From: Quisquiliibacterium transsilvanicum
GTDB taxonomy: Bacteria; Pseudomonadota; Gammaproteobacteria; Burkholderiales; Burkholderiaceae_E
Assembly (NCBI RefSeq): GCF_014202215.1
Contig: NZ_JACHGB010000002.1
Span: forward strand, 372,001 to 436,000
DNA: 64,000 nucleotides
Reading direction: 5' to 3'
Shown here: positions 1 to 64,000 of the stretch, piece by piece
Layout: the number at the start of each line of letters is the position of its first letter
Numbering within the stretch: position 1 is the stretch's first letter
The notes under the pieces: model-generated
Database searches by the model: none
Told to the model about the DNA's origin: nothing
The model's input: only the letters and a program-made list of their open reading frames with translations
Position numbers and translations under genes: made by a program

Positions 1-1235
1 GGCGAGGCGGCGGCGCCGCGCGAGGGCAGCAGCTCCCAGTTGCGGTTGTCGGTGCTGGCCACGGTGCCGGTGCGCAGCACACGCTTGAGCTCGGCGCCCT
101 CCAGCCGGGTCACCTCGGCCACCGCGGCCTCGAGCGCCAGCTGCACCTCGGCCAGCGCGGGCACCGGCACCCAGGGCGGCAGGTCCTCGTCCAGCACGTG
201 GTCTTCGCGGACGTAGCCGTGGGCGAGCACGTAGTCGCCCAGCGCCTGCGTGTTGCGCAGCCCCGCGCAGTGACCCAGCATGATCCACGCATGCGGGCGC
301 AGCACCGCGATGTGGTCGGTGATGGTCTTGGCGCTGGACGGCCCCACGCCGATGTTGACCATCGTGATGCCGGCGCGGTCGTCGCGCATCAGGTGGTAGG
401 CGGGCATCTGCGGCAGCCGCGGCGGTGCGGCGCCGTCCTCGTCGCCCTCGCGCGCGGCCACGCCGGTGCGCCGCGTCAGCAGGTTGCCGGGCTCCACGAA
501 GGCTACGTAGCGGTCGTCGCCCACCGGCCGCGCCATCCCGTCCTCGCCCACGGGGCGGGCCATCATCTCGCGGCCCAGCTTCACGAACTCGTCGATGTAG
601 AACTGGTAGTTGGTGAACAGCACGAAGTTCTGGAAGTGCTCGGGCCGCGTGCCGGTGTAGTGGCGCAGCCGCTGCAGCGAGTAGTCGACGCGCGGGGCGG
701 TGAACAGCGCCAGCGGATGCGGCTCGCCGGAGCGCGGCTCGTGGGTGCCGTTGGCAATGCCGTCGTCCATCGCGCTCAGGTCGGGCAGGTCGAAGACGTC
801 GCGCAGCAGCATCCTGCGCCGGGCGTCCAGCCGCCCCTCGATCACGTCGTCCGGGCCGATCGCGAAGTGCAGCGGAATCGGCTGGCGGCTGGTGCCCACC
901 TCGAGCGGCACACGGTGGCTCTCGAGCAGCAGCGCGAACTGCTCCAGGTAGTAGCCGCCGAACAGGTCCGGGCGGGTAAGGGTGGTCTCGTAGGTGCCCG
1001 GGCCGGCGACGAAGCCGTAGCTGAGCCGCGAGTTCCAGCGCGAAACGGTGTCGTTGCGCAGGCGCACGAAGGGGTAGCAGGCGCGCAGGTGCCGCGGCGG
1101 ATCGTCACCGGCCACGAAGCGCTGCAGCGCCTCGCGCAGCCAGGCGACGCCGGCTTCATGGATTTCGCGCACCTTCGCCAGCGCCGCCGCGGGGTCGTCG
1201 AAGGCCGCGGGCGGGAAGAAGGGCGCCGGGTTCAT
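1..1235 (-). CDS. amn: AMP nucleosidase, C-terminus cut by the window edge
   Basis: AMP nucleosidase hydrolyses AMP to adenine and ribose 5-phosphate in the cytoplasm, a purine salvage and adenylate-balancing step. The minus strand reads about 411 codons from ATG at 1235 to the window edge without a stop. The N-terminal domain contains [15 protein letters not shown] and [20 protein letters not shown], and the nucleosidase core contains [20 protein letters not shown] and [18 protein letters not shown], all as in the Amn family. The C-terminal end lies outside the window. The start codon overlaps the stop of the upstream methyltransferase gene (ATGA at 1232-1235), so the two are probably translationally coupled. 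Confidence 0.92.
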
Positions 1236-1909
1236 CGCGCGCCCGTGAGGGTGCGCGTGCCGACGTGGTCGAGCCGCCAGATGGTCGCGGGCGGCAGGTT
1301 GCGCGCCACCAGCCCGACGCGCCTCCAGACGAAGCGCGGCGCCGGCGACGCGAAGGGCGGGCTGCCCAGTCCGTAGGTGTACTGCAGCAGCATGGAGCCC
1401 GGCGCGGTGTCCATGGTGTCGGCCAGCGCGCGGATGCAGCCTTCGGCCACTTCCTCCGGAAGCGACTTGAAGGGCAGCGAGGAAACGATGGCCACTGGCG
1501 CGGTGGAGCGCACGTGGCGCGCAAGCTCGGTGGCGCAGCCGTGGACGATCTCCAGCTCCGAATAGCGCTCGCGCAGCACCGACACCATCCACTCGTCGCG
1601 CTCCACGGCCAGCACCCGCGAGAACTCGCGCCGCCGTTCGTTGAGCACCCGGGTGATGGCGCCGGTGCCCGGGCCCACCTCCACCAGGGTGTCGCAGCCG
1701 CAGCCGTCGAGCTCGCGGCCGATGGCGTCGGCCAGCCAGCGGGAGGCCGGGGCCACCGCGCCGACACCGCGCGGGTTTCGGACCACTGCCGCGGCAAAGG
1801 CGAACGCAGCGCTGGGCGCCTGGAACAGCCGCAGGGCCGGAGCACGGAGGCCCGGAATCGCTGCGCTTCGGATTCTCGGGTGACCCCGCGGGTGGAAACG
1901 GTCGCTCAT
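1232..1909 (-). CDS. SAM-dependent methyltransferase, PmtA/KsgA-like
   Basis: A 225-residue class I methyltransferase. Motif [15 protein letters not shown], lies near residue 68. A motif IV-like segment, [12 protein letters not shown], lies near residue 135. The SLPF sequence in place of the NLPY of rRNA adenine dimethylases resembles phospholipid N-methyltransferases of the PmtA type, which methylate phosphatidylethanolamine at the membrane. KsgA-like RNA methylation cannot be excluded by reading alone. The ATG at 1909 fits the family length; the open frame continuing upstream runs through the clpB region and is not coding. The stop overlaps the amn start. Confidence 0.75.
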
Positions 1910-1948
1910 CGTCCCGAAATCTACCGTGTTCGCGCCGGCTGCGCCATG

Positions 1949-1977
1949 CTTGAAAAGCGCGGCGGCCGGCCCCACGT
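1949..1977 (+). promoter_or_regulatory. Sigma-32 (RpoH) heat-shock promoter for clpB
   Basis: CTTGAAA at 1949-1955 is followed after 14 bases by CCCCACGT at 1970-1977. This matches the RpoH pattern CTTGAA, 11-16 bases, CCCCAT-T, with one change in the -10 element. It lies about 55 bases before the clpB ATG, and clpB is a classical RpoH target, so position and sequence agree. Confidence 0.75.
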
Positions 1978-2032
1978 TCATGCCAACCGCAACCCGCCGG
2001 CATCTCCGGCCAACGCCACGGAAACCGAACCC

Positions 2033-4648
<2,616 letters not shown>

Positions 4649-4666
4649 GGCGGGCGTGCCGACGCC

Positions 4667-5029
4667 TCAGCGATAAGTCCAATACCGATGCAGCAGGAAG
4701 GTGACCGGCGGCACCCCGGTCACCACCAGCCCGATGCCCAGCAGGTAGTGCAGGCCCAGCCGGTCGGCCAGCGCCGACAGCAGCACCGCCAGCGTCCAGC
4801 CCACGCAGGAGACCACGGCGAAGCGCGCCAGGCTGCGGGCGCCGGGCGTGGCCGAGAAGCTCCACAGCGTGTTCAGCGCGTAGGAGAAGGCGGTGGCCAC
4901 AAGGAAGGCCGCGCCGTTGGCGAAGGGCGGCGAGCGCTGGGCGAGCTCGATCAGCAGGGCCGCCACGGCCACGTGCACGCCGGTGGCGAGCACTCCCGTC
5001 ACCGCGAAGCGGCGTAGCTGCCGCACCAC
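4667..5029 (-). CDS. GtrA-family small membrane protein
   Basis: A 120-residue protein with four predicted transmembrane helices and the GtrA signature: FAVTGVLATGVHVAV at the N-terminus, FSYALNTLWSF in the middle, HRYWTYR at the end. GtrA proteins are thought to help flip or present polyprenyl-phosphate-linked sugars for envelope glycosylation. The gene starts with GTG at 5029, one base past the stop of the upstream methyltransferase (TGA at 5031-5033), so the two form one transcription unit. The divergent family 2 glycosyltransferase at 5961 is the expected GtrB-type partner. Confidence 0.88.
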   Translation of the reverse strand: MVRQLRRFAVTGVLATGVHVAVAALLIELAQRSPPFANGAAFLVATAFSYALNTLWSFSATPGARSLARFAVVSCVGWTLAVLLSALADRLGLHYLLGIGLVVTGVPPVTFLLHRYWTYR

Positions 5030-5030
5030 C

Positions 5031-5786
5031 TCAGCGGCCGTCTTGCCGCGCGGGCGGCGCCGCCAGGATCGCCATCAGCGACACCCCGAAAGGCAGGTCC
5101 ATCCGCGGCAGCAGGTGGCGCTCCAGCGCGAAGATGCCTTCGAACGTCGCGTTCACCGGGCCCGCCGGCACCGCGGTGCCGGTGGCCTGCGCGCTGCCCA
5201 TCAGCCGATCCTTCAGGCGCGCGAGCGCAGCCAGCGGAAAGAGCAGGGTGTTGAAGTGCGACAGCCGGCGCACTTCCAGTCCCGCACCGGAGGCCGCCTC
5301 GCGCAGGCCCGCAGCGGTGTAGCGCCGCTTGTGGTGCAGGAACTCGTCGTGGGCGCTCCACAGCCAGCGGCAGGCGGGCACCGTCACCAGCAGGCGCCCG
5401 CCGTCGGCGAGCAGGCCGCGCAGCGCGCGCAGGGTCTCAACGTCCTCTTCGATGTGCTCGAGCACGTCGAACATGCAGATCAGGTCGAAGCGCTCGCCAG
5501 CGAAGGGAATCTCGCCGGGGCAGCGCCCGGCGCGCACGTCGAAGCCGCTGCCCAGCTTGCGCGCGGCGATCTCGCGGGCACTCGCGTCCATCTCCATCGC
5601 GCTCACGCTGCCGAAGCCCGCGAGCATGCGCAGGTTGCCGCCGGTGCCGGAGCCCACCTCCAGGATGCGGGCCTGCGCAGGCAGACCCAGCGATGCGACC
5701 AGCCCGGAGAGGATTCGCCGGCGCCCCCTGAACCACCAGTGACGGTCCTCGGTCTCGGACATCTCCAGGTAGGCATCGGGGCTCAA
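5031..5786 (-). CDS. Class I SAM-dependent methyltransferase (envelope cluster)
   Basis: A 251-residue methyltransferase with motif I LEVGSGTGGNLRML, the acidic loop AMEMDASAREIA, motif II DLICMFDVLEHIEED and the downstream LVTVPACRWLWSAHDEFLHH block. This type is usually found beside GtrA and dolichol-phosphate-sugar glycosyltransferases. I prefer the TTG at 5786, because GGAG lies nine bases upstream and the resulting MSPDAYLEMSETEDRHWWF is a typical N-terminus; the ATG at 5762 gives 243 residues and has no good ribosome site. It is paralogous to the methyltransferase at 8047-8763. The substrate is unknown. Confidence 0.85.
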   Translation of the reverse strand: MSPDAYLEMSETEDRHWWFRGRRRILSGLVASLGLPAQARILEVGSGTGGNLRMLAGFGSVSAMEMDASAREIAARKLGSGFDVRAGRCPGEIPFAGERFDLICMFDVLEHIEEDVETLRALRGLLADGGRLLVTVPACRWLWSAHDEFLHHKRRYTAAGLREAASGAGLEVRRLSHFNTLLFPLAALARLKDRLMGSAQATGTAVPAGPVNATFEGIFALERHLLPRMDLPFGVSLMAILAAPPARQDGR

Positions 5787-5795
5787 CGGGAAACA

Positions 5796-5799
5796 CTCC
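5796..5799 (-). promoter_or_regulatory. Ribosome binding site supporting the TTG start at 5786
   Basis: On the minus strand GGAG stands nine bases before the TTG at 5786. No comparable site precedes the in-frame ATG at 5762. This decides the start in favour of the longer protein. Confidence 0.5.
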
Positions 5800-5960
5800 A
5801 GGCGGGTGGGGCTGCGGCGAATCGACCCGGCGGACGGCGCCGCCCGGGATGGTGGACGTAGAATGCCTGCGCCCGCATCGAGCGGCGGCGCGCCGATTCG
5901 GAAGCTGCGCATCTTACCAAGCGGTCCGCGCCTGCCGCGGCCAGGTCCACGGAACGAGCA

Positions 5961-6983
5961 ATGACCCACCCAGGAGCACCCGACACCCACGCAGCCCGCA
6001 AGCTGGTGAGCCTCGTCGTGCCCATGTACAACGAGGCGCCGGCGCTGGACGCGCTGTTCGCGCGCCTGATGCATGTGTTGGAGCCGCTGCAGGCGCGCTA
6101 CCGATTCGAAGTGGTGTGCGTCAACGACGGCAGCCGCGACGCCACGCTGGAGGCGCTGATCCGCAAGTCGCGCGAGATTCCGGTGCTGCGGGTGGTGGAC
6201 CTGTCGCGCAACTTCGGCAAGGAGTCCGCGCTGTCGGCCGGCATCGGCGAGGCTCGCGGCGACGCAGTGATCCCCCTGGATGCCGACCTGCAGGACCCTC
6301 CCGAGCTGATCGTGCAGATGCTGGAGAAGTGGGAGGCCGGTGCCGAGGTGGTGCTGGCGCACCGCGTGAACCGCGACACCGACGGCTTCCTCAAGCGGCT
6401 CACCGCGAAGTATTTCTACCGGGTGCACAACGCGCTCTCGGACCCCACCATCCCCGAGAACGTCGGCGATTTCCGCCTGATGGACCGCCGCGTGGTGGAC
6501 GTACTGCTGAGCCTGCCCGAGAGCCGCCGCTTCATGAAAGGGCTGTTCGCGTGGGTGGGCTTCCGCACCGAATCGGTGGGCTACGAGCGCAGGGAGCGCT
6601 CCGCTGGCAGCACCAAGTTCTCCGGCTGGAAGCTCTGGAACCTGGCGCTGGAGGGCATCACCAGCTTCAGCACCGTGCCGCTGCGGGCATGGACCTACTT
6701 CGGCGGCGCAGTCGCCCTGCTGGCGCTGGTCTACGGCCTGCTGCTGGTCACCCGCACGCTGCTGTTCGGCGCCGACCTGCCGGGCTATGCGTCGCTGATG
6801 ACCGCGGTGCTGTTCCTGGGCGGGGTGCAGCTGATCGGGATCGGGGTGCTGGGGGAGTACGTGGGCCGGATTTATGTGGAGTCGAAGCGGCGGCCGGCGT
6901 TTGTGGTTCGGGCGAGGTATGAGGGGGGGGCGGAGATGCCGGTGGGTGCGGCCTTGCCGCAGGGAGCCCCGGAGCAGGCCTGA
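5961..6983 (+). CDS. Family 2 glycosyltransferase, polyprenyl-phosphate type (GtrB/DPM1-like)
   Basis: A 340-residue inner-membrane glycosyltransferase that probably transfers a sugar from a nucleotide donor to polyprenyl phosphate. The GT-A fold starts with SLVVPMYNEAPALDALF near residue 16, followed by VVCVNDGSRDATLEAL and the metal-binding segment IPLDADLQDPPELI near residue 110. Two C-terminal transmembrane helices follow (about 240-265 and 273-295), as in GtrB and DPM1-like enzymes. It stands alone on the plus strand, divergent from the methyltransferase/GtrA pair. The C-terminal 30 residues are low in conservation-like features. The sugar cannot be read from sequence. Confidence 0.88.
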   Translation: MTHPGAPDTHAARKLVSLVVPMYNEAPALDALFARLMHVLEPLQARYRFEVVCVNDGSRDATLEALIRKSREIPVLRVVDLSRNFGKESALSAGIGEARGDAVIPLDADLQDPPELIVQMLEKWEAGAEVVLAHRVNRDTDGFLKRLTAKYFYRVHNALSDPTIPENVGDFRLMDRRVVDVLLSLPESRRFMKGLFAWVGFRTESVGYERRERSAGSTKFSGWKLWNLALEGITSFSTVPLRAWTYFGGAVALLALVYGLLLVTRTLLFGADLPGYASLMTAVLFLGGVQLIGIGVLGEYVGRIYVESKRRPAFVVRARYEGGAEMPVGAALPQGAPEQA

Positions 6984-6998
6984 CGAGGAAGCCTGCGG

Positions 6999-8027
6999 TC
7001 AGAGCGAATCGCGGTGGGGCGTACCGTCGGGCTCCGGGCTGCGTCTTCGCAGCGACAGGTAGTTGAAGCGCTTCTGCTCCAGGCGCCCACGCGCCACGCT
7101 GTCGAGGATCAGGCCGCAGCCGGCGGACATCGCGGCAAGGCTCATCAGGCCGGTGGCCAGGACGGCCGTCGGCAGACGCGGCACCAGCCCCGTCTCCTGC
7201 CAGGTGAGGAACAGCGGCCAGGCCAGCACCAGCGAAAGCAGCGCGAGGGAGACGCCGATGCCGCCGAAGAACAGCATCGGCCTGACCTCCTTGAACAGCA
7301 GCATCATCGCGGAGAGAATGCGCGTGCCGTCCCGCATGGTGTTCAGCTTGCTGTGCGAGCCTTCCTCGCGGGGCGCGTAGTGCGTGTCCATCTCTGCCAC
7401 GGGCATGCGGAGCTGACTCGCGTATACCGACATCTCGGTCTCGATCTCGAAGCCGCTGGAGATCGCTGGAAAACTCTTCGCGAAGCGATGCGAGAACACC
7501 CGGTAACCGGAGAAGATGTCGGTGAACCCGGCGCCGAACAGCCGTCGATAGAGCCCGTTGAAGGCCCGGTTGCCGCTGGCGTGTCCCTTGCGGTGGGCGT
7601 TGCCATGGACGCCCCGCCGGATGCCGATGACCATGTCGAGCCGTTCGTCGAGCAGGCGCTGGATCATCGCCGGCGCAGCCTCGGCTTCGTAGGTGTTGTC
7701 GCCGTCCGCCATCACGTACACGTCGGCGTCGATGTCGCCGAACATGCGGCGCACCACGCTGCCCTTGCCCGGCAGCGGTTCGAAGCGAACCACGGCGCCC
7801 GCGCGCCGTGCAATGTCGGCGGTGCCGTCGGTGGAGCGGTTGTCGTAGACGTAGATCGTCGCCGAGGGAAGCGTTCTACGGAACCGCTCGACGGTCGCGG
7901 CGATCGAGACTGCTTCGTTGTGGCAGGGGATCAGGACGGCTAGGTCGATACGATTGCGGTCGCCAGACCCCCTCGGAACCGGGGTCGTGCCTCCGACGAC
8001 ACGCAAGGGGGAGAGATCGGTTTCCAC
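6999..8027 (-). CDS. Family 2 glycosyltransferase with C-terminal membrane helices
   Basis: A 342-residue enzyme with an N-terminal GT-A domain: LAVLIPCHNEAVSIAATV near residue 29, YVYDNRSTDGTADIA near 58 and the DXD-like VMADGDNTYEAEA near 106. Two hydrophobic helices follow at about 250-275 and 285-310. It starts with GTG at 8027, with AAGGAA seven bases upstream. It is the last gene of the four-gene minus-strand operon beginning at 10414, and lies 19 bases after the methyltransferase. The acceptor is probably a membrane lipid, from the operon context. The protein also resembles the glycosyltransferase at 5961. Confidence 0.86.
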   Translation of the reverse strand: METDLSPLRVVGGTTPVPRGSGDRNRIDLAVLIPCHNEAVSIAATVERFRRTLPSATIYVYDNRSTDGTADIARRAGAVVRFEPLPGKGSVVRRMFGDIDADVYVMADGDNTYEAEAAPAMIQRLLDERLDMVIGIRRGVHGNAHRKGHASGNRAFNGLYRRLFGAGFTDIFSGYRVFSHRFAKSFPAISSGFEIETEMSVYASQLRMPVAEMDTHYAPREEGSHSKLNTMRDGTRILSAMMLLFKEVRPMLFFGGIGVSLALLSLVLAWPLFLTWQETGLVPRLPTAVLATGLMSLAAMSAGCGLILDSVARGRLEQKRFNYLSLRRRSPEPDGTPHRDSL

Positions 8028-8046
8028 TGGGCTTTCCTTCGCAGAC

Positions 8047-8763
8047 TCAAACGACCGCTACTGCGTAGACGTTCTTTCCGATCCATCGGTCGGTGAGCGA
8101 ATCCAGCATCCGGCTCAGCGGAAACACGAGGCGGTCATAGCGGGCGATCGAGTCGGCGGTGAGCGTGCCCGACCCGCTGATCGCGCGGTACAGCAGGCTT
8201 GCCGCGAAGCCCAGGGTGTCCACGTAGCGGCTGAATTCCACCCGGAAGCCGGCGCCTGACAGCGCGGCCTCGAGCGAGCGGCGCGTGTAGCGCCGATGGT
8301 GGCCCACCAGCCGGTCCATCTCCGAGTAAAGCACCTGGAATGCCGGCACGTAGACCAGGACGCGCGCGCCGGATTGCAGTCGTGTGCGCAGCCCTGTCAA
8401 GGCGGCGCGGTCGTCTTCGATGTGCTCGAGCACGTTCAGCGAGTAGGCGTAGTGCAGCGATTGCGGCGATATCTCGTCGATGGCCATGACCGTATGCAGG
8501 CCACCAGCCTGCGCCCGTGCGGCCAGGCTAGCGTCGACCTCCAGGCAGCTCACATCGAGCCCACGCCGCTTCAGTGCCAGCGCGAAGTCACCTAGGCCTG
8601 CGCCGAAGTCGAGCACCGGCCCGTTGCCAGGAGGCGCGTGCCGTGCGACGAGTTGCTCCAGGAACCGGTTGTAGCGCACGGCGGAGCGCATCGCGTCCAG
8701 ATTGTCGCGCCCGGAATAGGGGGAGTCCGCCACTGCGCCGGCGCTTCCGCTATCCATGCTCAT
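8047..8763 (-). CDS. Class I SAM-dependent methyltransferase (lipid operon)
   Basis: A 238-residue methyltransferase. Motif I is VLDFGAGLGDFALAL near residue 48; later come AYSLNVLEHIEDDRAAL and VYVPAFQVLYSEMDRLVGHH. The block VLEHIEDD to HHRRYT is shared with the methyltransferase at 5031-5786, so the two are paralogues. The ATG at 8763 overlaps the stop of the upstream PAP2-type gene (ATGA), which decides this start over the ATG two codons later. The partners suggest a lipid or lipid-linked sugar substrate, but that is inference. Confidence 0.85.
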   Translation of the reverse strand: MSMDSGSAGAVADSPYSGRDNLDAMRSAVRYNRFLEQLVARHAPPGNGPVLDFGAGLGDFALALKRRGLDVSCLEVDASLAARAQAGGLHTVMAIDEISPQSLHYAYSLNVLEHIEDDRAALTGLRTRLQSGARVLVYVPAFQVLYSEMDRLVGHHRRYTRRSLEAALSGAGFRVEFSRYVDTLGFAASLLYRAISGSGTLTADSIARYDRLVFPLSRMLDSLTDRWIGKNVYAVAVV

Positions 8764-9833
8764 GTCAGTTCTCCGTTCCGATCGGAGGTCTGCTTCATCG
8801 CCTGCGCGTGAGCACCGCCGACTGCGAAAGGCGGCCTTGTTCCCGGCTCCGTGAGGGGCTCTACCCGCCTCAACAATGCACGCGTCAGCAGGACGCACAA
8901 GCCCGCGAGCAACATTCCGCTCGCGCCATCCAGGATGTAATGCCATCCGAGCAGGACCGTTGACGTCCAGACTGCCAGGACCCAGGGAACCGTGAGAAAC
9001 AGCGTTCGCCGATTGGCAACCGCAAGCCAGAACGCGGTGGTCGCAACCATGGCTACGTGCAGGCTAGGCATCGCCGAGACTCCGCCGAGAAGAATCCCGC
9101 CACGCTGCATCGCCTCCGACGGCGGGAGCGCCATCACCTCGGCAACCACCTTCATTGCCGTCTGTGTGGCCGATCCGTCCAGGTAGGCGAAGAGATCGGG
9201 GCGATAGAAGGCCGGGCCCATCACAGGGTTCAGCATGCCGAGGAGGCGGCCGACATAGAAGAGCAGGATCATCGACACGCAGTAGCGCAGAATGATTCGC
9301 GGCCCGCGTCCTACGACAACCAGCGCGAAGGCGGCGAAGACCTCGATGGCCCATGCGCTGTGATAGAGGCGATCCCAGGCGACGGCGTCAATGCGCAGGT
9401 CCTTGAGGTGCGCGAGCAATGTCCCCTCGATGTGCCACAGAATCGGGTCGCGCCACTGGGTCGTGTGCTGCAGCATGTCCAGGCTGAGCAGCGTTATGTT
9501 CGACGTTCCGTGTATCGCTGCGGCGGTCAGCATCAGCATCGGAATCGGCAGGACTCCACAGGTGAAGAACCGCACGCGGCGCATCGATTCCATGGTCGGC
9601 ATACCGTCGGCGTGGCGAACGTGGCCTGCCAGCTTCCGCGATGCCATGCCGATGGTGATCAGCGCGCCGTCCCACAGGATTGCAAGCGTGAGAAGGATCG
9701 CCAGGAATCCCGTCAGGAAAACGGTTGCGTCCGGAAACCAGAACGTGAATGGCGATCCGGTTGCCGCGGCGAGTACCGCGGTCGTCAGGATCGCGACCGC
9801 GTAGATCCCTGCGATGATGCCAAGTTCCCTCAT
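8760..9833 (-). CDS. Aur1-like PAP2 membrane transferase/phosphatase
   Basis: A 357-residue polytopic membrane protein with about seven hydrophobic segments. The C-terminal half carries the phosphatase/phosphotransferase signature: SAMPSLHVAM around residues 253-262 (His259) and GWHYILDGASG around 296-306 (His298, Asp302). This is the pattern of inositol-phosphorylceramide synthase-type PAP2 proteins, which move a phospho-alcohol head group between lipids or cleave a lipid phosphate. The N-terminal half has extra helices of unknown role. The ATG at 9833 overlaps the upstream PAP2 stop and its own stop overlaps the methyltransferase start, so translation of three genes is coupled. Confidence 0.8.
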   Translation of the reverse strand: MRELGIIAGIYAVAILTTAVLAAATGSPFTFWFPDATVFLTGFLAILLTLAILWDGALITIGMASRKLAGHVRHADGMPTMESMRRVRFFTCGVLPIPMLMLTAAAIHGTSNITLLSLDMLQHTTQWRDPILWHIEGTLLAHLKDLRIDAVAWDRLYHSAWAIEVFAAFALVVVGRGPRIILRYCVSMILLFYVGRLLGMLNPVMGPAFYRPDLFAYLDGSATQTAMKVVAEVMALPPSEAMQRGGILLGGVSAMPSLHVAMVATTAFWLAVANRRTLFLTVPWVLAVWTSTVLLGWHYILDGASGMLLAGLCVLLTRALLRRVEPLTEPGTRPPFAVGGAHAQAMKQTSDRNGELT

Positions 9834-10414
9834 CCCTGCTCTCCCATGATGATGGCGCGAGGCCGGATGGCGCTGCGAACGAGCGCCGTGACCAGTGCGG
9901 CGACGAACGCGCCGCCCGCCACGTCGGCCGGGAAATGCGCGCCCACGGACACTCTCGAGATGCAGACGAGTAGCGCGAAGGCGATGAGCGTGATCCGGAG
10001 GGGCCGCGCGGCACCTGGAGAAAGCGCGCATGCGGTCAGGACCGCAAATGCGGCGTGCCCCGACGGAAAGGCGTGCACGGCGTCCTGCGCACCGATCACG
10101 GCAACTCGTGTTCCGAGCGCCAGCAGCGGGCGGGGGAAATCCAGAGCACTCTTGAGGATCGGCACGATCAGGGCGGAGACGAGCACATATCCGATCGCGA
10201 AAACGATGACATTGCGCATCGGCAGTCGGCCGGGATGTCGCCATGCGAACCATACGGCCAGCGCGAGGTAGAAAGGGTACAGGCGCGGGTGTCCCAGCAC
10301 GCTGAACGGGGCCATCGACGCATCGACGAACGTGCCACGCACGCCATTTATCAGCAGGAACAACTGTTGGTTGAGACCGAACCAGTCGTACGCGGGATTT
10401 TCAGGGGTCAGCAT
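9830..10414 (-). CDS. PAP2-family membrane phosphatase
   Basis: A 194-residue membrane phosphatase with all three catalytic motifs of the type 2 phosphatidic acid phosphatase family. They are K88 to R95-P96 (KSALDFPRP), PSGH at 117-120, and SR at 153-154 with H160 and D164. Five to six helices surround them, which places the active site at the periplasmic face. Family members dephosphorylate phosphatidic acid, phosphatidylglycerol phosphate or undecaprenyl pyrophosphate; the substrate cannot be chosen here. It is the first gene of the operon, followed by an Aur1-like transferase, a methyltransferase and a glycosyltransferase. Confidence 0.87.
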   Translation of the reverse strand: MLTPENPAYDWFGLNQQLFLLINGVRGTFVDASMAPFSVLGHPRLYPFYLALAVWFAWRHPGRLPMRNVIVFAIGYVLVSALIVPILKSALDFPRPLLALGTRVAVIGAQDAVHAFPSGHAAFAVLTACALSPGAARPLRITLIAFALLVCISRVSVGAHFPADVAGGAFVAALVTALVRSAIRPRAIIMGEQG

Positions 10415-10498
10415 CGCGACTTCGGACGGTGGTCTGCAGTGTGGTCTCGCGCGGGGGGCAGCAAGCGGCCAGGTCGTGATTGCCTGCCTCGTCCGGGC

Positions 10499-10533
10499 GC
10501 GATGGGCACCGCCGAAGTAGCGGTGCCCATCGC
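10499..10533. repeat. Perfect 14-bp inverted repeat (operator or hairpin)
   Basis: GCGATGGGCACCGC at 10499-10512 is exactly repeated in reverse complement at 10520-10533, separated by seven bases (CGAAGTA). There is no T-run on either side, and both flanking genes point away, so a terminator makes little sense. A regulator binding site, a leader hairpin or a stand-alone palindromic repeat are the remaining readings. Confidence 0.7.
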
Positions 10534-10736
10534 TAGCGTGGTGGTACCTGCCGTTTCCACCAATTTAGCTGAACCCCAGCGACCGTGGTGCGTAGGAGTG
10601 CACGCAGCCGCCGCCCCCGATGGGTGACGCTCGATTCCTCGCGAACCGCCCCGCGGGGGGGTGTCGCGCATTGCGGGCCGGGTGTTCTAATCGAGCGCCG
10701 ACAGTGCCAGAGGTGGCCGGACGCGGCAACTGACAC

Positions 10737-10740
10737 GGAG
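10737..10740 (+). promoter_or_regulatory. Ribosome binding site deciding the TTG start of the hybrid kinase
   Basis: GGAG ends six bases before the TTG at 10747. The longer open frame starting at 10585 would add about 54 residues with no family-like content, so this site fixes the start. Confidence 0.55.
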
Positions 10741-10746
10741 AGCGCA

Positions 10747-12513
10747 TTGACGCGCAAGGGCGACGACAACGGCCATTCACCGACCATTGACGCGGAGCTG
10801 TACCGGGTCCTGATCGCGCAGGCCGCGCAAGTGCCGATGTGGGTCCTCCTGCTGCCGGTGCTGTCCCTCTTCGTCGGCGATCACGTATCGCGCGAGCACC
10901 GCATCGGGTGGGGCGTGCTGATTGCGCTCAGCCTGCTGATCCGTTGGGTGCTGGCGCGCATCTTCCGTTCGGCCGACCTGGCGGACGCCGCACTGCGTTC
11001 ACGGGCGCGTGTCCTGAGTGGAATACTGGTATTCACAGGCCTGGCTGCGGGACTGGCGCCCGTCATCTGGTTCCCGGAGCTGCTGCAGATCGAGCGCGCG
11101 GTGATCACAGTGGCCTTCTTCGGCTGGTTCGCCGCCGCAGTCGTGGTGTCACTGGTGCATCCCCTGTCGGCCTACCTGTTTGGCATGGCATTGCTCGGAC
11201 CGCTCTCTGTGGCCTGGGCCGCCTACGGCGGCTACCCTGGTCTGCTGGTGGCAATCATCACGCTGATGCTTCTGTTCTCGGTGCGACAGACGGTCGGTGC
11301 AGCGCATCGTGCAATCCGCGACGCCATCCGAGCGCGCCTGCGCGAGGCGGAATTGAGTCAGCGACTCGAGGAACGCGGACGGGAGTTGGAGTCGGCGATG
11401 GGGGTGAAGTCGGCCTTCCTCGCTGCGGCGAGCCACGATCTTCGCCAGCCGGTCACATCGATGAGCCTCCTGCTGTCAGCCATGCAGGCGGCACGAGACG
11501 AGCAGGCGATGCGCGCCGTCGCGGAGAAGCTGGACGCGCCGCTCCAGGCGCTCGAGGAAATACTGTCCTCGCTGCTCGAGATGTCGCGTCTCGAGTCTGG
11601 CGTCGTAAGGCTGGACAGCCGGGCCTGCGTTCCGGCGGAGATCGTGATCGCACTCGAGGCAGAGTACCTGCCGCGGGCACAGGCAAAGGGGCTTCACCTG
11701 CGCGTAGTGGGGGGCGACTTCGCCGCCTTCACGGACCCGGAGCTGCTCAAGAGGGTGCTCCGAAACCTCATCGAGAACGCGCTCAAGTTCACCGACGCGG
11801 GGGGTGTCAGTGTCGAGGCTTCTCGTAACGGCAGTGACATGCAGTTCGTGGTTTCGGACACCGGAAGGGGGATTCCACCGGAGGCCATTGAGCACATCTT
11901 CGACGACTACTTCCAGGCGGAAAACCCCCATCGGAATCGGGGACAAGGTCTGGGACTTGGCCTGGCAATCGTCCGGCGTCTTCTGGACTTGCTGGGCGGC
12001 ACGGTGTCGGTTGTATCCGAACTGGGCCGAGGTACGCGTTTCTCGGTCACTGTACCGGGGGCCCAGGCCGACGCGGAATTGTTTCCTGCGCATGCGACCC
12101 GAGTGCGGTGGGCCACATCGCTCGACGTGAGCAGCATGCTCGTGGTTGAGGATGATCGCCTGATCATCGATGCGATGCGCACAGTCGCAGAATCGCTGGG
12201 CATCGACGCCCGCTTTGCGTCCGATGCAGAAGGGGCGCTCGCGCTGACGGCGCTCGGACGGTTCATGCCCGAAGTTGCCTTGGTGGATTTCGGCCTTCCG
12301 GGGAGCATGGACGGAATCGCGACGATCCTGGCGATGCGAGAGCGCTTGCGGGACTGCCGCTTCCTGCTCGTCACGGGAGACACCCGGGCAGAGGTCATCG
12401 GGCGCGCGGCGCAGCTTGGTATCTCCACTTTACACAAGCCGATCTCTGTGGAGCGGATCGCCGAGGCCCTTCGTGCGATGCCGAAGCGGGGTTCTCCAGA
12501 AAGGGGTGCTTGA
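10747..12513 (+). CDS. Hybrid sensor histidine kinase with C-terminal receiver
   Basis: A 588-residue inner-membrane sensor. Six hydrophobic segments fill residues 25-185 with almost no periplasmic domain, so the signal is probably sensed in or at the membrane. A short coiled coil leads to the HisKA box ASHDLRQPVTS (His230). The ATPase domain has LRNLIENALKF (N box), DTGRGIPPE (G1) and GQGLGLGLAIVRRLL (G2). A receiver domain at about 460-580 carries the phosphoacceptor Asp514 (VALVDFGLPG) and HKPIS. A kinase ending in a receiver needs a further partner; the convergent NarL-type regulator at 12598 is the nearest candidate. Confidence 0.9.
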   Translation: MTRKGDDNGHSPTIDAELYRVLIAQAAQVPMWVLLLPVLSLFVGDHVSREHRIGWGVLIALSLLIRWVLARIFRSADLADAALRSRARVLSGILVFTGLAAGLAPVIWFPELLQIERAVITVAFFGWFAAAVVVSLVHPLSAYLFGMALLGPLSVAWAAYGGYPGLLVAIITLMLLFSVRQTVGAAHRAIRDAIRARLREAELSQRLEERGRELESAMGVKSAFLAAASHDLRQPVTSMSLLLSAMQAARDEQAMRAVAEKLDAPLQALEEILSSLLEMSRLESGVVRLDSRACVPAEIVIALEAEYLPRAQAKGLHLRVVGGDFAAFTDPELLKRVLRNLIENALKFTDAGGVSVEASRNGSDMQFVVSDTGRGIPPEAIEHIFDDYFQAENPHRNRGQGLGLGLAIVRRLLDLLGGTVSVVSELGRGTRFSVTVPGAQADAELFPAHATRVRWATSLDVSSMLVVEDDRLIIDAMRTVAESLGIDARFASDAEGALALTALGRFMPEVALVDFGLPGSMDGIATILAMRERLRDCRFLLVTGDTRAEVIGRAAQLGISTLHKPISVERIAEALRAMPKRGSPERGA

Positions 12514-12597
12514 CTGCCCCCAAGCGGACATACCCATCCGCCGGCCGGCAGCTAGAGTTCCCCTATGGGGTGCGAAGGCAGGTCGATCGCTGCGCCC

Positions 12598-13329
12598 TCA
12601 GGGGCTCGTCGACTGCTCGCTGGTGCGGCGCGAGGCCCCTGTGACGGCCACCGCCTGGGCGCGATTGCTTACGCCGAGGGTACGGAAGATCACCGCGACG
12701 TGGGACTTCACAGTGTTGGACGAGATCGCGAGACGCCGGCTGATCTGCTTCGTGGTCAGGCCAGCGGCCAACAGCTCGACGATCTCTCGCTGTCGCTCGG
12801 TCAGGTTGGCAAGGGCGCTGGTGCTGGGCTCGGCAGCGGTGAGCCCGATCGGCGCCATGAGCGCGTTGACCTTCGCCACGGCGGAGTCATGCACCGCTGC
12901 ATGAACAGCCGATGCATCTTGAACGCCAGTGTCGATGAGGCAAAGGATGTCTGGCGGCACGTAGATGCCCCCATCCAGAACCAGTTGCAGTGCATGTGAC
13001 AGGACGCTGCGCGGCGAAGTCTTGGGAATGAACCCGCTCGCCCCCGAACGCAATGCTCGTGCGATGGTCGGTGGGTCGTGGATTGCCGAGAAGATCACGA
13101 TGCGGCCGGTGGGGCACCATGCCCGGACCACTCGGAGTGCTTCAAGCCCGCTGATGCCTGGCAGGGTGAGGTCCAGCAGCACCAGGTCGGGGTCTGTGCT
13201 CGCGACGACATCTTCGAGAGCTTCGACACGATCCACCGCAGCCACCCTTTTCCCGGGCGCCAAGGCCTCGATGACGGTGGTAACCGCCTGAACGATCAGG
13301 GGGTGGTCGTCGATGATGAGGATGTCCAT
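12598..13329 (-). CDS. NarL/FixJ-family response regulator
   Basis: A 243-residue regulator with an N-terminal receiver (IIDDHPLIVQA, Asp53 in LVLLDLTLPG, and IPKTSPRSV supplying the conserved Lys). The C-terminal LuxR-type helix-turn-helix contains LTERQREIVELLAAGLTTKQI and NTVKSHVAVIFRTLG. The linker of about 40 residues is longer than usual. The ATG at 13329 begins exactly at the receiver fold (MDILIIDDHP); the open frame upstream is non-coding. It converges on the hybrid kinase, 84 bases apart, and is divergent from the Ig-like lipoprotein gene, whose promoter it could control. Confidence 0.92.
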   Translation of the reverse strand: MDILIIDDHPLIVQAVTTVIEALAPGKRVAAVDRVEALEDVVASTDPDLVLLDLTLPGISGLEALRVVRAWCPTGRIVIFSAIHDPPTIARALRSGASGFIPKTSPRSVLSHALQLVLDGGIYVPPDILCLIDTGVQDASAVHAAVHDSAVAKVNALMAPIGLTAAEPSTSALANLTERQREIVELLAAGLTTKQISRRLAISSNTVKSHVAVIFRTLGVSNRAQAVAVTGASRRTSEQSTSP

Positions 13330-13535
13330 CTGGGGCTCGGGGGTGAAAGTGGATATTGGTTCGACAGGAAATGCGGGCGATACGCCGGAGGTTGCCTGGA
13401 GGTTATCGCATTCGTAAGGAACGGCTTCACGGCCGGCGGCTTCCAGGCCGCTCTTGCGTGGCGATTGTGACGAATGCCGCGAAACACTCGATACGCCACC
13501 CGATCGGGTGGGTACGGCGCGCAGGATGCCGAACC

Positions 13536-13541
13536 TATAAT
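13536..13541 (+). promoter_or_regulatory. Consensus -10 hexamer before the Ig-like lipoprotein
   Basis: A perfect TATAAT stands 29 bases before the ATG at 13571, notable in DNA this GC-rich. The sequence 17 bases upstream does not resemble TTGACA, so an activator may be needed; the divergent response regulator is a possible one. Confidence 0.45.
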
Positions 13542-13570
13542 CGTTGCGGTCAAATCCCGAGGACTCTGCA

Positions 13571-15700
13571 ATGACGACGGCCGCTCGATTCAACGGTGCA
13601 CGACTCCGGGCGCTTTCCCCCCGGTGCGGCGTGGTGATTCTCACTACGCTGCTCGCGGCCTGCGGGGGTGGCGGGTCGTCCGATCCTGCCAAGGACACAG
13701 TGATCCTGCCCGGCGGCGGCATCAGCACGCCATCGACCCCCGCATCCACAACCGCGACGGTCACCGTCGGCGTGATCGATCCGGTCACCGGCGCGGCAAG
13801 GAACACGATCTCGTTCACGTCGCTGTCGCTCGTGCGGGCATTGGTGAAGGACGGCAACGGCAAGGCCTTGCCGAACACAGTGGTGCGATTCAGCGCGTCG
13901 GACGAAGCGGCCATCACGTTTTCGCCGGCCGCGACCGCGCTGACAGATGAGAATGGCGTTGCCAGCGTGAATCTCGGCCCGGCCAGACTGTCCACCGCGG
14001 GCGCCTACGCGATCAGCGGCAGCGTGCAGGTCGGCGAGAGCGCTTTCACCGGCAGCACGAGCGTCGCAGTCGGTGCCTCGCAGGTGGCGCTCGGCGATCT
14101 TGCGCCCGGAATCTCGCCTCTCTCGGCCTACGGAACCACGGTGTTCTCCGTATCGGTTTCCGGAGTGCCGACCTCTACGCTGGTGCAGGTCCGGTTCACC
14201 TCGGCCTGCGCGGCGCAGAACCCGCCGCGGGCGACGATCACGCCGATGGTCTCCACGGTGAATGGCATCGCGCGGGCCACCTACGTGGACAAGGGCTGCG
14301 GCTCGCAGGACCTGGTCACTGCCACGGTCGAAGGCACCAGCGTGGTTCGCGCGGCCACGCTCCCGGTGCTAAGCCCGTCGGTGGCCAACATCCAGTTCGC
14401 AAGCGCTTCGCCGATGGTGATCGCGCTGCGGGGGACCGGGGGCACGCAGGGGCCCGGCACGGGTGTGCGCTTCCCGGAAATCTCCACGGTGCGATTCCAG
14501 GTCGTCGACGAGGCCGGCGTTCCGGTCGCAACGCCGACCAACGTCACCCTCAGTCTGAGCAATGATACCGGCGGCATCCTGATCGACCAGTTGCCCGGGC
14601 CCGTGGTCAAGCAGACCGACGCGAACGGGTTCGTCGAGGTTCAGGTGCAGTCGGGCACTCTTCCGACGCCGGTCTGGGTGATCGCATCAATCACCACCGC
14701 GACGCGTACCGTCACCACCAACTCGGTGCAGCTCGCGGTGTCGACGGGGCAGCCGATACAGAGCCGGTTTTCGACGAGCTTCGAGGTGCTGAACTGCGAA
14801 GGCTGGAGCTACGACGGCAAATGCGGTTCTGTCGGGGTGATCGCGGCCGACGCCATGGGCAATCCGGTTCCTGACGGAACGGCAATCAGCTTCATTGCGG
14901 ACCACGGCATGGTGGAAGCCAACTGCCAGACCGGTGTCATAACGGGACGACCGCTGCCGGGGGGGGACTCGCCGGGGGAGGACTCGCCGGGGCGTTGTCG
15001 TGTTTCCGTCTTCAGCCAGGGCACGAGGCCCTCGGATGGCAGGGTAGGTGTGGTCGCCTACGCGGTTGGAGAAGAGCACTACGAAGACTGGAACAGCAAC
15101 AACCGCTACGACGTCGGCGAGGCTTTCTACGACATGGGCTACCTGTTCATCGACCGGAACCAGAGTGGTGCGTATGAGGCCGGCGAGCGGTTCGTCCCCT
15201 TCCTCACGGCCCAGAGCGGCGCCTGCGCGAGCAATTCCCTGCCTGCCGTGCGAACGGCCAGCGTACCCGGCACCTGCGACGGCGTATGGGGAAGAGCCCA
15301 CGTGCGCTCGGGTGGTGTGATCGTGTTCTCGGGGTCGGTGCCGTATTTCCGAACTTCTCCTGTATTCGGGTCACCTAACATCAGCAACATTCCGACGAGC
15401 TACTCCCTCGGGGCTGCATGCTCGGCCGTCGTCGGCTTCTGGCTGCAGGACCTGAATGGCAACCCGATGCCGGAAGGCACGGTCGTGTCCGCGGATACGG
15501 GCGGAGCCTTCAAGCTCAGTACCTCCAGCGAGCCGACAAGGGTGCCAAACACGAACGCTCGTGGTGGTACGTACCATGCGTTCGCGATCAGCGGGCGCGA
15601 TCCGGTCAGCGGCGAGTGCGTGGGCTCTGGGGCGGTGCGAATCCGGACGCAAACGCCCCGGGGCATCATCTCCGACATCTTCGTGAACGTCGGGGCCTGA
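13571..15700 (+). CDS. Large Ig-like-domain lipoprotein with EF-hand-like loops
   Basis: A 709-residue predicted outer-membrane or surface lipoprotein. A signal peptide ends in the lipobox LLAAC (Cys31), followed by a Gly/Ser-rich linker. The bulk is beta-rich and repetitive in the style of bacterial Ig-like (Big1/invasin) modules, with segments such as DENGVASVNLG and DANGFVEVQV spaced about 100 residues apart. Around residues 500-545 two acidic loops, DWNSNNRYDVGE and DRNQSGAYEAGE, resemble calcium-binding dockerin or EF-hand loops. GAGGA precedes the ATG. Its place between a response regulator and the Tad operon suggests adhesion or a surface role; the function is not known. Confidence 0.75.
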   Translation: MTTAARFNGARLRALSPRCGVVILTTLLAACGGGGSSDPAKDTVILPGGGISTPSTPASTTATVTVGVIDPVTGAARNTISFTSLSLVRALVKDGNGKALPNTVVRFSASDEAAITFSPAATALTDENGVASVNLGPARLSTAGAYAISGSVQVGESAFTGSTSVAVGASQVALGDLAPGISPLSAYGTTVFSVSVSGVPTSTLVQVRFTSACAAQNPPRATITPMVSTVNGIARATYVDKGCGSQDLVTATVEGTSVVRAATLPVLSPSVANIQFASASPMVIALRGTGGTQGPGTGVRFPEISTVRFQVVDEAGVPVATPTNVTLSLSNDTGGILIDQLPGPVVKQTDANGFVEVQVQSGTLPTPVWVIASITTATRTVTTNSVQLAVSTGQPIQSRFSTSFEVLNCEGWSYDGKCGSVGVIAADAMGNPVPDGTAISFIADHGMVEANCQTGVITGRPLPGGDSPGEDSPGRCRVSVFSQGTRPSDGRVGVVAYAVGEEHYEDWNSNNRYDVGEAFYDMGYLFIDRNQSGAYEAGERFVPFLTAQSGACASNSLPAVRTASVPGTCDGVWGRAHVRSGGVIVFSGSVPYFRTSPVFGSPNISNIPTSYSLGAACSAVVGFWLQDLNGNPMPEGTVVSADTGGAFKLSTSSEPTRVPNTNARGGTYHAFAISGRDPVSGECVGSGAVRIRTQTPRGIISDIFVNVGA

Positions 15701-15727
15701 GCGCCTGAGGTTTCCGGGCCCTGACGC

Positions 15728-17305
15728 ATGGCTCCCGATTCCGGCGCCAGGGCCCCGGCGCAAGCAGCTTCCGGGCAAGGTGTTTCCGCCCGCCTGCCCA
15801 TCCTCGGCGCAAGCAGGCGACTGCTCAGCATCTACGAGGACGCGCCCTACCGGAACGCCGGGGCCATCCTGGTGTTCGTCTGTGGCCTCGTGCTGCTCGC
15901 ACGCTTGTCGCCTTTGGCAATGCTGCCGTTCCTGGTCCTCGTCTGGGCCAACGCCGACCGCCTCGCGCTGCGGGTCGACAGCCTGCTTGGGGCGGCGCCG
16001 TGGCTGCTCGTCGCGATTCCGGCCGCGGCGATCCTCGCGCGGCTGGTCTTGCAGCCACCCGCTGCCTCGGATGATCTGTTGCGCCACATCGCTTCGGCGT
16101 TCTGGCCCCGGGGCTACCAGGACATGTACGTCCACACAGCACTACCTCCGCATCCGCTGTACCCGGGTTTCGACGGGTTGCTGGGGTACCTGGCCCAACG
16201 CATCGGCCTCCCGGCCACGATGTGGCTTGCGCAGGCGGCGGCATTCGCCTGTTATTCGTTCGCGGTGATCGGCGCGGGCCTGCGCGTGTTGTCCGGCCGG
16301 GAGGATCGCTGGTTCTGGGTGGCGGCGGGCTGGCTGCTACTGTGCTCGCTGCTGGCGCTGCGCCTGTCCTTGGCGCGACCCGAGGTATTCATGGCCGCCT
16401 GGGCAATTTCCGCGGTGATTCCGCGGAGCCGCGGTGGGATCGCGCTCTGGGTCGTCATAGGCGTCGCGCTAGGGTCCGCCTACTGGCTGGCGCCGATCTA
16501 TTACACGGCCGCGCTCTTGCTGCAGACCTCACTGCGCGCACGGCTGGCGATAGCGGCCGCGCTGGGCACCGCGTGGGCGCTCCTCTGGCTTTGGCTGACC
16601 GGGGGCGAACTGGTCGCTACGTTCGTCTGGCCCCTGGAGGCGGTTGGCAGGCGTATCCCGGAGCTGTCGGTCGGGGAGAACGTGAGTATCTTCGCGATGG
16701 TCTCCGCGCCCGAGTTCGTGCTCCTGGCGGCGGGCGCCGCCTGGGCGATCGGCAAGGGTGCCGCCGAGCCGAGGTTCGTGCTGCTCGCGGGCTTCTTCCT
16801 GCTGTCCAATCAGATCCGCTACGCCAACGTAGTTGCGGCGATGTTCATGCTGTGTGCGCTGGGGCTCATTGCGGCTGCAAAGGGCGAGGAACTGCTCCGC
16901 AGTAGGACGCAGTCCGGTGCGAAGCTGCGATCGGTGGTCGCCGCCGTGCTGCTGCTGTGCGCGCTGAGCATTCCTCCGCAGGTGCCCAAGTGGGCCGATC
17001 AGGTGCGGTTCCAACTGCCGCCCGGCTCAGTCGTGCTGGCGGGGAACATGCCGCCGATGTACTCGATGCTGTTCCATAACCCCGGACGGATACGGATCTC
17101 TCCAGGCTTCGAGCTGGGGGCCGCACGGCCGGAGGTGCAGCGGGCCATCCTCGACCTGGGCTCAGGTCGCCTGGACTGCGTGGCGGTGCTGGCGCTCGGG
17201 TTCACTCATCTGGTCGAGAACTCGTTCGCAGGCGTCCCGGCATCCTGCATGCGGCTGGAGGCCACGCAGAATACGTGGCGGCTCTGGAGGCTGGCTGCAC
17301 CCTGA
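15728..17305 (+). CDS. Polytopic membrane protein of unknown function (possible GT-C type)
   Basis: A 525-residue protein with roughly ten to twelve hydrophobic helices and a C-terminal soluble stretch of about 100 residues (from VPKWADQVRFQL on). I do not recognise the family. The layout, with a long first loop after helix 3 containing SDDLLRHIASAFWPRGYQDM and an acidic pair there, resembles the GT-C glycosyltransferases, which use a polyprenyl-linked sugar donor. That is a weak structural analogy only. It follows the Ig-like lipoprotein by 27 bases in the same direction and is probably co-transcribed. The ribosome site before the ATG is poor, so a later start is possible. Confidence 0.6.
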   Translation: MAPDSGARAPAQAASGQGVSARLPILGASRRLLSIYEDAPYRNAGAILVFVCGLVLLARLSPLAMLPFLVLVWANADRLALRVDSLLGAAPWLLVAIPAAAILARLVLQPPAASDDLLRHIASAFWPRGYQDMYVHTALPPHPLYPGFDGLLGYLAQRIGLPATMWLAQAAAFACYSFAVIGAGLRVLSGREDRWFWVAAGWLLLCSLLALRLSLARPEVFMAAWAISAVIPRSRGGIALWVVIGVALGSAYWLAPIYYTAALLLQTSLRARLAIAAALGTAWALLWLWLTGGELVATFVWPLEAVGRRIPELSVGENVSIFAMVSAPEFVLLAAGAAWAIGKGAAEPRFVLLAGFFLLSNQIRYANVVAAMFMLCALGLIAAAKGEELLRSRTQSGAKLRSVVAAVLLLCALSIPPQVPKWADQVRFQLPPGSVVLAGNMPPMYSMLFHNPGRIRISPGFELGAARPEVQRAILDLGSGRLDCVAVLALGFTHLVENSFAGVPASCMRLEATQNTWRLWRLAAP

Positions 17306-17425
17306 GCTGGCCGACATCGCCTCGATGCCTGGAGGCAACGCGGTCGGCGGGTCCCCGACGCGGCAAGACGCGATTGACGAACGAATGCGACATGTCGCGG
17401 ACGTGGCAGTGCGCGGCAAGGCGAC

Positions 17426-18679
17426 TCAGCGTTCCGTCCGCGCTTCCGAGACCGATGCGACCTGGGAAGGGCCTGCCTCGTTCTCGGCAAGCGGCCCATC
17501 CTGGGGGGCATCGTTACCGAGGACCAGTTGCACGTCCACGCGGGACGGGATCGAGTTGTCGAGGTGAATCTCGGGTTTGCTGGCCAGGCGGCGGCTGAGG
17601 GCCAATGCCGAATCGAGATGGCCGTCACGGAACAGGATCTTCGAGCGCGCAAGGTCGAAGCGCGGCGCATTCGAGATCCGCACGACCTGCATGCTTCCAG
17701 AACGCAGTGCCTCTCCGTAGCGACGGGCGATGCCGGGGGTGCCATTCCCGTTGGCAACCGCTACACGCGCAGGCGGCTGGGCTCTGGCCGGAGCGCGCGG
17801 CGGTTCGAGGCTGCTCGCTTTCAGCGCAGCGACCGCCGCTGGTGGCGCAGCCAGGGGGGCCGAGGGCGGGAGCTTGGCCGTCGATGCGGCTGCCGACGCT
17901 ACCGTAGAGGGGGCAGCAAGAGCTGGGCCTGCGTCCTGGGTCGATGAATCCTTGGAGATCGCCGTGCTGTTCCCGGCGGCGGGCACGGTGATGACGGTCA
18001 GGGAGGGTCTGGCGGACTGCATCGTCCCCACGTCGACAGGGGAGGGCGCATATGCAAGGTTCATGACGGAGGCAGACACGACCTCGCGCACCGCCGACGG
18101 CGTGACAGCGGCCGGCGCAGGGGCTGTGATTCCCGCGCTGGCGACCGCCGGGCGCCCGGCAAGGACTGCGGCTTTCGCCGGATCTTCGGCAACCTTCGCG
18201 GCGAGCGCAGACCAGTTGGCGCGCACACGCTCGTTGCGCGGGTCGAGATCGAAAGCGCGGCGCAGGGCCTCTGCGGACGCGCGGTGCTCGCCGGCCAGCA
18301 TGCGCACGTAGCCGAGGTTGCCGTGCAGATGCGCGGACTCGGGCGCCCGCTGGATTGCGGCCTCGAGCTCGGTAGCCGCCGCCTGCAGGTCACCCAGTTG
18401 GGCCAGCGCGGCGGCACGGCCGTTGCGTGCCTCGACGTGAGCCGGGTCCGCGGCGATCGCCTTGGTGAAGGCCACCAGCGCAAGGGCGTGGCGGCGCTGT
18501 CCAAGGTAGTACTTGCCGAGCGCGTATTGCCCGCCGGCATCGCCGACGCTGTGGCTTACGCGCTCCAGCGCGACGGTGGTCGCCCGCGGGGCCTTCGCGC
18601 CGGGCGAGAACGCCGCGCAGCCGGACAACGCGGCCACCACCGCCACCGCCATTGCCGTCCTGGTCATCGAGCTTTCCAT
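17426..18679 (-). CDS. tadD: TadD-like TPR lipoprotein with LytR_C-like C-terminus
   Basis: A 417-residue lipoprotein, the last gene of the Tad operon. The signal peptide ends at ALSGC (Cys21). Three to four TPR units occupy about 45-170 (YALGKYYLGQRRHALAL, HLHGNLGYVRMLAGEH and similar). A Pro/Ala/Ser-rich linker spans about 175-325. The C-terminal 80 residues (GIARRYGEALRSG, RFDLARSKILFRDG, VDVQLVLGNDA) match the LytR_C fold. TadD pilotins assist assembly of the RcpA secretin. GGAGG lies five bases before the ATG at 18679, which fixes the start; the longer open frame upstream lacks such a site. Confidence 0.82.
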   Translation of the reverse strand: MESSMTRTAMAVAVVAALSGCAAFSPGAKAPRATTVALERVSHSVGDAGGQYALGKYYLGQRRHALALVAFTKAIAADPAHVEARNGRAAALAQLGDLQAAATELEAAIQRAPESAHLHGNLGYVRMLAGEHRASAEALRRAFDLDPRNERVRANWSALAAKVAEDPAKAAVLAGRPAVASAGITAPAPAAVTPSAVREVVSASVMNLAYAPSPVDVGTMQSARPSLTVITVPAAGNSTAISKDSSTQDAGPALAAPSTVASAAASTAKLPPSAPLAAPPAAVAALKASSLEPPRAPARAQPPARVAVANGNGTPGIARRYGEALRSGSMQVVRISNAPRFDLARSKILFRDGHLDSALALSRRLASKPEIHLDNSIPSRVDVQLVLGNDAPQDGPLAENEAGPSQVASVSEARTER

Positions 18680-18692
18680 TGGACCTCCATTG

Positions 18693-19646
18693 TCATTGGC
18701 CGAAGGTGGACAGGAGCTTGCCGATCCGCAGTACTGCGGGCCCGGCAACCACGATCAAGATCGAGGGGAAAATGCACAACACCAACGGGAAGATCAGCTT
18801 CACCGCGACCTTTGCGGCGGCCTCCTCGGCACGCTGCTGCCGCTTGGACCGCAGCATGTCGGAGTGGATGCGGAGCGCGTCGCCGATGCTGGTACCGAAT
18901 TTCTCGGACTGGATCAACATTGCCACCAGCGTGTCGATGTCTTCCACTCCAGTACGCAGGGCAAGGTTTCGCAGTGCCCGTTCCTTGCCGCCACCGGCAC
19001 GCATCTCGAGCACGACGAGCTGGAGCTCGTCGGCCAGCACCTCGCTCTTGAGCTGCATCTCGCTTGCCACGCGCGCGAGCGCAGCGTCCAGTCCGAGGCC
19101 TGCCTCGACGCAGATCGTGAGCAGGTCCAGCGCATCCGGGAACGCTTCGAAGAGTTCGCGCTGGCGCAGCTTTACGATCCGGTTCAGGACCAGGTTGGGC
19201 AGGTAGTAGCCCATTCCCATGAGTAGCGTGAGGAGGATGACGAGTCGGCTCGCGCCCATGTCCTTGCCGGCCATCGTGATGGCGAACCAGCCCACCAAGG
19301 GCAGCGCTAGGCCGAGGAAGGTCTTCACACCGAAGAACACCACGGGCGCCGAGGCACTCCGAAGGCCGGCATGCATCAGCCTGCGGCGTATCTCCGACTG
19401 CTCCCAGCCTTCGTCGGGGATCGAGAGCCTGGCCAGAGGTGAAGCGAGCTTGACGACAGACTCCACCCAGCCGGACTGGGACGGCTCCTTGACCAGCGTC
19501 GGCGTGGCTCCGGTCACGACTCGTTCGAGGCGCCTGCTGGTTTCGCTTCGACGTAGAAGGAGGAAAAGACCCACTGCGAGTCCGCTTGCGGCCAGGAAGA
19601 CCATGGCCAGGATCGCAATCTGTGGCAGTGGCATGTCGGGTGGCAT
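18693..19646 (-). CDS. tadC: Tad pilus inner-membrane platform protein TadC
   Basis: A 317-residue protein of the type II secretion F family. An N-terminal helix (IAILAMVFLAASGLAVGLFL) is followed by a cytoplasmic domain with LTICVEAGLGLDAALARVA, and two C-terminal helices end the protein. TadC and TadB together form the platform on which the TadA ATPase extrudes Flp pilin. It lies 13 bases before tadD and 48 bases after tadB. Confidence 0.93.
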   Translation of the reverse strand: MPPDMPLPQIAILAMVFLAASGLAVGLFLLLRRSETSRRLERVVTGATPTLVKEPSQSGWVESVVKLASPLARLSIPDEGWEQSEIRRRLMHAGLRSASAPVVFFGVKTFLGLALPLVGWFAITMAGKDMGASRLVILLTLLMGMGYYLPNLVLNRIVKLRQRELFEAFPDALDLLTICVEAGLGLDAALARVASEMQLKSEVLADELQLVVLEMRAGGGKERALRNLALRTGVEDIDTLVAMLIQSEKFGTSIGDALRIHSDMLRSKRQQRAEEAAAKVAVKLIFPLVLCIFPSILIVVAGPAVLRIGKLLSTFGQ

Positions 19647-19694
19647 TGTGGGCTCGCTTGTATCGGCGTTTGCCAGGTCGCAGGCTGGCGGCGC

Positions 19695-20672
19695 CTAGAC
19701 GTGGATCCGGATGATCTTGCGCATCCAGAGAACGCCCAAGACCATGAAGAACAGGCCGCCGTAGATCATCTTCACGCCGGCGGGTTCAGTCCAGAGGGTC
19801 GACATGAACTTCGAGTCGATCGCGAACAGCAGGCCTGCCGTGAAGAACGGCAGAAGGGTCAGCACCAGGGCCGAGAACCTTCCCTCAGCGGAGAGCGTCC
19901 GCACCTTGCCGAGCAGTTTCAGCCGGTCACGGATGATGTGGCTGATGTTGTCCAGCACCTCCGCGAGGTTGCCGCCGGTTTCCCGCTGTATCAGGACAGC
20001 GATGACGAAGAAGCCGAGATCGGTGCTCGGGACGCGGGTAGCCAGGTTCTGCAGGGCGTCCTGCACGGAGATTCCGTAATTGACCTCGTCGAAGGTCTGC
20101 CGGAACTCCTCGCCCAGGGGCTCGGGCAACTCGCTGCCGGCCATCTGCAGCGCGCTTGGAAAGGCATGCCCGGCACGCAGCGCACGCCCGATCAGGTCGA
20201 GCGCATCCGGCAGCACCTGCTCGAAGCGTCGCAGCCGCTGGGCGCGGCGGAAGATCAGGTATTCCAGCGGGATCAGCCCCAGCAGGATTGCGCCGAATAC
20301 CGATACCGGCAGCGGGAACCGCAGCACGAGTCCACCGAGGAGGCCGGTCAGGAACAGGCCACCGGAGGTCCCCAGGAAGCTCGCTACCGTCCAGTCGACA
20401 CCGCTCTGGGTGATCAGCCGGTCAATCGAACCGATCCTGGGAAGATGGAGCAGCAGGCGCTCCAGCCCCGGGCTGTTGGACAACATGCGCTGCTTGAGTA
20501 GCGTGGACTGAGCGGAGTCCACGTGTCCCCCGGCCGACATCATGCGCAGCCGCTTGTCGATACGTCTGGCCTCGGGGCCCTTGCTCGAATTCCACCAGAT
20601 GTAGAGGGCCTCGATGGCCAGGAACACCGCGAGAAACAGCAGCACCGCTGCGGCGACGGCTAGGTTGCTCAT
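19695..20672 (-). CDS. tadB: Tad pilus inner-membrane platform protein TadB
   Basis: A 325-residue T2SF-family protein. The family segment [18 protein letters not shown] lies near residue 155, followed by [19 protein letters not shown]. Hydrophobic helices lie at about 5-22, 100-140 (two), 265-285 and 295-315. It is the partner of TadC in the pilus platform. The start is 12 bases from the tadA stop, which indicates tight co-expression. Confidence 0.93.
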
Positions 20673-20684
20673 CTCGTGGCCTCC

Positions 20685-22046
20685 TCAGGAGAATCGCCGC
20701 GCCGGATCGAAGTACTCCTCCGGCAGCGTGATTCCGAAGGCCCGCAGACGCTCTATGAAGCGCGGCCGCACCCCGGTTGCGGCAAAGTATCCATCGACGG
20801 CTCCGTTCGTACCGATCCCCAACTGCTTGAAGGTGAAGATCTCCTGGAGGGTGATGGTTTCGCCTTCCATGCCGGAGATCTCCTGCACGCTGGTGATCCT
20901 CCGGGTTCCGTCGGTCAGGCGCGCCACCTGCACGATCACCGAGATCGCCGAGGCGATCTGCTGGCGGGTGGACTTTACGGTCATGTTCATTCCGGCCATG
21001 CTGATCATGTTCTCCATCCTCGCGATTGCGTCACGCGGCGAGTTGGAGTGGATGGTCGCGAGCGAGCCTTCGTGGCCGGTATTCATCGCCTGCAGCATGT
21101 CAAAGGCCTCTGCGCCGCGGACCTCGCCAAGGATGATCCGGTCCGGGCGCATCCGCAGCGCGTTGCGCACCAGCGCGCGTTGCGTGACTTCGCCCTTGCC
21201 TTCGATGTTCGGCGGGCGCGTTTCAAGACGAACCACGTGTGGTTGCTGCATCTGCAGCTCCGCGGCGTCTTCGATCGTGACGACGCGCTCGTTGTGGGGG
21301 ATACTCGCCGAGAGGATGTTCAGCAGCGTGGTCTTCCCGCTGCCGGTGCCGCCCGACACCAGCACGTTCAGCTTCGCGGCCGCCAGCGATTCGAGCGTCT
21401 TTGCCATCGGCTCGGTTAGGGTCTTGAAGGCCAACAGGTCCGACATCTTGAGCGGCACCACCGCAAACCGACGGATCGACATGATCGGTCCATCGATCGC
21501 CAGCGGCGGGATGATCGCATTGACCCGTGAGCCATCGGGCAGCCGCGCATCGACCATCGGGCTGGATTCGTCGATCCGCCTTCCCACGCGCGACACGATC
21601 TTGTCGATGATCTTGAGCAGGTGCTGCTCGTCATTGAATGTGACGTCTGTCAGCTCGAGGCGGCCGCGCCGCTCCACGTAAACCTGCCTGTGCGTGTTCA
21701 CCAGGATGTCGGAGATCGTCGGATCGGCAAGCAACGGCTCGAGCGGGCCGAGGCCCAGCATCTCGTGCCGGATGTCCCGGACGAGGTTGCGGCGCTCGGC
21801 GTCGTTCAGCGCAACGGATTCCTCGGCGAGGATCTGCTCGATCAGCAGCTTCAGCTCTTCCCCGACCCGCTCGGGGTCCAGGCGCTGGAGGCGCCCCAGG
21901 TCGACGCGGTCGAGAAGGGTCTGGTGGATGCGCTGTTTCAGCTCGAGGTAGGCGCGACGCGACGTGCCATGCGCCGGGCCTTCGATGACCTGGAACTTGC
22001 GCTCCTCCTGCTGCTCGTTCGTTCCCAGACGTTCGCGTAGTGACAT
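20685..22046 (-). CDS. tadA: Tad pilus assembly ATPase TadA/CpaF
   Basis: A 453-residue secretion ATPase that powers Flp pilus extension at the cytoplasmic side of the platform. It carries Walker [14 protein letters not shown] near residue 233, the Asp box [12 protein letters not shown], the Walker B region [16 protein letters not shown] and the His box [11 protein letters not shown]. The N-terminal domain is the usual CpaF helical bundle. Length and motif order are complete. It follows tadZ by 36 bases. Confidence 0.97.
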
Positions 22047-22082
22047 CCCGTGCTCCGTATCGCGTTACCCATCAGGGCATGT

Positions 22083-23246
22083 TCAGCTGCGGCCGAGGAT
22101 TCGGCCCAGCCAGCTGGAGGCGCTGCCAGCCTCCTGCTCCACCAGTTCAGAACTCAGTTGCTGCAGCGCCTTCGTCACGGGGCTGTTGCGGGAGAGCTTC
22201 TGGATTGGCACCCCCTGGTTGACCGACGCCGTCACGGATTCGTAATGGTTCGGGATGGTGGCAAACACCTTGGTGCCCAATGTCTGCTCGAGGTCGTGCA
22301 GATTCAAGTCGCGCACGCGCTCCATCCGGTTCACGATCACCCGGACCTTCTGTGCCGGATAGTCCAGCGAGCGGAACACGTCGAGCAGCCGCTTGGCGTC
22401 GCGGATGAAGGGCAGGGTCAGCTGCAGAACCGGGTAGATGTGGTCGGAAAGATCAAGCGCTTGGACGCTCACCGCATCGAGCGAGCGGCCGAGATCGATG
22501 ATCACGAAGTCGAAGTTGGCGCGCGCGAGGCGCACGAGCGTATCCACCGCTGCGGGGCGCACGTCCATCGCGCGGGTGGGGTCGTCTGGAGCGGCGATGA
22601 CGAAGTAGTTCGGCAGCACTTCGACCGCGCTGGACTGCAGGAACGCAGCGTCCACTCGCTGAATCTCGCGGCTCAGATCGGCCAGCGTCTGCGGGGGCCG
22701 CCGGTCCGACACGTACAGTGCGGCGTCACCGAACTGCAGGTTCATGTCGATCAGCAGCACCTTCTTATGCTGGTGCGCGGCGAGCACGTAGCCGAGGTTG
22801 GTGGCGAGGAAGGTTGCACCGCTGCCGCCCTTGCAGGAGATGAACGAGGCAACCTTGCCTTGGGCCCGGGGACCGCCGGCGCCGCGCTGCGAGATGCGGC
22901 GCAGGGCTGCGACCATATCCTCCTTGCGCAACGGCGGCGTAAGCACCTCACGCACGCCAATCCTCAAGGCGTGCATCAGCAGTTCGGAGGAATTGGCGGG
23001 TGCGACCAGGATCGTCTGCAGTCGCGGATGGAGCGGCGCAAGTCGCTCGAGTTGGCCGAGCTCGGCGGCCCCGTCGGCGGTGCAGTCCAGGATCAGAAGA
23101 TCCACCTCGCCCTTCACAGGCAGGTTCTGCTGGCTCGCCAGCGAGCCCCGGAAGGCGCTCAGCACGCTGATGCTGTCGATGCCCGCGACGCTCTTCTGGA
23201 CTTCGTCGAGGACTTGCGGATTGTCGGAGATGATGAGTGCGTTCAA
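22083..23246 (-). CDS. tadZ: TadZ/CpaE-like pilus localisation ATPase
   Basis: A 387-residue protein with a receiver-like N-terminal domain (MNALIISDNPQVLDEV, LLILDCTADGAAELG) and a MinD/ParA-type ATPase domain from about residue 130. The deviant Walker A reads CKGGSGATFLATNLG: the signature Lys is kept, but the P-loop Lys is replaced by Ala, as is usual in CpaE/TadZ. The switch region LLIDMNLQFGD follows. TadZ places the Tad machine at the pole. The start is a TTG at 23246 without a clear ribosome site, so a nearby alternative remains possible. Confidence 0.9.
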   Translation of the reverse strand: MNALIISDNPQVLDEVQKSVAGIDSISVLSAFRGSLASQQNLPVKGEVDLLILDCTADGAAELGQLERLAPLHPRLQTILVAPANSSELLMHALRIGVREVLTPPLRKEDMVAALRRISQRGAGGPRAQGKVASFISCKGGSGATFLATNLGYVLAAHQHKKVLLIDMNLQFGDAALYVSDRRPPQTLADLSREIQRVDAAFLQSSAVEVLPNYFVIAAPDDPTRAMDVRPAAVDTLVRLARANFDFVIIDLGRSLDAVSVQALDLSDHIYPVLQLTLPFIRDAKRLLDVFRSLDYPAQKVRVIVNRMERVRDLNLHDLEQTLGTKVFATIPNHYESVTASVNQGVPIQKLSRNSPVTKALQQLSSELVEQEAGSASSWLGRILGRS

Positions 23247-23273
23247 GCTGGCGGCCGCGGGTCTTGGTTGGGA

Positions 23274-23705
23274 TCAGTCGCAGAGAGGGTTGTCGGTACT
23301 GCTCAGGCTTTCGGAAGGCAGAGACGTCGCCAGCGACGGCAGGGTGAAGTTCAGCGGAATGAAGGGGACGATCAGCGGCACGTCGAAGTTCACGATCCTC
23401 ACGGTGACGGGCTCGCAACTAAGAGAGGTGCAGCCCGCGGCCGGGTAGCTGATCACGATGTTGCTGTCGGAGAGCGCGGGTAGCATGTCGCGCATCCGAC
23501 GCCTGATCGCGGGGTCGTTCTTGTCGCAGACCACGGCGACCCGCGCGCCGAGACGCGTGGTTTCCACCGCCATGTTCCAGGTCAGCATCAGACGCGAGAA
23601 CTCCATGGCCCCGATCACAAGGGTCAGGAATGCGATGGCCGTTAGCGCGAATTCCACCGCGGCGGCGCCACGCTGGCGTGCGGGATTGCAGCGGAGTGTC
23701 CTCAT
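23274..23705 (-). CDS. TadE/TadF-type pseudopilin-like protein
   Basis: A 143-residue protein with the TadE-like head RQRGAAAVEFALTAIAFLTL and one N-terminal transmembrane helix, then a periplasmic domain with two Cys (AAGCTSLSCEP). TadE-like pseudopilins are processed by the prepilin peptidase and assist pilus assembly. The ATG at 23705 directly abuts the stop of the upstream TadE-like gene (TAG at 23706-23708). Whether it is TadE or TadF cannot be settled by reading. Confidence 0.87.
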   Translation of the reverse strand: MRTLRCNPARQRGAAAVEFALTAIAFLTLVIGAMEFSRLMLTWNMAVETTRLGARVAVVCDKNDPAIRRRMRDMLPALSDSNIVISYPAAGCTSLSCEPVTVRIVNFDVPLIVPFIPLNFTLPSLATSLPSESLSSTDNPLCD

Positions 23706-24206
23706 CTAGAGCACCTGCCGCATCGTGGTGCCGATGGTGTCGAAAGTGATGCTCGCCCATCCGCTCGCGCCGGGGAAGGCGGGGGTGAACACGTAACCCT
23801 CGATCGCCACGCGCACCAGGTTGATCGATCCCGTTCCGGTGGGCACGACGCCAAAGCTCAGCCCGGGGCATCCCGAAGAGTTCACGCGGTCGCAGATGCG
23901 GATCATGCCGGCATTCAGGCCGGGCACGAGGATGTCTGCGTCAGAGCAGGCGGTGTCCCGTCCGCACAGCATGCGATTGATTGCGATTCCGGTCGGATAC
24001 TCGGCTGGTACGCTCGGGTCGAAACCGGAAAGGAATCGCGCTCCGTCCCGCGTGAGCTTGGCCAGAGTGTTGTAGGTGTACATCGCGCGGCCAAACTCGA
24101 GGGCCATCAGCGAAATGAGCACGAGCGGAATCGCGATCAGCGCGAGTTCGACGGCTATGGCGCCGCGCTGGCGCCCTCCTGACAGGGTGCGAGAGAACAT
24201 GCTCAT
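23706..24206 (-). CDS. TadE/TadF-type pseudopilin-like protein
   Basis: A 166-residue paralogue of the next gene. The head is GGRQRGAIAVELALIAIPLVL with a single helix to about residue 40. Four Cys in the periplasmic part (LCGRDTACSD, ICDRVNSSGCPG) suggest disulfides. It sits one base after tadG and abuts the following TadE-like gene, so the three minor pilin-like genes form a block between the secretin genes and tadZ. Confidence 0.87.
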   Translation of the reverse strand: MSMFSRTLSGGRQRGAIAVELALIAIPLVLISLMALEFGRAMYTYNTLAKLTRDGARFLSGFDPSVPAEYPTGIAINRMLCGRDTACSDADILVPGLNAGMIRICDRVNSSGCPGLSFGVVPTGTGSINLVRVAIEGYVFTPAFPGASGWASITFDTIGTTMRQVL

Positions 24207-24207
24207 T

Positions 24208-25455
24208 TCACTGCACCAGGGTGGGCACTTTCGGGCCGCCGGCCGTCGGGCCGCCGGGAAGGCCGGAGGTTACGCAGTTGAATCTCTCCGGGATAGGGTC
24301 CAGCGACGAGCCGCGATACTCGAGCCCCATCCAGTCATTGGTCGGATTTGCCACCGGATTCAACATCAGGTAACAGGCCCACGCGAGAATCGGCACATCG
24401 GTTTGCGGCGACACTTTGCTGAGAACTTCGCAGTCGACGATGGGCCCCACTACCAGGCGGCGGTCTCCGCCGGCCTGATGCTGGGCGCGCGTACTGGCGT
24501 TCCAGCCGCCGCTCAGGCTGGGCTGGTTGTTCCAGGGGTCGTTGGTTCCGCGGCGGGCCTTGAAGTCGTCGAATGCATCGCGTTCGCTGAGCCAGTTGGA
24601 CTTCGTGTAGGCGTACCCAGTAAGGTCGGGCGGCGAGGTCTGGCCGGAGTTCTTGTGCACACCGAAGCGCCAGTTCCAGGCATCGACCAGGCTGTTGATC
24701 TGGCCCTCGTGTGTCCGCACGGTGCTGGTGTTATTCAGGTCGCATTGCCCCGAACCCTTGATGAGGGCGTCGAGGTCGGGCGTGTTCGCGTATCCGGGGA
24801 ACTTCACCCACTTGTAGGTGCCCGTGGTCTCTGAGCCCGGGGACCAGCGCCCCTGCATCCATTCCCCCCTCTCGTAACCGAAATGGGGGGGCGACGAGTC
24901 CTTTTTCTTGCACACCGCGAGCGGTAGTGCGCAGTTCGAAACCGAGGGTGCAAGCGTCGCCACCGCCTCGGCGCGCGCGGTGCCGGGCCCGATGGACACG
25001 CCAGGCAGCGCGTTCAGCACCTGGATCAGCGCAGACGGAATGCCGGCCTCGATGACCCGGCAGCGCGCGAACTTCATCTCCAGTGCTTCCGCGCCACTGA
25101 TCGCGTCCTTGGTTGCGTATGAGCCGTTCAGCGTACGGCTGAAGGCGACTGCGCTGTTCACGGGGATGGCGACTGCGCTGGCCTGCATCCCCACGAGGTT
25201 GCGCGTACCCGCGGTGATCCCCCAGTTCTCGGCCTGGGTCAGCTGCTCGGTGTTGGCACCGGTCAGCGAAGCGGCTGCTGCAAGCGCGCAGGAATCGGCT
25301 GCGTTCTGCAGTTCGGTCTTGCTGACGAACAGCCGTGCGCTATCAACCACCAGCCCCACGAACCCCAGCAGCAGCACGATCATCAGGATGAACGCGACCG
25401 CAACGGCGCCGTGCTGACGCGTACCTGCGGGGCGATGACGGAAGTGTCGGCTCAT
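24208..25455 (-). CDS. tadG: TadG-like Flp pilus assembly protein
   Basis: A 415-residue protein with the TadG N-terminal region: GAVAVAFILMIVLLLGFVGL as the membrane helix, then SKTELQNAADSCALAAAASLTG, the conserved helix that follows it. The remaining 350 residues are periplasmic and contain several Cys and Trp-rich stretches; I see no clear von Willebrand A motif. TadG anchors or regulates the pilus machine in the inner membrane. It is 32 bases from the upstream lipoprotein gene. Confidence 0.87.
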   Translation of the reverse strand: MSRHFRHRPAGTRQHGAVAVAFILMIVLLLGFVGLVVDSARLFVSKTELQNAADSCALAAAASLTGANTEQLTQAENWGITAGTRNLVGMQASAVAIPVNSAVAFSRTLNGSYATKDAISGAEALEMKFARCRVIEAGIPSALIQVLNALPGVSIGPGTARAEAVATLAPSVSNCALPLAVCKKKDSSPPHFGYERGEWMQGRWSPGSETTGTYKWVKFPGYANTPDLDALIKGSGQCDLNNTSTVRTHEGQINSLVDAWNWRFGVHKNSGQTSPPDLTGYAYTKSNWLSERDAFDDFKARRGTNDPWNNQPSLSGGWNASTRAQHQAGGDRRLVVGPIVDCEVLSKVSPQTDVPILAWACYLMLNPVANPTNDWMGLEYRGSSLDPIPERFNCVTSGLPGGPTAGGPKVPTLVQ

Positions 25456-25487
25456 GATGTGCTCCTCTGTCGGGCCTGGACGGTCGT

Positions 25488-25793
25488 TCAGCGGTCTCCT
25501 CCGGATTCCGTGCCGGCGCCAACGCCGATCAGGAAGGGGCTCGCGGCTTTGGGCGGATCGCCGAAGCTCTTCTGGTAGCGATCGAGCGCCTGCTTGGCGG
25601 CGCGGCCATCCAGCCCGTCTACAGGTCGATCGCGGTTTGCTTCGGCTGCGGCCGGGTCGCGAACCTGCTGCGCATGGAGAATGCGGGCGCTCTCTCCGAA
25701 GCCGCGGTCGAACACCGGAGTGGTAGGCGCGCAGCCGGCGAGGGCCATCAGTCCGACAGCGCCCGCGCCGATCAGTGTGGTTCTCATGCTCAT
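25488..25793 (-). CDS. Small Tad-locus lipoprotein (RcpB position)
   Basis: A 101-residue lipoprotein with lipobox ALAGC (Cys21). The mature part has HAQQVRDPAAAEANRDRPVDG and LDGRAAKQALDRYQKSF, a pattern I associate with the short lipoprotein that follows the secretin in betaproteobacterial Tad loci. It takes the place of RcpB or CpaD but is too short and different to be called either. It probably supports the secretin in the outer membrane. It lies 13 bases after rcpA. Confidence 0.78.
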   Translation of the reverse strand: MSMRTTLIGAGAVGLMALAGCAPTTPVFDRGFGESARILHAQQVRDPAAAEANRDRPVDGLDGRAAKQALDRYQKSFGDPPKAASPFLIGVGAGTESGGDR

Positions 25794-25806
25794 CGAGGCT
25801 CTCCCG

Positions 25807-27462
25807 TCACTTCAGTTCGAGTCCGCCCGCCGCGGGGGCTGCACCTCTCGCAGCGCCGGGCTGGGTCGGCGGCTCGGAGTCCAGTTGCCCGCCGAGGAAT
25901 ACGCCCTGCCGTGAAGGTTCGCCGACCCGGTCGGTGGGCAACTGGTAGTCCGGCGGGAGCGGCTTGACCAGCCTGGGCGTCACGATGAACACCAGCTCGG
26001 TCTTCTCGCTCTGGAAGTCGGTGCTGCGGAACAGCGCGCCCAGGATGGGGATTTCGCCAAGGATGGGCAGCGCCTTCAGATTGGCCGCAACGTTGTTCTT
26101 GATCAGGCCGCCGATCGCGAAGCTCTGGCCGTCGAACAACTGCACGGTGGTGGATGCCCGGCGGGTGGTGATCAGCGGGAAGACCGCGCGGCCGCTGGTG
26201 CCCGTCGTCGAGATGCCGACGCCTTCGCGCGACAATTCGGAGACTTCCGGAGCAACGCGCAGGTTGATGCGTCCATCCGCCAGGACGGTCGGGGTGAACT
26301 TCAGCCCCACGCCGAACTCCTTCTCCTCGAGCGTCACCCGGAGCACGCCGGCCTCGGTGGTCTGCGAAACCGGGATCAGGATCTTGCCGCCGGCCAGGAA
26401 GCTGCCCTCCTGACCGCTGATTGCCATTACCGTGGGCTCAGCGAGGATGCGCAGCATGCCGTCGCGCTTCTCGGCATCGATCACCAGGTTGTTGACGCTG
26501 CTCTTGACGGCACCGGCCATTCCCCCGACCTCACCGGTGAGGAAGTTCGAGAGGAGCTGGTAGGTCCAGCTGCCCTGGGTGCGCGCCGCGTTGACGCTGG
26601 CGCCGAGCTTGTCGAGCAGCGTCTTGGCAACCTCGGCCACCTTCACTTCCAGCATCACCTGCTGGGGTGCGCCCACGGACAGCAGGTTGATGATCCGCGC
26701 CAGTTGGGGGGCCGCGCCGTTCTGTGCAGGCTGGATGCCGAGGCGTCCCTGCTGGTTGCCCCCCGAACTGCCACCCCCCATGCCCTGTTGGTACGCGGTA
26801 CGCACATAGGCGTTGGCGATCGACACCGCACGGTCGGCTGCCATCGCGTCGGTCACCATGCCGGTCAGCACCAGGCTGTCACCGGCGGCGATGACCTTCA
26901 CGGCCTTCTCGCTGGGCATCAGTTCGACGATCTTTGCCTGCACCGCGTCCGTGTCGATTGCAACCACGATGTCCAGCACCATGCAGCGCCCGCTTCGGCC
27001 CTGGAGGATTGCATTGGTAGTGCCGATGCTGCCGGAGACCAGGTACATCACCTGCGGAGAAACCATGCGGGCGTCCGCGATCGCGGGGTCGCCCAGTGTG
27101 CGTCGAACGATCGGTTCGGGGAGGTTCAGCAGCGTCGACTTGCCGGCGTTGATCCGCACCTGCACCGGCTGCGGCAGCCCGCCGACGCAGGCCGGGGCGG
27201 AATCCGCCATATGCACCATGCGCGGCTCGCCCGCCAGGCCAGCCGGCTTGCCCTGGCCACGTAGCGCGGGCGCCTTGATCGACGGCACTGCCGAACCCGC
27301 CGCAGCCGCGCTTCTCGCAGTGCTACCCCGCACTGTCGCGCTCTCCACCGCCGACTGGGCCGAGGCCCACGCCGATACGCCGACGAGCGCGGCGAGCGTC
27401 GCGAGGTTGACGAGGGTCCGGCGGTTACCGGCACGCACTGCGCTGTTCCTGGATCCTGTCAT
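25807..27462 (-). CDS. rcpA: Tad pilus secretin RcpA/CpaC
   Basis: A 551-residue outer-membrane secretin subunit through which the Flp pilus passes. A signal peptide is followed by the pilus-type N-terminal domain (INAGKSTLLNLPEPIVRRTLG, around 107-127) and a BON-like domain (KAVKVIAAGDSLVLTG). A Gly/Gln-rich insert lies near 230. The secretin core contains RVAPEVSELSREGVG, LFDGQSFAIGGLIKNN and the terminal LPILGEIPILGALFRS and TELVFIVTPRLV motifs. It is complete and lies 13 bases from cpaB. Confidence 0.95.
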   Translation of the reverse strand: MTGSRNSAVRAGNRRTLVNLATLAALVGVSAWASAQSAVESATVRGSTARSAAAAGSAVPSIKAPALRGQGKPAGLAGEPRMVHMADSAPACVGGLPQPVQVRINAGKSTLLNLPEPIVRRTLGDPAIADARMVSPQVMYLVSGSIGTTNAILQGRSGRCMVLDIVVAIDTDAVQAKIVELMPSEKAVKVIAAGDSLVLTGMVTDAMAADRAVSIANAYVRTAYQQGMGGGSSGGNQQGRLGIQPAQNGAAPQLARIINLLSVGAPQQVMLEVKVAEVAKTLLDKLGASVNAARTQGSWTYQLLSNFLTGEVGGMAGAVKSSVNNLVIDAEKRDGMLRILAEPTVMAISGQEGSFLAGGKILIPVSQTTEAGVLRVTLEEKEFGVGLKFTPTVLADGRINLRVAPEVSELSREGVGISTTGTSGRAVFPLITTRRASTTVQLFDGQSFAIGGLIKNNVAANLKALPILGEIPILGALFRSTDFQSEKTELVFIVTPRLVKPLPPDYQLPTDRVGEPSRQGVFLGGQLDSEPPTQPGAARGAAPAAGGLELK

Positions 27463-27475
27463 CTGGATCTCCGTA

Positions 27476-28315
27476 TCAGAAGCACTCGAACTGCCGTTCC
27501 GTACCCACGTAGGCTTCCACGCAGGTCTGCCGCGGGGCCGGTGTCGGTCGGGGGCCGGAGACCACTCGGATCGTCGGCGCTGGCGCCGGCGCCGCAGGGG
27601 CCGCCACGGGGCGGCCTAGGATCGTGTTCTTGGTTGCGCCGCCCGTCTGTGCGGGGCTGGCGTCGATCTGGTTGCGCAGCACCAGCGACAGGGTTCCGAC
27701 ACTTCGGGCGAGGTCGAGCTTCTCGGCCTGCTCGGGTGTGACTTCGAGTGTCACCGCGTTGACCACACGCGGCTTGGTGTCGTCCCGGCTCGCCTCCTGA
27801 GCAACCGCCAGCACAAGGATCTTCTCGAGAACGATCTTCGACACGCTCTCCTCGTTGTCACGGTCGGCGGCGCGGTCGTCCTTGGTGTTGACGATCACGT
27901 CCACGTAGTTGCCGGGCAGTGCGAAGCCCGCCACGCCCACGACGTCGTTGACGCGCACGGTGATCGCCCGCCTGCCTTCGCCGATCACGGCGGACAGTCC
28001 GCCCTTGGTGCCCTCCGGGGCGAGCTTGGTTTCGAGGATCGGCTCGTCGCGAAGCACTCCGACCTTGACGACTCGGCCGTCGAGCAGCTCCGGCGTTGCG
28101 AACGCGCCGCTTGGCACGCTGCCTGCCGGCCAGTCCATGATCCGGACCTGCTGGGGCGTGAGCCGTTGCCCGATCTCCAGGTCCACTGCCGCGACCGCGA
28201 CTTTGTTGGTGGCGATGCCGGTCTGCTCGGACAGCCAGCGACTGGCCAGGACGACCGCCGCCAGGCCCGCCAGCAGCGAGACCACGATCATTAGCAGGGC
28301 TCTCATGTTGCGCAT
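27476..28315 (-). CDS. cpaB: Flp pilus assembly protein CpaB/RcpC
   Basis: A 279-residue periplasmic protein with one N-terminal helix (LLMIVVSLLAGLAAVVLA), an SAF domain from about residue 40 (AAVDLEIGQRLTPQQVRI) and the RcpC/CpaB C-terminal region (ITVRVNDVVGVAGFALPGNYVD). It stabilises the secretin in the Tad machine. GGAGGAG lies before the ATG at 28315; a second ATG three codons on is also possible. The C-terminus has two Cys (TCVEAYVG, FECF). Confidence 0.92.
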   Translation of the reverse strand: MRNMRALLMIVVSLLAGLAAVVLASRWLSEQTGIATNKVAVAAVDLEIGQRLTPQQVRIMDWPAGSVPSGAFATPELLDGRVVKVGVLRDEPILETKLAPEGTKGGLSAVIGEGRRAITVRVNDVVGVAGFALPGNYVDVIVNTKDDRAADRDNEESVSKIVLEKILVLAVAQEASRDDTKPRVVNAVTLEVTPEQAEKLDLARSVGTLSLVLRNQIDASPAQTGGATKNTILGRPVAAPAAPAPAPTIRVVSGPRPTPAPRQTCVEAYVGTERQFECF

Positions 28316-28336
28316 ATCTCTAGCTCCTCCAGGCCG

Positions 28337-29716
28337 TCAACGGCTCGGTTCCGACAGGCTCTCGGCCACCGAGGTCCACCGCGCGTCGCCGGGGGCGACG
28401 AAGTAGGTCGACCAAGCGCGGGCCAGCGTCTGCGGGCTCAACTCGGCGGGCGTGCTCTCATACAAGGAAAAGTCCCGGACCCTGCCGACGAGGTCGCGCG
28501 GGAAACAGGCCAGCAGCGCCCGGCCCTCCTTCTGGTGGCGCTCCGTCAGCAGCCACTCGAACGCGGCCTCGTCAAAATGCACCTGAAGTTCCTCGCACGT
28601 GTCCTTGAAGATCCGCCGGTAGCTCTCGCGGTCCGTCGGTCCCAGAAACATTTTGTAACCGAAGCGGCGCAGGAAGGCTTCATCGGCAAGCTGGTCGGGG
28701 CGGAGATTGGTGGAGAACACAACGGTCATGTCGAATGGGACGATGAACTTGAATCCGTTGTGAAGCGACAGATAGTCGCGCCGACGGTCGAGCGGGACGA
28801 TCCAGCGGTTCATCAGTTCCCGCGGCGACACGAGCTGGCGGCCGAGATCGTCGACGATGAACAGCCCGCCGTTGGCCTTGAGGTGCGGCGGCGCCTGGTA
28901 ATAACGGGTGCCGGCGTCGAACTGGAGGTCCAGCATGGACAGCGTCAGCTCGCCGCCTGTGATCACCACTGGCCGGTGGCAGGGAACCCAGCGTTCGTCG
29001 ATGTCGGAGCGCACCATCGGCGTTTCGCCGCCGGCTTCTCCGCCGGCTTCCGCGACCGGCGTGTGCACCAGCGGGTCGAATACCTGGATGACTTCGCCGC
29101 CGACGAGGATCGCGTGCGGCACTGCGATGATGCCCGGCAGCAGCGAAACCAGATGCTCGGCCAGGAAGGTCTTGCCGCTGCCTGCTGGTCCATACAGGAG
29201 TATGGCGCGGCCGGAATTCATCGCGGCACCCATCTGATCCACGGTGTCGCGGGCGATCACCAGACCCTCGAAGGCTTTGCGCACCGAGGCGGCGTCCAGC
29301 AGCAGGTGGCTCATCGACTGAGCCCGCACCATCGCCTGGTACTCGCTCAGCGTGACCGGTGCCGGGCCGGCGTACTGGCAGCGCTCGAGCGCCTCTACCG
29401 CGCGTTCGCGCCCGGCGTCGGTGAGCTTGTACTCCGCGTCGGCCTCGGTGGCGCCCTGCAGGCTGGCTTCCACGTAGCGTTCGCTGCGCATGAACCTGAG
29501 CACTTCGGCGCACAGGCTGGGCGGCAGGCGTACCGCCTCGGCCATTTCCATGAGCCGCAGCCGTCCCCGCAGGAACAGCAGCTTGCCGGTCAGTTCGACC
29601 AGGAAGTTGTGCGGGAGGCCGAGACGGGAGAGGTCGCGCGGGGCGCGTGGGCGCAGGGCGACGGGGACGCTGCCGCGGCGGGCGTTACTGTGATCGGTGT
29701 CGGCGGAGGCGGTCAT
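28337..29716 (-). CDS. MoxR-like AAA+ ATPase of the Tad locus
   Basis: A 459-residue AAA+ ATPase. An N-terminal region of about 170 residues looks like a winged-helix or adaptor segment (FLVELTGKLLFLRGRLRL). The ATPase core has Walker A LLYGPAGSGKTFLAEH near residue 180, Walker B GGLFIVDDLGRQL, and the sensor 1 and Arg finger region (VVFSTNLRPD, EAFLRRFGYKMF). The ATG at 29716 overlaps the prepilin peptidase stop (ATGA), which excludes the longer open frame that reads through the pilin genes. The ATPase is distinct from TadA; its client is not known. Confidence 0.85.
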   Translation of the reverse strand: MTASADTDHSNARRGSVPVALRPRAPRDLSRLGLPHNFLVELTGKLLFLRGRLRLMEMAEAVRLPPSLCAEVLRFMRSERYVEASLQGATEADAEYKLTDAGRERAVEALERCQYAGPAPVTLSEYQAMVRAQSMSHLLLDAASVRKAFEGLVIARDTVDQMGAAMNSGRAILLYGPAGSGKTFLAEHLVSLLPGIIAVPHAILVGGEVIQVFDPLVHTPVAEAGGEAGGETPMVRSDIDERWVPCHRPVVITGGELTLSMLDLQFDAGTRYYQAPPHLKANGGLFIVDDLGRQLVSPRELMNRWIVPLDRRRDYLSLHNGFKFIVPFDMTVVFSTNLRPDQLADEAFLRRFGYKMFLGPTDRESYRRIFKDTCEELQVHFDEAAFEWLLTERHQKEGRALLACFPRDLVGRVRDFSLYESTPAELSPQTLARAWSTYFVAPGDARWTSVAESLSEPSR

Positions 29717-30249
29717 CGTGCGCTCGATTGCAGGTAGATCCAAGTCAGCGTGCCGGCGGCGAGCGCCACGCCGTAGGGGAGCCGCGCGGCGGAGTTGCCG
29801 CGGAGGTCGGCGTCGGGGCCCGTCGCGCCCTGCATGCGCAGCAGCAGTCCGGTGAACATGAGCCGCAGGTTCTCGACGGCAGCCTTCCTGCGCCGGCCAG
29901 CCAGCATCACTGCCAGTGCGAGCAGGCCGCCGGCGATCATTCCATACAGGCCGCACATGAGCGCCCCGGTCGGTCCTGCGAAGCTGCCGACGGCTGCAAG
30001 CATCTTGACGTCGCCAGCACCGAGCACTCTGAAGGCGAAGAAGGGCAGCAGCATCAGAAGGCCCGCGGCGATGCCCAGGCCGGAGTCCACGAGGCCCGGC
30101 AGGCCTGCGACGAAAACCGAAGCCGACAGACCGGTGATCGCAGCAGCGAGGTTCAACCAGTTGGGAATCCGCCGGGAGTGGAGATCGATGGCAGCCGCAA
30201 CGATCACGAAGGCGGCCAGCGGAAGAAGATGGGGGCTCATGCTGTGCAA
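29713..30249 (-). CDS. tadV: Flp prepilin peptidase TadV/CpaA
   Basis: A 178-residue A24-family membrane protease that cleaves the Flp leader. The two catalytic Asp motifs are present: AIDLHSRRIPNWL near residue 21 and LGAGDVKMLAAVG near residue 77. Six hydrophobic helices are predicted. As usual for TadV it lacks the N-methylation domain of PilD. It lies 54 bases after the second Flp gene and overlaps the AAA+ ATPase gene. Confidence 0.93.
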   Translation of the reverse strand: MHSMSPHLLPLAAFVIVAAAIDLHSRRIPNWLNLAAAITGLSASVFVAGLPGLVDSGLGIAAGLLMLLPFFAFRVLGAGDVKMLAAVGSFAGPTGALMCGLYGMIAGGLLALAVMLAGRRRKAAVENLRLMFTGLLLRMQGATGPDADLRGNSAARLPYGVALAAGTLTWIYLQSSAR

Positions 30250-30303
30250 TCGGTCGATCGAGAGCCCAAGTGAGAGCGAGATCTGCCCGGAGCGAGACCC
30301 TTC

Positions 30304-30489
30304 TCAGGCACCGCTTACGATGGCCAGGATCTTCGACGAAATGGTCGCGAAGATCGGATTGAGGTCGAACTCGGAGACGGCCAGCGCGATGGCGGCAGCC
30401 ACGAAGGCGACGACGATCGCGTACTCGGAAGCCGCTGCACCCTGTTCGTCCCAAGCGAAAGAGCGGATCCTGTGGATGATGATGTCCAT
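30304..30489 (-). CDS. flp: Flp-family pilin 2
   Basis: A 61-residue prepilin. The Flp cleavage motif is present: G followed by AAASEY (the G-x4-E-Y pattern), then a hydrophobic helix (AIVVAFVAAAIALAVSEF). The ATG at 30489 gives a leader of about 20 residues; the open frame upstream of it is not leader-like. It differs from the first pilin in leader and C-terminus (FATISSKILAIVSGA). The gene lies 114 bases after flp1, with a strong hairpin in between. Confidence 0.92.
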   Translation of the reverse strand: MDIIIHRIRSFAWDEQGAAASEYAIVVAFVAAAIALAVSEFDLNPIFATISSKILAIVSGA

Positions 30490-30543
30490 TCTCGTTGTTC
30501 TCCGCAGGCTTGGAAGCCGGGACGATCCAGGGCAACCTGTTTC

Positions 30544-30581
30544 GCTGGGCGCGGCGAAGAGCCTGCCTCGCCGCACCCAGC
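30544..30581 (-). terminator. Intercistronic hairpin between the two Flp pilin genes
   Basis: GCTGGGCGCGGCGA at 30544-30557 pairs with TCGCCGCACCCAGC at 30568-30581 with a single mismatch (14-position stem, 10-base loop). It follows the first pilin stop by about 20 bases on the minus strand. No T-run follows, so it is better read as a partial terminator or 3' RNA stabiliser that raises pilin 1 over the downstream genes. Confidence 0.55.
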
Positions 30582-30603
30582 AGCCTCAGTTGCCAGACTT
30601 GGC

Positions 30604-30789
30604 TTAGGCGCCGTTGATCAGCCCCTTCACCTTGTTGCCGACGGTCGTGAAGATCCCGTTCAGATCGAAGAGCGCGACCGCGGCGGCGACGGCCGCAGCG
30701 ATGAACGCCACTAGGATCGCGTACTCGGCCGCGGCGGCGCCGTCTTCTTCGCGGGCCAGGCTGGAAACCAGGGTCTTGATCGATTGCAT
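30604..30789 (-). CDS. flp: Flp-family pilin 1 (probable major pilin)
   Basis: A 61-residue prepilin at the head of the Tad operon. The leader MQSIKTLVSSLAREEDG ends at the processing Gly; the mature form starts AAAAEYAILVAF with the conserved Glu and Tyr. AGGAG lies six bases before the ATG. First position, a good ribosome site and a following hairpin point to the major structural pilin. Confidence 0.94.
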   Translation of the reverse strand: MQSIKTLVSSLAREEDGAAAAEYAILVAFIAAAVAAAVALFDLNGIFTTVGNKVKGLINGA

Positions 30790-31369
30790 TTGAAACTCCT
30801 GTACGTTTGATTGACAGAAACAAGGGTGCGGAACACGGGCCTTTCAGCCCTGGCCGAAGTGCCGTGGTCCTTTGCCGGCCCGCACTTCCTGCCGTCCAGC
30901 GACTTCCTTCGGTCGACCGGACATGGCTGCATGGTAGCCACCGAAATCCGATTCTTATGTGCAAAGTTCACGGTAAACCCATTGGGACGGGTCGCAACTT
31001 CGACGATCTAGCCCGCTTCGCGCGCCGTCGAGCAATTTCTACTCGGGTGGCCCATCCAAATGGGTGGGTCGCCGCCCGGTCGATGAATGATTTTGCCCCG
31101 CATGCAAGCGTGTAAAGAGGGCGACTGGCGTCGGCGGATCAACGACGCCGACAGGCGGAGCTCGGACGCGCCTGTCTGGACGCGATGCCTGTGATGTGCC
31201 TCCGCACGCCTTCGTCGGAACGATTCGGGAGGCCCGCGTGGTACCGGGCGACGCCGTGGCGTGGCGATCTCGTGACCTGTGCCGCCGCGCCGCCGTTTTA
31301 TGGTCTACTTTCGCCCTTGCAGACCCCCCGGTCGCCCCCGCGGCACCCCCCAGCAGCGAGCCCCCCGCC
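30790..31369. other. 580-base intergenic region before the Tad operon and the decarboxylase
   Basis: This divergent region should hold the Tad operon promoter (minus) and the decarboxylase promoter (plus). Base composition is visibly less GC-rich around 30940-30980. On the minus strand TTTACC followed by AAGAAT after 15 bases is only a weak promoter match. No sigma-54 site is seen. Open frames here have no protein-like features. Confidence 0.4.
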
Positions 31370-33616
31370 ATGAAATTCCGTTTCCCCGTGATCATCATCG
31401 ACGAAGACTGGAAGGCCGAGTCCTCCAGTGGTCTCGGCATCCGCGCGCTGGCCAAGGCCATCGAGGATCAGGGCATCGAGGTGGTGGGCGGCTTCACCTA
31501 CGTCGACGTCACGATGGTGGCCAACCAGGCGGCGCGGGCTTCGGCCTTCATCGTCTCCATCGACGATGAGGAGATCGGCGAGGAGGGCGAGGAGAGCACG
31601 GCGATCAAGGAGCTGAAGAAGTTCATCGTCGAGACGCGCCGGCGCAACGCGCACATCCCCATCTTCCTGTTTGGCGAGACGCGCACCTCGCAGCACATCC
31701 CCAACGACATCCTGAAGGAGTTGCACGGCTTCATTCACATGTTCGAGGACACGCCGGAGTTCGTGGCGCGCAACATCCTGCGCGAGGCCAACAACTACCT
31801 GAACTCGCTGTCGCCGCCCTTCTTCAAGGCGCTGGTGCACTACGCCAACGACGGCTCCTATTCCTGGCACTGCCCGGGGCACTCGGGCGGGGTGGCCTTC
31901 CTGAAGAGCCCGGTGGGGCAGATGTTCCACCAGTTCTTCGGCGAGAACATGCTGCGCGCGGACGTCTGCAACGCGGTGGACGAACTGGGCCAGCTGCTGG
32001 ACCACACCGGTCCGGTGGCGGCCTCCGAGCGCAACGCGGCGCGCATCTTCGGTTGCGACCATCTGTACTTCGTGACCAACGGCACGTCGACGTCGAACAA
32101 GATCGTCTGGCACAGCAACGTGGGTTCGGACGACATCGTGCTGGTGGACCGCAACTGCCACAAGTCCATCCTGCACGCGATCATGATGACCGGCACGGTG
32201 CCGATCTTCCTGCAGCCCACGCGCAACCACCTGGGCATCATCGGGCCCATCCCGCTCGCGGAGTTCGACCCCGTCAGCATCCAGCGCAAGATCGACGCCA
32301 ACCCGCTGGTCAAGGACAAGACGGCCAAGCCGCGGGTGCTGACCATCACGCAGTCCACCTACGACGGCGTGATCTACAACGTGGAGCGCATCAAGGAGAC
32401 GCTGGGCGATTTCGTCGACACGCTGCACTTCGACGAGGCCTGGCTGCCGCACGCGGTCTTCCATCCCTTCTATCACGAGTTCCACGCCATCGGCCCGGAC
32501 CGGCCGCGCAGCAAGGAGGCGATGGTCTTTGCCACGCAGAGCACGCACAAGCTGCTTGCCGGCCTGTCGCAGGCCTCGCAGATCCTGGTACAGGAGTCGG
32601 AGACGCGACAACTGGACCGCTACCGGTTCAACGAGGCATTCCTGATGCACATGTCCACCAGCCCGCAGTACGCCATCATCGCGTCCTGCGACGTGGCTGC
32701 GGCGATGATGGAGCCGCCCGGCGGCACCGCGCTGGTGGAGGAGTCGATCTTCGAGTCGCTGGAGTTCCGCCGCGCGATGCGCAAGGTGGACGCCGAGTTC
32801 GGCGCCGACTGGTGGTTCCAGGTGTGGGGGCCGGACGAGCTCGCCGCCAACGGCCTGGGTGGGCGCGAGGGCTGGTTCCTGCGCTCCGGCGACGACTGGC
32901 ATGGCTTCGAGCAGCTGGCCGACGGCTTCAACATGCTCGACCCGATCAAGGCCACCATCGTCACCCCGGGCCTGGACATCAAGGGCGAGTTCTCGCAGTC
33001 GGGCATCCCGGCGGCCATCGTCACCAAGTACCTGGCCGAGCATGGTGTAGTGGTCGAGAAGACCGGCCTCTATTCCTTCTTCGTGATGTTCACCATCGGC
33101 ATCACCAAGGGCCGCTGGAACACGCTGGTGACCGAGCTGCAGCAGTTCAAGATGGACTACGACAGCAACCAGCCCTTGTGGCGCGTGATGCCCGAGTTCA
33201 TCGCCGCCCATCCGAGCTACGAGCGCGTGGGCCTGCGCGACCTGGCCCAGCAGATCCACGAGGAGTACCGCCGCCACGACGTCGCGCGGGTCACCACCGA
33301 GATGTACCTGTCGGACATGGTGCCGGTGATGAAGCCTTCGGACGCCTACGAGTGCCTGGCCCACCGCAAGGTGGACCGCGTGCCCATCGACGACCTGGTT
33401 GGCCGCGTCACCACTATGCTGGTCACGCCCTATCCGCCGGGCATCCCGCTGCTGATCCCGGGCGAGCGCTTCAACAGGTCCATCGTGGAATACCTGCAGT
33501 TCGCGCGCGACTTCAACAAGCGCTTCCCGGGCTTCCACACCGACGTGCACGGGCTGGTGGTGGAGAAGGGGCCGCAGGGCGACGAGTACTTCGTCGACTG
33601 CGTGCAGGCCGGGTAA
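31370..33616 (+). CDS. Orn/Lys/Arg decarboxylase, PLP fold type I
   Basis: A 748-residue inducible-type amino acid decarboxylase that converts arginine, lysine or ornithine to the diamine in the cytoplasm, consuming a proton. The N-terminal receiver-like wing domain covers about 1-130 (FPVIIIDEDWKAESSSGLG). The PLP domain has CPGHSGGVAFL, LHFDEAWLPHA and the Schiff-base motif STHKLLAGLSQAS (Lys394). The C-terminal domain is complete. The FDEAW and STHKLL..LSQAS context is closer to AdiA-type arginine decarboxylases, but substrate choice needs structure-based comparison. The open frame upstream of the ATG at 31370 is not coding. It is a single gene, convergent with the RDD gene. Confidence 0.9.
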   Translation: MKFRFPVIIIDEDWKAESSSGLGIRALAKAIEDQGIEVVGGFTYVDVTMVANQAARASAFIVSIDDEEIGEEGEESTAIKELKKFIVETRRRNAHIPIFLFGETRTSQHIPNDILKELHGFIHMFEDTPEFVARNILREANNYLNSLSPPFFKALVHYANDGSYSWHCPGHSGGVAFLKSPVGQMFHQFFGENMLRADVCNAVDELGQLLDHTGPVAASERNAARIFGCDHLYFVTNGTSTSNKIVWHSNVGSDDIVLVDRNCHKSILHAIMMTGTVPIFLQPTRNHLGIIGPIPLAEFDPVSIQRKIDANPLVKDKTAKPRVLTITQSTYDGVIYNVERIKETLGDFVDTLHFDEAWLPHAVFHPFYHEFHAIGPDRPRSKEAMVFATQSTHKLLAGLSQASQILVQESETRQLDRYRFNEAFLMHMSTSPQYAIIASCDVAAAMMEPPGGTALVEESIFESLEFRRAMRKVDAEFGADWWFQVWGPDELAANGLGGREGWFLRSGDDWHGFEQLADGFNMLDPIKATIVTPGLDIKGEFSQSGIPAAIVTKYLAEHGVVVEKTGLYSFFVMFTIGITKGRWNTLVTELQQFKMDYDSNQPLWRVMPEFIAAHPSYERVGLRDLAQQIHEEYRRHDVARVTTEMYLSDMVPVMKPSDAYECLAHRKVDRVPIDDLVGRVTTMLVTPYPPGIPLLIPGERFNRSIVEYLQFARDFNKRFPGFHTDVHGLVVEKGPQGDEYFVDCVQAG

Positions 33617-33650
33617 TAGACGAGGGGAAGCAGACGAGGGGAAGCCGCGC

Positions 33651-34109
33651 TCAGCGGCTGATGTGCACCAGCCGCGTCCCCGTCGCCAGGTCGTAAAGCG
33701 TGCGGTGGTCGCGGTCCGCCAGCGCCCAGAGGAAGGGCACCAGCATCAGCAGCCACAGCGCGCCGTGCACGAAGCTGCCGGCCGCTGCGGCGATCACCAG
33801 CATCGCGAACGCGGCGACGAAGCGCAGGAAGGCCTGGCCCCGGCGCAGCGGCGAGCCCTCTTCGGTCACCACGGTCACCATCATCGTTTTCATCGGCAGC
33901 GTGCGGCGGCCCTCGCTCCACGACCAGGTGAAGTAGGCGGCCAGCACCAGGAACACGAAGCCCTGGAAGGCCCAGCGCAGCGGCCCCGGCGCGCCCTTGA
34001 ACTGCACCAGCGCCGAGAAGCCGTAGCCGAAGAAGAAGAGCACCCCGAACAGCAGGATGCACTCGTAGGCGATGCACATCATGCGCCGCCAGGGGCTGGC
34101 CGGCGGCAT
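33651..34109 (-). CDS. RDD-family membrane protein
   Basis: A 152-residue protein with four hydrophobic helices and the RDD-family ending DHRTLYDLATGTRLVHI. Function of the family is unclear; some members act in transport. The ATG at 34109 shares its A with the stop of the DUF3106 gene (TGATG), so it is the last gene of the ECF sigma operon. It converges on the decarboxylase gene with a 34-base gap. Confidence 0.82.
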   Translation of the reverse strand: MPPASPWRRMMCIAYECILLFGVLFFFGYGFSALVQFKGAPGPLRWAFQGFVFLVLAAYFTWSWSEGRRTLPMKTMMVTVVTEEGSPLRRGQAFLRFVAAFAMLVIAAAAGSFVHGALWLLMLVPFLWALADRDHRTLYDLATGTRLVHISR

Positions 34110-35164
34110 CACTTCGCGGCTCCGCCAGCGGGCTTGCCGTTGGCGGCCGGCTGCGGCTTCTCCGGGTCCCAGATCCACTTGAACAGGCGTCGCCAAAGCG
34201 GCTGCGCGGCCTCCTTGGCCAAGCCAGTGGGCGCGCCGGCGTGGCGGGCGGCGGTGTTGCTGGTCCAGCCGGCCTGCCGCAGCACGGCCTGCTGCTCGGG
34301 CGTCATCTGCTGGTACTGCTCCCAGGTGGCCACGCGCTGCTCCTTGGGCAGCTGCTTGGCCAGCCGGTAGTTGTTGCGGGCCAGCCGCCGCTGCTCGGGC
34401 GTCAGCGCCGCCCACTCGCGGATGCGCTTCTCGGCCCGGGCGCGGGTTGGGCCATCCATTTTCGGCAGGCGGGTCGCCAGCGTGAGCCAGGGGCGCTTCT
34501 CGGCCTGCGTCAGGGTGTTCCACTGCGATTCGAGAGGGGCAAGGATCTTGCGCTGCGAATCGCTCAGCTCGGACCACAGCGGCTGCACCAGCGGCAGCAG
34601 CGAGCGGCCCCCGGGGGCGGCAGAAGCCTGCGGGGCGGCGCGCGCGGGTGCGGCGGCGGACGAGGGCGCTCCAGCGGAAACAGCCGCGGCAGCCGGTGCG
34701 GGCGCTGCAGGCGACGCAGACGGGGCAGGCGCCGCAGGCGGCGCGGTACTGCCGCCTGCCTGGGTGGCCTGCGCGCCGACATCCCCCACGGTGTCGGACC
34801 CGGCGCCAGGCGCAGAGGCGCCAGCCGGGGCGGCGCTGACCGCGCCCGCCACGGGTTCGTAGGGCACCTTCGACGGCTCGGCGCCGCTGGCGAGTCCAGC
34901 GGGTGCCAGCGCGGGGCCCGTCACCGGGGAGGCCGGCGCTGCGGGCGAAGCGGGCGCGCTGGAGGCCGCAGGCGCGGATGCGGGCTGCGCCGGCGCGGAA
35001 TGCGCCGGTGGAGCCCCCGCGGCCGGCTGCTCGGCCGACACGGGGTCCGATGCGCTCACCGTGGCAAGCGCAAGCCCCAGCATCAGCGTGCAGCCCATGC
35101 CGACCGGGCGCTGGGCGCGCGCCGGCAGCGCGCTCAGCGATGCAGGGCGCCGGGACCGGCTCAT
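34109..35164 (-). CDS. DUF3106-domain secreted protein, Ala/Pro-rich
   Basis: A 351-residue protein with a signal peptide (MLGLALATVSASDPVSA region), then about 150 residues of Ala, Pro, Ser and Gly low complexity. The DUF3106 domain at about 195-305 contains WNTLTQAEKRPWLTLATR, EKRIREWAALTPEQRR and WEQYQQMTPEQQA, in which short helix-turn units repeat. A basic C-terminus follows (WRRLFKWIWDPEKPQP). The function is unknown. The start at 35164 overlaps the DUF3619 stop (ATGA). Confidence 0.78.
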   Translation of the reverse strand: MSRSRRPASLSALPARAQRPVGMGCTLMLGLALATVSASDPVSAEQPAAGAPPAHSAPAQPASAPAASSAPASPAAPASPVTGPALAPAGLASGAEPSKVPYEPVAGAVSAAPAGASAPGAGSDTVGDVGAQATQAGGSTAPPAAPAPSASPAAPAPAAAAVSAGAPSSAAAPARAAPQASAAPGGRSLLPLVQPLWSELSDSQRKILAPLESQWNTLTQAEKRPWLTLATRLPKMDGPTRARAEKRIREWAALTPEQRRLARNNYRLAKQLPKEQRVATWEQYQQMTPEQQAVLRQAGWTSNTAARHAGAPTGLAKEAAQPLWRRLFKWIWDPEKPQPAANGKPAGGAAK

Positions 35165-35583
35165 TCCTGGGTGTTCTTGATGTAGACGCCGAAGCCGCGG
35201 TCGACGTAGGCGGAGATCGGAACGTCGTCGGTGAGCACCGCCAGGTCGATGTCGGCGGCTTCGTCGGCCCGGTCCATTTCGGACCACTCGGAGATGACGA
35301 ACAGGCCGCCGGCCAGCACCAGCGCCGAGAGCGTGCTCATGGCCAGCCAGCCCCAGCGCGCAGGCCCGCGGTCGCGCGTCGGCATGCCGCCGAGCGTGAG
35401 CGCCCCGGCGCCGTGGCTGAAGGGCAGGGCGGTGGCGGCCTGCGGGACCTCGCGGGGCTCGATCAGCCGCGCCAGCGCAGTCTGTCGGGCGGCCTGCAGG
35501 CGATAGGACACGCGATAGGGCAGCCGCTCGGCCGATTCCTCGAGTGCGAGCCGGATCTGCTCGGCGAATTGCTGTTCGTTCAT
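35161..35583 (-). CDS. DUF3619-family single-pass membrane protein
   Basis: A 140-residue protein. The N-terminal 75 residues are cytoplasmic by charge (LALEESAERLPYRVSYRL). One helix spans about 85-105 (GWLAMSTLSALVLAGGLFVI). A short acidic C-terminal tail would be periplasmic. Its place directly after an ECF sigma gene, with an ATGA overlap, and its topology are those of an anti-sigma factor, but it has no zinc-finger motif, so this role is inference. Confidence 0.78.
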   Translation of the reverse strand: MNEQQFAEQIRLALEESAERLPYRVSYRLQAARQTALARLIEPREVPQAATALPFSHGAGALTLGGMPTRDRGPARWGWLAMSTLSALVLAGGLFVISEWSEMDRADEAADIDLAVLTDDVPISAYVDRGFGVYIKNTQE

Positions 35584-36149
35584 AGTGTGATTCCCCTGGC
35601 CTTGAGGGCGCGGGCCAGTGCGTGAGTGGCTCTGGAGCAGTGTGTCTTGACGCTGCCTTCGGAGCACCCCATGGCAGACGCCGTCTCCGCCACGTCCATT
35701 TCCTCCCAGTAACGCATCAGGAAGGCCTCGCGTTGACGCGCTGGCAGCTTGCCGATTTCGGCTTCGATCGCGCCGAGCACCTGGGCCCGTTCCACCTGGT
35801 CGGCGGCGCTCTCGGCGCGCGGCGAGCCTTCCTGGGCCTCGAGCATGTCGAGCGGATCGTAGTCGGATCCGTCGCTATCCTTCGGTATCAGCGAAGAAAA
35901 CAGCGTCGTCCAGGTATTGCGGACCTTCTGGCGCCTGAAGTGGTCGGTGATCCCGTTCTGGAGGATCCGATGGAACAGCATCGGCAGCTCCGCCGCCGGC
36001 TTGTCGGCGTACTTCTCGGCCAGCTTCAGCATCGCGTCCTGCACCAGGTCCAGCGAGGCATCCTCGTCGCGCACGGCGAACATCGCGTGCTTGAAGGCGC
36101 GGCGTTCGATCGAGGCGAGAAAGTCGGAGAGCTCCTGGCGGCTGGCCAT
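35580..36149 (-). CDS. RNA polymerase ECF sigma factor, RpoE-like
   Basis: A 189-residue ECF sigma factor with region 2 (SLDLVQDAMLKLAEKY, FHRILQNGITDHFRRQ) and region 4 (LPARQREAFLMRYWEEMDVAE, CSEGSVKTHCSRATHAL). The linker of about 35 residues is long for the class. It heads a four-gene unit with DUF3619, DUF3106 and RDD genes, all joined by overlaps, an arrangement typical of Burkholderiales. The inducing signal is unknown. It is divergent from ilvB. Confidence 0.93.
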   Translation of the reverse strand: MASRQELSDFLASIERRAFKHAMFAVRDEDASLDLVQDAMLKLAEKYADKPAAELPMLFHRILQNGITDHFRRQKVRNTWTTLFSSLIPKDSDGSDYDPLDMLEAQEGSPRAESAADQVERAQVLGAIEAEIGKLPARQREAFLMRYWEEMDVAETASAMGCSEGSVKTHCSRATHALARALKARGITL

Positions 36150-36218
36150 TGCGAGGCGGTCTGCGGTCGGCGAGCGCGCATCCTATCAGGTCGCAGGCCG
36201 ATGCACCGGTCTGGCGCC

Positions 36219-36247
36219 TTGACCCTGGTGTTGCGGTGCAGTATCCT
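36219..36247 (+). promoter_or_regulatory. Sigma-70 promoter of ilvBHC
   Basis: TTGACC at 36219-36224 and TATCCT at 36242-36247 are separated by 17 bases, a strong housekeeping-type match. Transcription would start near 36254, giving a leader of about 250 bases before the ilvB ATG. Confidence 0.75.
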
Positions 36248-36253
36248 CCCGCG

Positions 36254-36502
36254 CTTACCCAGGACGGCTCCCGAGCGGCCTAGATGGCTGCACCAGGGAG
36301 CCGTTGTCTTTCAGTCTGCGGGCACACCCGCAAGCAGACGCCAAAGACGCGCATGCCGCCACGGCGCCTCACAAGGGCGTTCGGGCGGCGTCCGATCAAT
36401 ATCTCGCAGGCCCCGTCGCAAGGTCTGCGTCGAGGCGCGAGCCATGGTGGCTTCGCGCGTTGGCGCCGGCGGGCGGGCTCCCTCGGTCTTGAAAGGAAGA
36501 TC
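36254..36502 (+). ncRNA. Structured ilvB leader RNA (candidate cis-regulatory element)
   Basis: The predicted 5' leader has a strong stem close to its start. CGGCTCCC at 36265-36272 pairs with GGGAGCCG at 36296-36303, and inside it GCGGCC pairs with GGCTGC around the loop TAGAT. A second hairpin follows, TGCGGG (36317-36322) with CCCGCA (36327-36332) around CACA. No Ile/Val/Leu-rich leader peptide is seen, so classical ribosome-mediated attenuation is not supported. Betaproteobacterial ilvB leader motifs (ilvB-OMG) are described; membership needs a covariance-model search. The rest of the 353-base gap from 36150 shows no gene. Confidence 0.55.
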
Positions 36503-38227
36503 ATGGAAATCACAGGCGCGGAAATCGTCGTGCGTTGCCTCGCCGAAGAAGGTGTCGAGCACATCTTCGGCTACCCCGGTGGCGCAGTTCTCTACATCTA
36601 CGACGAAATATTCAAGCAGGACAAGTTCCAGCACATCCTCGTGCGGCACGAGCAGGCCGCGGTGCACGCCGCGGACGCGTACTCGCGCTCCACCGAGAAG
36701 GTGGGGGTGTGCCTGGTCACCAGCGGCCCAGGGGTCACCAACGCGGTCACCGGCATCGCCACCGCGTACATGGACTCCATCCCGATGGTGATCATCTCGG
36801 GCCAGGTGCCGACGCACGCGATCGGCCAGGACGCCTTCCAGGAATGCGACACCGTGGGCATCACCCGCCCCTGCGTGAAGCACAACTTCCTGGTCAAGGA
36901 CGTCAAGGACCTCGCCGAGACGATGAAGAAGGCCTTCCACATCGCAAGCACCGGTCGCCCGGGCCCGGTGCTGGTGGACATTCCCAAGGACGTCACGCGC
37001 GACAAGTGCCGCTTCGAGTATCCGAAGACGGTGTCCATGCGCTCGTACAACCCGGTGGTCAAGGGCCATCACGGCCAGATCAGGAAGGCGCTGAGCCTGC
37101 TGCTGCACGCAGAGCGGCCGATGATCTACACCGGAGGCGGCGTCATCCTGGCCAACGCGGCGCCGGAGCTGAACAAGCTCGTCGACATGCTGGGCTTCCC
37201 CTGTACCAACACGCTGATGGGGCTGGGCGGCTATCGCGCCAGCGACCCCAAGTTCGTGGGGATGCTGGGCATGCACGGCACCTACGAGGCCAACATGGCG
37301 ATGCAGCACTGCGACGTGCTGCTTGCCGTGGGCGCGCGCTTCGACGACCGGGTGATCGGCAACCCGAAGCACTTCGCGCAGAACCCGCGCAAGATCATCC
37401 ATGTCGACGTCGACCCCTCGTCGATCTCCAAGCGCGTGAAGGTCGACGTGCCGATCGTGGGCGACGTGCGCGAGACCTTGCGTGACCTGATCGCGCTGCT
37501 CGAGGAAGGCTCCGCGGCCGGCCAGAAAACCAACGCGAAGGCGGTCGACGCCTGGATGGCGCAGATCAACGAGTGGCGCAAGAAGGACTGCCTGAAGTAC
37601 GACCGCGAATCGGGGACCATCAAGCCGCAGTTCGTGGTCGAGCGCCTGTGGGCGGTCACCAAGGGCGATGCCTTCGTCACCTCCGACGTCGGCCAGCACC
37701 AGATGTTCGCCGCGCAGTTCTACCGCTTCGACAAGCCGCGCCGCTGGATCAACTCCGGCGGCCTGGGCACGATGGGCGTGGGCCTGCCGTACGCGATGGG
37801 CGTGCAGATGGCCAACCCCGGCGCCCCGGTGGCCTGCGTCACCGGCGAAGGCTCGATCCAGATGTGCATCCAGGAGCTCTCCACCTGCAAGCAGTACAAC
37901 CTGCCGGTGAAGATCGTCAACCTGAACAACCGCTACCTGGGCATGGTGCGCCAGTGGCAGCAGCTCGAGTACGGCAGCCGGTATTCGGAGTCGTACATGG
38001 ACGCGCTGCCCGACTTCGTCAAGCTCGCCGAGGCCTATGGCCACGTCGGCCTGCGCATCGAGAAGCCCGAGGACGTGGAGCCCGCGCTGCACGAGGCCTT
38101 CCACGGCAAGTACAAGGACCGCACCGTGTTCCTCGATTTCATCACCGACCAGACCGAGAACGTGTGGCCGATGGTGCAGGGGGGCAAGGGCCTGACCGAA
38201 ATGCTGCTCGGCTCGGAGGACCTGTGA
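36503..38227 (+). CDS. ilvB: Acetolactate synthase large subunit
   Basis: A 574-residue ThDP, FAD and Mg-dependent enzyme that joins two pyruvates to acetolactate, or pyruvate and 2-ketobutyrate to acetohydroxybutyrate, the first common step of valine, leucine and isoleucine synthesis. The catalytic Glu50 lies in ILVRHEQAAVHAAD. The ThDP/Mg motif is at 448-476 (TGEGSIQMCIQEL to NLNNRYLGMV); its second residue is Glu where Asp is more usual. GGAAG lies before the ATG at 36503; the open frame upstream belongs to the leader. The stop shares its A with the ilvH start (TGATG). Confidence 0.97.
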   Translation: MEITGAEIVVRCLAEEGVEHIFGYPGGAVLYIYDEIFKQDKFQHILVRHEQAAVHAADAYSRSTEKVGVCLVTSGPGVTNAVTGIATAYMDSIPMVIISGQVPTHAIGQDAFQECDTVGITRPCVKHNFLVKDVKDLAETMKKAFHIASTGRPGPVLVDIPKDVTRDKCRFEYPKTVSMRSYNPVVKGHHGQIRKALSLLLHAERPMIYTGGGVILANAAPELNKLVDMLGFPCTNTLMGLGGYRASDPKFVGMLGMHGTYEANMAMQHCDVLLAVGARFDDRVIGNPKHFAQNPRKIIHVDVDPSSISKRVKVDVPIVGDVRETLRDLIALLEEGSAAGQKTNAKAVDAWMAQINEWRKKDCLKYDRESGTIKPQFVVERLWAVTKGDAFVTSDVGQHQMFAAQFYRFDKPRRWINSGGLGTMGVGLPYAMGVQMANPGAPVACVTGEGSIQMCIQELSTCKQYNLPVKIVNLNNRYLGMVRQWQQLEYGSRYSESYMDALPDFVKLAEAYGHVGLRIEKPEDVEPALHEAFHGKYKDRTVFLDFITDQTENVWPMVQGGKGLTEMLLGSEDL

Positions 38228-38715
38228 TGAAGCACATCATTTCCATCCTCATCGAGAACGAGGCCGGCGCGCTGTCGCGCGTGGTGGGCCTCTTTTCGGC
38301 ACGCGGCTACAACATCGAGACGCTCACCGTCGCGCCCACCGAGGACACCTCGCTGTCGCGCATGACCATCTGCACCACCGGTTCGGACGACGTGATCGAG
38401 CAGATCACCAAGCACCTGAACCGGCTGATCGAAGTGGTCAAGGTGGTCGACCTCACCGAGAGCCCCTACATCGAGCGTGAGCTGATGCTGATCAAGCTGC
38501 GCGCGGTGGGCAAGGAGCGCGACGAGATGAAGCGGATGGCGGAGATCTTCCGCGGCCGGATCATCGACGTCACCGACCGCACCTACACGGTGGAGCTCAC
38601 CGGCGACGCCGACAAGCTCGACGCGTTCATCCAGGCGCTCGACCGGGCGGCGATCATCGAAACCGTTCGCACCGGCAGCTCGGGCATCGCCCGCGGCGAG
38701 CGCGTGCTCAAGGTC

Positions 38716-38718
<3 letters not shown>
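38227..38718 (+). CDS. ilvH: Acetolactate synthase small (regulatory) subunit
   Basis: A 163-residue regulatory subunit that activates IlvB and confers valine feedback inhibition. The N-terminal ACT domain starts MKHIISILIENEAGALSRVVGLF, with the ligand-loop sequence GYNIETLTVAPTED; the C-terminal domain is also complete. It overlaps ilvB by one base. The TAG stop lies in a 14-base tandem duplication (38716-38743). Confidence 0.97.
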
Positions 38719-39821
<1,103 letters not shown>

Positions 39822-39835
39822 TCGTTCGTTTGCGT

Positions 39836-39865
39836 CGCGCCGGTTCCCCCGCGGGCGCCGGCGCG
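39836..39865 (+). terminator. GC-rich hairpin after ilvC, possible terminator
   Basis: CGCGCCGG at 39836-39843 pairs with CCGGCGCG at 39858-39865 around a 14-base loop, 15 bases after the ilvC stop. There is no T-run, so if it terminates the operon it would need Rho or act as an RNA end stabiliser. Confidence 0.35.
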
Positions 39866-39997
39866 GGCGCATCCGACCGAAGGGCCCGGGCCTCGGCCCG
39901 GACCGCTTCGGCCGGCTGCTCCGGGGCGTCGAGGCGTGCGTGAGGGCGCGACAGAACCTCTCGAGCGTCACCCCCTTGGTTACGCCGTTTCATCTAG

Positions 39998-40321
39998 CGC
40001 GCTCTGTTCGGCTCCGAGGTCCTTGTCACAACAGGTCTGGTGCTTCAGGAATTGCTGCAGGGATTCTCGGGCCCCAAGGCGCAGGCTCAGATCATCGAGC
40101 GGTTTGCCGCCCTCCCGCTGATTCAGCCAGACCGCGAGGATCATATTTCTGCGGCGTCCTTGCGCAATGCCTGCCGACGTGCCGGCGTACAGATCGGCAC
40201 GATTGACGCGCTGCTTGCCCATCTGTGCATCCGTCACGACTTGACCCTGCTGACGACGGACAAGGACTTTACTCATGCTGCCTTGCACTGCCCGCTGCGC
40301 GTGTGGCCAGCAACGGCCTGA
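39998..40321 (+). pseudogene. PIN-domain (VapC-like) toxin remnant lacking its N-terminus
   Basis: The frame encodes about 107 residues ending in LTLLTTDKDFTHAALHCPLRVW, the C-terminal part of a VapC-type PIN RNase, preceded by EVLVTTGLVLQELLQGF. An in-frame TAG at 39995 sits just upstream, and no start codon with the usual first motif (DTSVWI, holding the first catalytic Asp) exists in any frame nearby. No antitoxin gene is present. A GTG at 40040 could start a 93-residue fragment, but it would lack the active site. Codon use is less GC-biased than in the neighbours, which fits an acquired and decaying gene. Confidence 0.65.
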
Positions 40322-40455
40322 GCACGCGGTGAGTCCTGAGCCAATCCACAGCTGAGAAGTTCGACCTGGTCTCCGGTGTGGCCGTGCGGCGCGGAGTGCT
40401 CGTGACTTCAGCGGTCTGGCCTCAGTACTCGGTCCCCCGCAAGGTCCGCCGCCGC

Positions 40456-40461
40456 TATACT
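40456..40461 (+). promoter_or_regulatory. -10-like hexamer immediately before the oxygenase start
   Basis: TATACT lies nine bases before the ATG at 40470. If used, transcription would start within a base or two of the ATG, so the mRNA would be leaderless or nearly so. The -35 region (TCCCCC) is poor. Confidence 0.35.
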
Positions 40462-40469
40462 CTGCCCCC

Positions 40470-41348
40470 ATGAGCGCCGTCCCCATCCCGCCTCCCGCGC
40501 CACGCCTCGCGCCCGACTGGCAGGACTGGCTCGCCGGCAACGTCGTTCGCGGTGTCGGTGACGCCGAAATGCTCGACGCCATGCGCAACGCCGGCTTCGA
40601 CGAGAACTACGCCCGCACCGCCATCTCCGTCGTGCGCTCGATGACCGAGCGCGTGCAGCGCGAGTCGCCGGCCCTGCTGGTCCAGTACCGCGCCGACCCC
40701 ATTCGCCTGCCGGTCGCCAATCGCGTCCGGGCCGCGGATCGCGACGTCGGCATCGGCTTCGTGCTGCAGGATCCCAACGTGGCGCTGCTCACCGGCCTGC
40801 TCTCCGGCAAGGAGTGCGAGGAGCTGATCCGGCTTGCCTCGGGCAAGATGCGCCGCTCGCAGGTGGTGGATCGCGGCAGCGGCCAGCTCGAGGTGAGCGC
40901 GGTGCGCACCAGCGAAGGCACGCACTTCCAGCGCGGCGAGAACGCGCTGGTGCAGCGGCTGGAGCTGCGCATCGCGGCGCTCACCGGGGTGCCGGTCGAC
41001 CACGGCGAACCGCTGCAGGTGCTGCACTACCGGGTCGGGGACGAGTACCGTCCGCACCATGACTACTTCGACCCCGCCTCTCCGGGCAGCCAGGAGCACG
41101 TCCGCCAGGGTGGCCAGCGGGTGGCCACGATGGTCATCTACCTGAACCAGGTGGAGGAGGGCGGGGGCACCGGCTTTCCGGAGCTCGAGCTCTCGGTGCG
41201 CCCGCAGCCGGGTTGCGCGGTCTACTTCGAGTATTTCAATTCTGCCGGCGAACTCGATTCGCGCTGCCTGCATGCCGGTGCTCCGGTTGCGCGCGGCGAG
41301 AAGTGGGTTGTCACCAAATGGCTGCGCCAGGGACCCTATTTCCGATGA
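40470..41348 (+). CDS. 2-oxoglutarate/Fe(II) oxygenase, prolyl 4-hydroxylase-like
   Basis: A 292-residue non-haem iron oxygenase. The facial triad is H196 and D198 (YRPHHDYFDP) and H268 (CLHAGAP); K278 (GEKWVVTKW) would bind 2-oxoglutarate. The N-terminal 90 residues are an extra helical domain (WQDWLAGNVVRGVGDAEMLD). Prolyl hydroxylase-like proteins in bacteria modify proteins or small molecules; the substrate is not visible. The stop overlaps the pssA start (ATGA at 41345), an unexpected coupling to phospholipid synthesis. Confidence 0.88.
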   Translation: MSAVPIPPPAPRLAPDWQDWLAGNVVRGVGDAEMLDAMRNAGFDENYARTAISVVRSMTERVQRESPALLVQYRADPIRLPVANRVRAADRDVGIGFVLQDPNVALLTGLLSGKECEELIRLASGKMRRSQVVDRGSGQLEVSAVRTSEGTHFQRGENALVQRLELRIAALTGVPVDHGEPLQVLHYRVGDEYRPHHDYFDPASPGSQEHVRQGGQRVATMVIYLNQVEEGGGTGFPELELSVRPQPGCAVYFEYFNSAGELDSRCLHAGAPVARGEKWVVTKWLRQGPYFR

Positions 41349-42199
41349 AACCCATCAGGCGGCGCAGGTTGAAGCCGAGCCGGCCAGTTCGGGTCGCGGC
41401 TTCGGAGCAGGTCGAGGCCACGCCCCGCCGGCGGGCCCGCGGCATCTACATCCTGCCGAACGCGTTCACGACGGCGTCGCTGTTCTGCGGCTTCTACGCG
41501 ATCGTGCAGGCGATGAACGACAACTTCGTCTACGCGGCGATCGCGGTCTTCTTCGCGATGGTGCTCGACAGCCTCGACGGCCGCGTGGCGCGGATGACCA
41601 ACACCCAGAGCGCCTTCGGCGAGCAGTACGACAGCCTCTCCGACATGGTGTCCTTCGGCGCCGCGCCGGCGCTGATCATGTACGAGTGGACGCTGCGCGG
41701 CCTGGGCAAGTGGGGCTGGCTGGCCGCCTTCGTCTATTGCGCGGGCGCCGCGCTGCGGCTGGCGCGCTTCAACACCAACATCGGAGTGGTGGACAAGCGC
41801 TACTTCCAGGGGCTGCCCAGCCCTGCGGCCGCGGCGCTGGTGGTGGGGCTGGTGTGGATCGCCACCGACCTGCGCGAGACGCGCTGGATCACCGCCACGC
41901 GGGCGGACCTCGCCTGGGTTGCGTGGGTGTTCACCGTGTATGCCGGGCTCACCATGGTGTCGAACGTCCCCTTCTACAGCTTCAAGGACATCAACCTGAA
42001 GAAGAGCGTTCCCTTCTTCGCGCTGCTCGGTGTGGTGATGTTCTTCGTGCTGGTCTCCAGCGACCCGCCGCTGGTGCTGTTCTCGCTGTTCGTGCTCTAC
42101 GGCCTGTCGGGCTATGCGATGTGGGCCTGGCGACGCTGGCGCGCGCGCACCGCGCCCGTTCCGCCCGCTCAGGAGCGGGAGCCGCAGGAGCCGCGTTGA
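41345..42199 (+). CDS. pssA: CDP-diacylglycerol-serine O-phosphatidyltransferase
   Basis: A 284-residue membrane enzyme that makes phosphatidylserine from CDP-diacylglycerol and serine, the precursor of phosphatidylethanolamine. The CDP-alcohol signature is complete (DSLDGRVAR and GEQYDSLSD, residues about 75-98) and eight or so helices follow. The basic N-terminus and C-terminus are cytoplasmic. The ATG at 41345 overlaps the oxygenase stop. The psd decarboxylase gene, often next to pssA in this group, is not in the window. Confidence 0.94.
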   Translation: MKPIRRRRLKPSRPVRVAASEQVEATPRRRARGIYILPNAFTTASLFCGFYAIVQAMNDNFVYAAIAVFFAMVLDSLDGRVARMTNTQSAFGEQYDSLSDMVSFGAAPALIMYEWTLRGLGKWGWLAAFVYCAGAALRLARFNTNIGVVDKRYFQGLPSPAAAALVVGLVWIATDLRETRWITATRADLAWVAWVFTVYAGLTMVSNVPFYSFKDINLKKSVPFFALLGVVMFFVLVSSDPPLVLFSLFVLYGLSGYAMWAWRRWRARTAPVPPAQEREPQEPR

Positions 42200-42225
42200 C
42201 CCGCTGCGGTCTCGCAAAGTACAAT
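42196..42225 (+). promoter_or_regulatory. Sigma-70 promoter of tpiA
   Basis: TTGACC at 42196-42201 and TACAAT at 42220-42225 are 18 bases apart, 31 bases before the tpiA ATG. The -35 element overlaps the pssA stop codon (TGA at 42197-42199). Confidence 0.7.
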
Positions 42226-42256
42226 CTACGGTTTCCCGCAAGAGCCTGAAACGCGA

Positions 42257-43024
42257 ATGAAAGCGCGCAAGCCGCTTGTTGTCGGCAACTGGAAGATGAA
42301 CGGCGACCTGATCGCCAACGAGCGTCTGTTCACTGCGCTGCGTTCTTTCATCGATCGCGAGCTGCTGGCGCGGGTGGATGTCGCGGTGTGTCCGCCGTTT
42401 CCGTACCTGGGGCAGGCGGCTGCCTGGATGGGTGATGCGGGCATCGCCTGGGGTGCGCAGGACGTCGCAGCGCACGAGAACGGCGCCTTCACCGGCGAGG
42501 TCTCCGCGGCGATGGTGTCCGATCTCGGCTGCCGCTGGGCCATCGTGGGTCATTCCGAGCGGCGCACGCTGTTCGGAGAAGCCGACGAGACGGTGGTTGT
42601 CAAGGCGCAGCGGGCGCTCGAGCACGACGTCGGCGTCATCGTCTGCGTCGGCGAGACCCTCGAGGAGCGCGAGCAGGATCGCGCCGAGGAAGTGCTGGCG
42701 CGCCAGGTGGGCGCGCTCGCTTCCCTGGCGGGGGTGGCCGTCGAGCGCTTCGTGCTTGCGTACGAACCTGTCTGGGCGATTGGTACGGGACGCACGGCCA
42801 CGCCGGAGCAGGCGCAATCGATGCACGAGTTCATCCGCGGGCGCCTGGCTGCGGCCGGTTTTGCGGATTCGGCGCGGGTGCGCCTGCTGTACGGCGGCAG
42901 CGTGAAGCCCGCCAATGCGGCCAGCCTGTTCGGCATGGCTGATATCGACGGCGGTCTCATCGGCGGTGCTGCGCTGGTGGCCGACGAATTTGGTGCGATC
43001 TGCCGCAGTGCGGCAGGCGCCTGA
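42257..43024 (+). CDS. tpiA: Triosephosphate isomerase
   Basis: A 255-residue TIM-barrel enzyme of glycolysis and gluconeogenesis that interconverts dihydroxyacetone phosphate and glyceraldehyde 3-phosphate. The active-site residues are Lys13 (GNWKMNGD), His99 (IVGHSERR) and Glu170 (AYEPVWAIGTG); the phosphate-binding end LYGGSVKPANA and GLIGGAAL are present. It has its own promoter and secG follows after 14 bases. Confidence 0.97.
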   Translation: MKARKPLVVGNWKMNGDLIANERLFTALRSFIDRELLARVDVAVCPPFPYLGQAAAWMGDAGIAWGAQDVAAHENGAFTGEVSAAMVSDLGCRWAIVGHSERRTLFGEADETVVVKAQRALEHDVGVIVCVGETLEEREQDRAEEVLARQVGALASLAGVAVERFVLAYEPVWAIGTGRTATPEQAQSMHEFIRGRLAAAGFADSARVRLLYGGSVKPANAASLFGMADIDGGLIGGAALVADEFGAICRSAAGA

Positions 43025-43038
43025 GGAAAGAACCGAGA

Positions 43039-43470
43039 ATGGACATCCTGCTTACCCTGGTCGTCGTGCTGCAGGTGCTCAGCGCGCTCGGCGTCATCAT
43101 CCTGGTGCTGCTGCAACACGGCAAGGGCGCCGACATGGGCGCGGCCTTCGGCGGCGGCGCCTCGGGGAGCCTGTTCGGCGCCACCGGCTCCGCGAACTTC
43201 ATGAGCCGGCTCACTGGCGGACTGGCCACCGTGTTCTTCCTGTGCACGCTGGGCCTGGCCTTCGTCACGAACAAGTCGCAGACGGCGCCGTCGAGCGTGA
43301 TGGAGCAGCCTGCGGCGGCGCCCGGCGATGCATCGATTCCGTCGGTGTCGGCGCCGTCGGTTCCGGCGGCTCCGGTTACGCCCGCAAGCCCGGCGCCCGC
43401 CGCCGGCGACGCGTCCAGCGGAAGTGATGCAACGCAAAAAAACAGCTCCTCCAGCGAAAATCCAAAGTGA
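43039..43470 (+). CDS. secG: Preprotein translocase subunit SecG
   Basis: A 143-residue membrane subunit that assists SecYE translocation. Two helices flank the conserved loop (LVLLQHGKGADMGAAFGGGAS and SLFGATGSANFMSRLT). The C-terminal 50 residues are an Ala/Pro/Ser-rich tail, as often seen in betaproteobacteria. It follows tpiA, a common arrangement, and precedes tRNA-Leu. Confidence 0.95.
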   Translation: MDILLTLVVVLQVLSALGVIILVLLQHGKGADMGAAFGGGASGSLFGATGSANFMSRLTGGLATVFFLCTLGLAFVTNKSQTAPSSVMEQPAAAPGDASIPSVSAPSVPAAPVTPASPAPAAGDASSGSDATQKNSSSSENPK

Positions 43471-43493
43471 TTTCGCGTTAAAATAGTGTGCTG

Positions 43494-43516
43494 TACCGGG
43501 CGTCCTCAACCCGGTA
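43494..43516. repeat. Inverted repeat after secG
   Basis: TACCGGG at 43494-43500 and CCCGGTA at 43510-43516 form a perfect 7-bp stem with a nine-base loop, between the secG stop and tRNA-Leu. A TAAAAT hexamer at 43479-43484 could be a -10 element for the tRNA/nuo unit. Neither assignment is firm. Confidence 0.4.
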
Positions 43517-43571
43517 AGCCAAGGCGGGATGTTCTTCGCCAAGGCGCCTGCAGCAAGTCAGCAAGTGCAGT

Positions 43572-43656
43572 GCCGACGTGGTGAAATTGGTAGACACGCT
43601 ATCTTGAGGGGGTAGTGGCGAAAGCTGTGCGAGTTCGAGTCTCGCCGTCGGCACCA
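43572..43656 (+). tRNA. tRNA-Leu (anticodon GAG)
   Basis: An 85-base class II tRNA. Acceptor arms GCCGACG and CGTCGGC pair fully; the anticodon stem CTATC/GGTAG encloses TTGAGGG with anticodon GAG. The long variable arm (TGGCGAAAGCTGT) and T-loop GTTCGAGTC are present, and the CCA end is encoded. It sits between secG and nuoA. Confidence 0.96.
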
Positions 43657-43734
43657 ATCAAAACAAATGCGCGGCTGGAATGTCCGCCGAGGAAGTCGCC
43701 GTCCGGTACGGGGCTTTCCTGACCAGGGGTCGCC

Positions 43735-44094
43735 GTGAACCTCGATCAATACCTGCCGGTTCTGTTGTTCATCCTGGTCGGAGCGGCCGTTGGTTTCGGG
43801 CCCCTGATCATCGGAAAGATCCTAGGCCCGTCGCGGCCCGATCCCGAGAAGCTCTCCCCGTTCGAGTGTGGCTTCGAGGCCTTCGAGGACGCCCGGATGA
43901 AGTTCGATGTGCGCTACTACCTGGTGGCGATCCTCTTCATCCTGTTCGACCTCGAGATCGCCTTCCTGTTTCCGTGGGCAGTGTCGCTGGACGCCATCGG
44001 CTTCTTCGGCTTCCTGTCCATGATGATCTTCCTGGCCATCCTGGTGGTCGGTTTCGTGTACGAGTGGAGGAAGGGCGCGCTCGACTGGGAGTGA
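43735..44094 (+). CDS. nuoA: NADH-quinone oxidoreductase subunit A
   Basis: A 119-residue membrane subunit of complex I with three helices and the conserved segment [16 protein letters not shown] between helices 1 and 2, which forms the quinone-site loop. It starts with GTG at 43735, with AGGGG upstream. First gene of the nuo operon. Confidence 0.96.
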
Positions 44095-44136
44095 TCCCGG
44101 ACGCGTTTTTCCAGCAGCTGCTTCGGAGCGGTACGC

Positions 44137-44613
44137 ATGAGCATCGAAGGTGTTCTGGGTGAGGGTTTCGTCACGACCCAGGTCGACAAGCTCGTCAACT
44201 GGGGTCGCACCGGGTCCATGTGGCCGGTGACCTTCGGGCTGGCCTGCTGCGCGGTCGAGATGATGCATGCCGGCGCCTCGCGCTACGACATGGACCGCTT
44301 CGGCGTGATGTTCCGTCCGAGCCCGCGGCAGTCCGACGTGATGATCGTCGCCGGCACGCTGTGCAACAAGATGGCGCCTGCACTGCGCAAGGTCTATGAC
44401 CAGATGGCCGAGCCGCGCTGGGTGATCTCGATGGGTTCCTGCGCCAATGGCGGGGGCTACTACCACTATTCGTATTCGGTGGTTCGCGGCTGCGACCGCA
44501 TCGTTCCGGTGGACGTGTACGTCCCCGGTTGCCCGCCCACCGCCGAAGCGCTGCTGTACGGAATCATGCAGCTGCAGAACAAGATCCGGCGCACCAGCAC
44601 CATCGCCCGCTAA
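44137..44613 (+). CDS. nuoB: NADH-quinone oxidoreductase subunit B
   Basis: A 158-residue peripheral subunit that binds cluster N2, the last iron-sulfur centre before quinone. The ligands are seen in [13 protein letters not shown] (the Cys-Cys pair), [15 protein letters not shown] and [13 protein letters not shown]. Complete. Confidence 0.97.
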
Positions 44614-44629
44614 GTCCCGAACCCGTCCG

Positions 44630-45223
44630 ATGACAAGACTCGAAACCCTGAAGACGGCCCTCGAGCAGGCCTTCGGTGAACGCGTCCAGGTCGCCGAGCG
44701 ACTTGGCGAGCTCACGCTGGTGGTCGGCGCGCCCGACTATGTCGAGGTATGCACGCGGCTGCGCGACGACGCCGCGCTGCGCTTCGACACCCTGATCGAC
44801 CTCTGCGGCGTCGACTACCTGGGCTATCGCGACGAGCCGCGCGAGTCGCAGCGCTTCGCGGTCGTCTCGCACCTGCTGTCGGTGGAGAAGAACTGGCGGC
44901 TGCGCGTGCGGCTGTTCTGTCCCGACGACGACTTCCCGCTGGTCGCCTCGCTCATCGACGTGTGGCCCGCGGTGGGCTGGTTCGAGCGCGAGGCCTTCGA
45001 TCTGTACGGCATCGTGTTCGAGGGTCATCCGGATCTCCGCCGCATCCTTACCGACTACGGCTTTGTCGGTCATCCCTTCCGCAAGGATTTCCCGATCTCG
45101 GGCCACGTCGAGATGCGCTACGACCCCGAGCAGCGGCGCGTCGTCTACCAGCCGGTTTCGATCGAGCCGCGCGAGAACGTGCCGCGCGTGATCCGCGAGG
45201 ATGGCTACGGGACAGGGCGCTGA
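44630..45223 (+). CDS. nuoC: NADH-quinone oxidoreductase subunit C
   Basis: A 197-residue peripheral-arm subunit. The family signature [21 protein letters not shown] is present near residue 118, followed by the C-terminal [14 protein letters not shown] segment. The ATG at 44630 fits the family start; the open frame extending back into nuoB is not coding. It is separate from nuoD, unlike the fused form in enterobacteria. Confidence 0.96.
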
Positions 45224-45232
45224 GCGAACGAC

Positions 45233-46486
45233 ATGGCTGAAATCAAGAACTACACGCTGAACTTCGGTCCGCAGCACCCGGCTGCGCACGGCGTGCTGCG
45301 GCTGGTGCTCGAGCTCGACGGCGAGGTCGTGCAGCGCGCCGATCCGCACATCGGGCTGCTGCACCGGGCCACCGAAAAGCTCGCCGAAACGCGCACCTAC
45401 CTGCAGAGCGTGCCGTACATGGATCGCCTCGACTACGTGTCGATGATGTCCAACGAGCATGCCTACGTGATGGCGATCGAGAAGCTGCTCGGCCTCGAGG
45501 TTCCGCTGCGCGCGCAGTACATCCGGGTGATGTTCGACGAGATCACCCGCATCCTCAATCACCTGATGTGGATCGGCGCGCACGGCCTCGACTGCGGTGC
45601 GATGGCGCTGCTGCTCTACGCCTTCCGCGAGCGCGAAGATCTCTTCGACGTCTACGAGGCGGTGTCCGGCGCGCGCATGCACGCCGCCTACTACCGACCC
45701 GGCGGCGTCTACCGCGACCTTCCCGACCGCATGGCCCAGCATCGTCCCTCCACGGTGCGCAGCGAGGCGGCGATCCGCGAGCTCAACCGCGACCGCCAGG
45801 GCTCGGTGCTCGATTTCATCGAGGCCTTCACCAACCGCTTCCCCGGTTATGTCGACGAGTACGAGACGCTCCTGACGGACAATCGCATCTGGAAGCAGCG
45901 GCTGGTCGGCGTGGGCGTGGTCGACCCCGAGCGGGCCAAGGCGCTGGGCTTCACCGGGCCGATGCTGCGCGGCTCGGGCGTGGCCTGGGACCTGCGCAAG
46001 CACCAGCCCTACGAGGTCTACGACCTGCTGGACTTCGACATTCCCGTGGGCCGCAACGGCGACTCCTACGACCGCTACCTGGTGCGGGTCGAGGAGATGC
46101 GCCAGAGCAACCGGATCATCAGGCAGTGCGTCGAGTGGTTGCGCAACAACCCCGGCCCGGTGATGACCGACAACCACAAGGTGGCGCCGCCTTCGCGCGT
46201 GGACATGAAGTCCAACATGGAAGAGCTGATCCACCACTTCAAGCTCTTCACCGAGGGCATGCACGTGCCCGAGGGCGAGTGCTACGCGGCAGTGGAGCAC
46301 CCCAAGGGCGAGTTCGGCATCTACCTGGTGTCCGACGGCGCGAACAAGCCGTTCCGCCTCAAGATCCGCCCGCCGGGCTTCGTGCACCTGCAGGCGCTCG
46401 AGGAAATGACCAAGGGCCACATGCTGGCCGACGTGGTCACCGTCATCGGCACCCTGGACATCGTTTTCGGAGAGATCGACCGGTGA
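45233..46486 (+). CDS. nuoD: NADH-quinone oxidoreductase subunit D
   Basis: A 417-residue 49-kDa-type subunit that forms the quinone pocket with NuoB. The conserved N-terminus [21 protein letters not shown] and the C-terminal DIVFGEIDR are present, with [11 protein letters not shown] carrying the conserved His. The stop overlaps the nuoE start (GTGA). Confidence 0.97.
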
Positions 46487-46992
46487 GCGCAGTCCCCAAT
46501 ACGCAGCGCCTGCTATCCGACGCGTCGTACGCGAAGATCGACCGCGAGCTGGCCAAGTACCCGGCCGACCAGCGCCAGTCCGCCGTGATGGCCGCGCTGG
46601 CCATCGCCCAGGTGGAGAAGGGCTGGGTTTCGCCCGAGATCATCGAGGACCTGGCCCGCTACATCGGCATGCCGCCGATCGCGGTGCACGAGGTCGCCAG
46701 CTTCTACAACATGTACGACACCACGCAGCCGGGCCGCTTCAAGCTCGCGGTCTGCACCTGCCTGCCCTGCGCGCTGCGCGAGGGCGTGGCCGCGGGCGAG
46801 TACCTGAAGGAAAAGCTGGGCATCGACTACAACGAGACCACCGCCGACGGCATGTTCACGCTCAAGGAGAGCGAGTGCCTGGGCGCCTGCGCCGACTCGC
46901 CGGTGATGCTCGTGAACAACCAGCGGATGTGCAGCTTCATGGGCGCCGGCGAGATCGACGCCCTGATCGACGAACTCCGGTCCAAGGCATGA
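46483..46992 (+). CDS. nuoE: NADH-quinone oxidoreductase subunit E
   Basis: A 169-residue subunit with a thioredoxin-like [2Fe-2S] domain: ligands in VCTCLPCAL (C-x4-C) and [10 protein letters not shown] (C-x3-C). It belongs to the NADH-oxidising module with NuoF and NuoG. The GTG at 46483 overlaps the nuoD stop. The stop overlaps the nuoF start (ATGA). Confidence 0.95.
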
Positions 46993-48347
46993 GCGAAGCA
47001 ATGGGCGCCACTGACTTCCGGGCCGCGCTCGCCGACGTGCGCGCGCAGGAAACCTGTTTTCACGGCCGGCACATCGAGCCGCAGATCTACGCGGGGCTCA
47101 GCTCGCCGGACGGCTGGCGGCTGAAGGACTACGAGGCGCGCGAGGGCTACCAGGCGCTGCGCAAGATCCTCGCGGAGGGCATCACCCCCGAACAGGTGAT
47201 CGCCGAGATGAAGGCGGGCGTGCTGCGCGGCCGCGGCGGCGCGGGCTTCCCCACCGGCCTGAAGTGGAGCTTCATGCCCAAGGGGCATCCGGGTCCGAAG
47301 TACCTGGTGTGCAACTCCGACGAGGGCGAACCGGGCACCTTCAAGGACCGCGACATCCTGCGGTACAACCCGCACATCGTCATCGAGGGAATGATCATCG
47401 CGGCCTACGCGATGGGCATCGGCACCGGCTACAACTACATCCACGGCGAGATCTTCGGCGCCTACGAGCGCTTCGAGGAAGCGCTCGAGGAGGCGAGGGC
47501 GGCGGGCTACCTGGGCGACCGCATCCTGGGTTCGGGCTTCTCCTTCCAGCTGCACGCCTTCCACGGCTACGGCGCGTACATCTGTGGCGAAGAGACCGCG
47601 CTGCTGGAGTCGCTCGAAGGCAAGAAGGGCCAGCCGCGCTTCAAGCCGCCGTTCCCGGCCAGCTTCGGCCTGTACGGCAAGCCCACCACGATCAACAACA
47701 CCGAGACCTTCGCCGCGGTGCCGTGGATCATCCGCAACGGCGGCCAGAAGTATCTCGAGGTCGGCAAGCCGAACAACGGCGGCACCAAGATCTTCTCGGT
47801 GTCGGGCGACGTGGAGCGGCCGGGCAACTACGAGATTCCGATGGGCACGCCGTTTGCGAAGCTGCTCGAGCTGGCCGGCGGAATGCGTCACGGCCGCAAG
47901 CTCAAGATGGTGATCCCCGGCGGCTCGTCCAGCCCGGTGATTCCCGGCGAGCAGATGATGACGGTCGACATGGACTACGACTCGATCGCCAAGGCGGGGT
48001 CGATGCTCGGCTCGGGCGCGGTGATCGTGCTCGACGAGACGCGCTGCGCGGTGAAGTCGCTGCTGCGGCTCTCGTTCTTCTACTTCGAGGAAAGCTGCGG
48101 GCAGTGCACGCCCTGCCGCGAGGGCACCGGCTGGATGTGGCGCATCGTCGAGCGCATCGAGCACGGCAAGGGCACCCCCGAAGACCTCGTCAAGCTCGGT
48201 GAAGTGGCCGACAACATCCAGGGTCGCACCATCTGCGCGCTCGGCGACGCCGCCGCAATGCCGGTGAAGGCCTTCCTGAAGCACTACTGGAACGAGTTCG
48301 AACACCACGTCGAACACCGGCGCTGCATCGTGCCGGCCTACGTCTGA
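46989..48347 (+). CDS. nuoF: NADH-quinone oxidoreductase subunit F
   Basis: A 452-residue subunit that binds NADH, FMN and one [4Fe-4S] cluster. Motifs are [16 protein letters not shown] (FMN/NADH), [17 protein letters not shown] and [11 protein letters not shown] with a distant Cys for the cluster. The ATG at 46989 overlaps the nuoE stop. Confidence 0.97.
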
Positions 48348-48406
48348 GCGCCAGGGCGCCCGGAATTCCAGTCAGACAAGACATAGCGGACAGACCGAGC
48401 CTGCAG

Positions 48407-50755
48407 ATGGTTGAACTCGAAATCGACGGCAAGAAGGTGGAAGTGCCCGAGGGCAGCATGGTGATGCATGCGGCCACGGAGCTGGGCATCTTCGTTCCGC
48501 ACTTCTGCTATCACAAGAAGCTGTCCATCGCGGCCAACTGCCGGATGTGCCTGGTCGAAGTGGAGAAGGCGCCCAAGCCGCTGCCGGCCTGCGCGACGCC
48601 GGTCGCGCCCGGAATGAAGGTCTGGACCGCCTCCGAGAAGGCGATCAAGGCGCAGAAGGGGGTGATGGAGTTCCTGCTCATCAACCACCCGCTGGACTGC
48701 CCGATCTGCGACCAGGGCGGCGAGTGCCAGTTGCAGGACCTTGCCGTGGGCTACGGCGCCTCGTCCTCGCGCTACACCGAGGCCAAGCGCGTGGTCTTCC
48801 ACAAGCCGATGGGCCCGCTGATCTCCGCCGAGGAGATGAGCCGCTGCATCCACTGCACCCGCTGCGTGCGCTTCGGCCAGGAGATCGGCGGCGTCATGGA
48901 ACTGGGCATGGGCAACCGGGGCGAGCACTCGGAGATCATGACCTTCCTCGGGACGTCGATCGACTCCGAGCTCTCCGGCAACATGATCGACATCTGCCCG
49001 GTGGGCGCGCTCACCTCCAAGCCCTTCCGCTACAGCGCCCGCACCTGGGAGCTGGCGCGCCGCAAGTCGGTGGCGCCGCACGATGCGCTCGGCTCGAACA
49101 TCATCGTCCAGATCAAGGGCGATCGCGTCAAACGCGTGGTGCCGCTGGAGAACGAGTCGGTCAACGAATGCTGGATCTCCGACCGCGACCGCTTCTCCTA
49201 TGAAGCCCTGAACTGCGAGGAGCGGCTGACCGCGCCGATGATCAAGCAGGACGGCCAGTGGCAGGAAGTGGACTGGCAGACCGCGCTGAACTACGCCGCG
49301 CATTCGCTCGCGCAGGTGCGCAGCGCCCGCGGCGCGGCGGCGATCGGCGCGCTGGCCTCGCCCACCGCCACGCTCGAGGAACTGCACCTGCTGGGCGCGC
49401 TGATGCGCGGCCTGGGCAGCGGCAACGTCGATTTCCGGCTGCGCCAGCGCGATTTCTCCGCGCAGGGCCGCACCGCTGGCGTGCCCTGGCTGGGAATGAA
49501 GATCGAGGAAGTGGGCACGCTCGACCGCATGCTGCTGGTCGGCTCCTTCCTGCGCAAGGATCATCCGCTGCTGGCCGCGCGGGTGCGCCAGGCGGTCAAG
49601 CGCGGCGCCCGCGTATCGGTGCTGCATGCCGCCGATGACGACCTGCTGATGCCGCTGGCGGCCCGCTCCATCGTGGCGCCCAGCCGCTGGGCGCAGTCGC
49701 TGGCCGGCGTGCTGGTCGCGGTGCTGCAGGCGCAGGACAAGCCGGCGTCCGCGGGCCTGGCCGGCGTGTCGCCGACCGACGACGAGCGGGCCATCGCGGC
49801 CAGCCTCGCCGACGGCGAGCGCAAGGCGGTTTTCCTCGGCAACGCCGCGGTGCAGTGCGACCGTGCCGGCATCGTCGCGCAGCTGGCGCAGGCGATCGCC
49901 GACGCCACCGGCGCGCGGCTGGGCTTCCTCGGCGAGGCCGCCAACTCGGTGGGCGGCTGGCTTGCCGGCGCGCTGCCGGCGGCCGACGGGCGCGACGCGC
50001 GGGCGATGGTCGCCGAGCCGCTGTCGGCCTACCTGCTGCTGGGCGCCGAGCCCTGGCTCGACCACGCCATGCCGCGCCCCGCGCGCGAGGCGCTCGCGAA
50101 GGCCGAGACGGTGGTGGCGCTGACCGCCTTCCGTTCGCCCGAGCTGATGGAACTGGCCGACTGCCTGCTGCCGATCGCTCCGTTCACCGAGACCTCCGGA
50201 ACCTTCGTCAACTGCGAGGGCCGGGCGCAATCCTTCAACGGCGTGGTGCGTCCGCTGGGCGAGACCCGTCCCGGCTGGAAGGTGCTGCGCGTGCTGGCCA
50301 ACGTGCTCGAGCTGCCGGGCTTCGACTTCGACACCTCGGAGTCGGTGCGCGCCAGCGCGCTGCAGGGCGACGTGGCCGCGCGCCTGGACAACCGCGTTGC
50401 GGTTGATCTGGCGGCGCTGACGCTGCAGCCGGCCGAGGCGCTTGCGGCCGGCACGCTGGAGCGGCTGGCCGACGTGCCGGTCTACTTCGCGGATCCGCTG
50501 GTGCGGCGCGCCGAGAGCCTGCAGCGCACGCGCGACGCGCGCGCCCCGCAGGCGCGGATGAGCGCCGCGACGCTGGCGTCGCTCGGGCTGTCCGCAGGCG
50601 AGCGCGTGCGCGTTGCCCAGGGCGGCGGCGAGGCCCTGGTCGAGGCGGCGCAAGACGACGCGGTTGCGGCGGGCGTGGTTCGCCTGGCCGCGGCGCATGC
50701 GAGCACCGCGGGGCTGGCGTCGATGTTCGGCGCGGTCACGGTCGCGCGGGCCTGA
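48407..50755 (+). CDS. nuoG: NADH-quinone oxidoreductase subunit G
   Basis: A 782-residue iron-sulfur subunit. The N-terminal [2Fe-2S] ferredoxin domain has [17 protein letters not shown]; next come the His-Cys cluster region [14 protein letters not shown], and [11 protein letters not shown] with CPVGAL. A molybdopterin-oxidoreductase-like domain without cofactor ligands fills the rest. The C-terminal third is Ala-rich. It follows nuoF after 59 bases. Confidence 0.95.
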
Positions 50756-50780
50756 GGCGCGGCAGGGAGAACAGGGAATC

Positions 50781-51854
50781 ATGGATCAGCTGCTGCTCTC
50801 GATCAACAGCACCGGCGAGTCGCTGCTCGGCGGCGCCTGGCCGGTCGTCTGGAACCTCGTCAAGATCATCCTGGTGGTGCTGCCGCTGATGGGCTGCGTC
50901 GCCTACCTCACGCTGTGGGAACGCAAGCTGATCGGCTTCATGCACATCCGCCTCGGGCCGAACCGCGTGGGGCCCGGCGGCCTGCTGCAGCCGATCGCCG
51001 ATGCGCTGAAGCTGATGCTCAAGGAGATCATTGTTCCGGCGCAGGCGAACAAGGTTCTGTACGTGCTCGCGCCGGTCATGACCATCACCCCGGCGCTCGC
51101 GGCCTGGGCGGTGATCCCCTTCGGGCCGGAGGCGGTGCTGGCCAACGTCAACGCCGGCCTGCTGCTGCTGCTGGCGATCACCTCGCTCGAGGTCTACGGC
51201 GTCATCATCGCGGGCTGGGCGTCCAACTCGAAGTACCCGTTCCTCGGCGCGATGCGCGCCGCGGCGCAGATGGTGTCCTACGAGCTTGCGATCGGCTTCG
51301 CGCTGGTGGTGGTGCTGATGGTGTCGGGCAGCCTGAACATGACCGAAATCGTGCTGCAGCAGGGCCGCGGCACCTTCGCCGAGATGAGTCTGTCCTTCCT
51401 GTCCTGGAACTGGCTGCCGCTGCTGCCGGTGTTCGTCGTCTACTTCGTGGCGGGCGTGGCCGAGACCAACCGCCATCCCTTCGACGTGGTCGAGGGCGAG
51501 TCCGAGATCGTCGCTGGTCACATGGTCGAGTACTCGGGCATGGGCTTCGCGGTGTTCTTCCTGGCCGAGTACGCCAACATGATCCTGATCTCGGTGCTGG
51601 CCGTGATCATGTTCCTGGGCGGCTGGTACCCGCCGATCGACGTGGCGCCGCTGAACTGGATCCCGGGCTGGATCTGGCTCGGCCTGAAGACCTTCTTCGT
51701 GGTGTCATTCTTCATCTGGTTCCGCGCGTCCTTCCCGCGTTACCGCTACGACCAGATCATGCGGCTGGGCTGGAAGATCTTCATTCCGGTGACGCTGGTG
51801 TGGCTTGTGGTGGTGGCGATCTGGATGCAGACGCCCTGGAACATCTGGAACTGA
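50781..51854 (+). CDS. nuoH: NADH-quinone oxidoreductase subunit H
   Basis: A 357-residue membrane subunit with eight or nine helices that connects the quinone site to the proton pumps. Family motifs [20 protein letters not shown] and [20 protein letters not shown] are present. The ATG at 50781 is preceded by AGGGA. Complete. Confidence 0.97.
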
Positions 51855-51876
51855 CGAGGGCAGGAGCTCTATAGCC

Positions 51877-52365
51877 ATGCAAGCAGTCAAGGAGTTCTTC
51901 CAGTCCTTCATGCTCCTCGAGATGCTGAGGGGCATGCGCCTGACCGGGCGCTACCTGTTCAAGCGCAAGATCACGATCCTCTATCCGGAGGAGAAGACGC
52001 CGATGTCGCCGCGCTTCCGCGGGCTGCATGCGCTGCGCCGCTACCCCAATGGCGAGGAGCGCTGCATCGCGTGCAAGCTGTGCGAGGCGGTCTGCCCGGC
52101 GCTGGCGATCACCATCGAGTCCGAAGTCCGCGAGGACGGCACCCGCCGCACCACCCGCTACGACATCGATCTCACCAAGTGCATCTTCTGCGGCTTCTGC
52201 GAGGAGTCCTGCCCGGTGGATTCGATCGTCGAGACCCACATCCTCGAGTACCACGGCGAGAAGCGCGGCGACCTCTACTTCACCAAGGACATGCTGCTCG
52301 CAGTGGGCGACCGCTACGAGAAGGAAATCGCGGCTGCCCGCGAGGCCGACGCGGCCTACCGCTGA
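51877..52365 (+). CDS. nuoI: NADH-quinone oxidoreductase subunit I
   Basis: A 162-residue subunit with two [4Fe-4S] ferredoxin motifs, [13 protein letters not shown] and [13 protein letters not shown], that hold clusters N6a and N6b. The amphipathic N-terminus ([17 protein letters not shown]) lies along the membrane arm. GGAG precedes the ATG at 51877. Confidence 0.97.
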
Positions 52366-52397
52366 GACCCGGGAACGGACACGCCAGAGCACGGAAC

Positions 52398-53009
52398 ATG
52401 GACGCCAAGACCCTACTTTTCTACATCTTCGCCGCGATCGCGGTGGTGTCGGCGCTGCGCGTCGTCACTGCGCGCAACCCGGTGCACTCGGCCCTGTTCC
52501 TGGTGCTGACCTTCATCAACGCGGCCTGCATCTGGATGCTGCTCGAGGCCGAGTTCCTGGCGATCACGCTGGTGCTCGTCTACGTCGGCGCGGTGATGGT
52601 GCTCTTCCTGTTCGTTGTGATGATGCTCGACATCAACCTCGACAAGGTGCGCGAGGGCTTCTGGCGCAACCTCCCGGTGGCGGCCTTCGTCGGCGTGGTG
52701 GTGGTGCTGGAGCTTTCGGCGGTGCTGATCCACGCGTTCTCGGGCGTGAAGGCCTCCGACGCGCCGGTGCAGCCCGAGGGCTACAGCAACACCGAGGCGC
52801 TCGGCCAGCTGATCTACACCGAGTACGTCTACCCGTTCGAACTGGCCGCGGTTCTGCTGCTGGTGGCCATCGTCGCGGCGATCGCGCTGACCCTGCGCCG
52901 CCGCAAGGACGCCCGCTACACCGATCCCTCGAAGGCGGTCCGCACCAAGGCCGCCGATCGCATCCGTATCGTGAAGATGCCTGCGCAGCCCAAGGATTCC
53001 GCGCAATGA
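52398..53009 (+). CDS. nuoJ: NADH-quinone oxidoreductase subunit J
   Basis: A 203-residue membrane subunit with five helices, including [20 protein letters not shown] with the pi-bulge region of helix 3. The ATG at 52398 gives the normal start. The stop overlaps nuoK (ATGA). Confidence 0.95.
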
Positions 53010-53314
53010 CCCTCACGCTGGCTCACTACCTCGTGCTGGGCGCGATCCTGTTCGCGATCAGCGTCCTCGGCATCTTCCTGAACCGCCGCAACGTCATCAT
53101 CGTGCTGATGGCGATCGAGCTGATGCTGCTGGCGGTCAACCTGAACTTCGTCGCGTTCTCGCACTTCCTGGGCGACGCGGCCGGTCAGATCTTCGTCTTC
53201 TTCATTCTCACGGTGGCGGCCGCCGAATCGGCGATCGGCCTGGCGATCCTCGTCCTGCTGTTCCGCAACCTCGGCACCATCAACGTCGAGGATCTCGACG
53301 AGCTCAAGGGTTAA
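53006..53314 (+). CDS. nuoK: NADH-quinone oxidoreductase subunit K
   Basis: A 102-residue, three-helix antiporter-like subunit. The two conserved membrane Glu residues are visible in [15 protein letters not shown] and [13 protein letters not shown]. The ATG at 53006 overlaps the nuoJ stop. Confidence 0.96.
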
Positions 53315-53319
53315 GGCGC

Positions 53320-55371
53320 ATGAAGACGGCCTATCTGCTCGCAGCCTTCGCGCCCCTGGTGGGCGCCGTCATTGCCGGCCTTTTCGGCCGGCAGGTCGGA
53401 CGCGCGGGCGCGCACACGGTCACCATCCTCGGGGTCGCGGTGTCGTTCGCGGCGTCGGTGTGGACCCTGCTCGACGTGCTCGCCGGCAACACCTTCAACG
53501 GCACGCTCTACACCTGGTCGGTGGTGGGCGACATCGGCTTCCAGGTCGGCTTCCTGGTCGATTCGCTGACCGCCACGATGATGTGCGTGGTCACCTCGGT
53601 GTCGCTGATGGTGCACGTCTACACCATCGGCTACATGAAGGACGATCCCGGCTACCAGCGCTTCTTCGCCTACATCTCGCTGTTCACCTTCTCGATGATG
53701 ATGCTGGTGATGGCGAACAACTTCCTGCAGCTGTTCTTCGGCTGGGAAGCGGTGGGCCTGGTGTCCTACCTGCTGATCGGCTTCTGGTACACGCGGCCGA
53801 CGGCCATCGTCGCCAACATGAAGGCCTTCCTGGTCAACCGGGTGGGCGACTTCGGCTTCGTGCTCGGCATCGGCCTGGTGCTGGCCCACTTCGGCAGCCT
53901 GGACTACGCGCGGGTCTTCGAGGCGGCCCCCGGGCTGGCCGACAAGACCGTCGGTTTCGGGCTCTGGGGTCCGGACTGGTCGCTGCTGACGGTGGCCTGC
54001 ATCTGCCTGTTCATCGGCGCGATGGGCAAGAGCGCTCAGTTCCCGCTGCACGTCTGGCTGCCCGACTCCATGGAAGGCCCCACGCCGATCTCCGCGCTGA
54101 TCCACGCGGCCACGATGGTCACCGCGGGCATCTTCATGGTGGCGCGGATGTCGCCGCTGTTCGAGCTGTCCGACACCGCGCTCAGCTTCGTGATCGTCAT
54201 CGGCGCGATCACCGCGCTGTTCATGGGCTTCCTGGGCATCGTCCAGAACGACATCAAGCGCGTGGTCGCCTACTCGACGCTGTCGCAGCTGGGCTACATG
54301 ACGGTGGCGCTCGGCGCCTCGGCCTACAGCGTGGCCATCTTCCACCTGATGACGCACGCCTTCTTCAAGGCGCTGCTGTTCCTGGCCGCCGGCTCGGTCA
54401 TCATCGGCATGCACCACGACCAGGACATCCGCAACATGGGCGGGCTGCGCAAGTACATGCCCATCACCTGGCTGGTGTCGCTGGTGGGCTCGCTGGCGCT
54501 GATCGGCACGCCGTTCTTCTCCGGCTTCTACTCCAAGGACTCGATCATCGAAGCCGTGAAGTACGCCAACGTGCCGGGCGCGGGCTTTGCCTACTTCGCG
54601 GTGCTGGCCGGCGTGTTCGTCACCGCGTTCTACTCGTTCCGCATGTACTTCCTGGTCTTCCACGGCAAGGAGCGCTGGGGCTCGCATGCGCACGGCCACC
54701 AGGCGCAGGCGCACGATGCCCACGGACATGACGACCATGCCGACGACCATGGCCACGACGAGCATCACGGCCTGGCCCCCGGCCAGAAGCCGCACGAGTC
54801 GCCGCTGGTGGTGACGCTGCCGCTGGTGCTGCTCGCCATTCCGTCGGCGATCATCGGCGCGCTGACGATCGGCCCGATGGTGTTCGGCGACTTCTTCAAG
54901 GGCGTCATCCACATCGACGCCGCGCGCCATCCGGCGATGGCCGAGTTCGCCCAGCACTTCCACGGCTGGGCGGCGATGGGCATGCATGCCTTCGTGACGC
55001 CGGCCTTCTGGCTGGCGCTGGCCGGCGTGGCCTTCGCCTACTACTGCTACCTGATCAATCCGGCGCTGCCGGCGTCGATCAAGCGCTCGATGTCCGGCGT
55101 GCACGCGCTCCTCGACAACAAGTACTACCTCGACCGCTTCAACGAGGTCTTCTTCGCCGGCGGCGCGCGGCTGCTGGGCAAGGGTCTCTGGAAGGGCGGC
55201 GACCAGGCGCTCATCGACGGCCTGGCGGTCAACGGCAGCGCCCGCCTGGTGGGCTGGCTCGCATCGGTGGGCCGCCTGGTGCAGACCGGCTACATCTATC
55301 ACTACGCGATCGCGATGATCGTCGGGGTGGCCGCGCTGCTCTGGTGGTTCGTGCCGCTGATCAAGCGCTGA
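53320..55371 (+). CDS. nuoL: NADH-quinone oxidoreductase subunit L
   Basis: A 683-residue antiporter-like proton-pumping subunit with the long lateral helix at its C-terminus. The conserved Glu and Lys lie in LFFGWEAVGLVSYLLIGFWY and MGKSAQFPLHVWLPDSMEGP. Around residues 452-485 a His-rich loop (GSHAHGHQAQAHDAHGHDDH and on) carries about a dozen His, in a segment exposed between helices. It starts six bases after nuoK. Confidence 0.97.
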   Translation: MKTAYLLAAFAPLVGAVIAGLFGRQVGRAGAHTVTILGVAVSFAASVWTLLDVLAGNTFNGTLYTWSVVGDIGFQVGFLVDSLTATMMCVVTSVSLMVHVYTIGYMKDDPGYQRFFAYISLFTFSMMMLVMANNFLQLFFGWEAVGLVSYLLIGFWYTRPTAIVANMKAFLVNRVGDFGFVLGIGLVLAHFGSLDYARVFEAAPGLADKTVGFGLWGPDWSLLTVACICLFIGAMGKSAQFPLHVWLPDSMEGPTPISALIHAATMVTAGIFMVARMSPLFELSDTALSFVIVIGAITALFMGFLGIVQNDIKRVVAYSTLSQLGYMTVALGASAYSVAIFHLMTHAFFKALLFLAAGSVIIGMHHDQDIRNMGGLRKYMPITWLVSLVGSLALIGTPFFSGFYSKDSIIEAVKYANVPGAGFAYFAVLAGVFVTAFYSFRMYFLVFHGKERWGSHAHGHQAQAHDAHGHDDHADDHGHDEHHGLAPGQKPHESPLVVTLPLVLLAIPSAIIGALTIGPMVFGDFFKGVIHIDAARHPAMAEFAQHFHGWAAMGMHAFVTPAFWLALAGVAFAYYCYLINPALPASIKRSMSGVHALLDNKYYLDRFNEVFFAGGARLLGKGLWKGGDQALIDGLAVNGSARLVGWLASVGRLVQTGYIYHYAIAMIVGVAALLWWFVPLIKR

Positions 55372-55390
55372 GCAGGAAACCCGTCAAGTC

Positions 55391-56884
55391 ATGAGTTCCG
55401 CTACCTCCATGTTCCCGTACCTCAGCGCCGCCATCTGGATTCCGATCCTGTTCGGTTTCCTGGTGCTGCTCGTCGGCAATGACCGCAACGCCGGCACCGT
55501 CCGCCTGCTCTCGCTGGTCGGCGCGCTGGCGGGCTTCGCCGCGACGATCCCGCTGTTCACCCGCTTCGACCGCGGCACCGCCGACTTCCAGTTCGTCGAG
55601 AGCACCCCCTGGATCGAGCGCCTGTCGGCGAACTACCATCTCGGCGTCGACGGACTCTCCGTCTGGTTCGTGCTGCTGACGGCGTTCATCACGATCTTCG
55701 TCGTGATCGCCGCCTGGGAGGTGATCCAGGAGAAGGTGGCGCAGTACATGGCCTGCTTCCTGATCCTCTCGGGGCTGATGATCGGGGTGTTCGCGGCCCT
55801 CGACGGGCTGCTGTTCTACGTGTTCTTCGAGGCCACGCTGATCCCGATGTACATCATCATCGGCGTCTGGGGCGGCCCCAACCGGGTCTACGCGGCCTTC
55901 AAGTTCTTCCTGTACACGCTGCTGGGCTCGCTGCTCACGCTGGTCGCGCTGATCTACCTGTACCTGCAGTCGGGCTCTTTCGCGATCGCCGACTGGCACG
56001 CGCTGCCGCTGTCGATGGACGAGCAGATCCTGATCTTCCTTGCCTTCCTGCTGGCGTTCGCGGTGAAGGTGCCGATGTGGCCGGTGCACACCTGGCTGCC
56101 CGACGCTCACGTCGAGGCGCCCACCGGCGGCTCGGTGGTGCTGGCCGCCATCATGCTGAAGCTGGGCGCCTACGGCTTCCTGCGGTTCTCGCTGCCGATC
56201 GCACCGGACGCCAGCCATGAGCTGTCCTGGCTGATGATCGCGCTGTCGCTGGTGGCGGTGGTCTACATCGGCCTCGTCGCCCTGGTGCAGGCGGACATGA
56301 AGAAGCTGGTGGCCTACTCGTCGATCGCCCACATGGGATTCGTGACGCTGGGCTTCTTCATGTTCAACCAGCTGGCAGTGCAGGGCGCGATCGTGCAGAT
56401 GATCTCGCACGGTTTCGTCTCGGCCGCGATGTTCCTGTGCATCGGCGTGATGTACGACCGCGTGCACTCGCGCCAGATCGCCGACTACGGCGGCGTGGTC
56501 AACACCATGCCGAAGTTCGCCGCGCTCTTCATGCTGTTCACGATGGCCAACGCCGGCCTGCCGGCCACCTCCGGCTTCGTCGGCGAGTTCATGGTCATCC
56601 TGGGCGCGGTCCAGTACAACTTCTGGATCGCCTTCGCGGCGGGCAGCACGCTGATCTTCGGCGCGGCCTACTCGCTGTGGATGTACAAGCGGGTGATCTT
56701 CGGTGTGATCGCCAACGACCACGTCCGTGACCTGAAGGACGTGAACCGCCGAGAATTCTGGATGCTGGCCGCGCTCGCAATCGCGGTGCTCTGGATGGGT
56801 CTGTACCCCCGGCCCGTCACCGACATGACCGACCTCTCGGTGGCGAAGCTGCTCGAGCACGTGGCCGTCTCCAAGATCAAGTAA
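55391..56884 (+). CDS. nuoM: NADH-quinone oxidoreductase subunit M
   Basis: A 497-residue antiporter-like pump subunit with about 14 helices. Key segments are FFEATLIPMYIIIGVWGG (conserved Glu) and AVKVPMWPVHTWLPDAHVEA (conserved Lys). Complete; 20-base gap from nuoL. Confidence 0.97.
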   Translation: MSSATSMFPYLSAAIWIPILFGFLVLLVGNDRNAGTVRLLSLVGALAGFAATIPLFTRFDRGTADFQFVESTPWIERLSANYHLGVDGLSVWFVLLTAFITIFVVIAAWEVIQEKVAQYMACFLILSGLMIGVFAALDGLLFYVFFEATLIPMYIIIGVWGGPNRVYAAFKFFLYTLLGSLLTLVALIYLYLQSGSFAIADWHALPLSMDEQILIFLAFLLAFAVKVPMWPVHTWLPDAHVEAPTGGSVVLAAIMLKLGAYGFLRFSLPIAPDASHELSWLMIALSLVAVVYIGLVALVQADMKKLVAYSSIAHMGFVTLGFFMFNQLAVQGAIVQMISHGFVSAAMFLCIGVMYDRVHSRQIADYGGVVNTMPKFAALFMLFTMANAGLPATSGFVGEFMVILGAVQYNFWIAFAAGSTLIFGAAYSLWMYKRVIFGVIANDHVRDLKDVNRREFWMLAALAIAVLWMGLYPRPVTDMTDLSVAKLLEHVAVSKIK

Positions 56885-56890
56885 GACGAA

Positions 56891-58363
56891 ATGGAAAAGC
56901 TCAACCTCCTCGCGGCCCTTCCCGAGATCGTCCTGCTGGTCGCGGCCTGCGTCGTGCTGCTGGCCGACGTGCTCTCCGAACGACTGAAGCAGGCGATCGG
57001 CATCGACCGGCTGGCGCTGCTGGCGGTGCTGGTCACCTTCGTCTTCGTCTTCATGCAGCTGGGGTCGCCCACGCAGTACGCCTTCAACGGCATGTACGTC
57101 GCCGACGGCCTCGCGCTGCTGCTGAAGCTGTTCGCCTGCGTCGCGGTGGCGGCCAGCCTGGTCTATGCCCGCCGCTACCTGCGCGATCGCGAGATGTACC
57201 GGGGCGAGTTCTACGCGCTGGCGCTGTTCGCGCTGCTCGGCCAGATGGTGATGATCTCGGCGAACAACCTGCTGGTGGTCTACGTCGGGCTGGAGCTGAT
57301 GTCGCTGTCGCTGTACGCGCTGGCCGCGATGCGCCGCGATCATGCGGCGTCCACCGAGGCGGCGATGAAGTACTTCGTGCTCGGCGCGCTGGCCTCGGGC
57401 TTCATGCTCTACGGCATGTCGATGATCTACGGCGGCACCGGCAGCCTGGCCTTGCCCGAGATCGCGCGTGCGCTGAGCGCGTTCGACACCAACCGGCTGG
57501 TGCTGGTGTTCGGCGTGGTCTTCCTGGTGGCCGGCATCGCGTTCAAGTTCGGCGCCGTGCCCTTCCACATGTGGTTGCCCGACGTCTACCAGGGCACCCC
57601 GACCGCCACCACGCTGCTGATCGCCGGCGCGCCCAAGCTGGCGGCCTTCGCAATGGCCTTCCGCCTGCTCGCCGAGGGCCTGCCGGGCGTTGCCTTCGAC
57701 TGGCAGCAGATGCTGATCGTGCTCTCGGTGGCCTCGCTGGTGGTGGGCAACCTGGTGGCGATCGCGCAGCGCAACTTCAAGCGCATGCTGGCCTATTCGA
57801 CGATCGCGCAGGTCGGCTTCATTCTGCTGGGGCTCGCCACCGGAGTGGTTCCCGGGCAGGGCGATGCGGGCGCCGATGCGTACAGCGCGGCGATGTTCTA
57901 CGCGGTGACCTATGTGCTGACCACGCTCGGCACCTTCGGTCTGATCCAGGTGCTGGCGCGCAAGGGCTTCGAGGCGGAGGAAATCGAGGATCTGCGCGGG
58001 CTCAACCGCCGCAGCCCGTGGATGGCCTTCGTCGCGCTGATCCTGATGTTCTCGCTGGCGGGCATCCCGCCGACGGTTGGCTTCTACGCCAAGCTGGCGG
58101 TGCTGCAGGCGGTCGTGAACGCCGGCCACGTCTGGCTGGCCGTGGTGGCGGTGCTTGCGTCGCTGGTCGGCGCCTTCTACTACCTGCGGGTGGTGAAGAC
58201 GATGTACTTCGACGAGCCCACCGACCATGCGCCGATCGCGGCCGGCGGCGGTGCGCGCGCGGTGCTGGCAATCAACGGCGCGGCGGTGCTGCTGCTGGGC
58301 ATCCTGCCCTCGCCGCTGATGACCGCCTGCCTGAACGCGGTCCGCCAGGCGCTGTCGAGCTGA
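56891..58363 (+). CDS. nuoN: NADH-quinone oxidoreductase subunit N
   Basis: A 490-residue antiporter-like pump subunit. The segments [20 protein letters not shown] and [19 protein letters not shown] match the family. The last nuo gene, seven bases after nuoM. A small DUF2818 gene often found next in related genomes is absent; the NUDIX gene follows after 62 bases. Confidence 0.97.
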
Positions 58364-58425
58364 GCGCCCTGGCGCGGGTCCGGTCGCTTCGTGCGTAGCT
58401 TCCCGAGCCCCGCCGGAGCGGCTTC

Positions 58426-58998
58426 ATGAGCAAGAGATTGCGGGAGATCGAGCTCTCGTCGGAGCTGGTCTACGAAGGCGTGTTCCTGAAGCTGCGCCGC
58501 GACCAGGCGCGCATGCCCGACGGCGCGCAGCGCACCCGCGAGTACATCATGCATCCGGGCGCGGCGGCCATGGTGCCGCTGTTCGACGACGGACGCGTGC
58601 TGGTGGAGCGCCAGTTCCGCTACCCGCTGCGCGAGGTCTTCCTCGAGTTCCCGGCGGGCAAGCTGGATCCGGGCGAAACTCCGCTGCAGACCGCGCAGCG
58701 CGAGCTGGTCGAGGAAACCGGTTATCGCGCCGCCCAGTGGGCGCTGGTCACCCGCATCCACCCTGCGATCGGCTTTGCCGATGAAGCGCTCGACATCTTC
58801 CTGTGCCGCGGGCTCACCCATGTGGGGCGCGCGCTGGACCAGGACGAGTTCCTCGACCTTGAGGTGGTCACCCTGGGCTGGCTGGTGGACGAGCTGAGGG
58901 CTGGCAGGGTGTCCGACGTCAAGACGCAAATCGCTGTGTTCTGGCTGGAGAAGTTCGTGTCGGGGCAGTGGCCCTGGCCGGAGTTCCAGCCGGCCTGA
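58426..58998 (+). CDS. NUDIX hydrolase, ADP-ribose pyrophosphatase type
   Basis: A 190-residue NUDIX hydrolase. The Nudix box (about 81-103) reads GKLDPGETPLQTAQRELVEE followed by TGY, with all catalytic Glu residues. The pattern EFPAGKLDPGE with a downstream Pro-containing ARTRIHPAIG-like segment fits ADP-ribose pyrophosphatases. Its position after the NADH dehydrogenase operon is compatible with NAD-breakdown housekeeping. It follows nuoN closely and may be on the same transcript. Confidence 0.9.
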   Translation: MSKRLREIELSSELVYEGVFLKLRRDQARMPDGAQRTREYIMHPGAAAMVPLFDDGRVLVERQFRYPLREVFLEFPAGKLDPGETPLQTAQRELVEETGYRAAQWALVTRIHPAIGFADEALDIFLCRGLTHVGRALDQDEFLDLEVVTLGWLVDELRAGRVSDVKTQIAVFWLEKFVSGQWPWPEFQPA

Positions 58999-59019
58999 AG
59001 CTCAGGAGCTGAATCACCC

Positions 59020-60603
59020 ATGGAATACGAAAAGACCGTCCTCGAGCATTCCCGCCTGCGCGCGCGCGACCGGGCCGACAAGCCGGCCTTCATCACGCCG
59101 ACCCGCAGCTGGAGCTTCGCCGAGCTCGATGCGTTCAGCAACCGCATTGCCCAGGGCCTGCTCGCCATCGGCATCGGCCACGGCGATCGCGTCGCGATCC
59201 TGACCAAGCACACCACCGAATGCTTCGCGCTGATGCTCGGCGCGCAGAAGATCGGCGCCGTCTGCATGCCGGTCAACTGGCGGCTGGCCGCGCCGGAGGT
59301 CGAGTACGTGGTCGACCATGGCGAAGCGAAGCTGATGGTGGTCGACGCCGAGTTCCTGCAGTTCGTGGCGCCGCTGGCGCTGCCCAAGGTGAAGCTGCGG
59401 CTGCTGACCGACCGCGCCGTGGACGGCGGGCCCGTGCTGCTCGAGACCTGGGCCTCTGCGCACGAAGCCATCGACCCTGGCTACGACGGCCAGCGCGACG
59501 ACACCGCGCTGCAGCTGTACTCGTCCGGCACCACCGGGCTGCCCAAGGGGGTGGAGCTGTCGCATCGCTCGCTGGCCGCAGCCTTCGAGCGCACGGTGCC
59601 CGAGTGCATGGAGTACTCGGGCAATGACAGCGTGATGCTCAATGCGCTGCCCACTTTCCACATCGCCGGCATCGGCATGGCGCTGATCGCGTACATCGAC
59701 GGCGGCACGACGATCATGATGCCGGAGTTCGACCCGGCCAGAGTGCTCGACGCGATCGAGCAGCACCGGATCACGCACGCCTTCCTGGTGCCGGCGATGA
59801 TCCAGTTCATGCTGCAGGTGCCCGGCGCCGAGCGGCGCGACTACTCGTCGCTGCGCGCGATCGCCTACGGCGCCTCGCCGATCAGCGAGCGGGTGCTGGT
59901 CGACGCGCTGCGCACCCTCAAGTGCAACTTCATCCAGGTCTACGGCCTCACCGAGACCACCGGCGCCATCGCGGCGCTGCCGCCCGAGGACCACGTCCCC
60001 GAAGGCCCGAAGGCCTTCCTGCTGCGCTCCGCGGGCAAGGCGATCCGCGCGGTGGACATCGGCGTGTTCGACCCCGCGAGCGGCCAACGACTGCCGGACG
60101 ACCAGGTGGGGGAGATCTGGATCCGCTCGCCGCAGAACATGAAGGGCTACTGGCGCAACGACAAGGCCACCGCGGACGCCTTCGTCGACCTGGACGAGCG
60201 CGGCGTCGGCTGGTTCCGCTCCGGCGATGCGGGCTACATGCGCAACGGTTACGTCTTCATGCACGACCGCATCAAGGACATGATCATCTCCGGCGGCGAG
60301 AACATCTACCCGGCCGAGGTGGAGAACGTGCTGATGAAGCACCCGGACGTGGCCGACGGCGCGGTGATCGGCGTGCCGGACAGCACCTGGGGCGAAGCGG
60401 TGAAGGCGGTGGTGGTGCTGAAGCCGGGCGCCGAGACCACCGGCGCCGCGATCATCGCCTTCATGCGCGAGCGCATCGCTCACTACAAGTGCCCCAAGAG
60501 CGTGGACATCGTCCAGGAGATCCCGCGCAACCCCAGCGGCAAGATCCTCAAGCGCGTGCTTCGCGAGCCGTACTGGAAGGGGCGCGAGCGCAACGTGGCC
60601 TGA
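59020..60603 (+). CDS. AMP-dependent (long-chain) acyl-CoA synthetase
   Basis: A 527-residue ANL-superfamily ligase. The P-loop SSGTTGLPKG lies near residue 168, the A5 motif YGLTETTGAI near 308, the A8 region RDRIKDMI-like HDRIKDMIISGGENIYPAEV near 425, and the catalytic Lys in PSGKILKRVLRE near 507. It activates a fatty or aromatic acid to its CoA thioester; the chain length is not readable. It follows the NUDIX gene by 21 bases. Confidence 0.9.
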   Translation: MEYEKTVLEHSRLRARDRADKPAFITPTRSWSFAELDAFSNRIAQGLLAIGIGHGDRVAILTKHTTECFALMLGAQKIGAVCMPVNWRLAAPEVEYVVDHGEAKLMVVDAEFLQFVAPLALPKVKLRLLTDRAVDGGPVLLETWASAHEAIDPGYDGQRDDTALQLYSSGTTGLPKGVELSHRSLAAAFERTVPECMEYSGNDSVMLNALPTFHIAGIGMALIAYIDGGTTIMMPEFDPARVLDAIEQHRITHAFLVPAMIQFMLQVPGAERRDYSSLRAIAYGASPISERVLVDALRTLKCNFIQVYGLTETTGAIAALPPEDHVPEGPKAFLLRSAGKAIRAVDIGVFDPASGQRLPDDQVGEIWIRSPQNMKGYWRNDKATADAFVDLDERGVGWFRSGDAGYMRNGYVFMHDRIKDMIISGGENIYPAEVENVLMKHPDVADGAVIGVPDSTWGEAVKAVVVLKPGAETTGAAIIAFMRERIAHYKCPKSVDIVQEIPRNPSGKILKRVLREPYWKGRERNVA

Positions 60604-60628
60604 GCCGCTGCGCTATAGTGCGGCCCTC

Positions 60629-60716
60629 GGAAGCGTGGCAGAGTGGTCGATTGCACCGGTCTTGAAAACCGGCAACGGGCAACCGTTCGGGAGTTCGAAT
60701 CTCCCCGCTTCCGCCA
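60629..60716 (+). tRNA. tRNA-Ser (anticodon TGA)
   Basis: An 88-base class II tRNA. Acceptor arms GGAAGCG and CGCTTCC pair; the anticodon stem CCGGT/ACCGG encloses CTTGAAA with anticodon TGA. A long variable arm (CAACGGGCAACCGTT) and T-loop GTTCGAATC follow; CCA is encoded. TATAGT at 60614-60619 is a likely -10 element. Confidence 0.96.
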
Positions 60717-60734
60717 GCGTACCGTCACCAGCCC

Positions 60735-62129
60735 TCACAGCCAGTAGGCCCACAGCCGCGAGAACCGCTCCTTGATCCACAGGTCGATCGGGCGGCGACG
60801 CCAGTCCTCGCGGGTGATCGCCCGGGACGCGGCCAGGTCGGCGTCGAACATCGCCTGCATCTGCCGGCCGAAGTCCGCACCCAGCACCACCGCGTCCAGC
60901 TCGTAGTTGTGGAGGAAGCTGCGCCAGTCCAGGTTGGTCGACCCGACTGTGGACCATACGCCGTCGATCAGCGCGGTCTTGGCATGCAGGATCGCGCCCT
61001 GGCGTTCGTGGATTTTCACGCCGGCGCGCAGCAGCCGCGCGTAGTGGCTGCGGCCGGCGTGGAAGACCAGCCCCGAATCGGTCTGGCTGGGCAGGATCAG
61101 CGTCACCTCGACGCCTCGGCGAACGGCCGCCTCGAGCGCCTCGACCAGCTGGGGGTCGGGCACGAAATAGGCGTTGGTCAGCCGGATGCTGGTCTCCGCG
61201 CTGCCGATTGCCGAGATCAGCGTGGCGTAGAACTGGCTGTAGGCTTCGTCCGGAGAGCTGCCGATTGCGCGCACCACTTCGCGGCCGGCCGTCCGGGGCG
61301 GCGGGAAATAGTTGGCCTGGGGCAGGGGCGCTCCCTTCTGGCTGTCCCAGGCGGCGAAGAAGAGCCTCTGCAGCTCGGCCACCACCGGGCCCTCGAGCTG
61401 CAGGTGGGTGTCGCGCCATCGCGGCCCCAGGTCGCCGCGGGCGCGGGATCCCGGCCGGAAAGATCCGCCGGAGTAGACGCTGCTGATGTTGATGCCGCCC
61501 AGGAATGCGGTGCTCCCGTCGACGATCAGCAGCTTGCGATGGTCGCGCCGGTTGAGCTCCCATTCCTTGCGCGTCAGCGCCGGGTTCAGCGGGTTGAACT
61601 CCAGCACGGCGACGCCGTCGGCCTTCAGGCGGTCGAAGAACGCGGCCGGCGTGCCGACGGTGCCGGCGCTGTCGTGGATCAGGTTGACCTGGACCCCCTC
61701 GCGCCGCTTGGCCAGAAGGGCTTGTGCGAATCTCCGGCCGACCTCGTCATCCTCGAGGATGTAGGTCTCGAGGTTGACGTGGTCGCGCGCTGCGCCGATG
61801 GCGTCGATCATCGCCTGATAGGTGGCCGGGCCGTCCCGCAGCAGCTGCACGCGGTTGCCGGTGGTGAGCGGGCTGCCGGCGAAGGCCTCCTCGCGCGCGA
61901 GGTGGCGGTCGAAGAAATCGCTCGGCTGGCCGCCCCGCGCCAGGCGGTCGAGGACTGCCTTGCTCTGCGCTGCCGACAGCGGTCCGGCGGCGCTCCGCAG
62001 CGGCACCGCGGCCGCGCGTCCCTGCCTGGCGTCGGTGGCGATCACGGGCGGGCTGCTGCACCCCGCCAGCATCAGCACGGTCAGCGTCGCCCAGGCGGCG
62101 ATCAGGGCCGGCGTCGGCCAGCGTGTCAT
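60735..62129 (-). CDS. Phospholipase D-family lipoprotein, cardiolipin synthase-like
   Basis: A 464-residue lipoprotein with lipobox LMLAGC (Cys24). Two complete HKD motifs are present: HRKLLIVD (H197, K199, D204) and HAKTALID (H382, K384, D389), each in its PLD half. This is the layout of ClsB/ClsC-type cardiolipin synthases or related transphosphatidylases; the lipid anchor would put it at the periplasmic face. I choose the ATG at 62129 because GGAG lies six bases upstream; an ATG two codons earlier has no site. It converges on tRNA-Ser. Confidence 0.87.
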   Translation of the reverse strand: MTRWPTPALIAAWATLTVLMLAGCSSPPVIATDARQGRAAAVPLRSAAGPLSAAQSKAVLDRLARGGQPSDFFDRHLAREEAFAGSPLTTGNRVQLLRDGPATYQAMIDAIGAARDHVNLETYILEDDEVGRRFAQALLAKRREGVQVNLIHDSAGTVGTPAAFFDRLKADGVAVLEFNPLNPALTRKEWELNRRDHRKLLIVDGSTAFLGGINISSVYSGGSFRPGSRARGDLGPRWRDTHLQLEGPVVAELQRLFFAAWDSQKGAPLPQANYFPPPRTAGREVVRAIGSSPDEAYSQFYATLISAIGSAETSIRLTNAYFVPDPQLVEALEAAVRRGVEVTLILPSQTDSGLVFHAGRSHYARLLRAGVKIHERQGAILHAKTALIDGVWSTVGSTNLDWRSFLHNYELDAVVLGADFGRQMQAMFDADLAASRAITREDWRRRPIDLWIKERFSRLWAYWL

Positions 62130-62135
62130 GGGCAT

Positions 62136-62139
62136 CTCC
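62136..62139 (-). promoter_or_regulatory. Ribosome binding site fixing the PLD lipoprotein start
   Basis: GGAG on the minus strand stands six bases before the ATG at 62129 and directly abuts the ATG at 62135, which rules the latter out as the preferred start. Confidence 0.5.
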
Positions 62140-62190
62140 GGGCGCAGGATGGGGAGCGGACACTCTAAGCCAGGGGTCCTGCGCGCGGCA

Positions 62191-62228
62191 ACCCGCGGCA
62201 ATCGCGCACGGAAACCCGCGGCAATCGC
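62191..62228. repeat. 15-bp direct repeat upstream of the PLD lipoprotein gene
   Basis: ACCCGCGGCAATCGC occurs at 62191-62205 and again at 62214-62228, a 23-base spacing, about two helical turns. It lies 60-100 bases before the PLD gene, in the position for a dimeric regulator. It could also be a chance duplication. Confidence 0.6.
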
Positions 62229-62368
62229 CACGGCATCCGTTGGCTATGTTCGCCAGCGCACAGACCATCGCCCCGATGTCGCCGACCCTGTGTTTTTGGC
62301 AGGCGCCGGCGTGGCGATGCCGAGCCGTATCACCCGGAACCGGTGACCATGAATATGGAAGGGGCGTG

Positions 62369-62590
62369 ATGAATGCCATCAAGACGGCCGCACTGGCCCT
62401 GATCGCCGCCGGCGTGCTGGCCCTGGTCTACGGCGGCTTCAGCTATACGCGCGAGACCAGCCGCGCAAAGCTGGGGCCGATCGAGTTGTCCGTGAAGGAC
62501 ACCCGGACGGTGAACATACCGGTCTGGGCTGGCGGCAGCGCGCTGGTGGTCGGTGTGCTGCTGCTTGTCTTCGGCGGCCGCAAGGCTTGA
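62369..62590 (+). CDS. DUF3185-family small membrane protein
   Basis: A 73-residue protein with two helices, LALIAAGVLALVYGGFSY near the N-terminus and GSALVVGVLLLVFGGRK at the C-terminus, and a short polar loop (LGPIELSVKDTRTVN) between. This is the DUF3185 layout; its function is unknown. The ATG at 62369 fits the family length. GGAAGGGG stands upstream. Confidence 0.82.
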   Translation: MNAIKTAALALIAAGVLALVYGGFSYTRETSRAKLGPIELSVKDTRTVNIPVWAGGSALVVGVLLLVFGGRKA

Positions 62591-62621
62591 CCCGCGTGGG
62601 GCGGGCCGCGCGACCGACGCA

Positions 62622-62662
62622 GGCGCGGCGGGCGCGGCGGGCGCGGCGGGCGCGGCGGGCGC
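62622..62662 (+). repeat. 9-bp tandem repeat, about 4.5 copies
   Basis: GGCGCGGCG is repeated four times exactly from 62622 to 62657, with a partial fifth copy. It fills most of the gap between the DUF3185 gene and the small KaiC-linked gene, just before the latter's start. Slippage here could change the spacing to the promoter or ribosome site. Confidence 0.85.
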
Positions 62663-62672
62663 AGGGTATACC

Positions 62673-63140
62673 ATGGTGACCTCCGAATCCCACGTTCAGC
62701 GCTCCATGCCACTGGATAGCCAACAAGGTAACCGGTGGCCCGAGCTGCTGGCCAGCCGACTGCGCTCCGACGCCGGCATCGATGAGGTGGTCGCCGCGAT
62801 CATGGCCATCTGGCTCGAGAGCGCGGCCGCCCTCGACCCGATCATTGGTGAACGTGGCGTGGCCGCGCTGCTCAATCGCAGCCTGAAGCTCGTCTCGGCC
62901 AGTCATCCCTGGCTGGCTGCTGGACGTGGCGGTGCGCTGGACGCGGTCGATCCGGCGGCGCTCGAGGCAGCGCTGCTCCTGCGTCCGTCGGCCGAAGCTG
63001 CCGACGGTGGGGCAGCCTTGTTCCAGGCTTTTCGCGATCTGCTCGTCAGCCTGGTCGGCACTGCGCTGACGACCCGGCTCCTCCATTCCGTCTGGACTCC
63101 ATCCACGGGCGACACGCCTGCGCAGGATCTCTTGCCATGA
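62673..63140 (+). CDS. Small unknown protein coupled to the KaiC-like ATPase
   Basis: A 155-residue soluble protein that I do not recognise. It is rich in Ala and Leu and mostly helical by composition (VVAAIMAIWLESAAALDPII, GVAALLNRSLKLVSASHPWL), with no signal peptide and no membrane helix. The ATG at 62673 is taken because it follows the tandem repeat; an ATG at 62706 is also possible, and neither has a strong ribosome site. The stop overlaps the start of the KaiC-like gene (ATGA), so it is likely a functional partner or regulator of that ATPase. Confidence 0.6.
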   Translation: MVTSESHVQRSMPLDSQQGNRWPELLASRLRSDAGIDEVVAAIMAIWLESAAALDPIIGERGVAALLNRSLKLVSASHPWLAAGRGGALDAVDPAALEAALLLRPSAEAADGGAALFQAFRDLLVSLVGTALTTRLLHSVWTPSTGDTPAQDLLP

Positions 63141-64000
63141 CCACCAAAGCGACCATCAACCGACTGGCTACCCGCGTGCCGGGCCTGGACGAGGTGCTCG
63201 GCGGCGGGCTGCCGGAATTCTCGTTCAACCTCATCGCCGGCCAGCCCGGGAGCGGCAAGACGACACTGGCGCACCAGATCATGTTCGCGCTGGCCACGCC
63301 CGAGCGCCCGGCGATCTACTTCACCGTGCTGGGCGAGCCGCCGCTGAAGATGCTGCGCTACCAGCAGCAGTTCGATTTCTTCGACAGCGAGGCCATCGGC
63401 AGCAGCGTGCGCTTCGTCAGCCTTTCCGACGACGCCATGAGCGGCGACCTGGAGCGGGTGCTGGCGCGCATCGTCGAGGAGGTCAGCGCCCACGATCCGG
63501 GGCTGATCTTCGTCGATTCGTTCCGCTCGGTGGTGTTCGCCAGCGAGCACGCGGGCAGCCCGAAGATCAGCCTGCAGCTCTTCGTGCAGCAGCTTGGCAT
63601 GCTGATGACCAGCTGGCAGGCGACCACCTTCCTGATCGGCGAATACTTCAACGAGAACGACGCCAACCCGGTGTTCACGGTGGCCGACGGCCTGATCTGG
63701 CTGCGCCAGAGCGTGCAGCGCAACTCCATGGTCCGCAAGATCGAGATCATGAAGATGCGCGGCCAGCCCAGCCTGCCGGGCCTGCATACCTTCCGGATCG
63801 ACGGCAGCGGCGTGCGCGTGTTCGCGCCGGCGCAGCATCTCGCCGCCGGCGCCGCCGGGCCGGCCCCGGCCTCGCTGGGCAGCCGGGCGCTGACAGGCGT
63901 GCCGGAGCTCGACGAAATGCTCGGCGGCGGCCTGCCGCGCGGTTATTCGCTGCTGGTGGCCGGGCCGTCGGGGTCCGGCAAGAGCGTGCTCGCGGCTTCT
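63137..64000 (+). CDS. KaiC-like double RecA-fold ATPase, cut by the window edge
   Basis: At least 288 residues in a KaiC/RadA-type family. The first domain starts TRVPGLDEVLGGGLPEF with Walker A GQPGSGKTT at about 35-43 and Walker B LIFVDSFRSVVF. A second domain begins near residue 254 (TGVPELDEMLGGGLPRGYS) with Walker A GPSGSGKS at about 276. Two tandem domains are the KaiC plan. Such proteins outside cyanobacteria usually act in signalling or stress response rather than clocks. The 3' end lies outside the window. Confidence 0.88.
   Translation, partial: MTTKATINRLATRVPGLDEVLGGGLPEFSFNLIAGQPGSGKTTLAHQIMFALATPERPAIYFTVLGEPPLKMLRYQQQFDFFDSEAIGSSVRFVSLSDDAMSGDLERVLARIVEEVSAHDPGLIFVDSFRSVVFASEHAGSPKISLQLFVQQLGMLMTSWQATTFLIGEYFNENDANPVFTVADGLIWLRQSVQRNSMVRKIEIMKMRGQPSLPGLHTFRIDGSGVRVFAPAQHLAAGAAGPAPASLGSRALTGVPELDEMLGGGLPRGYSLLVAGPSGSGKSVLAAS

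Follow-up and report, generated by a model that had tools for sequence, protein, structure and literature searches.

Tad/Flp pili are one of the most widespread kinds of bacterial adhesion filament. The pilin Flp1 of A. actinomycetemcomitans has been described as glycosylated and phosphocholine-bearing, and its phosphocholine has been linked tentatively to homologues of PptA rather than to any PAP2 protein (PMC6182317). RcpC has been implicated in the glycosylation of Flp (PMC12307814). The closest described relatives of one enzyme encoded in the locus studied here are yeast AUR1, an inositol-phosphorylceramide (IPC) synthase, and BT1522 of Bacteroides, a phosphoinositol dihydroceramide synthase that makes inositol phosphoceramide (PMC9246714, PMC8791184) and belongs to the BT1522-1526 operon, which contains a GtrA-like gene (PMC8791184).

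The window, the whole stretch of 64,000 nucleotides of Quisquiliibacterium transsilvanicum that was analysed, contains four intact open reading frames on the minus strand from 10414 to 6999, in the order PAP2a, Aur1L, MT and GT:

9830..10414, minus strand, PAP2a: 194 aa, ATG start, canonical PAP2 lipid phosphatase type
8760..9833, minus strand, Aur1L: 357 aa, ATG start, Aur1-like PAP2 membrane protein
8047..8763, minus strand, MT: 238 aa, ATG start, class I SAM-dependent methyltransferase
6999..8027, minus strand, GT: 342 aa, GTG start, GT2 glycosyltransferase, polyprenyl-phosphate type, AglJ-like

As the original prediction described, the first three genes are chained by ATGA overlaps (9833-9830 between PAP2a and Aur1L, 8763-8760 between Aur1L and MT), and the GTG of GT follows after a gap of 19 bases (8046-8028), all read directly from the sequence. 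The genes are real, since homologues with 50-66% identity exist in other genomes, and the four probably form one operon. A scan for promoters and terminators returned zero sites. Pfam matches and motifs agree with the proposed combination of two distinct PAP2-type enzymes, a methyltransferase and a polyprenyl-type glycosyltransferase. PAP2a matches PAP2 (PF01569, E 1.4e-16) and carries KSALDFPRP, PSGH and SRVSVGAHFPAD in this order, corresponding to Kx6RP, PSGH and SRx5Hx3D, the complete canonical phosphatase set; its match to the undecaprenyl-diphosphatase SepP is weak (52 bits, below the cut-off of 250). Judging from these motifs, PAP2a is likely a polyprenyl-diphosphate or lipid phosphate phosphatase. 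MT matches Methyltransf_23 (PF13489, E 1.9e-13), contains a VLDFGAG motif and is 56-59% identical to Tad-linked methyltransferases of the loci L017, L030 and L158. GT matches Glycos_transf_2 (PF00535, E 8.6e-15) with a DGD at 108, and resembles AglJ and polyprenyl-phosphate GT2 enzymes over 270 residues (TIGR04182, 180 bits), but scores below the equivalog cut-off of 325. Homologues of GT occur in 17 of 250 genomes, mostly away from Tad genes, and GT is not Tad-specific.

Aur1L matches PAP2_3 (PF14378, E 4.2e-16) and carries PSLH and HYxxD without the first PAP2 motif (Kx6RP). It shares the PAP2_3 fold, PSLH and HYxxD with AUR1/IPC synthase and BT1522, and across 19 Aur1L homologues PSxH and GWHYxxDG are invariant, bar one residue of PSLH. 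When the family profile was compared with the PDB, AUR1 chains were the sole matches (E 8.6e-6), and the catalytic residues of Aur1L align with those of AUR1 in this match. The AlphaFold model of Aur1L (pLDDT 87) aligns to Aur1 over almost its full length, the best match in the VIA comparison being Aur1-Kei1 (9ivc, Z 14.9, 251 residues aligned, spanning 5-333). Phosphatases such as LpxE cover only residues 126-320 of the model (Z 12.1), so the fold match reaches beyond the PAP2 core. A Foldseek search gave nothing under E 1e-3, with Aur1 as the top match at 1.9e-3; the VIA comparison is clearer. The predicted likeness to Aur1/IPC synthase thus holds by both profile and model. By analogy, Aur1L is probably a phosphotransferase that moves a phospho-group.

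Classical IPC synthesis nevertheless appears unlikely, because Aur1L reaches 17.5 bits where the curated model of bacterial phosphoinositol dihydroceramide synthase (NF052609) requires 480, and because inositol-3-phosphate synthase (PF07994) is absent from the host genome (G000), with positive search controls. We therefore rejected a classical IPC synthase as the leading identity. The setting of Aur1L also differs from that of AUR1 and BT1522, as it lies in a Tad pilus island and not in a PI/ceramide operon. A plasmid or phage origin was rejected as well, as plasmids gave no match to Aur1L and viral contigs held no relative that could be confirmed.

One 24-kb island comprises the operon, a sensor kinase, a response regulator, an Ig-like lipoprotein, the membrane protein C13 and a Tad/Flp locus. 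These neighbours had been left unconnected to the operon in the earlier sequence-only note. The genes around the operon are:

5029-4667, minus strand: GtrA-like protein (PF04138, E 2.5e-18)
about 5810-5031, minus strand: second methyltransferase, MT2 (PF13489, E 3e-17)
5961..6983, plus strand: GTb, second GT2, ArnC/GtrB/PgfS type (PF00535, E 2.5e-30; PgfS, 271 bits), beside Aur1L in L028 and L029 too
10585..12513, plus strand: hybrid sensor histidine kinase (HATPase_c, HisKA, Response_reg)
12598..13995, minus strand: LuxR-type response regulator (Response_reg, GerE), a long ORF whose true start is internal
13544..15700, plus strand: large secreted protein with Ig-like (Big_1) domain (PF02369, E 6e-13), lipobox-like N-terminus LLAAC
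15728..17305, plus strand: C13, GT-C-like membrane protein by structure comparison

The Tad/Flp locus is complete (17426..30789, minus strand, about 17.4-30.8 kb), with the core set of TadA, TadB, TadC, RcpA, RcpC, TadZ, prepilin peptidase and Flp pilins present together:

18748-17426, minus strand: TadD with LytR_C
19646-18693, minus strand: TadC
20672-19695, minus strand: TadB
22046-20685, minus strand: TadA
23246-22083, minus strand: TadZ/CpaE
23705-23274 and 24206-23706, minus strand: two TadE/F-like genes
25455-24208, minus strand: TadG
27462-25807, minus strand: CpaC/RcpA
28315-27476, minus strand: CpaB/RcpC
about 29770-28337, minus strand: AAA ATPase
30249-29713, minus strand: CpaA prepilin peptidase
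about 30492-30304 and about 30789-30604, minus strand: two Flp pilins

Operon and Tad genes do not form a single transcript. The Ig-like lipoprotein (13544-15700) was rejected as a conserved part, as its relatives are absent from the fetched loci. C13 looks like a membrane glycosyltransferase of a GT-C-like kind in a model of low confidence (pLDDT 63): GT-C proteins (ArnT, PMT, OST, DPY19 and PglB) head the VIA and Foldseek lists and fill almost all of the top VIA rows, with Z 10.2 to ArnT in VIA. C15 and C32, the alternatives to C13, likewise look GT-C-like. Unlike the lipid-linked GT-C enzymes that C13 resembles by modelled fold (ArnT, PMT, PglB/STT3, DPY19), C13 and C15 fall in no Pfam or NCBIfam family, and their profiles gave no meaningful match to PDB sequences.

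The linkage of Aur1L to Tad genes recurs in other bacteria. Sixteen loci that span 10 kb or more carry a strong Aur1L relative, and in 14 of them Tad genes lie within about 10 kb; at L020 Tad lies at 20.6 kb, and at L029 it is reduced to a TadD-type LytR_C remnant. Weaker homologues are Tad-linked in only 9 of 55 cases (Fisher p 3e-7, relatedness ignored). On the tree, Tad linkage requires 11 changes against a shuffle mean of 21, and none of 500 shuffles was as low. As a specificity control, the PAP2_3 matches listed for 300 genomes of the order were inspected by eye, and a Tad RcpC gene within 100 kb accompanies those in G000, G200 and G251 alone; G246 carries a strong Aur1L 321 kb away from its Tad locus. 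Full-strength C13 matches number three in 300 genomes, all within 12 kb of RcpC. Tad loci that include the AAA-ATPase gene carry homologues of Aur1L, C13, C15, GT or MT in 6 of 13 cases, and those that lack this gene in 0 of 18 (p 0.002). The cassette is accessory, since 7 of the 13 AAA-type loci are without it. Its cultured carriers include Formivibrio citricus DSM 6150, Zeimonas arvi and Uliginosibacterium aquaticum. Our literature search, with subscription journals outside its range, found no description of a Tad-linked PAP2 or Aur1 gene.

The exact four-gene order is absent elsewhere among the relatives, order, phylum and genome contigs searched, a result that the original prediction had itself named as refuting. 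The recurring pieces are the PAP2a-Aur1L pair, found at eight other loci, and GT-MT neighbours, never all four in operon order. The pair occurs without GT and MT at L016 and L018-L022, and without GT, MT or GT-C in the fetched 20 kb at L016 and L018-L021; G015 has C13, GT and MT without the PAP2 pair, Aur1L being absent. The idea of a complete, self-contained route to a glycolipid is not supported in view of this scattering, and the recurring partner is the Tad/Flp locus, not a further lipid gene. In a relative with 97% identity, the operon, C13 and the Tad locus have been lost as a single block, which GTb adjoins but falls outside.

Since the operon shares an island with Tad and relatives of Aur1L lie beside Tad in many unrelated bacteria, a sugar or phosphate decoration of the pilus or its surroundings is most likely. 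We give a probability of roughly 0.5 to the four genes being part of a glycan/phospho-lipid modification cassette of the Tad (Flp) pilus island. Our best reading, with substrate and product that we infer, is an accessory cassette that places a methylated sugar as a decoration on the pilus or its envelope. At the inner membrane, GT would charge polyprenyl phosphate with a sugar, as its family suggests, and MT would methylate this sugar. C13 might then transfer it in the periplasm to an acceptor, most likely the Flp pilin, a pseudopilin of the Tad system or a partner of the pilus on the cell surface. Aur1L, given its kinship with Aur1, could take a phospho-head-group off a phospholipid, or draw a sugar-phosphate from a lipid donor, and pass it to the acceptor or glycan, and PAP2a, with its phosphatase motifs, may dephosphorylate the released lipid carrier. 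The Tad/Flp pilus is the presumed sugar/phospho target here and in Aggregatibacter (PMC6182317, PMC12307814), although PptA homologues, an unrelated family, are suggested there and no Aur1-like gene is described.

Alternatively, the operon may make a modified membrane lipid, either a glycolipid or one bearing a phospho-head-group, that stays separate from the pilus, and its proximity to Tad would reflect co-regulation or a special lipid environment required by the pilus machinery. Aur1 and sphingomyelin-synthase-type enzymes have lipid substrates, with BT1522 as precedent (PMC9246714, PMC8791184), the operon contains two PAP2 enzymes, and a GtrA-like gene lies close by, as one does within the BT1522-1526 operon (PMC8791184). 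However, the 16 strong loci have no conserved lipid-synthesis partner and conserve Tad genes and GT-C-like proteins instead, and the genome is without inositol-3-phosphate synthase; we consider this explanation possible though doubtful. It is improbable that the operon is a GtrABC-like lipid-carrier route serving a surface polysaccharide or a modification of O-antigen type, sharing the clpB-proximal island with Tad by chance and using its PAP2 proteins to recycle the carrier. The adjoining GTb, GtrA and second methyltransferase genes, the resemblance of C13 to the lipid A glycosyltransferase ArnT, and clpB beside the island here and in L016, L017, L030 and G015 are consistent with such a route. 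However, Aur1L is also Tad-linked where clpB was not seen (L018, L019 and L022, beside nuo genes, and L025, L026, L028 and L031), and GtrA, MT2 and GTb are separable, because L029 keeps these three and has lost the operon and Tad. Neutral hitch-hiking in a genomic island, with a functionally meaningless Tad linkage, is very improbable, as decay and cassette swapping do occur in the same-genus relatives L013 and L029 but the linkage recurs across several Betaproteobacterial families and deltaproteobacterial genomes, on separate tree branches and with differing flanking genes and GT-C families.

To our knowledge, the genes behind the sugar and phosphocholine on Flp pilin are not established. The recurrent Tad-tied set of an Aur1-like PAP2 protein, a PAP2 phosphatase, a GT-C-like protein, a polyprenyl glycosyltransferase and a methyltransferase provides concrete candidates for Flp pilin modification. 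More speculatively, and with considerable doubt, an Aur1-type PAP2 enzyme may have been recruited recurrently across proteobacterial groups, with variable GT-C and polyprenyl glycosyltransferase partners, as a phosphotransferase unrelated to PptA that places a phospho-group or a sugar-phosphate on Tad pilins or on the glycans they carry. If true, bacterial Aur1-like proteins would gain a role beyond sphingolipid synthesis.

The original prediction described a coupled operon of four lipid genes, and the sequence and Pfam assignments confirm four open reading frames on the minus strand. They share the window with a pilus locus:

10414-9830, minus strand, PAP2 phosphatase (PAP2a), Pfam PF01569
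9833-8760, minus strand, Aur1-like PAP2 protein (Aur1L), Pfam PF14378
8763-8047, minus strand, methyltransferase (MT), Pfam PF13489
8027-6999, minus strand, GT2 glycosyltransferase (GT), Pfam PF00535
17.4-30.8 kb, complete Tad/Flp adhesion pilus locus

ATGA overlaps join PAP2a to Aur1L (9833-9830) and Aur1L to MT (8763-8760), and a 19-base gap precedes the GTG start of GT. PAP2a contains all three classical phosphatase motifs. Aur1L contains PSLH and HYxxD and lacks the first phosphatase motif. Other genomes do not share this arrangement of the four genes. PAP2 and Aur1L are neighbours in the same order in eight other loci (L016-L023), and in Zeimonas arvi (G200) and G015 the other two genes are adjacent in reversed order, GT then MT, with the MT ATG overlapping the end of GT. 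L017 combines the PAP2 pair with MT, a remnant of GT and the membrane protein C13, but these are scattered across 7 kb.

The resemblance of the second PAP2 protein to Aur1 is supported by profile and structure comparisons. When a profile built from 19 homologues was searched against the whole PDB sequence set, AUR1 chains were the sole matches (E 8.6e-6 and 1.7e-5), with the catalytic histidines and aspartate aligned. The AlphaFold model (pLDDT 87) matches the Aur1-Kei1 structure over residues 5-333 (Z 14.9) and a second inositol phosphorylceramide (IPC) synthase structure (Z 14.8), whereas phosphatases such as LpxE match in the core only (Z 12.1). By the tests available, Aur1L is not an IPC synthase, because its score with the curated bacterial model is 17.5 bits (cut-off 480) and the window genome lacks inositol-3-phosphate synthase.

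The conserved context of Aur1L is the Tad pilus locus. The window locus encodes two Flp pilins, a prepilin peptidase, an AAA ATPase, RcpC, RcpA, TadG, TadE-like proteins, TadZ, TadA, TadB, TadC and TadD. Genes for a sensor kinase, a response regulator and an Ig-like lipoprotein, together with that for C13 (15728-17305, 525 residues), separate this locus from the operon. Among loci of at least 10 kb with a strong Aur1L homologue, 14 of 16 carry Tad genes within about 10 kb, although close homologues are not statistically independent; the two exceptions are L020, whose Tad locus lies at a distance of 20.6 kb, and L029, in which a TadD-type remnant persists. For weaker homologues the linkage is found in 9/55. 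On the tree, the Tad label changes 11 times versus 21 in shuffles, which shows clade clustering of the linkage together with several separate associations. As a control, PAP2_3 matches were listed for 300 genomes belonging to the order; of these listed matches, only those of G000 (the window genome), G200 and G251 lie <100 kb from a Tad RcpC, compared by eye. Contig C9 of the window genome carries another Tad locus. Next to the Tad locus of L017, additional PAP2-family genes stand in tandem (8812-13017), comprising a homologue of PAP2a, Aur1L together with another gene like it, and one more PAP2_3 protein.

The operon and pilus locus are also lost together. In a relative that bears the label Curvibacter sp. 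AG1 (L029), window 3171-6938 is matched at 97.1% identity and 31291-33608 at 88.5%, and the 24.35 kb between these flanks (operon, regulators, C13 and Tad) is swapped for 1.27 kb holding a LytR_C remnant and a different, Zeimonas-type Aur1-like gene. A second genome of the genus (G007) retains only fused fragments of clpB, GtrA, a second methyltransferase (MT2) and Aur1L (L013, contig C6, 1-3729), a decay of the same island. Therefore, the operon and pilus locus have been lost or exchanged jointly, as one island.

C13 has no match in Pfam or NCBIfam. Its model is of low confidence (pLDDT 63), and the Foldseek and VIA lists for it are headed by GT-C enzymes (ArnT, Z 10.2; PMT, OST, DPY19 and PglB); C13 is probably a GT-C glycosyltransferase. 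The 300 genomes contain five matches, of which the three strong ones (G000, G200, G015) each lie <12 kb from RcpC. At other Tad-Aur1L loci, C13 is replaced by the large membrane families C15 (L022, L024, L025, L028, L031) or C32 (L037, L042), the latter weakly resembling archaeal STT3. A further large membrane protein adjoins C13 in G015 (L158:4987-6873; no NCBIfam match for this copy), and G028 has a similar-looking one close to a distant Aur1L (L012:4896-6788). Encoded between the regulators and C13 (13544-15700) is a large lipoprotein-like protein with an Ig-like (Big_1) domain; it has no relative in the fetched loci and is possibly a pilus-associated adhesin or acceptor.

In the converse direction, we screened 31 Tad loci (the window, G200 and 29 retrieved for the test) for homologues of Aur1L, C13, C15, GT or MT, here called the cassette. 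These occur in 6/13 loci bearing the AAA-ATPase gene versus 0/18 without it; the other seven AAA-type loci have no cassette. The p values for this contrast and for the Tad association of Aur1L are uncorrected. The cassette is therefore an accessory to one Tad-locus type and no general part of Tad loci. The ATPase (window 28337-29770; L018:5954-7333) has weak Pfam matches only (AAA_16). Its gene is found repeatedly between those for RcpC and the prepilin peptidase in some Tad loci and marks the cassette-capable type. GT homologues are common away from Tad loci; one lies ~5 kb from a PAP2_3 gene (G148:C117:26788-33167) in a genome with no listed Tad RcpC match.

We propose that the cassette modifies the pilus, the acceptor being suggested by gene linkage alone; the main alternative is that these genes make a special membrane lipid, produced alongside the pilus. 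Modification of the pilus is plausible, because Aggregatibacter Flp1 has been reported to be glycosylated and to bear phosphocholine (PMC6182317) and RcpC has been implicated in Flp glycosylation (PMC12307814). Judging from family membership, GT and MT would make a methylated polyprenyl-linked sugar, C13 would transfer it in the periplasm, Aur1L would add a phospho-group, and PAP2a would recycle the carrier.
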